DNA of 39,005 bases from Gemmatimonadota bacterium (GTDB lineage: Bacteria > Gemmatimonadota > Gemmatimonadetes > Gemmatimonadales > GWC2-71-9): the NCBI GenBank assembly GCA_016794805.1, contig JAEUJI010000295.1, positions 1 to 39,005 on the forward strand. The letters are read 5' to 3'. A program made the position numbers and the translations under genes. This document shows, in pieces, positions 1 through 39,005 of this stretch. Each line of letters opens with the position of its first letter. Within the stretch, counting starts at the first letter, position 1. The notes under the pieces were generated by a model. That model searched no databases and had not been told where the DNA came from. It saw nothing but the letters and a program-made list of their open reading frames with translations.

Positions 1-1188
1 TGGACCGCCGGCTCGGCCGCCCGGCGGCCCGGTGGCCCGGCGGCCCGGCCGTCGGTGGGCGAGGACGACCTGGACAGCGCGCTGGGGACCGCGGTCCGGA
101 TGCTGGCGGGCGCTCGCCGCCCGCTGCTCATGGTGGGGCACGGGGTCATCCTCTCCCGCGCCTACGACGAGGTGCGGGCGCTGGCCGAGAAGACCGGCAT
201 CCCCGTGATCACCACCCTGCTCGGCATCAGCGCCTTCCCGGAGTCGCATCCGCTGCATCTCGGCATGCCGGGGATGCACGGGGAAGTGCACGTCAACCGG
301 GCCATCCAGCACGCCGACGTGATCCTGGCCATCGGGCTGCGCTTCGACGACCGGGTGACGGGCAATACGGCGGGGTTCGCGCCGCAGGCCCAGATCATTC
401 ACCTCGATCTCGACCGGACCGAGATCGGGAAGAACATCCCGGTGGCCCTGGCGCTGGTCGGGGACGCGCGTGCGCTGGCCGCCCGCCTGACGGAGCGCCT
501 CCGGCCCCGCGACTGCGACGCCTGGCGCGCCGAGATCGCCGCCATGGCCCGGGAGCGGACCGAGGCCTACCGCGGCGACATGGCGCCGGACGCCATCCTG
601 GCGGGCATCCGCGAGGTCAGCGGGCCGGGCACCACCGTGGTGTCCGACGTGGGGCAGCACCAGATGTGGGTGGCCAAGCTGTTCGGCTACCAGGAGCGGA
701 ACAGCCACATCACGTCGGGGGGGCTCGGCACCATGGGGTTCGCGGTGCCGGCGGCGATGGGGGTGCACTTCGCCCGCCCGGACCGCCCGGTGTGGGCGAT
801 CTCCGGCGACGGCGGCTTCCAGATGAACATGCAGGAGATGGCCACGATGGTGCAGGAGGGGATCCCGGTGAAGATGGCGATCTTCAACAACGGCTACCTC
901 GGCATGGTGCGGCAGTGGCAGCAGTTCTTCCACGGCCGGCGGTACTCGGCCACGCCGATCTGGAGCCCCGACTACGTGAAGCTGGCCGAGGCCTATGGCA
1001 TCGCCGGCTACCGGGTCGAACATGCCCGGCAGGTCGAGGAGGCCGTCGCCCGGGCCATGCGGGAGCCGGGCCCGGCGGTGGTCGAGTTCCTGATCGAGCA
1101 GGAGGCCAACGTCTTCCCCATGATCCCCCCCGGCGGTTCGCTGTCGGAGCCGATCGAGTCGGCGCCCGCCGCCGCCCCGGCCACGTGA
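1..1188 (+). CDS. ilvB: Acetolactate synthase large subunit, 5'-truncated by window edge
   Basis: Catalytic subunit of acetohydroxyacid synthase: a ThDP- and FAD-dependent enzyme that condenses pyruvate with pyruvate or 2-oxobutyrate as the first common step to valine, leucine and isoleucine. The frame is open from base 1, so the start and roughly the first 170-190 residues of the usual 560-590 lie outside the window; the GTG at 55 is internal, not a start. Visible are the central domain and the C-terminal ThDP-binding domain, with the GDGGFQMN...NN motif (about 803-892) that binds Mg and diphosphate, followed by GYLGMVRQWQ. The Gly/Pro/Arg-rich stretch in the first 50 bases fits the linker between the first and central domains. 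It is followed with a 4-nt overlap by the regulatory subunit gene, the usual arrangement. Identity is secure; only the N-terminus is unknown. Confidence 0.96.
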   Translation, partial: WTAGSAARRPGGPAARPSVGEDDLDSALGTAVRMLAGARRPLLMVGHGVILSRAYDEVRALAEKTGIPVITTLLGISAFPESHPLHLGMPGMHGEVHVNRAIQHADVILAIGLRFDDRVTGNTAGFAPQAQIIHLDLDRTEIGKNIPVALALVGDARALAARLTERLRPRDCDAWRAEIAAMARERTEAYRGDMAPDAILAGIREVSGPGTTVVSDVGQHQMWVAKLFGYQERNSHITSGGLGTMGFAVPAAMGVHFARPDRPVWAISGDGGFQMNMQEMATMVQEGIPVKMAIFNNGYLGMVRQWQQFFHGRRYSATPIWSPDYVKLAEAYGIAGYRVEHARQVEEAVARAMREPGPAVVEFLIEQEANVFPMIPPGGSLSEPIESAPAAAPAT

Positions 1189-1748
1189 GCGCGCCGGTGC
1201 CGACCTGGGTGGTGGCGGTCCTGATCGAGGACGACCTGCTGGCGCTCAACCGCGCCGTGGGGATCGTGCGCCGCCGGAACCTGGCGCTGAGCGGCCTGAC
1301 CCTCGGGCCCTCGGGGCGCGCGGGCATCAACCGGCTGGTCCTCACCATCACCGGCGACCCCGCCGCCACCGCGCGGATGGCCAACCACTTCTCCAAGATG
1401 GCCGAGGTGCGGGGCGTGACGGTCCATCCGGAGTCCGAGTGCACCGCGCGGGAGCAGGCCCTGGTGCGGGTGCGGGTCTCGGCGGTGACGCTCTCGGCGC
1501 TGCTGGACGCCGTGGCGCTGTACGATGCCCGCATCGTGGAGGAGCACCCGGAGGACCTGACGGTCGAGGCCACCGGGACCGCCCCGTTCATGGTGTCGTT
1601 CCTGCGGGCGCTGGAACCCTTCGGGGTGCTGGACCTGGTGCGCGGCGCCGCGCTGTCGCTGCCGCCGCGGCCGGGCCCGGTGGCGGGCGCCCCGCCGGCC
1701 GGGGTCGGCGCGGCGCTTCCGCGAGTGGCGGCGGCCATTCCCGCCTGA
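1185..1748 (+). CDS. ilvN: Acetolactate synthase small (regulatory) subunit
   Basis: Regulatory subunit that binds the large subunit and normally confers valine feedback inhibition. The 187-residue product starts at GTG 1185, which overlaps the ilvB stop in a GTGA junction, implying translational coupling. The N-terminal ~80 residues form an ACT domain: a hydrophobic first strand (VVAVLIEDD), then [22 protein letters not shown] and a second strand around RLVLTITGD. The middle resembles the IlvH/IlvN C-terminal domain ([10 protein letters not shown], then [21 protein letters not shown]). The Ala/Pro-rich last 30 residues are probably disordered. The ACT domain here lacks the very common N-(X)PGVL signature, having [11 protein letters not shown] instead, so valine sensitivity cannot be assumed. 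Position between ilvB and ilvC supports the call. Confidence 0.9.
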
Positions 1749-1791
1749 TCGCACTGTTCCCGAACCACCTTACCATGCGTCTGGAGTCACG

Positions 1792-2868
1792 ATGACTGAG
1801 CAGAGCGGCCTGAGCGCCTCGAGCCCGCGGATCTACTACGACAAGGATGCCGATCTCCGCCGGCTCGCCGGCCGGACGTTCGCGATCATCGGCTACGGCA
1901 GCCAGGGCCATGCCCACGCCCTCAACCTGCGGGACAGCGGCGCCCGGGTCATCGTGGGGCTCCGGCCCGGCGGCGGTTCCTGGCGCAAGGCGGAGGGCGC
2001 CGGCCTCTCGGTCATGTCCGTCGCGGATGCCGCGAAGGCCGCCGACGTGATCATGATGCTGGTCCCGGACCAGGACGGCCGGACCATCTACGACGCCGCC
2101 GTCGGGCCGCAACTCACGGCGGGGAAGACGCTGATGTTCGCGCACGGCTTCAACGTGCACTTCAAGGAGATCGTCCCGCCGGCGAACGTGGACGTCTCGA
2201 TGATCGCGCCCAAGTCCCCCGGCCACCTGGTGCGGAGCGAGTTCGAGGCGGGACGGGGCGTCCCGGGGCTGGTGGCCATCCACCAGGACGCGAGCGGGCA
2301 GGCGCTCGCCAACGCCCTGGCCTACGGGTCCGGCATCGGCTGCGCCCGGGCGGGGATCATCGAGACCAGCTTCCGGGAGGAGACCGAGACCGACCTGTTC
2401 GGTGAGCAGGCGGTGCTCTGCGGCGGGGTGACGGCACTGATCAAGGCCGGGTTCGAGACCCTGACGGAGGCGGGCTACCGGCCCGAGATGGCCTACTTCG
2501 AGTGCCTGCACGAGCTCAAGCTGATCGTGGACCTCATCAACCGCGGCGGCCTCACGTTCATGCGCTACTCCATCAGCGACACCGCGGAGTATGGCGACTA
2601 CACCCGCGGCCCGCGGATCATCACCGCCACCACCAAGGCGGAGATGCGCAAGATCCTGACCGAGGTGCAGAGCGGGCAGTTCGCCCGGGAATGGCTGGCG
2701 GAGCACCGGGGCGGCGGGGCGAACTTCGCCCGGATGCGCCAGGCGGATGCCACGCACCCGATCGAGGTGGTGGGCGCCCAGCTGCGGGCCATGATGCCCT
2801 GGTCCGAGGAAGGCAAGGCGGCGCAGGCGGCGGCGCGGGCCAAGGCGCCGGCGCACGCGGCGGTCTGA
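1792..2868 (+). CDS. ilvC: Ketol-acid reductoisomerase (class I)
   Basis: Catalyses Mg-dependent alkyl migration and NAD(P)H reduction of acetolactate or acetohydroxybutyrate to the dihydroxy acid, the second common step of branched-chain synthesis. The 358-residue product is slightly longer than usual for class I (about 330-340). The Rossmann motif [17 protein letters not shown] sits near residues 34-50. The C-terminal knotted domain shows the metal-binding acidic motifs [16 protein letters not shown] and [12 protein letters not shown], and the SDTAEYGDY motif. ATG 1792 follows a GGAG eight nt upstream. It lies 43 nt after ilvN and three nt before leuC, so it is co-transcribed with both neighbours. 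The C-terminal Ala-rich tail accounts for the extra length. Confidence 0.97.
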
Positions 2869-2871
2869 GCG

Positions 2872-4305
2872 ATGCCCGCCCGGACGCTCTTCGACAAGGT
2901 CTGGGATGCCCACGTCGTCCACCAGGTGGCCGGCGGGGGCCCGGCCCTGCTCTACGTGGACCTGCACCTGGTGCACGAAGTCACCAGTCCGCAGGCGTTC
3001 GAGGGCCTCCGGCTGGCCGGTCGCCGGGTGCGCCGGCCGGACCTGACCCTGGCGACGGTGGATCACAACGTCCCCACCGGCGACCGGAGCCTGCCCATCG
3101 CCGACCTGGTGTCCCGGCGCCAGGTGGAGCTGCTGCTGGAGAACGCCCGCGACTACGGCATCGAGCTGTACGATCTCGCCTCCCCGGCGCAGGGCATCGT
3201 GCACGTCATCGGCCCGGAACTCGGCGCCACCCAGCCGGGGATGACCATCGTCTGCGGCGACTCCCACACCTCGACCCACGGCGCCTTCGGGGCGCTCGCC
3301 TTCGGCATCGGCACCAGCGACGTCGAGCATGTGCTGGCCACCCAGACGGTGCTGTTCCAGAAGCCGAAGACGCTGGAGGCGCGGTTCCACGGCCTGCCGG
3401 GCCGCGGGGTGGGGGCCAAGGACCTGATCCTGGCGCTCATCGGGCAGATTGGCACCGCGGGCGCGACCGGGCACGTGATCGAATACACCGGCCCCGCCAT
3501 CCGGGCGCTGTCGATGGAAGGCCGGATGACGATCTGCAACATGTCGATCGAGGCGGGGGCGCGCGCCGGGATGATCGCGCCGGACGAGACGACCTTCGCC
3601 TACCTCATGGGGCGGCTCAAGGCGCCCGCGGGCCGGGCCTGGACGGCGGCGGTGGATCGCTGGAGCCTGCTGGTGAGCGATCCCGACGCCCGCTACGACC
3701 GGCGGGTCGACATCAACGTGGGCGGCATCGCCCCCCAGGTCACCTGGGGGACGAGTCCCGGGATGGTGACCGGCATTGATGGCGCGGTGCCCGAGCCCGC
3801 CAGCTTCACATCCCCGGCCGAGCAGGAAGCCGCGCGCCGCGCGCTGGCCTACATGGGCCTCGAGCCGGGCCGGCCGCTGGAGGGGACGCCGGTGCAGCGA
3901 GTGTTCATCGGCAGCTGCACCAACGCCCGCATCGACGACCTGCGGGAGGCCGCCCGCGTGGTGCGCGGGCGCCGGGTCGCGGCCGGCGTGCGCGCCATGG
4001 TGGTCCCGGGGTCCATGGCGGTGAAGGCCCAGGCGGAACGGGAGGGACTGGACCTGGTCTTCCGGGAGGCGGGGTTCGAGTGGCGGAACGCCGGCTGCTC
4101 CATGTGCCTGGGCATGAACCCGGACATCCTGGCGGGCGGGGAACGCTGCGCCTCCACCTCCAACCGCAACTTCGAGGGCCGGCAGGGGAAGGGCGGGCGC
4201 ACCCACCTGCTGAGTCCGGCGATGGCCGCCGCCGCGGCCGTCACCGGGTGCCTCACCGACGTCCGCAAGCTCGAGCCGGCGGGCGAAGCAATCCTGGTGG
4301 GCTGA
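2872..4305 (+). CDS. leuC: 3-isopropylmalate dehydratase large subunit
   Basis: Large subunit of the [4Fe-4S] isopropylmalate isomerase, interconverting 2- and 3-isopropylmalate in leucine synthesis. The 477-residue length is normal for the bacterial LeuC type. Cluster ligands are visible at C349 (IGSCTNARI), C409 and C412 ([10 protein letters not shown]); the aconitase signature [19 protein letters not shown] lies near residues 128-146. The start ATG is only three nt after the ilvC stop, which joins the ilv and leu halves into one transcription unit. It requires LeuD, encoded immediately downstream. An in-family alternative such as homoaconitase is unlikely given the neighbouring leuD and leuB. 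Confidence 0.97.
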
Positions 4306-4309
4306 GCGC

Positions 4310-4924
4310 ATGACGCCCTTCACGACGCATACCGGGATCGTCGCCGCGCTGCCCCGGGTCAACGTGGACACCGACCAGATCATCCCGAAGCAGTTCCTCA
4401 AGCGGGTGGAGCGCACCGGCTTCGGGCCGGCGCTGTTCCACGACTGGCGCTACCGGGCCGACGGCTCCCCCGATCCGGCCTTCGAGCTCAACCAGCCGCG
4501 CGCGGCCGGGGCCTCGGTCCTGATCGCCGGGCCCAATTTCGGCTGCGGTTCCTCCCGGGAGCACGCGCCGTGGGCCCTCGGCGAATATGGCTTCCGCGCC
4601 ATCCTGAGCGAGTCGTTCGCCGACATCTTCTACGCCAACTGCTGCCAGAACGGGCTCCTGCCGGTGCGGCTCACGCCGGCGGAAATGACGGAGCTCTTCC
4701 AGCGGCACGCCGCCGCCCCCGGCCCCTACCACCTGACCGTGGACCTGGAGCGCTGCGAAGTGCGCGACGACGCCGGGTTCCGCGCCAGCTTCAACATGGA
4801 CGCCTACCGCCGCGCGTCTCTCCTCGAGGGGCTCGACGAGATCGGCCTCACCCTCCAGCTGGAGCCGGAGATCGCCGCTTACGAGCGCCGCCGCGCCGCG
4901 CTCGCCGCCCGCTACGCCTCGTGA
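4310..4924 (+). CDS. leuD: 3-isopropylmalate dehydratase small subunit
   Basis: Small (swivel-domain) subunit that forms the isopropylmalate isomerase with LeuC. The 204-residue product carries the N-terminal motif VNVDTDQIIPKQFLKRV, the substrate-loop motif GPNFGCGSSREHAPWAL and the downstream SESFADIFYANCCQNGLLP typical of the family. ATG 4310 is four nt after leuC. The stop codon overlaps the GTG start of leuB (4921-4924), so expression of the three leu genes is likely coupled. Length and motif order are normal for bacterial LeuD. Confidence 0.97.
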   Translation: MTPFTTHTGIVAALPRVNVDTDQIIPKQFLKRVERTGFGPALFHDWRYRADGSPDPAFELNQPRAAGASVLIAGPNFGCGSSREHAPWALGEYGFRAILSESFADIFYANCCQNGLLPVRLTPAEMTELFQRHAAAPGPYHLTVDLERCEVRDDAGFRASFNMDAYRRASLLEGLDEIGLTLQLEPEIAAYERRRAALAARYAS

Positions 4925-5979
4925 CGGTGCATCGCATCGCCGTCCTGCCGGGGGACGGCATCGGGCCCGAGGTGATCGCCGCCGGGCTCGCGGTGCTGCG
5001 GGCCGCCGGGGAGCGGTACGGGCTCCGCCTGGAGCTGGCCGAGTATCCGATGGGGGCCGCGGGCGTCGCGGCGCATGGCGACCCGTTCCCCCGGCCGACC
5101 GCGGAGGGTGTCGTGGGAGCCGCGGCCGTCCTGCTCGGCGCGGTGGGTGATCCCGCCCTCGATGGCGCCCCCCGCCACCTCAAGCCCGAAACCGGCCTGC
5201 TCGCGCTCCGGGCGCGGCTCGGGGTCTTCGCCAATCTCCGCCCGGTGGCGATCCACCCTGCGCTGGGGCACAGCTCTCCCCTCCGGCCCGAGCGCCTCGC
5301 GGGCACCGACCTGCTGATCGTGCGGGAGCTGACGGGCGGGCTCTACTATGGAGAACCGCGGAGCAACGACGGTCAGGTGGCGGTCAACACCCTGCGCTAC
5401 ACCCGGCCGGAGATCGAGCGGGTCTCCCGGCTCGCCTTCGAGGCGGCGCGGGGGCGGCGGAAGAAGCTGCTCTCGGTGGACAAGGCCAACGTGCTCGAGA
5501 CGTCCCAGCTCTGGCGGCAGGTGGTCAGCGAGCTCGCCGCGGGCTACCCGGACGTGCAGCTGGAGCACATCTACGTGGACTACGCCGCCATGCGGCTGGT
5601 GAGCGATCCCGCCTCGCTCGACGTGGTGCTGACGGAGAATATGTTCGGCGACATCCTGAGCGACGAGGCGGCCGTCCTCGCCGGCTCGCTGGGCCTGCTC
5701 CCCAGCGCCTCGCTGGGCAACGGCCCGGGGCTCTACGAACCGATCCACGGGTCGGCGCCGCCCCTCGCCGGGAAGGACGTCGCCAATCCGATCGGGACCA
5801 TCGGCAGCGTGGCGCTGATGCTGCGCTACAGCCTGGCGCGGCCGGACGCCGCGGACGCGATTGACCGGGCCGTGGCGCGAGCGCTCACCGGCGGCGCGCG
5901 GACCCGCGACATCGCGGCGCCGGGGGAGGCGGTGATCGGTACCCGGGAGATGGCCGCCCGGATCGTCTCAGCCCTGTAA
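4921..5979 (+). CDS. leuB: 3-isopropylmalate dehydrogenase
   Basis: NAD-dependent oxidative decarboxylation of 3-isopropylmalate to 2-oxoisocaproate. The 352-residue product has the N-terminal RIAVLPGDGIGPEV, the substrate-binding arginines (LRARLG, and RELTGGLYYGEPR), the catalytic lysine in SVDKANVLETS, the YVDYAAM segment and the metal-binding ENMFGDILSDEA. The C-terminal GSAPPLAGKDVANPIGTIGS is the NAD-binding region. GTG 4921 is chosen because it gives the exact family N-terminus and overlaps the leuD stop; a second GTG at 4927 would be a weaker alternative. It is the last gene of the operon; leuA (isopropylmalate synthase) is not in the window. A perfect GC-rich hairpin follows the stop. 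Confidence 0.96.
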   Translation: MTVHRIAVLPGDGIGPEVIAAGLAVLRAAGERYGLRLELAEYPMGAAGVAAHGDPFPRPTAEGVVGAAAVLLGAVGDPALDGAPRHLKPETGLLALRARLGVFANLRPVAIHPALGHSSPLRPERLAGTDLLIVRELTGGLYYGEPRSNDGQVAVNTLRYTRPEIERVSRLAFEAARGRRKKLLSVDKANVLETSQLWRQVVSELAAGYPDVQLEHIYVDYAAMRLVSDPASLDVVLTENMFGDILSDEAAVLAGSLGLLPSASLGNGPGLYEPIHGSAPPLAGKDVANPIGTIGSVALMLRYSLARPDAADAIDRAVARALTGGARTRDIAAPGEAVIGTREMAARIVSAL

Positions 5980-5982
5980 CGG

Positions 5983-6012
5983 CGCGGCGCCCGATGGGAG
6001 CCGGGCGCCGCG
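5983..6012. terminator. GC-rich hairpin between convergent leuB and the small CxxC gene
   Basis: An 11-bp perfect stem, CGCGGCGCCCG paired with its complement across an 8-nt loop, starts four nt after the leuB stop and ends 24 nt before the stop of the opposing gene. There is no U-tract on either strand, so it may be a bidirectional pause or RNA-end structure rather than a textbook intrinsic terminator. Confidence 0.6.
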
Positions 6013-6036
6013 GGTCACTCCGAACTCCGGGGTGGG

Positions 6037-6294
6037 TCAGCCCGGGGGCGGTGCCGGGACCGGGAAGGAGAGGGTGAACTTGAGCATCTGGTCGGGAAAC
6101 CGCGCCAGGTCCGCGTCGGTCAGGGCCGGCGCCCGGTCGGAGATGCGCGCCCGTAACGCCGCCTCGTAGGGGCGCTGCAGCTCGACGAGGCACTCGGCGC
6201 AGAAGGCGCCGTCGATCTCGCCGAACAGGTGACAGGTGACGGTGACGCCGTCCCGGGCGACAGCTTCTCTGGTCGTGCAGCGCTGGCAGAGCAT
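6037..6294 (-). CDS. Small double-CxxC protein, unknown function
   Basis: An 85-residue protein not recognised as a named family. Its N-terminal half is a probable zinc-binding module: MLCQRCTTREAV, a further Cys in VTCHLF, and AFCAECLVEL, giving CxxC...C...CxxC spacing as in small zinc ribbons. The C-terminal half is rich in Arg, Ala and Pro and ends in APPPG. ATG 6294 is chosen over the upstream in-frame ATG because a GGAGG sits five nt before it and the cysteine motif begins immediately. It is downstream of ilvD on the same strand (86 nt apart) and could be co-transcribed, but no functional link is evident. Confidence 0.7.
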   Translation of the reverse strand: MLCQRCTTREAVARDGVTVTCHLFGEIDGAFCAECLVELQRPYEAALRARISDRAPALTDADLARFPDQMLKFTLSFPVPAPPPG

Positions 6295-6380
6295 GTGGGC
6301 CTCCGGTCGTCGTGGAATTCCCAGAATGCCGGGAACATGACGTGCCGGGGGCCCAATGGTTTCGGCGCCGCCGCTCCGGC

Positions 6381-8060
6381 TCACTCGAGGTCGGTGACGG
6401 CGCCCAGGCTGGCGCTCGAGACCTGCCGGGCGTACTTGGCGAGCACGCCGCGGGTGTAGCGGACGGGGCGCGGTTGCCAGGCGGCACGGCGCCGCTCGAG
6501 TTCCGCGCCTGCGACCTCGAGCTGCAGCAGGCGGCGCGGCGCGTCGATGGTGATGGCGTCTCCCTCCTCGACCAGCGCGAGGGTGCCGCCAACCGCCGCC
6601 TCGGGCGCCACATGCCCGACCACCATCCCGTAGGTCCCGCCGGAGAAGCGGCCGTCGGTGATCAGCCCGACGCTGTCGCCCAGCCCGGCGCCGATGATGG
6701 CGGACGTCGGGGAGAGCATCTCCCTCATCCCCGGCCCGCCCCGCGGCCCCTCATAGCGGATCACGATGACGTCCCCGGCGCGGATCCGGCCGCCGAGAAT
6801 CGCCTCCAGGCAGGCCTCCTCGGAATCGAAGACTCTGGCCGGGCCGGTCAGGCTTGGCTGCTTGACCCCGGTGATCTTCGCAACGCTCCCCTCCACGGCC
6901 AGATTGCCCCGCAGGATCGCCAGGTGGCCCTGGGCGTACAGCGGGCGGGACCAGGGGCGGATCACGTCCTGGGCGGCGACGGGCTCGTCGGGCACGGTCC
7001 GGAGCGTCTCGGCGACCGTCTCACCGGTGATTGTCAGGCAGTCGCCGTGGAGCGCGCCGTGGACCAGCAGCATCTTCATCACCTGGGGGATGCCGCCGGC
7101 GGCGTGGAGCTCCGTGGCCACGTAGCGGCCGGAGGGTTTGAGGTCACACAGGACCGGCACGCGGGCCCGGATGGCCTCGAAGTCATCCAGTGCCAGGGGC
7201 ACCCCCGCCGCGTGGGCGATCGCCAGGAGGTGCAGGACCGCGTTGGTGGATCCGCCGATGGCCATGACCACGGCGATGGCGTTCTCGAACGCGGGCCGGG
7301 TGAGGATCTGGCTGGGCAGCCGCCGGTGGCGGATCGCGTCCAGCAGCACCACCCCTGACCGGGCCGCGCTCTCCGCCTTCTCGGCGTCCTCCGCGGCCAT
7401 GGTCGAGGAGCCGGGGAGGCTCATCCCCATGGCCTCGATGGCGGAGGACATGGTGTTGGCGGTGTACATCCCGCCGCAGGAGCCGGCGCCGGGGCAGGCA
7501 TGGCGCTCCACCTGCTCGAGCTCGGCGGCGCCGATCTTCCCCGCGCTGAACTGGCCCACCGCCTCGAAGGCGCTCACGATCGTCAGGTCGCGCCCATCGA
7601 GGTGCCCCGGCTTGATGGTGCCGCCGTAGACGAAGATGGACGGGAGGTCCAGCCGAGCGAGGGCGATCAGCGCTCCGGGCATGTTCTTGTCGCACCCGCC
7701 CACCGCGATGACCCCGTCCATGCTCTCCGCGTTGACCGCGGTCTCGATCGAGTCGGCGATCACCTCCCGGGAGACCAGGGAGTACTTCATCCCCTCGGTG
7801 CCCATCGAGATGCCATCGCTCACGGTGATGGTGCCGAACAGCTGCGGCATCCCGCCGGCCCCCCGGATGGCCGCCTCCGCCCGCCGCGCGAGGAGGTCGA
7901 GGCCGGCATTGCAGGGCGTGATGGTGCTGAAGCCGTTGGCCACGCCCACGATAGGCTTGTCGAAGTCGCCGTCGCCGAAGCCGACGGCGCGGAGCATGGC
8001 GCGATTGGGGGCGCGCTGCACGCCCTGGGTCACGATGCGGGAGCGGAGGTTGTCGGCCAT
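6381..8060 (-). CDS. ilvD: Dihydroxy-acid dehydratase
   Basis: Iron-sulfur dehydratase that turns dihydroxyisovalerate and dihydroxymethylvalerate into the 2-oxo acids, the third common step of branched-chain synthesis. The 559-residue length is normal. The three cluster cysteines are in [16 protein letters not shown] and [14 protein letters not shown]; the C-terminal [20 protein letters not shown] is the family active-site signature. ATG 8060 gives the classic start ([27 protein letters not shown]); the frame stays open upstream for 134 codons, but that extension is out of family. No Shine-Dalgarno is visible before the ATG. It is transcribed away from the ilv-leu operon, so it is separately regulated although it completes the same pathway. 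Confidence 0.96.
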
Positions 8061-8110
8061 CGGGCGGGGACGGGTGGGAGAAGCCAGCGGGCGACGGTCG
8101 CCCGGGTGGG

Positions 8111-8116
8111 AATCTA
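8111..8116 (-). promoter_or_regulatory. Proximal -10-like element of ilvD (P2)
   Basis: TAGATT on the minus strand, 50 nt before the ilvD ATG; the same hexamer precedes other genes here (9905, 16992, 31685). No good -35 is visible, so it is a candidate only. Confidence 0.35.
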
Positions 8117-8141
8117 TGCACCCGGACGAGGACATGACAGC

Positions 8142-8172
8142 GAAGCGGGGGCCCGCTCCGGGCCCCCGCTTC
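8142..8172 (-). promoter_or_regulatory. Strong hairpin in ilvD upstream region, possible attenuator
   Basis: A perfect 14-bp stem with a 3-nt loop (arms 8142-8155 and 8159-8172), ending 81 nt before the ilvD ATG. It is preceded on the minus strand by a smaller 6-bp hairpin (8176-8192). No U-tract follows on either strand. If transcription starts at the distal promoter, it lies in the ilvD leader and could terminate or pause transcription. Confidence 0.5.
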
Positions 8173-8461
8173 ACGCGCCCGCCTGCCGGGCGGAGCGGCT
8201 CTCGCTTCCTGCTGCACGTGCCTGGGACGACGAGCGAGAGGAGAAGTGGCAGCGTCCGGTTGACGGCCGACGGCCATCCCGGCCAGTCCGCGCCCCGGGG
8301 TGGGGGCGGCAGGATGTCTACCGACCGCCCACCGGCCGCTGACCACCTCTCCACGCAGTGTTTCTGGTCCCGGGTCCTGCGATCCGTGCGCCGCCGTGTC
8401 CACCACCCCAGCCAGCAACCGGACATCAGGCACGGAGCCCCCGGTGCCAGGCTCAGGGGCA

Positions 8462-8490
8462 AAGCTATCTGCCGGAGTGCTGAGTGTCAA
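8462..8490 (-). promoter_or_regulatory. Distal ilvD promoter (P1)
   Basis: On the minus strand a perfect TTGACA (8485-8490) is followed after 17 nt by TAGCTT (8462-8467), inside the only AT-rich stretch of this intergenic region. Use of this promoter would give ilvD a leader of roughly 390 nt. Confidence 0.6.
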
Positions 8491-8565
8491 GTGATTTGTG
8501 CGAAATCAGCAATATTTGGTGCTCACTTTGCACCATATCAGCTGATTGTCGCGAGAAATGATCTC

Positions 8566-8599
8566 GAAAACAACAAAGCCGCACGATTTATCGTGCGGC
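8566..8599 (-). terminator. Rho-independent terminator of the thioesterase-DJ-1/PfpI unit
   Basis: Minus-strand hairpin with arms GCCGCACGAT and ATCGTGCGGC around a 2-nt centre (8578-8599), followed by a T-rich tract, TTTGTTGTTTTC (8566-8577). It lies about 75 nt after the stop at 8673 and upstream of the distal ilvD promoter, insulating the two units. Confidence 0.85.
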
Positions 8600-8672
8600 C
8601 AAGGCAATGGTCCAACCCCTGCAAATGCCCGCCAACCAGACACCGTCAACTGCTTCGCCGCAAGCGACTTGC

Positions 8673-9293
8673 CTACACCCCCTCGTCCCGCAGCCCCTCC
8701 TCGTTCCGGTCCCAGTGGTATTCCATGTAGTGCGCTGTCTCTTCCGCCAGCTCCGAGCCCAGGAGCCGCTCCACCACGTGCAGCGCCATGTCGATGCCGG
8801 CCGAGACGCCAGCGGAGGTCACCACGCGGCCGGCATCCACGAACCGTTCCCCTTCGAGCACCCGGGTGCGTGGCGCCAGGGCCCGGAGCAGGGTGTAGGT
8901 GTCGTGGTGGGTGGTGGCGCTCAAGTCATCCAGCAGCCCCGCCTTCCCCAGGAGCAGCGCCCCGGTGCAGACGGACAGCACCAGTTCCGCCTCGCGGGTC
9001 ACCCGCTGGATCCAGTCGAGCAGCGCCGGATTGTCCACCTCCCGCCGGGTTCCGAAACCGCCGGGTATCACCACGAGATCCGCCGCCGGCGTCTCCGCGG
9101 TGGTGGCGTGCGGGACCACAACGAAGCCGTTCCGCAGCGTCACCGGACCGGGCCGCTCCGCCACGAGGGAGACCTGGAACGGCTCCAGCCCATGGCGCCG
9201 GCCCGCGACCGAAAACACCTCGTACGGGCCCGCGACGTCCAGCACCTCCGCCTCGTCGAAGACGAGGATGGCGACCCGCCGGGCCGCCGTCAC
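8673..9293 (-). CDS. DJ-1/PfpI family protein (GATase1-like)
   Basis: A 206-residue single-domain DJ-1/PfpI-superfamily protein. The nucleophile elbow is SVCTGALLLGKAGLLDD with Cys109; an upstream IPGGFGTRRE supplies the oxyanion loop and ATTHHD follows. This subfamily includes isonitrile hydratases and the sensor half of GATase1-type AraC regulators, but no DNA-binding domain follows here, so the substrate is unknown. GTG 9293 is chosen because it overlaps the thioesterase stop (GTGA) and yields the expected first strand RRVAILVFDEAEVLDVAGPYEVF. It is translated as the second gene of a two-gene operon that ends at the terminator near 8580. Family assignment is firm, activity is not. Confidence 0.85.
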   Translation of the reverse strand: MTAARRVAILVFDEAEVLDVAGPYEVFSVAGRRHGLEPFQVSLVAERPGPVTLRNGFVVVPHATTAETPAADLVVIPGGFGTRREVDNPALLDWIQRVTREAELVLSVCTGALLLGKAGLLDDLSATTHHDTYTLLRALAPRTRVLEGERFVDAGRVVTSAGVSAGIDMALHVVERLLGSELAEETAHYMEYHWDRNEEGLRDEGV

Positions 9294-9817
9294 CGGTCCG
9301 TCACCGCGGGGCGCTGCTGGTCGAGCCAGCGGAGCCGCTCCTCGATCTCGGTATCGAGGCTCTTCCGGACCTCCGCCAGCCGCGCGGCGTACGTCTCCAG
9401 CATCTCCTCCACCGGGGAGGTCGGAGTCCACTTGGGCACCTCCGCCGGGGTCCCGTCCTCCCCCATCGCCACGAAGACCATCACGCAGTGACAGGCCCGC
9501 CGCTTGCTGACGCTCTTGGGATCGGAGGCGTAGATGTCCACGGCGATGTCGAGGCTGGTCCGGCCGGTGCGCATGATCTGCGCCCGCACCTCGACCAGTT
9601 CGCCCACGCAGATGGGCTGGAGGAACCGGATCCCCCCGACATATGCCGTCACGCAGTAGCGACCGGTCCACCCCGCGGCGCAGGTGTAGCCGGCCTGGTC
9701 GATCCACTTCATCACGGAGCCGCCATGCACCTTGCCGCCGAAATTCACGTGGGTCGGCTCGGCCAGGAAGCGGAGCGTCACGCTGGCGGGTCGGGCGGGC
9801 GCGGTGGGTGCGGTCAT
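9290..9817 (-). CDS. Acyl-CoA thioesterase, hotdog fold (YciA/BFIT type)
   Basis: A 175-residue cytosolic hotdog-fold thioesterase expected to hydrolyse acyl-CoA esters. It shows the family pattern EPTHVNFGGKVHGGSVMKWID, with the catalytic Asn/Gly/Asp region, then RYCVTAYVGGIRFLQPICVGELVEV and a CHCVMVFVAM strand. The C-terminal 40 residues (PVEEMLETYAARLAEVRKSL...) are helical, as in YciA-like enzymes. ATG 9817 has a weak AAGG upstream and a TACCTT -10-like box 23 nt before it. It is coupled to the DJ-1/PfpI gene by a 4-nt overlap; whether they share a pathway is unknown. Confidence 0.88.
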   Translation of the reverse strand: MTAPTAPARPASVTLRFLAEPTHVNFGGKVHGGSVMKWIDQAGYTCAAGWTGRYCVTAYVGGIRFLQPICVGELVEVRAQIMRTGRTSLDIAVDIYASDPKSVSKRRACHCVMVFVAMGEDGTPAEVPKWTPTSPVEEMLETYAARLAEVRKSLDTEIEERLRWLDQQRPAVTDR

Positions 9818-9840
9818 GGGCCTTGGGGACGGGGTGGCAT

Positions 9841-9846
9841 AAGGTA
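9841..9846 (-). promoter_or_regulatory. -10-like element for the thioesterase operon
   Basis: TACCTT on the minus strand, 23 nt before ATG 9817, of the TAnnTT type seen repeatedly in this window. The -35 is not clear. Confidence 0.4.
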
Positions 9847-9904
9847 CGGCGGCCCGCTCCCGGGCGGAACCGGGCTTCCCCTATTCCCCCCTCAGGCCCT
9901 TCCC

Positions 9905-9910
9905 TAGATT
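9905..9910 (+). promoter_or_regulatory. -10 element of the kinase gene; predicted leaderless start
   Basis: TAGATT ends six nt before ATG 9917, so a transcript begun at the normal distance would start at or next to the A of the start codon. No Shine-Dalgarno is present. The -35 is weak. Confidence 0.5.
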
Positions 9911-9916
9911 CTGGGC

Positions 9917-11653
9917 ATGGCCGACGCGCCCTGTCCGACCTGCCAGACCCCGGTGCCCGCCGCGGCGCTGTACTGCCCGAACTGCGGCAGCCGTACCGGC
10001 ACCGGGGATTCCCGCCTCGAAGTCGCTCCCGCCCCCGACGTGCAGGTGCAGCTGGCCCTCGCGCTCGGGCCGAAGTACGAGGTGCGCCGGCTCCTGGGAG
10101 AGGGAGGCTTCGCCCAGGTGTACGAGGTGTTTGATACCGACCTGCAGCGCGCGCTCGCCGTCAAGGTGCTCAAGCCGGATATCGCGTGGTCGGCGGGAAT
10201 GCTGGACCGCTTCCGGCAGGAGTGCCGGTCCATCGCCCGGCTGTCGCACCCCAACATCCTCTCCATCCACTTCGTCGGGGAGGGGCAGGGGCTGGTCTAT
10301 TACGCGATGCCCTTCGTGGAGGGGGAGGCGCTGGCGAGCCTCCTGCGCCGGAGCGGCGCGCTCACCCCGGACCGGGCGCTCGCCATCCTGCGGCCCCTGC
10401 TGGACGCGCTCTCCCACGCGCACGGCCAGGGGCTGATCCATCGCGACATCAAGCCCGACAACATCATGCTGGAGGCCAGTTCCGGGCGGCCGCTGCTGGT
10501 GGATTTCGGGATCGCCAAGCGGCTGGACGGCGAGGGCCATCGCACCCAGACCGGGTTCGTGGTCGGCACGCCGCAGTACATGAGCCCGGAGCAGGCGCTC
10601 GGCCAGGGGGACGTGGACGCGCGCTCCGATCTCTACGCGGTCGGCGCGGTCCTGTACCAGATGGTGACCGGCGCGCCGCCCTTCGAAGGGGACACCAGCC
10701 AGGAGATCGTGGGCAAGCACCTGAGCGAGCCGGCGCCGGTCGCCACGGCGGTGAACGCGCGGATCCCGCAATGGCTGTCAGATGTCATCGTGCGGTGCCT
10801 CGCCAAGCGGCCCGCGGAGCGCTACCAGTCCGCCGCCATGCTGCTCGAGGCGCTGACGACCGGCCGGGAGTCGGGGGCGCAGGGCGCGGTGAGCGCCGAG
10901 CGGGTGGCGCGGAAGCTCAAGAGCGAGGAGGCGACGGCGATCATGCCGAGCGCGGAGCAGCGGCGGGCGACGCCCCCGCCGGCCCGGGCCTCGCGCACGG
11001 TCACCGGCGCCGGCGCGGTGACGGCGTCCTCCCCGCCACCCCCAGGCCGCCGGCTCTGGCCGGGGCTGCTGCTGCTGTTCCTCGTGGGTGGCGGCATCGG
11101 GGGGTGGTACTACGTCTCCCGCAGCGCCACGCTGGTGGTGGAGAACCGGCTGGCGGAGCCGATCCGGATCACGGTCGGGGCGCAGACCCAGGAGGTGCCG
11201 GCCGGCGGTGCCGTGGAGCTGAAGGTCAAGGCCGGCTCGCCACTGGTGGCCCAGTGGTTCCTGGTGCGGCCTCCCGGCACGACCGGTCAGCCGCTCGGCA
11301 CGGAGCTGCAGGGAAGCGTGACGCGGGCCTCACCGAAGGGCCGCCTGCTCTATACGGTGGATGCCGCCGACACCGAGCGCCCGATGTTCGCGCCGCTGGT
11401 GACCAACACCACCACGGAGCCCCTCGAGCTCACGATCAACGCCGGGACGGTGAACGCCCAGCCCTGCGGCTGCACCGTCCCCTCCGGCGCGGTGCGGGCG
11501 CACATCGGCTACTACCCGCTCTACCTCAACAGTTCGGTGGAGGCCCGGGCCCCCTCGGGCCGCACCGCCCGGTTCCGCGACCTGGGGGCCAACGTGGACC
11601 GCGCCAACGGCACGGTCGGGCTGCGCTTCGAGCCGAAGGATTTCCCGCCCTGA
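9917..11653 (+). CDS. Transmembrane Ser/Thr protein kinase with N-terminal zinc ribbon
   Basis: A 578-residue PknB-like (Hanks-type) kinase. Residues about 6-26 form a zinc ribbon (CPTCQTPVPA...CPNCG). The kinase domain spans about 52-315: glycine loop LGEGGFAQVYEVF, ATP-binding lysine in ALAVKVLKP, catalytic HRDIKPDN with Asp177, DFGIAKRL and the activation-segment end GTPQYMSPEQ. A Pro/Ala linker (about 330-375) is followed by one membrane segment (LWPGLLLLFLVGGGIGGWYYV, about 380-400) and a ~175-residue extracytoplasmic beta-rich domain that I do not recognise. The layout suggests sensing outside and phosphorylation inside. It is monocistronic, starts just after a TAGATT box, and abuts the opposing Sel1 gene with no gap. 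Its targets cannot be told from sequence. Confidence 0.93.
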   Translation: MADAPCPTCQTPVPAAALYCPNCGSRTGTGDSRLEVAPAPDVQVQLALALGPKYEVRRLLGEGGFAQVYEVFDTDLQRALAVKVLKPDIAWSAGMLDRFRQECRSIARLSHPNILSIHFVGEGQGLVYYAMPFVEGEALASLLRRSGALTPDRALAILRPLLDALSHAHGQGLIHRDIKPDNIMLEASSGRPLLVDFGIAKRLDGEGHRTQTGFVVGTPQYMSPEQALGQGDVDARSDLYAVGAVLYQMVTGAPPFEGDTSQEIVGKHLSEPAPVATAVNARIPQWLSDVIVRCLAKRPAERYQSAAMLLEALTTGRESGAQGAVSAERVARKLKSEEATAIMPSAEQRRATPPPARASRTVTGAGAVTASSPPPPGRRLWPGLLLLFLVGGGIGGWYYVSRSATLVVENRLAEPIRITVGAQTQEVPAGGAVELKVKAGSPLVAQWFLVRPPGTTGQPLGTELQGSVTRASPKGRLLYTVDAADTERPMFAPLVTNTTTEPLELTINAGTVNAQPCGCTVPSGAVRAHIGYYPLYLNSSVEARAPSGRTARFRDLGANVDRANGTVGLRFEPKDFPP

Positions 11654-11662
11654 TCAGGGCGG
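11645..11662. terminator. 18-bp palindrome containing both stop codons of convergent genes
   Basis: CCGCCCTGATCAGGGCGG is a perfect palindrome. The kinase stop (TGA, 11651-11653) and the Sel1-gene stop (TGA on minus, 11654-11656) sit back to back at its centre, with zero intergenic bases. As RNA it can fold as a 6-bp stem with a TGATCA loop on either strand. There is no U-tract. Confidence 0.5.
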
Positions 11663-12349
11663 ATCGAGCAGGACGCCGCTCCGTACCAGGAGCGGCAGGC
11701 GGCAGGCGGCGTTGTTCCCCACGTAGCAGGCCTTCTGGTACAGCGCCACCGCGCGATCCTCGTTCCAGCTCACGCCGCGCCCCTCCTCGTACATCTTCCC
11801 CAGACGGACACAGCTGTTGGCCTCGTCCAGGTCGCAGCCGCGGGCATAGAGCGCGGCGGCGCGCGCCTCGTTGGTGAACATGCCGATGCCCCGCTCAAAC
11901 CGTTCGCCGAGCCGGAGGCAGGCCCGGGCCACCCCCTGGGTGCAGGCGCGCTCGGCGTACCCGTTGGCGGTCGCCGCGTTCGGGATCACGCCGGTGCCCT
12001 CGTCATAGGCCCGGGCCACCTCATCGCACCCGTTCCCGTCGTGGGCCTCGCAGGCGCGGCGGAAGAGCGCCACCGCCCGCGGCGGGTCGTTGTTGAGATA
12101 GAGGCCCCCGAGCAGCCACCGCCCCACCTGGGTGCACCCCGCCGGGGTCCCGAGGTCGCAGGCCCGGAGCGAGAGCTGCTCGGCGCGCGGTCGGTCAGCG
12201 GGAGTGCCGACCCCACTCATGACCAGTTCCGCCAGCCGGGCGCAGTCGGTCCCGACCCCAGCGTTGCACCCGGCGGTCCGGGTCGCCACTTCATCCTGCG
12301 CCGCGAGCGGGGCGGCGAGCAGCAGCAGGCCCAGCAGGTGTCCCCTCAT
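11654..12349 (-). CDS. Secreted Sel1-repeat, cysteine-paired protein
   Basis: A 231-residue protein with a signal peptide (MRGHLLGLLLLAAPLAAQ) followed by about five tandem Sel1-like (TPR-related) repeats of 36-40 residues, each with a pattern like A..L..RAC..G...C..LG. Paired cysteines recur about 8 residues apart (for example RACDLGTPAGC, KACYVGNNAAC), as in the Hcp-type disulfide-rich Sel1 proteins of epsilonproteobacteria. Such repeats mediate protein-protein contacts; no enzyme motif is visible. ATG 12349 overlaps the dinB stop (ATGA), so it is translated as the second gene of that unit. Its role next to a DNA polymerase is unexplained. Confidence 0.85.
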   Translation of the reverse strand: MRGHLLGLLLLAAPLAAQDEVATRTAGCNAGVGTDCARLAELVMSGVGTPADRPRAEQLSLRACDLGTPAGCTQVGRWLLGGLYLNNDPPRAVALFRRACEAHDGNGCDEVARAYDEGTGVIPNAATANGYAERACTQGVARACLRLGERFERGIGMFTNEARAAALYARGCDLDEANSCVRLGKMYEEGRGVSWNEDRAVALYQKACYVGNNAACRLPLLVRSGVLLDPP

Positions 12350-13563
12350 TCGTCCTCCGTTCCCGCCGGCCCGGCGCCCGGATCACGCCGCCGCCGCAGC
12401 GTTCGAGCCGGCGCCACGGCGTCGAAGCCGAACCGCTCCCGCACCCGGTCCACGGCGCTGGTCAGCTCCCGTAACCGGGTACGCTCGGGCGGTTCGAACA
12501 GATCCGCGGGCGCCGCCTCGGCCAGGTTGGTGGCGGCGAGCCCGATGAGCCGGACCCCCTGGCGCCGGCGGCGCGCCTCCTCAAACGCCGGGCGGAGCAG
12601 TTCCCGCGCCGGCGCGAGCAGTTCCGGATCCAGGTCGGTCGGGTGCGCGAGGGTCCGCCGGCGGGTCACGGTGTGGAAGTCGCCGTGCCGGAGCTTGAGG
12701 GTCACCGTGCGCGCCACCAGCCCCGACTCGCGCAGGTCGGCCCCGACCAGCCCCGCGAAGCGCACCAGGAGGCCGTCCAGCTCCTCGGGGTCGGTGCTGT
12801 CGCGGGAGAGCGTTGTTTCCCGGCTCACCGAGCGGGCGGGCCGCCCCGCATGGAGCGCCGTGGTGCCGTGGCCGTGGGCCCGCCACTTGAGCTCCCGGGC
12901 GTAGTCACCCACCAGGCGGCTCAACGCTCCCTCCGAAAGGCGCTGCACCTGCGCCACCTCGGTGAGTCCCAGCTGCCGCAGCCGCTCGCCGGTGCGGGGG
13001 CCGATCCCCGGCAGGGCGCGCAGCGCGAGCCCCGCGACGAACCCCTCCTCCCAGCCGGCGCGCACCTCGCAGATGCCGCGCGGCTTGGCATAGTCGGAGG
13101 CGAGCTTGGCGATCATCCGGTTGGGGCCGATCCCGATGCTGGAGTCGAGGCCGGTCTCAGCCGTGATCTCCCGCCGAAGCCGCTCCGCCACCGGGAGCAG
13201 CGAGACCGGGTGCAGCGCCTCGGTGCCGTTGAAGTCGAGGTATCCCTCGTCCAGCGAGGCCATCGCCACGATCGGTGAGAACCGCCCGAGCACCGCGCGC
13301 ACCGCGCGGGACGCCTCCCGGTAATGCGTGAAGCTTCCCTTGAAGAAGGTGGCGCCGGGGCAGAGCCGTGCCGCCTGCGCGATCGGCATGCCGGACCGGA
13401 CCCCGAAGGCGCGGGCCCCATACGAGGCGGACTGCACCACGCCACGCGACTCGCGCCGGCCACCCACGACCAGGAGATCCACCCCCCGGAGTTCCGGGTG
13501 GCGCTGGCGGCATACCTCGACGAAGAAGGCGTCCAGGTCCACGTGCAGGATCCGTGGCGGCAT
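12346..13563 (-). CDS. dinB: DNA polymerase IV (Y family)
   Basis: Error-prone Y-family polymerase that bypasses lesions. The 405-residue product opens with ILHVDLDAFFVEV (first catalytic Asp), has the palm motif SLDEGYLDF (catalytic Asp-Glu; the residue after DE is usually Ala or Val, here Gly), the GIGPNRMIAKLASDYAKP motif, the helix-hairpin-helix ALPGIGPRTGERLRQLG and the little-finger region. The last ~30 residues are basic and no clear beta-clamp motif of the QLxLF type ends the protein, although ADLFEP occurs earlier. ATG 13563 follows a TATTGT box by six nt. No LexA-like operator was seen upstream, so SOS control cannot be claimed. Confidence 0.95.
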   Translation of the reverse strand: MPPRILHVDLDAFFVEVCRQRHPELRGVDLLVVGGRRESRGVVQSASYGARAFGVRSGMPIAQAARLCPGATFFKGSFTHYREASRAVRAVLGRFSPIVAMASLDEGYLDFNGTEALHPVSLLPVAERLRREITAETGLDSSIGIGPNRMIAKLASDYAKPRGICEVRAGWEEGFVAGLALRALPGIGPRTGERLRQLGLTEVAQVQRLSEGALSRLVGDYARELKWRAHGHGTTALHAGRPARSVSRETTLSRDSTDPEELDGLLVRFAGLVGADLRESGLVARTVTLKLRHGDFHTVTRRRTLAHPTDLDPELLAPARELLRPAFEEARRRRQGVRLIGLAATNLAEAAPADLFEPPERTRLRELTSAVDRVRERFGFDAVAPARTLRRRRDPGAGPAGTEDE

Positions 13564-13569
13564 GGGCGA

Positions 13570-13575
13570 ACAATA
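13570..13575 (-). promoter_or_regulatory. -10-like element of dinB; predicted leaderless start
   Basis: TATTGT on the minus strand, separated from ATG 13563 by six nt, the same spacing as at 9905 and 36591. A weak TTCGGC lies 18 nt upstream. Confidence 0.4.
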
Positions 13576-13657
13576 ACCGCGCGGTCCCGACTGGCCGAAG
13601 CGGGTGTGGCGTGATACCGTTCACCACGCTGTTACTCCACCCGCGCGGAGCCAGGAT

Positions 13658-14170
13658 ATGACACCAAGCAAGGGCCTCCAGAAGGCCATGAACGATCAGG
13701 TGCGCAAGGAGTTTGAGTCCGCCTACCTCTACCTCTCCATGGCCGCCTGGATGGAGGATCAGACCCTGCCCGGATTCGCCGCCTGGCTGCGGCTGCAGGC
13801 GCGCGAGGAGGCGATCCACGCCATGAAGATCTTCGAGCACCTGATCGACCGGAGCTGCCGGGTGGCGCTGCAGCCGCTGGCCGGCCCGCCCACCACGTTC
13901 AAGACTCCGCTCGATGTCTTCGAGCAGGTGAAGAAGCACGAGGAGAAGGTCACGCGGAGCATTGACGAGCTCTACGGGCTGGCGGTGGACGACCGGGACT
14001 ACGCCAGCCAGGTGTTCCTCGAGTGGTTCATCACCGAGCAGGTGGAGGAGGAGAAGAACTCGACCCAGGTGCTGGAGAATGTCCGCCGGGTGGGGGACAA
14101 TCAGGCCGCCCTGGTGATGCTGGACCGCGAACTGGGCCAGCGCGGCGCCACCGCCGAGGCCGGCGAGTGA
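13658..14170 (+). CDS. ftnA: Non-haem ferritin
   Basis: A 170-residue iron-storage ferritin that oxidises Fe(II) and stores it as a mineral core in a 24-mer shell. The four-helix bundle carries the ferroxidase ligands in KEFESAYLYLSM (E18), AREEAIHAM (E51 and H54), KKHEEKVTRSI and ITEQVEEEKN. ATG 13658 is chosen because it begins the family N-terminus (MTPSKGLQKAMNDQVRKEF); the upstream GTG in the same frame adds unrelated sequence. A CGGAG precedes it. The gene overlaps the next one by four nt. No Fur box was recognised in the 95-nt region shared with dinB. Confidence 0.94.
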   Translation: MTPSKGLQKAMNDQVRKEFESAYLYLSMAAWMEDQTLPGFAAWLRLQAREEAIHAMKIFEHLIDRSCRVALQPLAGPPTTFKTPLDVFEQVKKHEEKVTRSIDELYGLAVDDRDYASQVFLEWFITEQVEEEKNSTQVLENVRRVGDNQAALVMLDRELGQRGATAEAGE

Positions 14171-15060
14171 AGCTGCGGATCGCCTTTCTCGGCCTGGGCG
14201 CGATCGGGCGGCCGATGGCCGCGCACCTCGCCCGCCGGTATGACCTCACCGTGTGGAACCGGACGGCGGCACGGGCGGAGGAGTTCGGCGCGCGGACCGG
14301 CGCCCGGGTGGCGGCCACCCCACGCGCGGCGGTCAACGGCGCCACCGTCGTGCTCACCTGCCTCCCCACCAGCCGCGAAGTCGAGGCGCTGCTCGACGGG
14401 CCCGAGGGCCTGCTGGCCGGGCTCGCCGCGGGGGTGCTGTTCCTCGATTGCACCTCGGGAGACCCCGCCTCGTCCCAGCGGATCGCGGCGCGCCTGGCCG
14501 AGCAGGGCGTCGCCTTTGCCGACTGCCCCGTCAGCGGCGGCACCAATGGCGCCGAGGAGGCGGCGCTGACGGTGATGGTCGGTGGCGAGGCGGGCACCTT
14601 CGAGCGGGCGCTGCCGGTGCTCGAGTGTTTCGGGAAGCGGATCGAGCACCTCGGCAACGTCGGTGCCGGGCACGCCATGAAGGCCGTCAACAATGCCCTC
14701 CTCGCCGTGAACATCCTCACGTTCGGTGAAGGCTTCGCCGGCCTGGCCCGGGCCGGGGTGCCGGTGCGGAAGGCGGTCGGGGTGCTCAATGCCTCCTCCG
14801 GCCGGTCGTTTGTGACGGAGGCGCTGGTGCCCGACCGGGTGCTCACCGGGGCCTGGCCCAACACCTTCCGTCTCGCGCTGCTGGAGAAGGACCTCCGCAT
14901 CGCGGTCGAGTTCCTCGAGGGTCAGGGTGTCCGCGCCCCCATCCTCCACCTGGCCGCTGTTCTCTTCCGCCGGGCCCGGGCCGAGCTGGGTGAGGGCGCC
15001 GATTACCTCGAGGCCATCCGGCTGCAGGAGCGCGACGCCGGCGTGGAGATCCGCGGCTAG
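14167..15060 (+). CDS. NAD(P)-dependent beta-hydroxyacid dehydrogenase
   Basis: A 297-residue member of the 3-hydroxyisobutyrate / tartronate-semialdehyde / succinic-semialdehyde reductase family. The N-terminal Rossmann motif is AFLGLGAIGRPMAAHLARR; the substrate motif is DCPVSGGTNGAEEAALTVMVGG; the catalytic lysine is K172 in GHAMKAVNNALLA. The exact substrate cannot be assigned. GTG 14167 overlaps the ferritin stop (GTGA) and gives the expected N-terminus VKLRIAFLGLG. It is followed at a one-nt overlap by the orphan gene at 15060. Valine degradation is one possible role, but no other genes of that pathway are nearby. Confidence 0.88.
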   Translation: MKLRIAFLGLGAIGRPMAAHLARRYDLTVWNRTAARAEEFGARTGARVAATPRAAVNGATVVLTCLPTSREVEALLDGPEGLLAGLAAGVLFLDCTSGDPASSQRIAARLAEQGVAFADCPVSGGTNGAEEAALTVMVGGEAGTFERALPVLECFGKRIEHLGNVGAGHAMKAVNNALLAVNILTFGEGFAGLARAGVPVRKAVGVLNASSGRSFVTEALVPDRVLTGAWPNTFRLALLEKDLRIAVEFLEGQGVRAPILHLAAVLFRRARAELGEGADYLEAIRLQERDAGVEIRG

Positions 15061-15521
15061 TGGCTGACTGGGCCTCCACCACTCGCCTCCCCGTCCGGGT
15101 GACGCTGGCCGAAGGCCTGGTGATCCAGGGCGAGGCCCACCTGCAGCCGCGGGTGGCCCTGCACGACGGCCCCGAGACGCCGGTCGAAATGCTCAATCGA
15201 GGCGACGCGTTCTTCGTGGTCTCCCTGCCGCATGGGGAGACCGTCTTCGTGGCGAAGGACCAGGTCGCCGCCGTCGGCTATGCCGAGGTCAAGGCCGACG
15301 ACGATCCCGAGCGGAAGAGCGCCGCCCGGCTGATCCAGCTGGAGGTCATGATGGTCGGCGGCGTGGAGCACCGTGGCGTCGCGGTCTCCGAGCTGCCGCC
15401 GACCCGGGCCCGCGCCCTCGACTTCCTGAACGAGCCGGAACGGTTCTTCCCGTTGCGCACCGCCGATGGCACCGTCTGCCTCAACCGCCGCTTCGTGCGG
15501 GCGGTTCGCCCCCTCTCCTGA
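15060..15521 (+). CDS. Uncharacterised 153-residue protein upstream of pilT
   Basis: I do not recognise this protein. It has no signal peptide or membrane segment and looks like an alpha/beta cytosolic protein. The first ~80 residues alternate hydrophobic residues in strand-like runs (RVTLAEGLVIQGEA, DAFFVVSLPHGETVFVAKDQVAAVGYAEV), and the second half contains LIQLEVMMVGGVEHRGVAVSEL. This is compatible with two beta-rich units of similar size. GTG 15060 overlaps the last base of the preceding stop, and pilT begins 13 nt downstream, so it is sandwiched in one transcription unit. Coupling to PilT hints at a pilus or motility accessory role, but that is inference only. Confidence 0.75.
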   Translation: MADWASTTRLPVRVTLAEGLVIQGEAHLQPRVALHDGPETPVEMLNRGDAFFVVSLPHGETVFVAKDQVAAVGYAEVKADDDPERKSAARLIQLEVMMVGGVEHRGVAVSELPPTRARALDFLNEPERFFPLRTADGTVCLNRRFVRAVRPLS

Positions 15522-15534
15522 TCTGCAGAGTCCT

Positions 15535-16986
15535 GTGGCCCGCATCGATCGCTTCATCCAGGCCGTCTTCGACCGCCACGCGCAGGGGCTGGTGCTCGCC
15601 CCGGGCAAGCCCGCCGCCCTGCTCACCGACGCCGGGCCGCAGCCCGCTACCCGGGATCCGCTCACCCCCGCGCAGTACCTCCCGCTGCTCAAGGAGATCG
15701 CACCCCAGGCGGAGCAGGGCCGCCTGGACGGCCTGCTGCCGGTGACGTTCCGGTACACGTCGCCGGCGGGGGTGGTGTCCATCGAGGTGATTCCCGAACC
15801 CGACGGGCCCCGCGTCCTGGTCCGGCCCGATGCCGGCGCCGACGCCGCGCCACCGGCCCGCACCACCGCGCCGCGCCTCGAGCGGCCGGCGGACAACGCG
15901 CGGGCCCAGATGGAGCAGCTCCTCCAGCTCACCGCGGAGCGCGGCGCCTCCGACCTGCACCTCCGGGTGGGCGAGCAGCCGATTCTCCGCGCCGACGGCG
16001 AACTGGTCCGCCAGGAGGGAGCCGTCCTCGAGGCCGGGGCGCTCGAGGCCATGCTGGTGAGCATCATGCCGCCGCCGGACCAGAGCAGCTTCCAGGAGAC
16101 CGGGGACGCCGACTGGGCGTACGAGATCGGTGGGGTGCGATTCCGCTGCAATGCGGCCCGGGAGCGGCGTGGTCCGCTCGGCGTGTTCCGGGTGATCCCG
16201 TCGCGCATTCTCACCGCGGAGGAGCTGGGGCTTTCCGCCGAGATCCAGAAGCTGTGCTACCTCAACAAGGGGCTGGTGCTCGTCACCGGTCCGACGGGTT
16301 CGGGCAAGTCCACCACCCTGGCGGCCCTGGTGGACCTGATCAACCGCACCCGGACCGATCACATCCTCACCATTGAGGACCCGATCGAGTTCGTGCACCC
16401 CGCCAAGAAGTGCGTCGTGACCCAGCGGCAGGTGGGGCAGCACAGCCGCTCCTTCAAGGCCGCGCTGCGCGCCGCCCTCCGCGAGGATCCGGACATCATC
16501 ATGGTGGGGGAAATGCGCGATCTCGAGACCGTCTCCATCGCCATCGAGACCGCCGAAACCGGCCACCTGGTGTTCGGGACCCTCCACACCACGACGGCGG
16601 CCTCGACCGTGGACCGGATCATCGACCAGTTCCCGGTGGACCGGCAGCCCCAGGTGCGGGTGATGCTGGCCGAGTCGCTGAAGGGCGTCATCGCACAGGT
16701 GCTCTGCCGGCGGGTCGGCGGGGGCCGGGTGGCTGCCAAGGAAGTACTGCTCTCGATCCCCGCCATCTCGAACCTCATCCGGGAGGGGAAGACCTTCCAG
16801 ATTCCCTCCATCATGCAGACCAACCGGAAGGGCGGGATGGTGACGCTGAACGACGCCCTGCTCGAGCTGGTGGAGCAGAAGGTGGTGGAACCGCGGGAGG
16901 CGTACATGAAGTCGGTCGAGAAGTCCGCCTTCGCGGCCGCGCTCAAGGCGAAGCGTGTCGATACCTCCTTCCTCGCCGAGGGCTGA
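15535..16986 (+). CDS. pilT: Type IV pilus retraction ATPase, PilT family, with extended N-terminus
   Basis: Hexameric ATPase that powers pilus retraction. The core carries Walker A (GPTGSGKST), the Asp box (TIEDPIEFVH), Walker B (EDPDIIMVGEMRD), the His box (GHLVFGTLHTTTA) and the PilT hallmark region ISNLIREGK. At 483 residues it is about 120 longer than typical PilT (about 350). The extra N-terminal part (residues ~1-100) has the same order of elements as the PAS-like domain that follows (MEQLLQLTAERGASDLHLRVGEQPILR), which suggests a diverged duplicate. GTG 15535 begins the VARIDRFIQAVF repeat unit. Other pilus genes are not in the window, so PilT is genetically detached from the rest of the machine here. 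Confidence 0.92.
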   Translation: MARIDRFIQAVFDRHAQGLVLAPGKPAALLTDAGPQPATRDPLTPAQYLPLLKEIAPQAEQGRLDGLLPVTFRYTSPAGVVSIEVIPEPDGPRVLVRPDAGADAAPPARTTAPRLERPADNARAQMEQLLQLTAERGASDLHLRVGEQPILRADGELVRQEGAVLEAGALEAMLVSIMPPPDQSSFQETGDADWAYEIGGVRFRCNAARERRGPLGVFRVIPSRILTAEELGLSAEIQKLCYLNKGLVLVTGPTGSGKSTTLAALVDLINRTRTDHILTIEDPIEFVHPAKKCVVTQRQVGQHSRSFKAALRAALREDPDIIMVGEMRDLETVSIAIETAETGHLVFGTLHTTTAASTVDRIIDQFPVDRQPQVRVMLAESLKGVIAQVLCRRVGGGRVAAKEVLLSIPAISNLIREGKTFQIPSIMQTNRKGGMVTLNDALLELVEQKVVEPREAYMKSVEKSAFAAALKAKRVDTSFLAEG

Positions 16987-16991
16987 ACCCG

Positions 16992-17023
16992 TAGATTGAC
17001 CGGGTTCCGCCACCGGCGGACCC
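16992..17023 (+). promoter_or_regulatory. -10-like element and leader hairpin before the hybrid kinase
   Basis: TAGATT (16992-16997) lies five nt after the pilT stop inside an inverted repeat AACCCG...CGGGTT (16986-17006). Just downstream, 17002-17023 can fold as a 9-bp stem with one bulged T around an ACC loop. This could be a kinase promoter with a structured leader, or a weak pilT terminator. Confidence 0.4.
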
Positions 17024-17065
17024 AGGAGGCCGCGGCCCAGTCCCCGGCCTCGACAAGGATGACGC

Positions 17066-20000
17066 ATGGCCACGGTGTCGCCTCGCACGTCTGCTCCGCT
17101 CCGCCTCCTGCCCGATACTCCCATCCCGCCCAACGGGCTGGGGGTGCTCCTCGACCTCGCGCTCGAAGCCACCGCCGCTACCGGCGCCGCCCTCGTGGTT
17201 CCGGAGGGGGACCGCCTCCGCGTCTGCGCCACGCGCGGCGCCAACGCTCCCGCCGCCGACGTCATGATCTCCCTGGAAGGCACGGTCGCGGGCGAGGCCT
17301 GGTACCGCGCCCGCCTGGTGATCGGCGCCGAGCCCCCACCCCGCGGACGGCAGGCCGGGCTGTGGCAGGATGAGCGCACCATCGAAGTCATGGCCGCGCC
17401 CGTCACCCTCGCGGAGCGGCCGATGGCCGTCCTCCTGCTCTACCATCGTCACCTGGGTCACTTCCGGCGTGCCGACGCGACCACCCTCACCCGCGTGGCC
17501 GCCGTCGCGGCGGGGCTGTGGAACTCCGCCGGCGCGGCACCGGCGGAGGTGGAGGCGCCGCGGGTTCCCGGGGCCGCGGAATCGACGCCATCCGCGCCCG
17601 GGTCCGGCGTGCGGCTGAGCCAGTACGCCGACCGGATCCGCTCGGTGGCGGAGGTTTCCGTGAGCCTGCACCGGTCGCAGCACCCGGCGGATGCGATGCA
17701 CCAGGCCGCCGAGATGCTGCGCCGGGTCCTCGGGGTCGGCACCGTCCGGGTGGCCCAGGTGGACGAGGCCTGGCAGGAGATCCGGTTCCCCGTGGATCGG
17801 CGCGGGGAGTGGGTGGAGGACGGCGGCCTGCGTCCCCTGGGGCGCGGCATCCTCGAGCAGGTGTGGCGCACCGGGCGCACCGTCTACTTCCCCGAACGGG
17901 CGCTCGATGAAATCCACGCCCTCGGCCTGGCGGTGGACACCCGACCGCGCTGCTTCGCGGCGGCGCCGTTCCGCACCCGCGGCACCATCAGCGGGGTGGT
18001 CACGATCGAGGACGAAGCCCGGGACCACGCCTTCGAGGGAGAGGACGTGCACATCCTCGAGATCGTGGCCCTGCAGCTCGGGGTGACCCTCGAGAACCTG
18101 GAGAGCCTGGAAGAGGAGCGGCGCCAGCGGGTCATCGCCGAATGGCTGCGGCAGCTGGCGCGGAAGGCCACCGACGAGACGGCCCGCCCGGCCGACGTGC
18201 TCGAGCTCGCGACCGAGGCCGCGTTTCAGGGAGTCGGCGGCGCCGCCGCGCTGGTGAGCGGGCTTGGCCCCGATGGCGAGCGAGTCGTCCTGGCCCGCCG
18301 CGGGTCGCTCCCCGCGGGCCTGGCTCAGCCGGTGGCGCTGGGCGGCACGGTGGACGCCTGGATGCGCGAGGAGCAGGGGGCGGTCTTCGTCTCCGCCAAC
18401 CTGTCCGAGGACCCCCGTCTTGTCCCGGAGTTGCGGACCTTGGCCGGCACCGTGGCGCTGGTCGCGGTGCCGATCTGGAGCGAGAACCGGGTGATCGCGG
18501 TGCTGCAGCTCTCCCGGCCCATGGGCGCCTCCTTCACCATTGGAGAGGTCGAGCGACTCGCGCAGATCGCCGACCACGCCGGGGCGGGCTACCAGACCGC
18601 GGCCGCGAGCCAGGCGCTGCGCACCTCGGAGGAGCGGTACCGCCGCCTGTTCTCGGCCGCCACCGATGCCATCTTCACCCTGGACCGGGCCGGCGTGATC
18701 CTTTCCTTCAATGAGTCGGCGGAACGGCTCTGGCACATCCCCGCGCGGACGGCCGTGGGCCGGCGCTGGGGCGAGGCCCTGCCGTTCGAGGCGCCTGCGG
18801 CCGTCGCGGAAGAGCTCGGCCGGGCGCTCGCGGGGGAGTCCCGGGTCTTGGAGGCGGCAATCTGGCGCCCGGAGGGAGAACGGAGCGTTGTCGCCCTGAC
18901 GATCTCCCCGCTGGTCGAGGGAGGCGACGTCACGGCGGTCCTCGGTATCGCCCGGGACGTGACCGACCAGCGCCGGGTCCAGGCCCAGCTGATCCAGGCG
19001 GAGAAGATGTCCGCCATCGGTCACCTCGTGGGCGGGATGGCGCACGAGGTCAACAACCCGCTCGCCAGCATCCTGGTCAACATGGAACTGCTCGTGGCCG
19101 AGACCCGCGATCCGGCCCTGCTCGAGACCCTGCAGGCCATCAAGGTAGAGGCCGATCGCGCCGCGCAGATCGTGCGCAACCTGCTCACCTACATTCGGGG
19201 GCAGGGTACCGAGCGGGCGGTCGTCGACCTGCGGGACGCCGTGCGGGGGGCCCTGGTCCTGTGGGGCAGCCACCGGCCCGGCCGGCAGGTCGAGGTGCAT
19301 GTGGACCTGCCCGGCGATCCGGTCCTGGTCCGGGGCAGCCTCGGCAACCTGCAGCAGGTCATCATGAACCTGCTGACGAACGCGGAGCAGGCCATCACGG
19401 GTCGCGGAGGGCCGGGAAATATCTGGGTCCGGCTCACCGTCGCCGGGCGTATCGGGACGATCGTCGTGGAGGACGACGGACCGGGGATCCCGGCGGAGTC
19501 GCTGCACCGGGTGTTCGATCCCTTCTTCACCACCCGGCCGGAAGGGAAGGGGGCCGGGCTGGGGCTGTCGGTGAGCGCCGGGCTCGTCGCGGATCACGAG
19601 GGCGAGCTCACCGCCACCGCACGCCCGGGCGGTGGGGCGCGACTGGTGCTGGACCTGCCGCTCCACCAGGCGGACGCGGCGCGGCCCGCCAGCCCGGAGC
19701 GGCCCCTCGCGCCGCCGGCCGCCCCGCCCGCGATCCCCCGCGGCCGCATCCTCCTGGTGGATGACGAAGCCGACATCCGTCGCAGCATCTCCCGGTTCCT
19801 GCTCCGCACCGGCTGGGCCGTGGACGTGGCGGACTCCGGGACCGAAGCGCTCCGGCTGGTGGATGAGCACCAGTTCGACGTGGTGCTGTGCGACCTGCGC
19901 ATGCCGGGGATGAGCGGCCACGAGTTCTTCCGGCAGCTGCAGGCGGCCCGCTCCCCCGCGGTGGAGCGGCTGATCTTCATGACGGGCGACGTGCTCTCCC

Positions 20001-20104
20001 CGGAGGCGTCCCGGTTCCTGCAGGAGGCCGGCCGTCCGGTCCTGTCGAAGCCCTTCGCCCTGCGGGACCTCATGGAGGTGATGGCGCGGGTGGTGCCGGG
20101 GTAG
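17066..20104 (+). CDS. Soluble hybrid histidine kinase (GAF x3, PAS, HisKA, HATPase, REC)
   Basis: A 1012-residue signalling protein with no membrane segment, so it senses cytoplasmic or diffusible cues. Three GAF-like domains occupy about 20-150, 190-345 and 365-510; a PAS domain follows (about 520-635, SEERYRRLFSAATDAIFTLD). The HisKA box is IGHLVGGMAHEVNNPLASI with phospho-acceptor His660. The HATPase shows LTNAEQAI (N), EDDGPGIP (G1), DPFFTTRPEGKGAGLGLSV (F/G2). A C-terminal receiver domain has acidic DDE, phospho-acceptor Asp943 (VLCDLRMPGMSG) and the conserved lysine in VLSKPF. ATG 17066 has an AAGGA upstream. No DNA-binding output regulator is adjacent, so the downstream partner may be elsewhere or act by phosphotransfer from its own receiver. 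The ligand is unknown. Confidence 0.92.
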   Translation: MATVSPRTSAPLRLLPDTPIPPNGLGVLLDLALEATAATGAALVVPEGDRLRVCATRGANAPAADVMISLEGTVAGEAWYRARLVIGAEPPPRGRQAGLWQDERTIEVMAAPVTLAERPMAVLLLYHRHLGHFRRADATTLTRVAAVAAGLWNSAGAAPAEVEAPRVPGAAESTPSAPGSGVRLSQYADRIRSVAEVSVSLHRSQHPADAMHQAAEMLRRVLGVGTVRVAQVDEAWQEIRFPVDRRGEWVEDGGLRPLGRGILEQVWRTGRTVYFPERALDEIHALGLAVDTRPRCFAAAPFRTRGTISGVVTIEDEARDHAFEGEDVHILEIVALQLGVTLENLESLEEERRQRVIAEWLRQLARKATDETARPADVLELATEAAFQGVGGAAALVSGLGPDGERVVLARRGSLPAGLAQPVALGGTVDAWMREEQGAVFVSANLSEDPRLVPELRTLAGTVALVAVPIWSENRVIAVLQLSRPMGASFTIGEVERLAQIADHAGAGYQTAAASQALRTSEERYRRLFSAATDAIFTLDRAGVILSFNESAERLWHIPARTAVGRRWGEALPFEAPAAVAEELGRALAGESRVLEAAIWRPEGERSVVALTISPLVEGGDVTAVLGIARDVTDQRRVQAQLIQAEKMSAIGHLVGGMAHEVNNPLASILVNMELLVAETRDPALLETLQAIKVEADRAAQIVRNLLTYIRGQGTERAVVDLRDAVRGALVLWGSHRPGRQVEVHVDLPGDPVLVRGSLGNLQQVIMNLLTNAEQAITGRGGPGNIWVRLTVAGRIGTIVVEDDGPGIPAESLHRVFDPFFTTRPEGKGAGLGLSVSAGLVADHEGELTATARPGGGARLVLDLPLHQADAARPASPERPLAPPAAPPAIPRGRILLVDDEADIRRSISRFLLRTGWAVDVADSGTEALRLVDEHQFDVVLCDLRMPGMSGHEFFRQLQAARSPAVERLIFMTGDVLSPEASRFLQEAGRPVLSKPFALRDLMEVMARVVPG

Positions 20105-20165
20105 CCGGTGGCTGGCCTGGCATGCGCCGCCCCCTCCTCCCCTACACCTGACCCCGGTCCCCCGA

Positions 20166-20171
20166 TAGCTT
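20166..20171 (+). promoter_or_regulatory. -10 element of the TrmJ-like gene; predicted leaderless start
   Basis: TAGCTT ends seven nt before ATG 20179 with no Shine-Dalgarno between. The same hexamer forms the distal ilvD promoter. The -35 is weak. Confidence 0.5.
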
Positions 20172-20178
20172 CGGGCCC

Positions 20179-20985
20179 ATGCATCCCGCCCCCATCCTGG
20201 TCCTGGTCCAGCCGCAGGACATCGTCAATATCGGGAGCGCCGTCCGGATCGCGAAGAACTTCGGGCTGAGCCAGGTGCGCCTGGTGCGGCCGGAGATCTT
20301 CGATGCCTGGCGCATCGAGGGGATCGCGCACAACACCGGGGACCTGATCGAGCGGATCACCCGGCACGAGACCCTGGCCGACGCGATCGCCGACTGCACC
20401 TGGACCCTGGCCCTCACCGCGCGCGAGCGGGCCGCCAAGCGCACGGTCTATCGTCCCGGGCCCGGCGCGGCGGAACTGGTGGCGCGGACGGAATCGGGAC
20501 CGGTCGCGTTCGTCGTCGGGCGGGAGGACAAGGGCCTGACCAACGAGGAACTGGACGCCTGTTCCGCGCTGGTCACCATCCCCACCAATCCGGAATACAA
20601 GTCGCTCAACCTGGCCCAGGCCGTGGCCATCATGTGCTACGAGACCTGGCTGGCCCGCGGCGGGGAGCGCCGGCCCATCAAGCCGCCGCGAAAGCCGGCG
20701 GAGCCGGCGTCCATGGAGCTGCTGGAGCGGCTCTTCGCCGACTGGGGGCGGGCGCTCTGGGCCATCGAGTTCTTCAAGACCCGGCAGCCCGACCATGTGC
20801 TGCGCTCCTGGCGCGAAATCCTGTACCGCGCCGAACTGGACGCGCGCGAGGCTTCACTGGTCCGGGCCATGGGCATCGAGGTGGTCCGGTTCCTGGGCCG
20901 CCGCGGGCTCGCCCTCCCGCCCGAGGCGGAGGGCATCGGGGAACCGCCAGTCAGCCCCGGCGCCGGGGAGGATACCGGTTCGTGA
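20179..20985 (+). CDS. trmJ: SpoU-family RNA methyltransferase, TrmJ-like
   Basis: A 268-residue SPOUT-class 2'-O-ribose methyltransferase, most like TrmJ, which methylates the nucleotide at position 32 of some tRNAs. The N-terminal motif 1 region LVLVQPQDIVNIGSAVRIAKNFG holds the conserved Asn-Gly; the knot-forming motifs are VAFVVGREDKGLTNEELDAC (motif 2) and IPTNPEYKSLNLAQAVAIM (motif 3), which bind SAM. The C-terminal ~90 residues form a helical extension, as in TrmJ, with a helix ILYRAELDAREASLVRAMGIEVVRF. It starts directly after a TAGCTT box. Distinguishing TrmJ from other SpoU members of similar length is not certain by eye. Confidence 0.82.
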   Translation: MHPAPILVLVQPQDIVNIGSAVRIAKNFGLSQVRLVRPEIFDAWRIEGIAHNTGDLIERITRHETLADAIADCTWTLALTARERAAKRTVYRPGPGAAELVARTESGPVAFVVGREDKGLTNEELDACSALVTIPTNPEYKSLNLAQAVAIMCYETWLARGGERRPIKPPRKPAEPASMELLERLFADWGRALWAIEFFKTRQPDHVLRSWREILYRAELDAREASLVRAMGIEVVRFLGRRGLALPPEAEGIGEPPVSPGAGEDTGS

Positions 20986-20993
20986 CCGGGTGC

Positions 20994-21022
20994 TTGGAAG
21001 CGCCCCGCCTCCCGTGTAACTT
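20994..21022 (+). promoter_or_regulatory. Promoter of the gene at 21066
   Basis: TTGGAA (20994-20999), a 17-nt spacer and TAACTT (21017-21022), about 44 nt before the GTG start. This is one of the better sigma-70-like matches in the window. Confidence 0.6.
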
Positions 21023-21065
21023 TCGCCCTCACCCGCACCCGCCAATTCTTTCCGGAGCCTGACCC

Positions 21066-21560
21066 GTGGGGCGATCCGCCGCGTACTGGGCCACCAACCT
21101 GTACCCCAACCCCCGTCAGGAACCGAAGCCCTCGGCGCCTTACAAGGACCTGCCCCCCGCGGTCGCGGCCCGCTTCCGCCGGGTCCGGGAAGGGCTCCTC
21201 AAGCTCCCCGGGGTGGTGGAGCATGTGAAATACATGGGCACCTCCTGGCACTGGACCTGGGAGTACGGGGTGGGCCACCGGAAGCTGTGCTGGATCCACG
21301 TGATGCAGGGTGGGCCGGCGCTCACCTTCACCATTGCCGATTCGGAGGAGCCCAAGGCGCTCGCCGTGCCCCGGCTTCCCGCCGCGATCGCCGCCGCGAT
21401 CCGGAGCGCCCAGCGCACCGGCCCGGTGCGCTGGTGCGCCCTCGACCTGGGGGACCAGAAGGCCGCCGATGCCTTCCTGAGCTTCGTTAGACGGAAGCTC
21501 GCCTGGGTGGTGGCGGAGACACCCGGTGCCGCCACCGGCCGCCGTTCGCTGGCCAGCTGA
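21066..21560 (+). CDS. Small uncharacterised protein, possibly DUF3788/DUF1801-like
   Basis: A 164-residue cytosolic protein I cannot name with confidence. It contains Trp/Tyr-rich strands (SWHWTWEYGVGHRKLCWIHVMQGGPALTFTI) and a C-terminal helix (ADAFLSFVRRKLAWVV). The helix-then-strand order VREGLLKLPGVVEHVKYMG...W is reminiscent of DUF3788 and YdhG/DUF1801 proteins, small domains of unknown function. The GTG start at 21066 has a CGGAG about nine nt upstream and its own promoter-like sequence. It is monocistronic: the Act operon begins downstream with a separate promoter. No catalytic residues are evident. Confidence 0.65.
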   Translation: MGRSAAYWATNLYPNPRQEPKPSAPYKDLPPAVAARFRRVREGLLKLPGVVEHVKYMGTSWHWTWEYGVGHRKLCWIHVMQGGPALTFTIADSEEPKALAVPRLPAAIAAAIRSAQRTGPVRWCALDLGDQKAADAFLSFVRRKLAWVVAETPGAATGRRSLAS

Positions 21561-21595
21561 TAAAGCCGAATAGTTAAGTCGGAATACGCCCTGTT

Positions 21596-21620
21596 CGAGG
21601 TTTGGCCCACTCAAACCTCG
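21596..21620. promoter_or_regulatory. 8-bp inverted repeat overlapping the act promoter
   Basis: CGAGGTTT and AAACCTCG flank a 9-nt centre. The left arm overlaps the -35 of the act promoter and the right arm the spacer, as an operator would. It could also act as a terminator of the gene ending at 21560, though there is no U-tract. Confidence 0.45.
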
Positions 21621-21630
21621 TGACTATACT
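21602..21630 (+). promoter_or_regulatory. Promoter of the act operon
   Basis: TTGGCC (21602-21607), a 17-nt spacer and TATACT (21625-21630), about 110 nt before actA. Transcripts would have a leader of around 105 nt that contains the CRP-like palindrome at 21670. Confidence 0.6.
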
Positions 21631-21669
21631 TGTCGCGGCAATTGCCGGCCTTTCATGGCGTTGCCGCTT

Positions 21670-21685
21670 CGTGAAAGAATTCACA
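21670..21685. promoter_or_regulatory. CRP/FNR-family-type palindrome upstream of actA
   Basis: CGTGAAAGAATTCACA matches TGTGA-N6-TCACA with one mismatch and shares GTGAA-N4-TTCACA with the site at 31736. Its centre is 64 nt before the actA ATG, downstream of the best promoter match, which would favour repression unless another promoter is used. Confidence 0.55.
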
Positions 21686-21741
21686 ATCCTGCCGAACCCC
21701 CATTCCCGCCGGCGTCTTCCGGCCTGCGGTCGTGAGCGAAC

Positions 21742-22332
21742 ATGCGAAAGCTGGCACTTCTCGGAGCTGGATCGCTGCTCGTGGCACTCGCCGCCATCGC
21801 CGCGGGGCAGGGCACCTCGGCGGCGCAGCAGGGCCCGGCCAACACCGACACCCTTCCGGCCTGGAAGCTCTCGGTCAGGGACAGCGCGGCGCTCAAGGGG
21901 CCGCGGCAGCCGGTCTTCTTCCGCCACGACATCCACGTCGGCGTCAACAAGACGCCCTGCCAGTACTGCCATTACTCCGTCGCCGAGTCGAGCGAGCCGG
22001 GCATCCCCAGCATGACCACCTGCATGGGCTGCCACCTGATCGTCGGCGGGTCGGACTCGAGTCACCAGGTCGAGATCAAGAAGGTCCGTGAGGCCTACAA
22101 CAACAGCCAGCCGATCGAATGGGTCCGGGTCCACACCCTGGCGCGCCATGTGCACTTCCCGCACATGCGCCACATCAAGGTGCTCGGCGCCAACGCCTGT
22201 CAGACCTGCCACGGCGACGTCGGCCGCATGCCCCAGGTCTACCAGGTCAACAACATCAACAACATGGGCTTCTGCATCACCTGCCATAACCAGCGACAGG
22301 TGAATCGCGACTGCACCGTATGCCATTTCTAG
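21742..22332 (+). CDS. actA: Alternative complex III pentahaem cytochrome c subunit ActA
   Basis: Periplasmic pentahaem c-type cytochrome of alternative complex III, which oxidises menaquinol and passes electrons to a periplasmic acceptor. The 196-residue product has an N-terminal hydrophobic segment (MRKLALLGAGSLLVALAAIAAG) that serves as signal or anchor, and five CxxCH haem sites at residues 73, 94, 153, 178 and 191, the last one residue before the C-terminus. Several extra histidines (RHDIHV, RHVHFPHMRHI) can act as distal ligands. The number and spacing of haems match the ActA subunit. ATG 21742 has only a weak Shine-Dalgarno. It is the first gene of the act operon and is separated from actB by 117 nt. 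Confidence 0.95.
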   Translation: MRKLALLGAGSLLVALAAIAAGQGTSAAQQGPANTDTLPAWKLSVRDSAALKGPRQPVFFRHDIHVGVNKTPCQYCHYSVAESSEPGIPSMTTCMGCHLIVGGSDSSHQVEIKKVREAYNNSQPIEWVRVHTLARHVHFPHMRHIKVLGANACQTCHGDVGRMPQVYQVNNINNMGFCITCHNQRQVNRDCTVCHF

Positions 22333-22345
22333 CGACGTCTCCGCG

Positions 22346-22372
22346 CCGGCACCGGGCAGCTCCCGGCGCCGG
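22346..22372 (+). other. Hairpin in the actA-actB gap
   Basis: An 11-bp stem with one mismatch around a CAGCT loop, located 14 nt after actA. No U-tract follows. It could stabilise the actA part of the message or reduce read-through, giving more ActA than the other subunits; this is inference. Confidence 0.45.
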
Positions 22373-22449
22373 TGGACGCGAGGCGGCTGGCGGGCGGGTG
22401 CAGGGCTCCCGGCGTCCGGCTCACGGCTAAACGGCCAAAGGCTCCGTCA

Positions 22450-25449
22450 ATGTCGAACGAATCAGCTCGCGAAGGTCTCGACCGCAGGCGCTTCCTCAAG
22501 GTGGTCGGCATCGGTGGCGCCGGCGCCGCCGTGGTCTCCGGCTGCTCCACCGCCCAGGTGGAGAAGCTGGTGCCCTACATGGTGCAGTCCGAGGACCAGG
22601 TCCCCGGGGTGCCCACCTGGTACGCCAGCACCTGCACCGAGTGCGCCGCGGGCTGCGGCCTGCATGTGAAGACGCGCGAGGGGCGCGCCATCAAGCTCGA
22701 GGGCAATCCCGCCCATCCGGTGAACGCGGGCGCCCTCTGTGCCCACGGCCAGTCGGCGCTGCAGGGGTTGTACAATCCCGGGCGGCTGCAGGGCCCGATG
22801 GCGCGGCAGGCGGACGGCAGCTTCACGGCGGTCACCTGGGACGAGGCCATCGCGACCCTGGCCGCGAAGCTGCAGGCCGCCGGGGGCAAGCTCGCCGTCA
22901 TCTCCGGCGCCGGGCGCGGCACCTTCACCGACCTGTTCCAGGGCTGGACCGCGGCCCAGGGCGGGAAGTTCGCCCGCTACTCGGCCTTCAGCTTCGAGCC
23001 GCTGCGCGCGGCCAACCAGATGACCTTCGGCACGCCCGAGGTGCCGCACTACGACCTCGCGCGGGCCCGGTACATCCTCTCCTTCGGCGCGGACTTCCTG
23101 GACGGGTCCTGGCTCTCCCCGGTGGAGACCCAGCGGGGCTTCGCCGAGAGCCACGGCTACCGGGACGGCGCCATGGCGAAGCATGTCATGTTCGCGCCCC
23201 GGATGTCGCTCACCGGCATGAACGCCGACGAGTGGCATCCGCCGAGGCCGGGCAGCGAGGCCGCCATCGCCCTTGCCATGGCGAACGTCCTGCTCACGGA
23301 GCGGGGCGGCAATCCCGCCGACGCCAACGCCCTGCGTGGCGTGCTCGGTCCCTGGACGCCGGAACGGGCGCAGGAGGAGAGCGGGGTCGGGGCCGAGATC
23401 ATCCGCCGCGTGGCCCGGGAGTTCGCCTCGGCGAGCCCCGGGCTGGCCCTCGCGGGCGGCGCCTCCGGGCAGCATCGGAGCGCCGTGCAGACCGCGGCGG
23501 CGGTGAACCTGCTCAACTACGTGGCCGGGAGCGTGGGCCAGACGGTGCGCTTCGGCGCCGACCTCGACACCGGCGATGGCTACGGCGCCCTGCTGGCGCT
23601 GCTGGAGACGGTGGACCGCGGCGAGGCCCAGGTCGCGATCGTCCACGAGGCCAACCCCGCCTACACCCTGCCGCGGACGGCCGGCTTCGCGGCAAAGTTC
23701 GCGAAGGCGGGCTTCAAGGTCTCGACGTCGCTCGTCCTCGATGAGACCGCCGCCCTCTGCGACCTGCTGCTGCCGAACCACCACGCCCTGGAGCGCTGGG
23801 ATGACAGCCGGCCGCGGCGCGGGGTGCAGGGGCTGATGCAGCCGGTCATGGAGCCGGTGTTCAAGACCATGGCCACGGGCGACGTCCTCCTCAAGGTCGC
23901 CCAGAAGGCGGGCGGGGCGCTGGCCCAGTTCACCGCCCCGAGCTACGAGGCCCATCTCAAGGCGCAGTGGCTCAAGCAGCTGGGGACCGATGCGGCCTGG
24001 CGCCAGGCGCTGGCCAATGGCGGCGTCTACGGCGACGCGCCGGCCGCACCGGTCCGGCTGGCGGCGTCCGCGGCCGGGGCCGGCTTCACCGCCCCCGCCT
24101 TCGATGGCGACGCGAGCCCCGAGGCGTTCTACCTCCTGCCCACCGCCTCCGTCTACGGCGATGGGCGGTTTGCCAACCGGCCCTGGCTGCTCGAGCTCTC
24201 CGATCCGGTCACCCGGATCACCTGGCACTCCTGGGCCGAGCTCAACCCGGAGACCGCGAAGCGGCTGGACGTGCGCGAGGGCGAGATCGTCCAGCTCACC
24301 TCCCCCCACGGCACCGTGGAGGCCCCGGTCTACATCTTCCCGGGGCTGCACCCCGAGGTGGTGGCCGTGCCGCTTGGCCTGGGGCACACCAGCTATGGCG
24401 ACTGGGCCACCGGCCGGGGCGTGAACCCGCTCGACCTGCTCGGCGCCAGCGATGGCCAGGGCTTCCTTCCCTACCTCGCCACCCGGGTGACCCTCACCAA
24501 GACCGGCCGCTACAAGCAGGTGGCCAAGACCGAGGGGACCACCCGCCAGCTCGGGCGCGGGATCGCCGATGCGATGACCTTCGCGCAGGCGAAGCAGGGG
24601 ATGACGCCGGCCCTGGCCGCGGCGGCGGAGGGACACGCGCACCACGAGGTCAACACCGAGCGCGAGGTCGAGGCCATCGAGGGCTTCGACGCGGCGCAGC
24701 GGGAGGCGCGGCGGCACGGGGAGTACGCCAACGACCACCCGATGTGGGGCATGGTCATCGACCTGGCCCGCTGCACCGGGTGCTCCTCCTGCATCACCGC
24801 CTGCTACGCGGAGAACAACATCCCCTTCGTTGGGGAGGCGGACATCCTGCGCGGTCGCGAGATGACCTGGATGCGCATCGAGCGCTACTGGGAGGGCGGC
24901 GAGGACGGCGAGCCGCTCGAGGCGCGGGTGGTCCCGATGCTGTGCCAGCACTGCGACAACGCCCCCTGCGAGCCGGTGTGCCCGGTGTACGCCGCGTATC
25001 ACACCCACGACGGGCTCAACGGGCAGGTGTACAACCGCTGCGTTGGCACCCGCTACTGCGCCAACAACTGCCCCTACAAGGTGCGCTACTACAACTGGTA
25101 TGCGTACACCAAGACCGCCTTCCCGGAACCGCTCAACCTGCAGCTCAATCCCGAGGTGACGGTGCGGGCCCGCGGCGTGATGGAGAAGTGCACCTTCTGC
25201 GTGCAGCGGATCCGCGCGGCGCAGCACACCGCGCGGCTGGAGGATCGCACGCTGCGGGATGGCGACGTCGTGACCGCCTGCGCCCAGGCCTGCCCCTCCG
25301 GCGCGATCGTCTTCGGCAACATGAAGGATCCGGCAAGCCGGGTGACCCAGGCCCAGGGCAACCACCGCGGCTACCACATTCTCGAGGACCTGAACGTTCG
25401 CCCGGCGGTGACCTACCTGGCGAAGGTCCTGCACCGGGTGGAGGCGTAA
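22450..25449 (+). CDS. actB: Alternative complex III molybdopterin-fold/iron-sulfur subunit ActB
   Basis: Large extracytoplasmic subunit (999 residues), a fusion of a molybdopterin-oxidoreductase-like domain (about 1-740) and a ferredoxin-like domain (about 750-999) that carries electrons from the quinol site to the haems. The N-terminus has a twin-arginine motif (DRRRFLKVVGIGG) and a lipobox-like VSGC. Residues C62, C65, C69 and C97 form a CxxCxxxCx27C site, as in Fe-S molybdoenzymes. The C-terminal domain has four cysteine groups starting at C775 (CTGCSSCITAC), then CQHCDNAPCEPVCP, CVGTRYCANNCP and CTFCV...CAQACP. ATG 22450 is chosen because it places the twin-arginine motif at the N-terminus; an upstream in-frame GTG adds 26 unrelated residues. 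It is followed three nt later by actC. Confidence 0.95.
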   Translation: MSNESAREGLDRRRFLKVVGIGGAGAAVVSGCSTAQVEKLVPYMVQSEDQVPGVPTWYASTCTECAAGCGLHVKTREGRAIKLEGNPAHPVNAGALCAHGQSALQGLYNPGRLQGPMARQADGSFTAVTWDEAIATLAAKLQAAGGKLAVISGAGRGTFTDLFQGWTAAQGGKFARYSAFSFEPLRAANQMTFGTPEVPHYDLARARYILSFGADFLDGSWLSPVETQRGFAESHGYRDGAMAKHVMFAPRMSLTGMNADEWHPPRPGSEAAIALAMANVLLTERGGNPADANALRGVLGPWTPERAQEESGVGAEIIRRVAREFASASPGLALAGGASGQHRSAVQTAAAVNLLNYVAGSVGQTVRFGADLDTGDGYGALLALLETVDRGEAQVAIVHEANPAYTLPRTAGFAAKFAKAGFKVSTSLVLDETAALCDLLLPNHHALERWDDSRPRRGVQGLMQPVMEPVFKTMATGDVLLKVAQKAGGALAQFTAPSYEAHLKAQWLKQLGTDAAWRQALANGGVYGDAPAAPVRLAASAAGAGFTAPAFDGDASPEAFYLLPTASVYGDGRFANRPWLLELSDPVTRITWHSWAELNPETAKRLDVREGEIVQLTSPHGTVEAPVYIFPGLHPEVVAVPLGLGHTSYGDWATGRGVNPLDLLGASDGQGFLPYLATRVTLTKTGRYKQVAKTEGTTRQLGRGIADAMTFAQAKQGMTPALAAAAEGHAHHEVNTEREVEAIEGFDAAQREARRHGEYANDHPMWGMVIDLARCTGCSSCITACYAENNIPFVGEADILRGREMTWMRIERYWEGGEDGEPLEARVVPMLCQHCDNAPCEPVCPVYAAYHTHDGLNGQVYNRCVGTRYCANNCPYKVRYYNWYAYTKTAFPEPLNLQLNPEVTVRARGVMEKCTFCVQRIRAAQHTARLEDRTLRDGDVVTACAQACPSGAIVFGNMKDPASRVTQAQGNHRGYHILEDLNVRPAVTYLAKVLHRVEA

Positions 25450-25452
25450 CCG

Positions 25453-26802
25453 ATGGCCGCGATCGCGCACGAGTCGAACCACCCGACCCAGACCCATCAC
25501 GAGGTCACCCGGGACGTCGTCAACACCCTGGGCACGGCGGGGACGGGCTACTTCCTCCTGCTGGCCGGGGCGGTGGGCCTCTTCCTCGTCGGCGTCGTCA
25601 CCTTCGTCTTCCTGCTCAAGGATGGGCTGGGCCTGGCGGGCTACAATCCGCCGGCGTTCTGGTCGGTGTACATCACCACCTTCGTGTTCTGGGTCGGCAT
25701 CGGTCACGCCGGGACGCTGATCTCCGCCATCCTGTTCCTGTTCCGCTCCCCCTGGCGGACGGCGGTGTACCGGGCCACCGAGGCCATGACGGTCTTCGCG
25801 GTCATGACGGCGGGCCTGTTCCCCATCATTCATATCGGCCGCCAGTGGTTCTTCTACTGGCTGCTCCCCTATCCCAACCAGCGCTGGCTGTGGCCCAACT
25901 TCAAGTCGCCGCTGGTGTGGGACGTCTTCGCGATCTCCACCTACCTCACCGTCTCGACCACGTTCCTGTGCGTCGGGCTGGTGCCGGACATCGCGGCGGC
26001 CCGGGACATGATGAAGGGCTGGCGCTCCAAGGTGTACGGGGTCTTCTCCCTGGGGTGGAAGGGCACCCAGCACCAGTGGCAGCATTACAGCCGGGCATAC
26101 CTCTACCTGGCCGCGCTGGCCACGCCCCTGGTGCTTTCGGTGCACTCGGTGGTGTCCTGGGACTTCGCCATGTCCATCGTCCCCGGCTGGCACGGGACGA
26201 TCTTCGCCCCCTACTTCGTGGCGGGCGCGATCTACTCCGGCGTCGGCATGGTGTTCACCCTGATGATCCCGCTCCGGAAGGCGCTCAAGCTGGAGCACAT
26301 GATCACCGAGTATCACTTCGACAACCTCTCCAAGCTGACCCTGCTCACCGGCTCCATCCTGTTCTATGCCTACGCGATGGAGTACTTCATCGGCTGGTAC
26401 AGCAACAACACCTATGAGCAGACCGCCTTCTGGCGCCGCGCCTTCGGCCCGATGTGGTGGGGCGGCTGGACCATGATCATCTGCAACGCCTTCGTGTCGC
26501 AGCTGTTCTGGTTCAAGAAGGTGCGCACCAACCTCACCGCGCTCTTCATCATCTCGATCTTCATCAACATCGGGATGTGGTTCGAGCGCTACGTGATCAT
26601 CGCCTCCAGCCTGGCCAACGACTTCCTCCCCTACGCCTGGAGCCAGATGCGGCCCACCTGGGCGGACTGGGGCATCCTCGCCGGCTCGTTCGGCTGGTTC
26701 GGCATGTGGTTCCTCCTCTTCGCCCGCACCTTCCCGGTGGTGGCGATCCAGGAGATCAAGGAGCAGATCCCGATGCCCCGGCTTCGCAAGGGAGGCCACT
26801 GA
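25453..26802 (+). CDS. actC: Alternative complex III quinol-binding membrane subunit ActC (NrfD family)
   Basis: A 449-residue polytopic membrane protein of the NrfD/PsrC family that forms a quinol-oxidising site next to the ActB clusters. About ten hydrophobic segments are visible, for example GYFLLLAGAVGLFLVGVVTFVFLL, WGGWTMIICNAFVSQLF and the last one GSFGWFGMWFLLFARTFP. The conserved early region FWVGIGHAGTLISAILFLFRSPWR is typical of ActC. ATG 25453 follows the actB stop by three nt; its stop overlaps the actD start (TGATG). The closest alternatives, PsrC-like polysulfide reductase subunits, are excluded by the neighbouring ActA/D/E/F genes. Confidence 0.95.
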   Translation: MAAIAHESNHPTQTHHEVTRDVVNTLGTAGTGYFLLLAGAVGLFLVGVVTFVFLLKDGLGLAGYNPPAFWSVYITTFVFWVGIGHAGTLISAILFLFRSPWRTAVYRATEAMTVFAVMTAGLFPIIHIGRQWFFYWLLPYPNQRWLWPNFKSPLVWDVFAISTYLTVSTTFLCVGLVPDIAAARDMMKGWRSKVYGVFSLGWKGTQHQWQHYSRAYLYLAALATPLVLSVHSVVSWDFAMSIVPGWHGTIFAPYFVAGAIYSGVGMVFTLMIPLRKALKLEHMITEYHFDNLSKLTLLTGSILFYAYAMEYFIGWYSNNTYEQTAFWRRAFGPMWWGGWTMIICNAFVSQLFWFKKVRTNLTALFIISIFINIGMWFERYVIIASSLANDFLPYAWSQMRPTWADWGILAGSFGWFGMWFLLFARTFPVVAIQEIKEQIPMPRLRKGGH

Positions 26803-27311
26803 TGGCCCGGTCCGTACCCGGCGTGCTCGCGAGCTTCGAGCACATCGACGCGGCCTGTGACGCGATCCAGGCCCTCCGCGCCCAGGGCCGCCAGGACTTC
26901 ACCGTCTACTCGGCCGCGCCCAGCCACGAGCTGGAGGACGCCCTCGGCATCACCACCTCGCCGGTCCGGCTGTTCACCCTGATCGGCGGGATCACCGGCG
27001 TCTGCGCCGGCCTGGGCATGACCTACTGGATGTCCCTCGACTGGCCGCTGCTGGTGGGCGGGAAGCCGATCGCCACCGTGCCGCCCTACGTGGTGTTCCT
27101 GTTCGAGCTCATGGTGCTGCTCGGCTCGCTCTCCACCGTGGCGGGCGTGGTCATCCTCTCCCTCCGCCGGCCGACCACCGGGCTGGCCTACGACCCCAAG
27201 TTCAGCGACGACCGGATCGGGATCTTCGTCCCCTGCCCGGCGGCGGAGGTGGGCGGCGTGGAGCGGATGTTCCGGGATGCGGGCAGCGTGGAGGTCCGCC
27301 ATGCGGCGTAG
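26802..27311 (+). CDS. actD: Alternative complex III membrane subunit ActD (DUF3341)
   Basis: A 169-residue DUF3341-type subunit with a cytoplasmic N-terminal alpha/beta part (GVLASFEHIDAACDAIQALRAQGRQDFTVYSAAP) and two membrane segments (VRLFTLIGGITGVCAGLGMTY and VVFLFELMVLLGSLSTVAGVV), followed by a ~45-residue C-terminal ferredoxin-like strand-helix unit (DRIGIFVPCP). It packs against ActC/ActF and has no cofactor. ATG 26802 overlaps the actC stop by one base, with a GGAGG ahead (26791-26795). Its end overlaps the actE start by 11 nt. Confidence 0.92.
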   Translation: MARSVPGVLASFEHIDAACDAIQALRAQGRQDFTVYSAAPSHELEDALGITTSPVRLFTLIGGITGVCAGLGMTYWMSLDWPLLVGGKPIATVPPYVVFLFELMVLLGSLSTVAGVVILSLRRPTTGLAYDPKFSDDRIGIFVPCPAAEVGGVERMFRDAGSVEVRHAA

Positions 27312-27897
27312 CCTGAAGACCGCCGCGGCCCTGTGCCTCGCGCTGGGCGCCACCGGCTGCGACTACTACTACAACGACGTCCCCTCGCCCGACGACCTCA
27401 TGCACGTCGTCCCCTGGTTCGACGCCATGATCAAGAGCCCGGCGGTCCACCCCTACGAGACCGCCGCGGTGCCGCGCAACACCGTCCCCGGTACGGTGCC
27501 GATCACCGGCAGCGAGGGCGACTGGTCGGCCGAGTGGGGCGTCGGGAACACCACCACGGCGGACAAGCTGGTGAACCCGCTGGCGGGCCAGCCCGCCTCC
27601 GCCCGGGGCGACACGCTCTACCACACCTTCTGCGCCGTCTGCCACGGGGACACCGGCAACGCCGACAGCCCCGTCAGCGCCAAGGTCGCGGCCCTGCCAC
27701 TCACCACCCCACGCGCCATCGCCTGGAGTGACGGGTACATCTACAGCATCATCCGCTACGGTCGCGGCGTCATGCCCCGGTATGCCGCGCAGGTGCGGGG
27801 CATCAACCGCTGGGAGATCGTGAACTACGTGCGGAAGCTGCAGGCCGACGCGACGGCCGCCACCGCCGCCCCGGCGCCTGCGGGAGGAGTCAACTGA
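27301..27897 (+). CDS. actE: Alternative complex III monohaem cytochrome c subunit ActE
   Basis: A 198-residue periplasmic lipoprotein cytochrome c. The N-terminus is a lipoprotein signal peptide (MRRSLKTAAALCLALGATGCDYYY). A single haem site CAVCH lies at residues 111-115 and the probable axial methionine is M158 in GRGVMPRY. A Tyr/Pro/Asp-rich stretch precedes the haem domain, which ends in a helix (INRWEIVNYVRKLQ). The Ala/Pro tail (last 20 residues) is likely disordered. ATG 27301 lies inside the actD end, and the stop overlaps the actF ATG (TGATG). ActE is the likely exit point to the soluble acceptor. Confidence 0.93.
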   Translation: MRRSLKTAAALCLALGATGCDYYYNDVPSPDDLMHVVPWFDAMIKSPAVHPYETAAVPRNTVPGTVPITGSEGDWSAEWGVGNTTTADKLVNPLAGQPASARGDTLYHTFCAVCHGDTGNADSPVSAKVAALPLTTPRAIAWSDGYIYSIIRYGRGVMPRYAAQVRGINRWEIVNYVRKLQADATAATAAPAPAGGVN

Positions 27898-29168
27898 TGG
27901 GCACCACGTCGGTGCGCGACCAGCTCGTCGCCCGGTCGGTTTCCGCCCGCTACAACCTGTTCGTCGGCCTGGGCACCGCCCTCGCCCTCGTGGGCGCGGC
28001 CCTCTTCGTCTACTTCGCCCGGGGCGAGCACGCCGACCGCGCCTGGCACCTGTTCCACGTCAACTGGGTCTACTTCACCGGCCTCACCGGGGGCAGCTTC
28101 GCCTTCGTGGCGGTGCAGAAGGTGACCAAGGCCAAGTGGTCCGGGGTGATCATCCGCTTCGCCGAGGCCGCGCCCTTCTTCTTCTGGCCGGTATCGGCGG
28201 TGGGCTTCCTGCTCATCTTCACCGTGGGATATCCCCACATCTTCCCCGACATGCACGGGCTCGGGCATGGCAAGGAGATCTGGCTCTCCCACGGATTCAT
28301 GTTCGGCCGGCTCGCGGTGGGGCTGTCGGTGCTCTACTACCTCGGCTTCCAGCTGGTCAAGGCGGACCTGATCCCCGACATGCATGACGTGAAGGGGGCG
28401 GTCCCCACCGAGCGGCGCGGGTTGTACGAGCGGTGGACCCAGGGCTTCGACGCCACCCCGGACGGCCGCGCCCGGCACGAGGCGCGGATCGCCGTCCTGG
28501 CGCCGGTCTACATCATTACCTACGCCATCGTCTTCACCATGGTGGCGTTCGACACCATCATGGCGCTGCAGCCGCACTGGTTCTCCAACCTCTTCGGCGG
28601 CTGGTACTTCATGGGGTCCTTCCTCGGCGCCCACACCCTCCTGGCGCTGATGATGCTCTATGGGCGGAACGAGGTGGGCATCGCCGAGTTCATCAGCCCC
28701 AGGCAGCGCCATGACCTCGGCAAGCTCTGCTTCGGGTTCACCGTCTTCTGGACCTACCTGATGTGGTCCCAGTTCCTGGTGATCTGGTACGGCAACCTGC
28801 CGGAGGAGACCGGGTTCGTCTTCGCCCGCCTGTGGGGCGAGTGGCGGCCGATCGGCCGGCTGGTGTTCCTGGGGATGTTTGTGGTGCCCTTCATCGGGCT
28901 GCTCGGCGTGGCGCCGAAGAAGACCCCGGTCACCCTCGGGCTGTTCACCGCGGTGAGCCTCTGCACTCTCTGGCTCGAGCGCTACCTGCTCGTCCTGCCG
29001 TCCGTGACCAAGGAAGCCGGGCCGGTCTTCGGCGTGGCGGAGCTGGGGCCCACCCTCGGCTTCCTGGGCCTCTTCCTGCTGAGCTACGGCTTCTTCGCCC
29101 GCACCTTCCCGATGGTCTCGCCCAGGCTGGCGCTGATCACGCTGGAAAAGGAAGCCGGGCACCACTGA
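27897..29168 (+). CDS. actF: Alternative complex III membrane subunit ActF (NrfD-like)
   Basis: A 423-residue polytopic membrane protein, the second NrfD-like subunit. About ten hydrophobic segments are seen, including YNLFVGLGTALALVGAALFVYF, FFWPVSAVGFLLIFTVGYP and FLGLFLLSYGFFARTFPM. The HLFHVNWVYFTGLTGGSFAFVAV stretch near the N-terminus is a family feature. It pairs with ActC in the membrane; in characterised complexes ActC rather than ActF is the quinol site. It is the last gene of the operon. No actG and no terminal oxidase genes follow; a long terminator hairpin comes 15 nt downstream. Confidence 0.94.
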   Translation: MGTTSVRDQLVARSVSARYNLFVGLGTALALVGAALFVYFARGEHADRAWHLFHVNWVYFTGLTGGSFAFVAVQKVTKAKWSGVIIRFAEAAPFFFWPVSAVGFLLIFTVGYPHIFPDMHGLGHGKEIWLSHGFMFGRLAVGLSVLYYLGFQLVKADLIPDMHDVKGAVPTERRGLYERWTQGFDATPDGRARHEARIAVLAPVYIITYAIVFTMVAFDTIMALQPHWFSNLFGGWYFMGSFLGAHTLLALMMLYGRNEVGIAEFISPRQRHDLGKLCFGFTVFWTYLMWSQFLVIWYGNLPEETGFVFARLWGEWRPIGRLVFLGMFVVPFIGLLGVAPKKTPVTLGLFTAVSLCTLWLERYLLVLPSVTKEAGPVFGVAELGPTLGFLGLFLLSYGFFARTFPMVSPRLALITLEKEAGHH

Positions 29169-29183
29169 CCGGCCGGCGGGTCG

Positions 29184-29234
29184 GAAACGACGAAGGGCGG
29201 GCACCGGTGCGGTGCCCGCCCTTCGTCGTTTCCC
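29184..29234. terminator. Bidirectional terminator with 23-bp perfect stem
   Basis: Arms 29184-29206 and 29212-29234 are exact reverse complements around a 5-nt GGTGC loop. It lies between the actF stop and the stop of the opposing anti-sigma gene. The outer part of each arm is A/T-richer (GGAAACGACG), giving TCGTCGTTTCC at the 3' side on both strands. Confidence 0.85.
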
Positions 29235-29256
29235 GCGGGCCGTCGCCCGGCGTCCC

Positions 29257-30270
29257 CTAGTACCGCCGACGGGCGTTCACCCGGCTGAGCAGCGAGCCGA
29301 GGGACTGCGAGGGCCCGGTCACCGCCACCATGCGATCGCCCTGCTGGATGGTCACGGTCACCCGGTCTGACTCGCCGGAACGGACGGGTCCCCCGGCCTC
29401 GCGAACCTCACCGGCGGCCACGATGGCCTGGACCCGCGCCGTCGGACCCGCCAGCGTGCGCACCACTTCACCGGACTCGAGCATCTGGTCCACGGCGGTG
29501 ACGTCCGGCCCCCCCTCGCCGGGCTGCACCCGCATCTGCACGACCGGGAGTCCGGGGACCAGAGGAATATCCACGGAACGCGCCGAGCCGCTGCTGTCCG
29601 GCACCACCGTGCGCCACAACCCCTGCAGCCCAAGCTCGGCGCCAACCGGCTGCGCCAGCAGCGAGGGAAGCTCCTCGCCGTCCCCGCCGGAAACCACCTG
29701 CCGCTGCCGGGGGAGGAAATCGGGAGTCGGGTCGGTCTCGACCAGCGAGGCGAACTGTACCGGGGACTCCCGGCGGCCGGTGCCCTGCGGCACCCGGATG
29801 AGGCGCCGTTCCGGCTCCTGGGCCACCGGAGCGGACCGGGTGGCCGGGAGGCGCGTCGGGGCGGCCACCTCGGTGACGGGGGCGGAGTCGCGCGAGGGTG
29901 CGGCCGGCGCCGTGGCGGCGATGGCGGTCGGGTCCGGGCGGCGGGCTCCCGGCTTGAGGGTCCAGCCGAGGAAGATGGCCCCCGCCACGCTGGCGGCCCA
30001 CATCCCGGCGATCAGCCACCGCTGGCGGCCCTGCACCCGCTCCGCCGCCCGGGCCTGCAGGACCGCGTAGGCGGGCGGGATGATCGCCGGCGGCCCGAGC
30101 TCGGCCAGCAGCTCGGTGGTCCGGTCCCGCAGGCGGGCGATGTCGTCCCGCAGCACCTGGCAGGCCGGACAGCGGGCCAGGTGCCGCTCGATCTCCACCG
30201 CCTGCGACCGGCTGAGGGCCTGGTCGAGGTAGGCGTGGAGTTCTTCGTCAGGAATGTGCCGCACGGTCAT
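29257..30270 (-). CDS. Membrane anti-sigma factor with zinc-binding N-terminus
   Basis: A 337-residue anti-sigma factor for the ECF sigma encoded upstream. The N-terminal ~70 residues form a zinc anti-sigma (ZAS) domain, IPDEELHAYLDQALS...EIERHLARCPACQ, with the HxxxCxxC motif. One membrane segment follows (WLIAGMWAASVAGAIFLGWTL, about 90-110), then a ~225-residue extracytoplasmic region rich in Pro, Ala, Arg and Val. That region has a repeated strand-like pattern near the C-terminus (VTVTIQQGDRMVAVTG) but no family I can name. ATG 30270 gives the HIPDEEL start and overlaps the sigma gene by 23 nt, so the pair is translationally coupled. The signal it senses is unknown. Confidence 0.85.
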   Translation of the reverse strand: MTVRHIPDEELHAYLDQALSRSQAVEIERHLARCPACQVLRDDIARLRDRTTELLAELGPPAIIPPAYAVLQARAAERVQGRQRWLIAGMWAASVAGAIFLGWTLKPGARRPDPTAIAATAPAAPSRDSAPVTEVAAPTRLPATRSAPVAQEPERRLIRVPQGTGRRESPVQFASLVETDPTPDFLPRQRQVVSGGDGEELPSLLAQPVGAELGLQGLWRTVVPDSSGSARSVDIPLVPGLPVVQMRVQPGEGGPDVTAVDQMLESGEVVRTLAGPTARVQAIVAAGEVREAGGPVRSGESDRVTVTIQQGDRMVAVTGPSQSLGSLLSRVNARRRY

Positions 30271-30763
30271 CGCGATGTTCCATCCGGTCGTGAGCGTCAA
30301 TGAGTCGTTTGCGGGCGCGGGCCAGCGTCGTACCCACCGCGCCGACGGCGAGTCCGGTCTGCTGGGCGATTTCGGGATAGCTCATCCCGGCGTCCCAGAG
30401 CAGCAGGACCTCGCGGTCCCGCTTGGTAAGCGTCCCCAGCGCCTCGTCCACCCGGGCGCGGCGTTCGTCCTCTTCCACCATCTCGTCGGCGGCCGGCTGG
30501 CTGGAGGGGAGGGTGACGGGATCATCCTTGAGCAGCGTGAGGTGACGCTTCCGCCGGATGGCGGCGCGGGCCTCATCCCGGGCCAGGTTCGCCGCCACCG
30601 CGAACAGCCACGCCCGGGGCTTCTCCGGGCGATGGGCCATGGCGCGGATGAAGACTTCCTGGGCCAGGTCGTGCGCCCGGTCGGCATCCCAGACCTTGCG
30701 GTACAGGAAGCGGACCACCGTCGCGTAGGTCGTGCGGTACAGCTCTTCAAGCTCATCGCCCAT
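30248..30763 (-). CDS. ECF RNA polymerase sigma factor
   Basis: A 171-residue extracytoplasmic-function sigma factor. Region 2 is YRTTYATVVRFLYRKVWDADRAHDLAQEVFIRAMAH (DLAQEVF being the hallmark), and region 4 is LGTLTKRDREVLLLWDAGMSYPEIAQQTGLAVGAVGTTLARARKRL, a helix-turn-helix that reads the -35. Regions 1.1 and 3 are missing, as expected. ATG 30763 is used; about 120 nt separate it from the next upstream gene on the same strand. It is followed by its overlapping anti-sigma gene. The regulon cannot be predicted from this window. Confidence 0.93.
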   Translation of the reverse strand: MGDELEELYRTTYATVVRFLYRKVWDADRAHDLAQEVFIRAMAHRPEKPRAWLFAVAANLARDEARAAIRRKRHLTLLKDDPVTLPSSQPAADEMVEEDERRARVDEALGTLTKRDREVLLLWDAGMSYPEIAQQTGLAVGAVGTTLARARKRLIDAHDRMEHRDDRAAHS

Positions 30764-30882
30764 GACGTCCTCGAGGGCTCAGACAACAATCATCTGGAGG
30801 GGCCGGCTAGGTGGCATCCGTACAAAAGCTTACGACGTTTCGCACCGGCCGGCCATGCACACTCCCGGCACCCCCGGCGGCG

Positions 30883-31677
30883 TCACTGGCCTGATTTCCG
30901 CCCCTTGGCGGGTGGGGTGTACCAGAGGCACCCGGGGTGCAGCCCCTTCCCGTCGTCCGGCCAGGCGCTGCACAGGTCAGGCTTCGCGGGCCGTCCGTCA
31001 GGCCGGAGCCTCCCGTGGAGGGTGCAGTTCTCCTGCGGGTCATCCAGGTAGTCACAGGCCGAGATCAGCTCCGCCTCGATGGCGTCGGGCCGTTCCCGAC
31101 TCACCTTGCAGAGGTAGGGGGAGAGCCGCGAGCGGATCAGGGCCTCGAGGTGGCTATCCCCCTCCGCGCACAGGATCTCGATCTGCAGGTCGCGGCAGCA
31201 GGCCGAGCCCCGCTTGTGGTCTGCGGTGGCGCAGGGGGCGATGGCGCAGGGATTCTCGCTGTCCAGGCTGTCCGCTGCGATCACCGGCAGGGAACGGGGC
31301 GGGAAGGGCAAGGGCAACTCCCGCGGGACATGCTCCTCGATGACCGTGAAGCGGTCGTCGCCCAGCCGGCGGGGCTGCCTGGCGCCCCGGGTGGGCGGGG
31401 GGAGGGGCCCGGCGAACCCGTGGGCGCGGCAGCGGGCCGCTCCTGCCCCGGCAGCCTGGAGGTGGCGGCAGCGCACGTGCAGCACCGATTCTACCAGCAC
31501 CTCCCGGTCCCGGGTCCGCATCTCCCGGAAGGTGACCCGCTCGGTATGCCCGAAGAGCCAGGTCGCTTCCGCATCGCAGGAGGCCGGGTTGCCGATGTCC
31601 AGAATCCCCACCCGGAGGGTCACGGGGATCTCCTGGCATTGGGGGCCGAGGGTCCGGCAGGTGGGAGCGGGATGCAC
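30883..31677 (-). CDS. Cysteine-rich protein, YkgJ-like Cys cluster, function unknown
   Basis: A cytosolic protein of 264 residues from the chosen start, with about 15 cysteines. Two thirds along it has CAIAPCATADHKRGSACCRDLQIEILC, followed by YLCKV and, near the C-terminus, CDYLD...CTLHGRLRPDGRPAKPDLCSAWP, which recall the metal-chelating cysteine clusters of YkgJ-like proteins. I cannot name a family or substrate. Three in-frame starts exist: ATG 31725, GTG 31698 and GTG 31677. I favour 31677 because TAGATT, a recurrent -10 box here, lies seven nt upstream and would otherwise be read as the rare codons ATT-AGA-TTC. It is divergent from the cupredoxin gene, and the CRP-type site between them could affect both. 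Confidence 0.7.
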   Translation of the reverse strand: MHPAPTCRTLGPQCQEIPVTLRVGILDIGNPASCDAEATWLFGHTERVTFREMRTRDREVLVESVLHVRCRHLQAAGAGAARCRAHGFAGPLPPPTRGARQPRRLGDDRFTVIEEHVPRELPLPFPPRSLPVIAADSLDSENPCAIAPCATADHKRGSACCRDLQIEILCAEGDSHLEALIRSRLSPYLCKVSRERPDAIEAELISACDYLDDPQENCTLHGRLRPDGRPAKPDLCSAWPDDGKGLHPGCLWYTPPAKGRKSGQ

Positions 31678-31684
31678 GGGAGGG

Positions 31685-31690
31685 AATCTA
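31685..31690 (-). promoter_or_regulatory. -10-like element for the cysteine-rich gene; predicted leaderless GTG
   Basis: TAGATT on the minus strand, seven nt before GTG 31677. This is the spacing seen before the TrmJ-like gene. Confidence 0.4.
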
Positions 31691-31729
31691 ATCTCCACGA
31701 CCCCTCTCCCTCTTTGGGGTCCCATGCGC

Positions 31730-31737
31730 TATGTTTG
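31730..31737 (+). promoter_or_regulatory. -10-like element of the cupredoxin gene
   Basis: TATGTTTG fully matches the Bacteroidetes-type box TAnnTTTG and runs directly into the palindrome at 31736. A transcript would start inside the palindrome, leaving a ~50-nt leader with GGAGG at 31780-31784. Confidence 0.5.
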
Positions 31738-31751
31738 TGAACCTTTTCACA
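31736..31751. promoter_or_regulatory. Perfect CRP-type palindrome between divergent genes
   Basis: TGTGAACCTTTTCACA is a full TGTGA-N6-TCACA site (6-bp arms around CCTT). It lies between the cysteine-rich gene and the cupredoxin gene, overlapping the probable start of the latter's transcript. A near copy precedes actA. Confidence 0.65.
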
Positions 31752-31793
31752 AGGTCCCCCCGTTTCCTTTCCTGTTAGTGGAGGCAGTGCTCG

Positions 31794-32252
31794 ATGCGCG
31801 CGACGATGATGGTGGCGGGACTCGCCCTGGCCCTGGCGGCCTGCGGCGGCAAGGGCGGCGATCAGCCGGCGGAACAGCCTGCGGCGGCGGCGCCGGCGGC
31901 GGCTCCGGCAGTGACCGGCGCCACCCATGAAGTGCAGATGGACTTCGACGGCAAGGTGGGGACGTTCACCCCGGCCGAGCTGACGATCAAGGCCGGTGAC
32001 GTGGTGAAGTTCGTGGTGCGCAGTGGCCCGCCCCACAACGTGGCGTTCGACGCGGCCCTGATTCCGGCCGGCGCCGCGGACGTGCTCAACAAGGCGATGG
32101 CCGAGACCATGGGGCCGCTGACCGGCCCGATGAAGGTCGGCATCGGCGAGAGCTACGAGATCAGCTTCGCCGGCGCGCCCGCGGGCACCTACGAGTACCA
32201 CTGCACGCCGCACGTGCCGTTCGGGATGAAGGCCAAGCTGACGGTTCAGTAG
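31794..32252 (+). CDS. Blue-copper (cupredoxin) lipoprotein, auracyanin/plastocyanin-like
   Basis: A 152-residue membrane-tethered copper protein that carries single electrons in the periplasm. A lipoprotein signal (MRATMMVAGLALALAACGG) puts the lipidated Cys at residue 17, followed by an Ala/Pro-rich tether to about residue 40 and one cupredoxin domain. The type-1 copper ligands are visible: His in GPPHNVAF, and Cys, His and Met in YHCTPHVPFGM. The domain has the long inserted loop (LIPAGAADVLNKAMAETMGP) seen in auracyanin-like proteins. A good GGAGG precedes ATG 31794. Given the act operon 2.6 kb upstream and the matching operator, it is a plausible electron acceptor of the Act complex, as auracyanin is thought to be in Chloroflexus; this is inference. 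Confidence 0.88.
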   Translation: MRATMMVAGLALALAACGGKGGDQPAEQPAAAAPAAAPAVTGATHEVQMDFDGKVGTFTPAELTIKAGDVVKFVVRSGPPHNVAFDAALIPAGAADVLNKAMAETMGPLTGPMKVGIGESYEISFAGAPAGTYEYHCTPHVPFGMKAKLTVQ

Positions 32253-32279
32253 TCGCCGCTGCATCAGGGGCCGCGGTGC

Positions 32280-32299
32280 CCGGGGCGAATCAGCCCCGG
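32280..32299. terminator. Hairpin between convergent cupredoxin and PAP2 genes
   Basis: CCGGGGC-GAATCA-GCCCCGG, a 7-bp stem and 6-nt loop. The stop of the minus-strand PAP2 gene (32290-32292) is in the loop. There is no U-tract. Confidence 0.45.
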
Positions 32300-33153
32300 C
32301 GCGCCGCGGTCCCGGCTTCCCGCTCCCTCCGCCACCCCAGCCACACGACCACTCCAGCCACCAGCACGCCTGCCACTGCGTCCACCGCGTAGTGCATCTG
32401 GCAGTAGACCACCCCGATCGTGAGCAGCAGCGCGGGGCCCGCGAGCACCGCGCCCAGTTTCCGCGACCCGAACCAGGCCGCCGCGGCCGCCACCAGGGTG
32501 GCCGCGACATGGGACGATGGGAACGCCGCCCCATACGCGCTGCCCTTGCTGAGGGTGGCGTAGACCAGCCGCGCGGCCCAGTTGTCGAGGAATGCCGCAT
32601 CGGGCCGCGGATATTCGTAGTAGGGCCCCGCGACCGGGTAGAGCAGGAAGACGAGATAGCAGGAGAGGAAGGTTGCCATCAGCCAGAGCACCGAGCGCTC
32701 GGCCGCCGCGCGACGTCCCCACGCGAGGAAAAGGATTGGCGGCCCCAGCACGATCGGATAGTACGCGAAGTAGACCGCGTGCAGCACCGTGGACCAGAAC
32801 CGGCTTGGGGCAGCCTGCCACCAGGTCCGGCTGACCGCTCCCCCGAACAGGCGCAGCTCCCAGTGCTGGATGGCGGCATCGTGCACCGCGGCGGCGCCAA
32901 AGTTGTTCAGGATGTCGATGGCGGGGTAGAACGCGCCCAGCAGAAGCAGAGGGGCCACCGTCCGCAGCCCCTGTCCCGGCGGCCCGGCGTCGGCGTGGCG
33001 CAACAGCCACATCAGGACGAAGATCATGACGTGCGCACCGAGAACCCAGGCGATGGCGGGCTGGGCGGACCACCGGAAGAGCGCCAGGAGCGTGGTGATC
33101 GCGACATAGCCGAGGACGAGCCGCTCGGCGGGCCGGAATGCTCCGGGGTTCAC
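32290..33153 (-). CDS. PAP2/AUR1-like membrane enzyme, candidate ceramide headgroup transferase
   Basis: A 287-residue membrane protein of the PAP2 superfamily with about six hydrophobic segments. The catalytic motifs are GAAFPSSHVAATL (the SxxH-type motif with the first catalytic His) and CQMHYAVDAVAG, whose HYxxD form is shared by the AUR1/inositol-phosphorylceramide-synthase branch. A lipid phosphatase or phosphotransferase acting on a long-chain base or ceramide is the natural reading, because the three genes upstream form a ceramide pathway. GTG 33153 overlaps the reductase stop (GTGA), so it is translated as the last gene of that operon. The headgroup donor cannot be read from sequence; a simple phosphatidate phosphatase remains possible. 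Confidence 0.78.
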   Translation of the reverse strand: MNPGAFRPAERLVLGYVAITTLLALFRWSAQPAIAWVLGAHVMIFVLMWLLRHADAGPPGQGLRTVAPLLLLGAFYPAIDILNNFGAAAVHDAAIQHWELRLFGGAVSRTWWQAAPSRFWSTVLHAVYFAYYPIVLGPPILFLAWGRRAAAERSVLWLMATFLSCYLVFLLYPVAGPYYEYPRPDAAFLDNWAARLVYATLSKGSAYGAAFPSSHVAATLVAAAAAWFGSRKLGAVLAGPALLLTIGVVYCQMHYAVDAVAGVLVAGVVVWLGWRREREAGTAARRG

Positions 33154-34142
33154 AACCAGCCGTGTTCGCGGTACCAGCGAACCGTCTCCGCCAGCCCGGC
33201 GGACAGATCGTGGGTGGCCCTCCAGCCGGCATCCTGCGCGAAGGGCGTGGGGTCCCCGGTCCAGGCAGGCTGGAAGAATTCGTTGGCCTTGTCGGGGGTC
33301 AGGATCGTCGCCTGGCCGGCCAACCGCGCCGCGGCACCCGTGAGCGTCAGGGCCAGGCGCGCCAGCGCGGCGGGGAGGCGGAGTACCCGCACCGGCGGAC
33401 CACCGCCCGCCGGCGCAAGCGCGCGGCCGACCGCCAGCACAAACTCGGCGCTGCTGAACACTTCGGGGTGGCAGGCGTAGTAGGTCCGGCCCACCGTGGC
33501 GTCGCTGCCGCCCGCGGCGACGAGGGCGGCGGCGAGGTCGGGCCCGAATACCGCCGACAGCTCCTGGGTGCCGTCACCAAAGACGGGGGCGAGGCCGCGC
33601 CGGGCGATCCGGAACACCTTGAGCACCTCGGTATCCCGCGGCCCATAGACCATCGGGGGCCGGACGATGGTCCAGGGCAGCCCCGATTCGCGCACCACCT
33701 GCTCCCCCGCGAGCTTGCTGCGGCCGTAGGCGGTCACCGGCGCGGCGGGTTCGGTGCCGGTGAGCGGCCGGCCCCGGGGCGCGGGCCCGCCCGCCGCCAT
33801 GCTCGAGACCAGCACGAACCGGGGCACCCGGTCCCCGCGCTGCTCCGCGATCGCGGCGAGCAGGTTGCGGGTACCCTCGCGATTGCCCTGGAGGAATTCG
33901 GCCTCATCCCGCGCGGCGACCAGGCCGGCGACATGATAGATGACGTCCTGCCCTCGGACGGCCTCGCGGAGTGCCGGGTGGTGGTGCAGGTCTCCGGCGA
34001 CGGTGCGCACGCCAAGGGAGCCGAGGTGGGCTGCTTTCGCCGGGGAGCGCACCAGGGCGGTGACCTCGGCGCCCTGCTGCCGGAGCGCCTCGGCGAGATG
34101 GCCCCCGACGAAGCCAGTCGCCCCGGTGACCAGCGCCTTCAT
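33150..34142 (-). CDS. NAD(P)-dependent epimerase/reductase, candidate ceramide reductase (CerR-like)
   Basis: A 330-residue extended short-chain dehydrogenase. The nucleotide motif is VTGATGFVGGHLAEAL at the very N-terminus; the catalytic Ser and Tyr-x-x-x-Lys lie in VLVSSMAAGG and YGRSKLAGE. The C-terminal substrate part is typical of the epimerase family (PPMVYGPRD). ATG 34142 overlaps the acyltransferase stop (ATGA). In bacterial ceramide synthesis, known from Caulobacter, an enzyme of this family reduces the 3-oxo group after acylation, and the gene order here fits that role. On its own the sequence would only support a generic NAD-dependent epimerase/dehydratase, so the specific role depends on context. 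Confidence 0.85.
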   Translation of the reverse strand: MKALVTGATGFVGGHLAEALRQQGAEVTALVRSPAKAAHLGSLGVRTVAGDLHHHPALREAVRGQDVIYHVAGLVAARDEAEFLQGNREGTRNLLAAIAEQRGDRVPRFVLVSSMAAGGPAPRGRPLTGTEPAAPVTAYGRSKLAGEQVVRESGLPWTIVRPPMVYGPRDTEVLKVFRIARRGLAPVFGDGTQELSAVFGPDLAAALVAAGGSDATVGRTYYACHPEVFSSAEFVLAVGRALAPAGGGPPVRVLRLPAALARLALTLTGAAARLAGQATILTPDKANEFFQPAWTGDPTPFAQDAGWRATHDLSAGLAETVRWYREHGWL

Positions 34143-35266
34143 AGCGGCCGGTCGTAGAGCCGATAGGTCTTGTAGACGGCGAACTCCATCTTCTCGAGGC
34201 CGGCGTTCATCGCCGGGTTGTCCTCGAGGATCCAGCCCGCCTCGCCCCAGTAGATGTTGTGGTTCTTGGCCCGGGTCCAGATCCAATGGTAGAGCATCGC
34301 GTCGATGCCCTTCCCGCGCAGCTCCGGCACCACGCCCAGGAGCAGGATGCGGAGCCGGCGGAGCCGCTTGAACTTGAGGGAGAGCAGCAGGTCGGCGAGG
34401 AGGGCCGGCGTGAGGCGGCCGGACCGGTGCCGGCGGAACACGGTGTTGAGGTCCGGCAGGCAGAGCCCGAAGCCGACCGCCTCGCCGTCCTTCTCGGCGA
34501 ACGGCACCAGGTCGGCGACGACCACCGGCTTGAACTGCTCGGCCAGGTGGTCGATCTCATGATCGGTCATCGGGATGAAGCCCCAGTTCTTCTCCCAGCA
34601 GCGATTGTAGAGCCGCTTGATCCGCTCCACCTCGGCGGGGAAGTCCTGCAGGTTCATGGGGCGGATGGTGACGCCCTGCCGCTTCATCAGCATCTCGGTC
34701 CCGCGCGCCAGTCGCTCGGGCACCGGGAGGTAGATGGATTCGTACCCCCCGCGGTAGACCAGCAGGTCCTTCGCCTTCCTGAACCCCGCCGCATCCACGA
34801 GGCGCTCGTAGTAGGGGGGATTGTGGGGCATCATGAGGGTGGGCGGGGTGTCGTAGCCCCGCACCAGCAGCCCGCACTCGTCGTTGGTGGAGAAGGAGGC
34901 GGGGCCCCGCATGACGTCATGGTTCCGGGTCCGGAGCCAGGCGGCGGCCGCCTCGAACAGCGCATTGGCGACCTCGTGGTCGTAGCTGCACTCGAAGAAG
35001 CCGAAGAAGCCGACCCGGTCCGCGTGCACCTCGTTGTGCAGCCGGTTGCTGATCGCCGCGATCCGCCCGACCACCTTCCCCTCCCGTTCGGCGAGGAAGT
35101 ACTCCGCCTCGGCGTGCTCGAAGAACGGGTTGGTGGCCCGGTCCAGCAGCTTGCGCACGTCCATACGCAACGGCGGGACCCAGAGCGGGTCCCGCGCGTG
35201 GAGTTCGTAGGGCAGCTTGATGAAGCGATCCAGGCCGGCGCGATCGCTCGCCGGCCGGACGGTCAC
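34139..35266 (-). CDS. GNAT-fold N-acyltransferase, candidate bacterial ceramide synthase
   Basis: A 375-residue soluble protein with two GNAT-like halves. The N-terminal half has FIKLPYELHARDPLWVPPLRMDVRKLLD and FLAEREGKVVGRIAAISNRLHN; the C-terminal half has the acyl-CoA loop region VVPELRGKGIDAMLYHWIW. This protein type is widespread as an unnamed 370-380-residue GNAT and resembles the bacterial ceramide synthase (bCerS), which N-acylates 3-oxosphinganine. It lies eight nt after the serine palmitoyltransferase gene and overlaps the reductase gene. GTG 35266 is used; no good Shine-Dalgarno is visible, suggesting coupling to the upstream gene. Acyl donor and chain length cannot be told. Confidence 0.78.
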   Translation of the reverse strand: MTVRPASDRAGLDRFIKLPYELHARDPLWVPPLRMDVRKLLDRATNPFFEHAEAEYFLAEREGKVVGRIAAISNRLHNEVHADRVGFFGFFECSYDHEVANALFEAAAAWLRTRNHDVMRGPASFSTNDECGLLVRGYDTPPTLMMPHNPPYYERLVDAAGFRKAKDLLVYRGGYESIYLPVPERLARGTEMLMKRQGVTIRPMNLQDFPAEVERIKRLYNRCWEKNWGFIPMTDHEIDHLAEQFKPVVVADLVPFAEKDGEAVGFGLCLPDLNTVFRRHRSGRLTPALLADLLLSLKFKRLRRLRILLLGVVPELRGKGIDAMLYHWIWTRAKNHNIYWGEAGWILEDNPAMNAGLEKMEFAVYKTYRLYDRPL

Positions 35267-35274
35267 TGCAGCGG

Positions 35275-36480
35275 TCAGATGACCCCCAGGTCCTTGCCGA
35301 TGCTGGCGAACTGCTCCAGGCAGAAGTCGATCTGCTCAAAGGAGTGCGTGGCCATGACGCTGGTGCGGAGCCGGCACTGGGACGGCGGCACGGCGGGCGG
35401 CATCACCGGGTTGGTGAAGACGCCGGCATCGAACAGCTTGCGCCAGAAGACGAAGGTGGTCTCCATGGGGCCGATCTGGACCGGGATGATCGGGGTCTCG
35501 GTCTCGCCGATGTCATAGCCCAGGCCGCGCATGCCGTTGATGAGGCGGTGGGTGTTGGCCCACAGCGCGGTGCGGCGGTCCGGCTCGGACTTGAGTACCT
35601 CCAGGGCGGCCAGGACACCGGCGGTGTTGGCCGGGGGCAGGGAGGCGGTGAAGATGAGCGGGCGGCAGTGGTGCTTCAGGAAGTGGATGACGTTCTCCGA
35701 GCCGGCCACGAAGCCGCCGATGGAGGCCAGCGACTTCGAGAAGGTGCCGGCGATGAGGTCCACCTCGTCGGTCATCCCGAAGTGCGCGGCGGTGCCGTCG
35801 CCCTTGGGGCCCAGGACGCCGATCGAATGGGCGTCGTCGAGCGCCAGCGCGATGCCGTACTTCCGCGAGATGCGCACCAGCTCCGGCACGTTGGCGATGT
35901 CGCCTTCCATCGAATAGACGCCGTCCACCACGATCATGGCGCCCTTGCTGCCACGCGTCCGCTCGATCATCCGATCGAGGCCCGCGAGGTCGCCATGGGT
36001 GAAGCGCAGCGTCTCGCCGTAGGACATCTTGGCGCCGTCAACGATCGAGGCGTGGTCCAGCTTGTCGAGGTAGACCAGGTCGCCCCGGCCGATCAGGCCC
36101 GAGATCAGCCCCAGGTTGGCCTGGTATCCGGTGGAGAAGACCAGGCAGTCTTCCTTCCCCAGGAACTCGGCCAGCGAGGCCTCCAGCTGGCCATGCAGGT
36201 CCAGGGTGCCATTCAGGAACCGGCTCCCGGTGCAGCCCGACCCGTAGCGGTGCAGGGCGCGGCCGGCCGCCTCCAGCACCTTTGGGTGGTGCGTCAGGCC
36301 CAGGTAGTTGTTCGAGCCGAGCATGATCCGCTTCTGGCCCTCGATCATGACCGAGGTGTCCTCGGAATCCGAGATCGGCTTGAAGTACGGATACAGTCCA
36401 GCGGCCTGGATCTCGCGTGCCTTGGTGAACTGCCGGCACTTCTCGAAGAGCTGGATACTGTGCAGCGTCTGGGTTTCCAC
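35275..36480 (-). CDS. spt: Serine palmitoyltransferase-like alpha-oxoamine synthase
   Basis: A 401-residue PLP enzyme of the alpha-oxoamine synthase family (SPT, KBL, BioF, HemA), expected to condense serine with a fatty acyl thioester to 3-oxosphinganine. Motifs are LGSNNYLGLTHHPKVLEA, GSGCTGSRFLNGT, LDDAHSIGVLG (PLP-ring Asp and His) and the Schiff-base lysine K249 in GTFSKSLASIGG. The N-terminal extension (FEKCRQFTKAREIQAAGLYPYF) is characteristic of bacterial SPT-like members, and the three coupled downstream genes match sphingolipid synthesis rather than biotin or haem pathways. 2-amino-3-ketobutyrate ligase is the main alternative, but no threonine dehydrogenase is nearby. GTG 36480 has a GAGG upstream. 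Confidence 0.85.
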   Translation of the reverse strand: METQTLHSIQLFEKCRQFTKAREIQAAGLYPYFKPISDSEDTSVMIEGQKRIMLGSNNYLGLTHHPKVLEAAGRALHRYGSGCTGSRFLNGTLDLHGQLEASLAEFLGKEDCLVFSTGYQANLGLISGLIGRGDLVYLDKLDHASIVDGAKMSYGETLRFTHGDLAGLDRMIERTRGSKGAMIVVDGVYSMEGDIANVPELVRISRKYGIALALDDAHSIGVLGPKGDGTAAHFGMTDEVDLIAGTFSKSLASIGGFVAGSENVIHFLKHHCRPLIFTASLPPANTAGVLAALEVLKSEPDRRTALWANTHRLINGMRGLGYDIGETETPIIPVQIGPMETTFVFWRKLFDAGVFTNPVMPPAVPPSQCRLRTSVMATHSFEQIDFCLEQFASIGKDLGVI

Positions 36481-36516
36481 GGGGCCTCGTCTCGCGCTGG
36501 TGGAATCTGGTGCCTG

Positions 36517-36541
36517 ATACTAAGCCGTTACAACCTAACGG
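36517..36541 (-). promoter_or_regulatory. spt -10-like element with upstream inverted repeat (possible operator)
   Basis: On the minus strand TAGTAT (36517-36522) lies 36 nt before GTG 36480. Immediately upstream sits the inverted repeat CCGTTA-CAACC-TAACGG (36525-36541), in the position of the spacer, so a bound protein would block the promoter. The -35 is not clear. Confidence 0.45.
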
Positions 36542-36590
36542 TTTGGGTGGCAAGGCACAAGCAACAACCGGGACCGGCGGCAGGTCCCGC

Positions 36591-36596
36591 TACATT
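36591..36596 (+). promoter_or_regulatory. -10 element of the protease gene; predicted leaderless start
   Basis: TACATT ends six nt before ATG 36603, too close for a leader with a ribosome binding site. The ACCTCC between them is not a Shine-Dalgarno in sense orientation. Confidence 0.5.
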
Positions 36597-36602
36597 ACCT
36601 CC

Positions 36603-38360
36603 ATGCGCCGCCCGCCCGCCCCGCGCCTCCTCCCGCTGCTGTTGTGCCTCACGGTGCTGGCACCCGCCCATCCCGATCCGGTCTATCCCCGTTCCGAGGT
36701 GGGGCGGTTCGAGGTGGATGGGCTGGATTTCCGCCCCGTCGGCGCCTGGCGACGTGAAACCGGCCGGGTCCGGGAGCGGCGGAGGGCGCTGCTCGCCACC
36801 GGGCGGCTCGCCCAGCTCAACGCCCCGGGCGCCGGCTCGGCCCTGCGGGTCGGCGGGCAGTACCTGGTGCCGGTCATTCCCATCGCCTTCGCGAATGCGG
36901 CGCCTCCCTTTCCGGCGTCGGCCTACCAGCAGGTGCTCTTCGCCGCCGATCCGGCCCCGCTCCCCTACAGCGTCCGATCCTACTTCGCCGAGGTGTCCCG
37001 CGGGCAGGTCACGATTGACGGCGTCCTCTTCGGCTGGGTCACGGCCGACAGTACCGACACCTATTACGAGGATGGCTGCAACGGCATCGGCGTCCTGAAC
37101 AGCTGCCCCAAGGGCACGCTGCCGTTTGGTGACCTGCTGCTCCAGGCCCTGGAGCGTTCCGACACCGGCGGAGTGGATTGGGGCAGGTTCGACAACGATG
37201 GCGCCGACGGCCTGCCCAACTCAGGCGACGATGACGGCGTGGTGGACTTCGTGACCTTCCTCCAGCCCGAGGTGGATGGCGCCTGCGGGACCACCAACCT
37301 CTGGGCCCACCGCTTCGACGTGGGTTTCTGGCGCGGCGGCGGATTCATCACGGCGAGTCCCGTTCGCGACGCCGGCGGGACGCCGGTCCCCGGCAGCTTC
37401 ATCCGGATCCGCGACTACACCCTGCAGAGTGGGGTGGGCGGGCCCGGCGCCTGCGCCGCGGGCCAGCTGATGCCGATCGGGACGGTGGCACACGAGACCG
37501 GTCACGCCTTCGGGTTGCCGGACCTGTACGACACCAACCTGCGGAGCCCGAGCGTCACCCAGGGGCTCGGCGAGTGGAGCATCATGGGAAGCGGGAACTA
37601 CACCCAGCCCTACAGCCCGGCGGGACTCGATGCCTGGTCGCTGGCGGAGCTGGGGTGGGTGGCGGTGGACACCGCGCCGGCGGCGGGCCCGGTGGTTCTC
37701 TCGCCGGTGGCGACCTCCGACACGGTGCTGAGCCTCGCGGTGCCCAATACCGACGAGTATTTCCTGCTGGAGAACCGCCAGGCCATCGGCAGCGACAGCG
37801 CGCAGCTCAATCCCGCCTGCCAGTTCAATGGCCGTTCCTGCGCCAAGGGGCCGGGGCTGCTCATCTGGCATATCGATGCCGGCCAGGTGGCCGCGCACGG
37901 ATTCTTCCAGGACAACCGGGTGAACAGCGGGCCGGTCCACGGTGTGGCCCTGGTCCAGGCGGACGGTCTCAACCAGTTGCGGCAACCCGGCACCCGGAAC
38001 CGGGGCGACGCCGGCGATCCCTGGCCCGGCAGCAGCGGGAATACTCGGTTCGACGACACTTCCCTCCCGGCCGCCCGTGACAACCAGGGGCTTTCCGCCG
38101 GCTTCGCCCTGGATGCCATCCGGCAGGTGACGCCGGGCGGTGCGATCGGCTTTTCCCTCGGCCGGAGCACGCCGGGCGGCGTCACCGTGACGCTCACCGA
38201 GGCAAGCGATGCCCTGGTGCGGCGGCGCCCCCTCGCCGCCGCGCAGGCAGCGTACCTTGATTCGTTAGGTAACGCCAACGGCGGCTACGACGCGGGGGAC
38301 TTCCTGGCGTGGTACCGGATGCAGCTCATCAGCGCTGCGGGGACGGGGGGCGCCCGATGA
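36603..38360 (+). CDS. Secreted M6-family metalloprotease with dockerin-like C-terminus
   Basis: A 585-residue secreted zinc protease of the M6 (immune inhibitor A-like) family. A signal peptide (MRRPPAPRLLPLLLCLTVLAPAHP) is followed by a pro-region and a catalytic domain with HETGHAFGLPDLYD (His297, Glu298, His301 plus downstream Asp), and the family's later motif GEWSIMGSGNY. The last 35 residues (about 551-585), LDSLGNANGGYDAGDFLAWY, resemble a single Ca-binding loop of dockerin type. That tail includes a TTA leucine codon, rare in this GC-rich window. ATG 36603 is chosen because the signal peptide starts there and TACATT lies six nt upstream. The stop overlaps the lipoprotein gene (ATGA). 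Confidence 0.88.
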   Translation: MRRPPAPRLLPLLLCLTVLAPAHPDPVYPRSEVGRFEVDGLDFRPVGAWRRETGRVRERRRALLATGRLAQLNAPGAGSALRVGGQYLVPVIPIAFANAAPPFPASAYQQVLFAADPAPLPYSVRSYFAEVSRGQVTIDGVLFGWVTADSTDTYYEDGCNGIGVLNSCPKGTLPFGDLLLQALERSDTGGVDWGRFDNDGADGLPNSGDDDGVVDFVTFLQPEVDGACGTTNLWAHRFDVGFWRGGGFITASPVRDAGGTPVPGSFIRIRDYTLQSGVGGPGACAAGQLMPIGTVAHETGHAFGLPDLYDTNLRSPSVTQGLGEWSIMGSGNYTQPYSPAGLDAWSLAELGWVAVDTAPAAGPVVLSPVATSDTVLSLAVPNTDEYFLLENRQAIGSDSAQLNPACQFNGRSCAKGPGLLIWHIDAGQVAAHGFFQDNRVNSGPVHGVALVQADGLNQLRQPGTRNRGDAGDPWPGSSGNTRFDDTSLPAARDNQGLSAGFALDAIRQVTPGGAIGFSLGRSTPGGVTVTLTEASDALVRRRPLAAAQAAYLDSLGNANGGYDAGDFLAWYRMQLISAAGTGGAR

Positions 38361-38743
38361 CTGGCCGGCGGTGGGTGCTTGCGGTGACGCTGGTCGCGGC
38401 GCTCTCCTGTGGCGACGATCCGGGGAGTCCGGTGCCCGGCACCATCGAAGTGGTGCTGGCGGGGCCGGGGCCGGCGGTCGGCGCCGTGCTCTTCCTCATC
38501 GAGGGCGGGTCCGTGGACACGGTCGAATCAGCTGGGGCGTACCTCGACGCGGCGCCGTATTCGGGCGTCGCGACCCAGGTGCTGGTGGCGGGGGATGACT
38601 TGCGCGGGGTGATCGCGCGAGCCCGGGTGCCGGACCTCCGGGTGCGCTATACGGCGTTCATCCAGGAGGTCGCCGATTCCCGGAACTATGCCCTGCGGCC
38701 TCCGGAGCAGACGCGGGTGTTCATCCGGGCGGCGGTGCCCTGA
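38357..38743 (+). CDS. Small lipoprotein coupled to the M6 protease, possible docking partner
   Basis: A 128-residue lipoprotein. The signal (MTGRRWVLAVTLVAALSCGDD) has its lipidated Cys at residue 18. The rest is one all-beta domain with GTIEVVLAGPG, VGAVLFLIEGGSVDTVES, ATQVLVAGDDLRGVIARARVPD and YTAFIQEVADSRNYALR. The strand order, with a GAVLF strand followed by a G-x-I/V strand and a PD turn, is reminiscent of cohesin-like domains, but I cannot confirm a family. ATG 38357 overlaps the protease stop, so production of the two is coupled. It may anchor or receive the protease at the outer membrane; that is inference. Confidence 0.7.
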   Translation: MTGRRWVLAVTLVAALSCGDDPGSPVPGTIEVVLAGPGPAVGAVLFLIEGGSVDTVESAGAYLDAAPYSGVATQVLVAGDDLRGVIARARVPDLRVRYTAFIQEVADSRNYALRPPEQTRVFIRAAVP

Positions 38744-38749
38744 GCCGGT

Positions 38750-39005
38750 TCAGCGACCCGGCGGGCCCGACGGCGTGGGGCGCTCGGCGACGGACCGGGT
38801 GCGGCAGGTCCAGGCATAGCCGAACTGCAGCACGTGGTCCTTCTCCCGGTCCACCAGGGCGGTGAGCGTCACGCAGGGCTGCACGTCCACCTGGAACTGG
38901 TCGTAGCTGTCCGACTGCTGCACCCGCAGCGCCCGGGGATACCGGCTCAGCAGTTCGGTGCGCCGGAGGTCGGGCCGGATCGTCCGGTCCAGCGCGAAGA
39001 TCAGC
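38750..39005 (-). CDS. 3' part of an unknown gene, truncated by window end
   Basis: The last 84 codons of a minus-strand reading frame that enters the window at its right edge and stops at 38750-38752, with no start inside the window. The visible peptide has helix-rich LIFALDRTIRPDLRRTELLSRYPRALR, then strand-like FQVDVQPCVTLTALVD and VLQFGYAWTC, ending in a Pro-rich tail. It ends seven nt from the lipoprotein stop on the other strand. The codon bias and lack of stops fit a real gene. I do not recognise a family. Confidence 0.55.
   Translation of the reverse strand, partial: LIFALDRTIRPDLRRTELLSRYPRALRVQQSDSYDQFQVDVQPCVTLTALVDREKDHVLQFGYAWTCRTRSVAERPTPSGPPGR

Follow-up and report, generated by a model that had tools for sequence, protein, structure and literature searches.

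We identified, in a Gemmatimonadota bacterium, a run of four genes that very probably forms one sphingolipid operon laid out in reaction order, with inositol phosphoceramide as the likeliest end product. The genes occupy positions 36480 to 32290 on the minus strand of the window (the whole stretch of DNA that was analysed, 39,005 nucleotides) and are as follows:

spt, 35275..36480, minus strand: 401 aa, GTG start; serine palmitoyltransferase (SPT), predicted to convert acyl-CoA and serine to 3-oxosphinganine
bcerS, 34139..35266, minus strand: 375 aa, GTG start; tandem-GNAT bacterial ceramide synthase, predicted to N-acylate 3-oxosphinganine
cerR, 33150..34142, minus strand: 330 aa from its ATG; predicted NAD(P)-dependent extended-SDR ceramide reductase
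AUR1/IPC-synthase-like PAP2 phosphotransferase, 32290..33153, minus strand: 287 aa, GTG; predicted to place a phospho-head group on ceramide

All four open reading frames lie at the place and on the strand given in an earlier note on this DNA, and the junctions that it described could be read directly from the sequence: the spt stop and the bcerS GTG are 8 nt apart, bcerS and cerR overlap in ATGA, and cerR and the PAP2 gene overlap in GTGA. The mechanical open reading frame of cerR extends further upstream than its ATG start. Domain calls for genes 1 to 4 were alpha-oxoamine synthase (with SPT models on top), GNAT, Epimerase and PAP2_3/PAP2, respectively. A scan for promoters and terminators gave a signal no higher than in shuffles. 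Two expressions of the earlier note went too far: the head-group gene, described as "fused" into the operon, is an adjacent and overlapping gene, and "self-contained" is too strong for a pathway that would depend on genes at other sites in the genome for its head-group donor.

In the pathway that we propose, Spt would convert acyl-CoA and serine to 3-oxosphinganine, the tandem-GNAT bCerS would N-acylate this to 3-oxo-dihydroceramide, and the SDR enzyme CerR would reduce the keto group to yield dihydroceramide, with acylation presumably preceding reduction. The AUR1-like PAP2 membrane enzyme would then move the phospho-head group of a phospholipid onto the ceramide through its H-H-D triad. Phosphatidylinositol, supplied by an unlinked inositol gene pair, would be the likeliest donor and inositol phosphoceramide the likeliest end product. 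The operon would thus yield ceramide-type membrane lipids whose phosphate head group probably carries inositol, as it does in yeast. The orthology of genes 1 to 3, the gene order, and the fold and triad of gene 4 all support the earlier interpretation of the locus as a ceramide-to-phosphosphingolipid operon, with its products predicted.

Among NCBIfam models, SerpalmtaseCFB matched the spt product best (527.9 bits), above BioF (376.5) and Kbl (PRK06939, 371.4), and among PDB sequences the Sphingobacterium SPT scored 427 bits, compared with about 265 for Kbl and 245 for cysteate-C-fatty acyltransferase. Gene 1 falls inside a 100/99 branch of the tree that also holds the SPTs of Sphingobacterium and Sphingomonas and excludes Kbl and BioF, and its PLP-lysine segment GTFSKSLASIGGFVAG is nearly identical to that of the Sphingobacterium enzyme. 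The curated equivalog cut-offs, which serve NCBIfam as a naming rule, are missed by gene 1 (527.9 vs. 640 for the CFB model and 419.1 vs. 500 for the BetaP model), and the SPT cut-offs were passed by none of the 149 sampled genomes of the class. The tree supports filing gene 1 in the SPT clade, with serine palmitoyltransferase as its putative activity.

For the next two genes we used reference records from E. coli, Roseomonas, Prevotella, Rubrobacter and Streptomyces, and orthology of gene 2 to Caulobacter CC_1154 was judged through named orthologs, namely E. coli YghO and the Roseomonas positional ortholog. The single match of the gene 2 profile in the complete E. coli chromosome (record W01) was yghO, at 340.7 bits, which has been given as the CC_1154 ortholog (PMC9386255); gene 2 and YghO share 34% identity over 380 aa. 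Identity to the Roseomonas ortholog, which shares its neighbours with CC_1154 of Caulobacter (LptF/LptG on one side, an NTP-transferase gene on the other), reaches 41.7%. The earlier note had considered that the GNAT protein might group away from bCerS, which these two comparisons did not bear out, and its description of a double GNAT agrees with the tandem GNAT fold of the AlphaFold model (pLDDT 91.7). By sequence, gene 2 is an ortholog of the bacterial ceramide synthase (CC_1154/YghO) and would be expected to share its activity. Single-protein sequence searches of the PDB with gene 2 and with gene 4 returned nothing usable; alignments and folds were used for both instead.

In the same whole-chromosome profile test in E. 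coli, gene 3 had its best match in the epimerase gene that belongs to the aasR-cerR-acpR-spt cluster (216.5 bits; next 129.8). The best match in Prevotella scored 281.5 (next 61), and the epimerase genes of the Rubrobacter and Streptomyces spt clusters scored 320 and 275 bits, respectively. Among aligned relatives, the nucleotide motif T6-G7-x-x-G10-F-x-G13 is invariant, as is Y139 of the Y-x3-K motif, with K143 kept in at least 90%. Gene 3 is a CerR ortholog, with ceramide reduction as its predicted activity. Inspection of its N-terminus (MKALVTGATGF) revealed no visible signal peptide; Caulobacter CerR, by contrast, has been found in the periplasm (PMC11087976).

The earlier note had proposed checking the gene order in other genomes, where it proved strongly conserved. 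Genes 1 to 3 are collinear in 51 related loci, the PAP2 gene comes next in 40 of these, and the 4-nt overlap of the GNAT and epimerase genes is kept in 44; for these reasons the four-gene arrangement is not due to chance. Co-occurrence was assessed in 149 genomes of the class, 68 of which have SPT: the GNAT gene is present in 67 of the 68 (Fisher p 1e-21) and the PAP2 gene in 63 (Fisher p 2e-23), both p values ignoring shared descent. The PAP2 gene travels with the module even when displaced, being on a separate contig in one genome (G060) and near the GNAT gene on the opposite strand in two others (G148 and G057). Another Gemmatimonadota genome, the one behind locus L113, has spt and bcerS together with the PAP2 gene. 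The only genome of family f1 that has the operon without PAP2 (G030, 99% complete) is also missing inositol-phosphate synthase.

Gene 4 matches PF14378 (PAP2_3) and also PF01569. It contains PSSH at 212-215 and the HYxxD motif noted earlier, as H254-Y255-x-x-D258, and the H215-H254-D258 triad is invariant in 22 proteins; the phosphatase motifs K-x6-RP and S-R-x5-H-x3-D were not seen in gene 4 or its aligned relatives. When the gene 4 profile was compared with PDB sequences, AUR1 came first (E 1e-6, with phosphatases at 0.005 and worse) through a match limited to about 76 residues around the triad, an ungapped block that includes H-H-D; identity to yeast AUR1 is about 17%. A Foldseek search with the structure model (pLDDT 93.7) gave the IPC synthase 9vj4 as the best match (TM 0.66/0.68), with E-values of 6e-5 for 9vj4, 2e-4 for 9ivc, 1.7e-2 for LpxE and 1.7 for the sphingomyelin-synthase-related 8ijq. 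By its best matches, the predicted fold resembles yeast inositol phosphorylceramide synthase (AUR1) more closely than it does any PAP2 phosphatase, and the AUR1-type reading of the earlier note draws support from profile and fold alike. The NF052609 model (phosphoinositol dihydroceramide synthase) had no match in gene 4 and weak matches in 6 of its 22 relatives (best E 0.00056). Because this model was unmatched, we refer to gene 4 as AUR1-like and do not place it in the BT_1522 model family.

The same genome contains an inositol gene pair, unlinked to the operon: a PI-phosphate-synthase-like gene (L139 3572-4228; 159 bits to the PIPSynth model, cut-off 170) and, overlapping it, a myo-inositol-phosphate synthase gene (L139 4228-5565; PF07994, 327 bits). 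It is this pair that makes inositol phosphoceramide the likeliest product. Inositol-phosphate synthase does not in itself single out inositol, since 139 of the 149 genomes of the class have it with or without the operon. Its co-occurrence with PAP2 (p 0.009, with shared descent ignored and few absences) was set aside as a weak head-group test for a gene so nearly universal; in one genome (G094) PAP2 is present and inositol-phosphate synthase was undetected.

Several other readings were weighed against this one. The earlier note had considered that gene 1 might group with 2-amino-3-ketobutyrate ligase; it belongs to the SPT clade, with Kbl and BioF both outside, and either of these two identities is ruled out by the model ranking and the tree. 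That the operon is built around a Kbl/BioF-type enzyme and unconnected to sphingolipids is therefore extremely improbable; the missed cut-offs of the SPT models are the sole point for it, and genes 2 and 3 are orthologous to genes that Caulobacter needs to make ceramide. It is very unlikely that the alpha-oxoamine synthase takes alanine, glycine or cysteate, so that the operon makes 1-deoxyceramides or sulfonolipids. Amino-acid donors do differ among family members, and Spt has already been described to form 1-deoxyceramide with alanine (PMC11334938). However, the PDB scores favor SPT over cysteate-C-fatty acyltransferase, the PLP-lysine segment is near-identical in the Sphingobacterium SPT, and a serine-derived base would be required if the phosphotransferase acts on the C1 hydroxyl.

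With respect to gene 4, an ordinary PAP2 lipid phosphatase (with ceramide 1-phosphate, PGP or undecaprenyl pyrophosphate among its possible substrates) would leave a free or otherwise decorated ceramide as the end lipid. The PF01569 match is consistent with this, as are weak matches of some relatives to undecaprenyl-diphosphatase and LpxE models, but we consider it distinctly unlikely: K-x6-RP and the Arg that precedes the second His in such phosphatases were not seen in aligned members, AUR1 ranks above all phosphatases in both comparisons, and gene 4 co-occurs tightly with SPT. A less remote alternative, although still somewhat unlikely, keeps the same ceramide operon and gives gene 4 another donor: with PE it would transfer phosphoethanolamine and form ethanolamine phosphoceramide, and with PG it would transfer phosphoglycerol and form glycerol phosphoceramide. 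The donor differs among AUR1/SMS-type transferases in general, Bacteroides produces ethanolamine phosphoceramide besides inositol phosphoceramide, and the operon genomes are not singled out by inositol-phosphate synthase. Inositol is nevertheless favored by the nearest solved structures, which are inositol phosphorylceramide synthases with 8ijq far lower, by the inositol gene pair, and by the joint absence of PAP2 and inositol-phosphate synthase from G030.

All four genes encode known kinds of enzyme, whereas their arrangement and the producing group are hardly described. Our literature search found no description of an AUR1-type gene immediately following spt-bcerS-cerR, nor any of sphingolipids in Gemmatimonadota. 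An earlier genomic listing of the phylum is possible: a Black Sea study reports Spt-like proteins in 38 phyla (PMC11334938). We tentatively suggest, with slightly less than even confidence, that large parts of Gemmatimonadota make yeast-like inositol phosphoceramides from a single co-transcribed operon of four genes, in which spt-bcerS-cerR has gained an AUR1-type enzyme, both arrangement and producers being undescribed. Few bacterial groups have been reported to contain sphingolipids, and in soil lipidomics ceramides tend to be credited to fungi (PMC9969633). Since SPT is present in 68 of the 149 sampled genomes, and an AUR1-like gene in nearly all of the 68, bacteria could account for some of the ceramide and inositol phosphoceramide signal of soils. 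The operon, with its candidate prokaryotic AUR1 relative, would also be a compact set for studying whether acylation or reduction comes first and how AUR1-type enzymes originated.

A close parallel for the first three steps is Spt-bCerS-CerR of Caulobacter crescentus (CC_1162, CC_1154 and CC_1164) with its E. coli yghO counterpart, where an orthologous tandem-GNAT acyltransferase and SDR reductase serve the same three steps. In contrast to these systems, the Gemmatimonadota operon lacks acpR and aasR, its SPT lies outside the Rhodobacteria SPT group, and it has a PAP2 enzyme where Caulobacter forms the head group with ceramide kinase/CPG2 genes. The same orthologs are adjacent in three-gene spt-bcerS-cerR clusters in Rubrobacter and Streptomyces plasmids, and are found in Ignavibacteria and Aureispira with cerR divergent from spt-bcerS; an AUR1-like PAP2 fourth gene is absent from the clusters checked in all four. 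Yeast AUR1 (PDB 9vj4, 9ivc) shares its fold and H-H-D triad with gene 4 at the TM scores and identity given above. A bacterial precedent is found in Bacteroides, where BT_1522, an AUR1-type PI-DHC synthase, is accompanied by BT_1523 and BT_1526 (PMC9246714, PMC8791184). The BT_1522-BT_1526 system has in common with the present one a non-Rhodobacteria-type SPT, an AUR1-like PAP2 enzyme, and a genome with both a PI synthase-like gene and one for inositol-phosphate synthase. However, the AUR1-type gene of Bacteroides is clustered with the inositol genes while spt, CerS and CerR are scattered, whereas in the genome analysed here the AUR1-like gene is part of the ceramide operon, apart from the inositol genes.

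The earlier note had proposed four minus-strand open reading frames (36480-32290) joined by an 8-nt gap, an ATGA overlap and a GTGA overlap, and both the frames and the junctions were borne out when the ORFs were located and the junction sequences read: spt (35275-36480), the GNAT gene bcerS (34139-35266), the epimerase-type cerR (33150-34142) and a PAP2 gene (32290-33153). The ATGA overlap between bcerS and cerR arises from the start of the epimerase ORF at an internal ATG (34142). No tRNA or Rfam family was found in the window, where the operon has the following neighbors:

22372-29168, plus strand: alternative complex III-like genes (molybdopterin/Fe-S protein, NrfD, cytochrome c, and a membrane protein without a Pfam match)
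29257-30763, minus strand: ECF sigma factor gene that overlaps the gene of a zinc-finger anti-sigma factor
31794-32252, plus strand: plastocyanin-like cupredoxin, convergent with the operon; this downstream place is also conserved in relatives
36510-38360, plus strand: M6-family (immune inhibitor A type) metalloprotease, divergent; many relatives also have it upstream of spt

The first three genes almost certainly constitute a ceramide backbone operon. For gene 1, SPT models were the two best NCBIfam matches (527.9 and 419.1 bits, short of the curated thresholds, 640 and 500) and outscored BioF (376.5) and Kbl (371.4). Among solved structures, the SPTs of Sphingobacterium (427 bits) and Sphingomonas (316) were nearest, followed by Kbl (~265) and cysteate-C-fatty acyltransferase (245), and the PLP-lysine segment is nearly identical to that of the Sphingobacterium enzyme. 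In a maximum-likelihood tree, for which the two PDB sequences came from the alignment that showed this segment, the window protein fell within a 100/99 clade holding both characterized SPTs, with E. coli Kbl and BioF outside; long branches make some of the joins inside this clade uncertain.

Pfam recognized only a GNAT domain in gene 2, whose predicted structure is a tandem GNAT (pLDDT 91.7). Run against a complete chromosome of E. coli, a profile of 26 relatives matched one protein (340.7 bits), encoded 3.3 kb from an SPT gene; an annotated copy of this locus on another record places yghO beside fatty acyl-AMP ligase, epimerase, ACP and SPT genes. YghO and Caulobacter CC_1154 are listed as the same gene, needed for dihydroceramide (PMC9386255). 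The best match in Roseomonas mucosa (41.7%) follows LptF and LptG and precedes an NTP-transferase gene; the surrounding stretch, which includes a diacylglycerol-kinase-family and a CDP-alcohol phosphotransferase gene, resembles Caulobacter region CC_1168-CC_1152 (PMC11324152). For gene 3, a 32-row profile found the epimerase gene within the E. coli SPT cluster first (216.5 bits; next 129.8; 28% direct identity to gene 3), and in Prevotella the best match scored 281.5 versus 61 for the next. However, Caulobacter CerR is reported to be periplasmic (PMC11087976), an awkward fit with the gene 3 protein, in which no N-terminal signal was seen.

The fourth gene probably encodes an AUR1-type phosphosphingolipid synthase rather than a PAP2 phosphatase. 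PSSH (212-215), H254-Y255 and D258 are among the residues invariant across 22 aligned relatives, and neither K-x6-RP nor the phosphatase arginine was seen in the aligned proteins. Against PDB sequences, its profile placed AUR1 entries on top (E 1e-6), then YodM (0.005) and LpxE (0.014). The AlphaFold model (pLDDT 93.7) best matched 9vj4, an inositol phosphorylceramide synthase-ceramide complex (TM 0.66/0.68), and Aur1-Kei1 (9ivc), with LpxE next and scoring lower. The gene 4 protein did not match NF052609, the bacterial phosphoinositol dihydroceramide synthase model, and is therefore named AUR1-like.

Inositol has about an even chance of being the head group. The window's genome (377 contigs, 3.9 Mb) encodes a CDP-alcohol phosphotransferase nearest PI-phosphate synthase (159 bits, under the cut-off of 170). 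The end of its gene overlaps the beginning of a gene for myo-inositol-phosphate synthase (PF07994, 327 bits). This pair corresponds to the part of the Bacteroides BT_1522-1526 pathway that provides the donor (PMC9246714, PMC8791184). Myo-inositol-phosphate synthase occurs in 139 of 149 genomes of the class, and thus indicates capacity, not linkage. Within family f1, just one genome (G030) has the operon yet no PAP2, and it also lacks inositol-phosphate synthase, a single case that is suggestive.

Across these 149 genomes, SPT (at least 400 bits) was present in 68, of which 67 had the GNAT gene and 63 PAP2, compared with PAP2 in 12 of the 81 without SPT; these counts are raw and uncorrected for shared descent. 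In family f2, PAP2 occurred in 4 of 29 genomes, all four with the GNAT gene, and was absent at threshold from all 24 without it. Several family-f7 genomes (L192:7325-8413; loci L025-L027) encode a GNAT that shares 47-49% identity with the window bCerS, and no SPT above threshold. In genome G057, which belongs to the same taxonomic order and has no stand-alone SPT above threshold, a 1647-aa protein (L196:3606-8549 and L121:11-4549, both plus strand) combines domains of fatty-acyl-AMP ligase, acyl-CoA dehydrogenase, ACP and alpha-oxoamine synthase and lies near a bCerS-type GNAT gene and an AUR1-like PAP2 gene; it resembles aasR, acpR and spt in a single polypeptide, plus a dehydrogenase. In genome G136 (L197), a similar ligase-ACP-AOS set lacks the dehydrogenase.

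Among the loci read, spt, GNAT and epimerase genes were collinear in 51, with the 4-nt GNAT/epimerase overlap kept in 44 and PAP2 next in 40, a lower bound, since the sequence of several loci stops short of the fourth gene or within it. Among named relatives, the nearest that share these genes are Gemmatimonadales or Gemmatimonadota metagenome-assembled genomes (L031-L056). Ignavibacteria and related groups have cerR in divergent orientation to spt-bcerS, with no PAP2 match nearby. The three-gene order is also carried by plasmids of Rubrobacter and Streptomyces: an LTA-synthase-family gene follows spt-GNAT-reductase in Rubrobacter radiotolerans (L128:4701-10293), and a condensation-domain gene follows the same three in Streptomyces (L130:3763-8289). 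These are possible Actinomycetota sphingolipid operons with other fourth genes. The pathway itself is of a known kind; its arrangement with an AUR1-type gene, and Gemmatimonadota as its carrier, appear undescribed in the literature searched.
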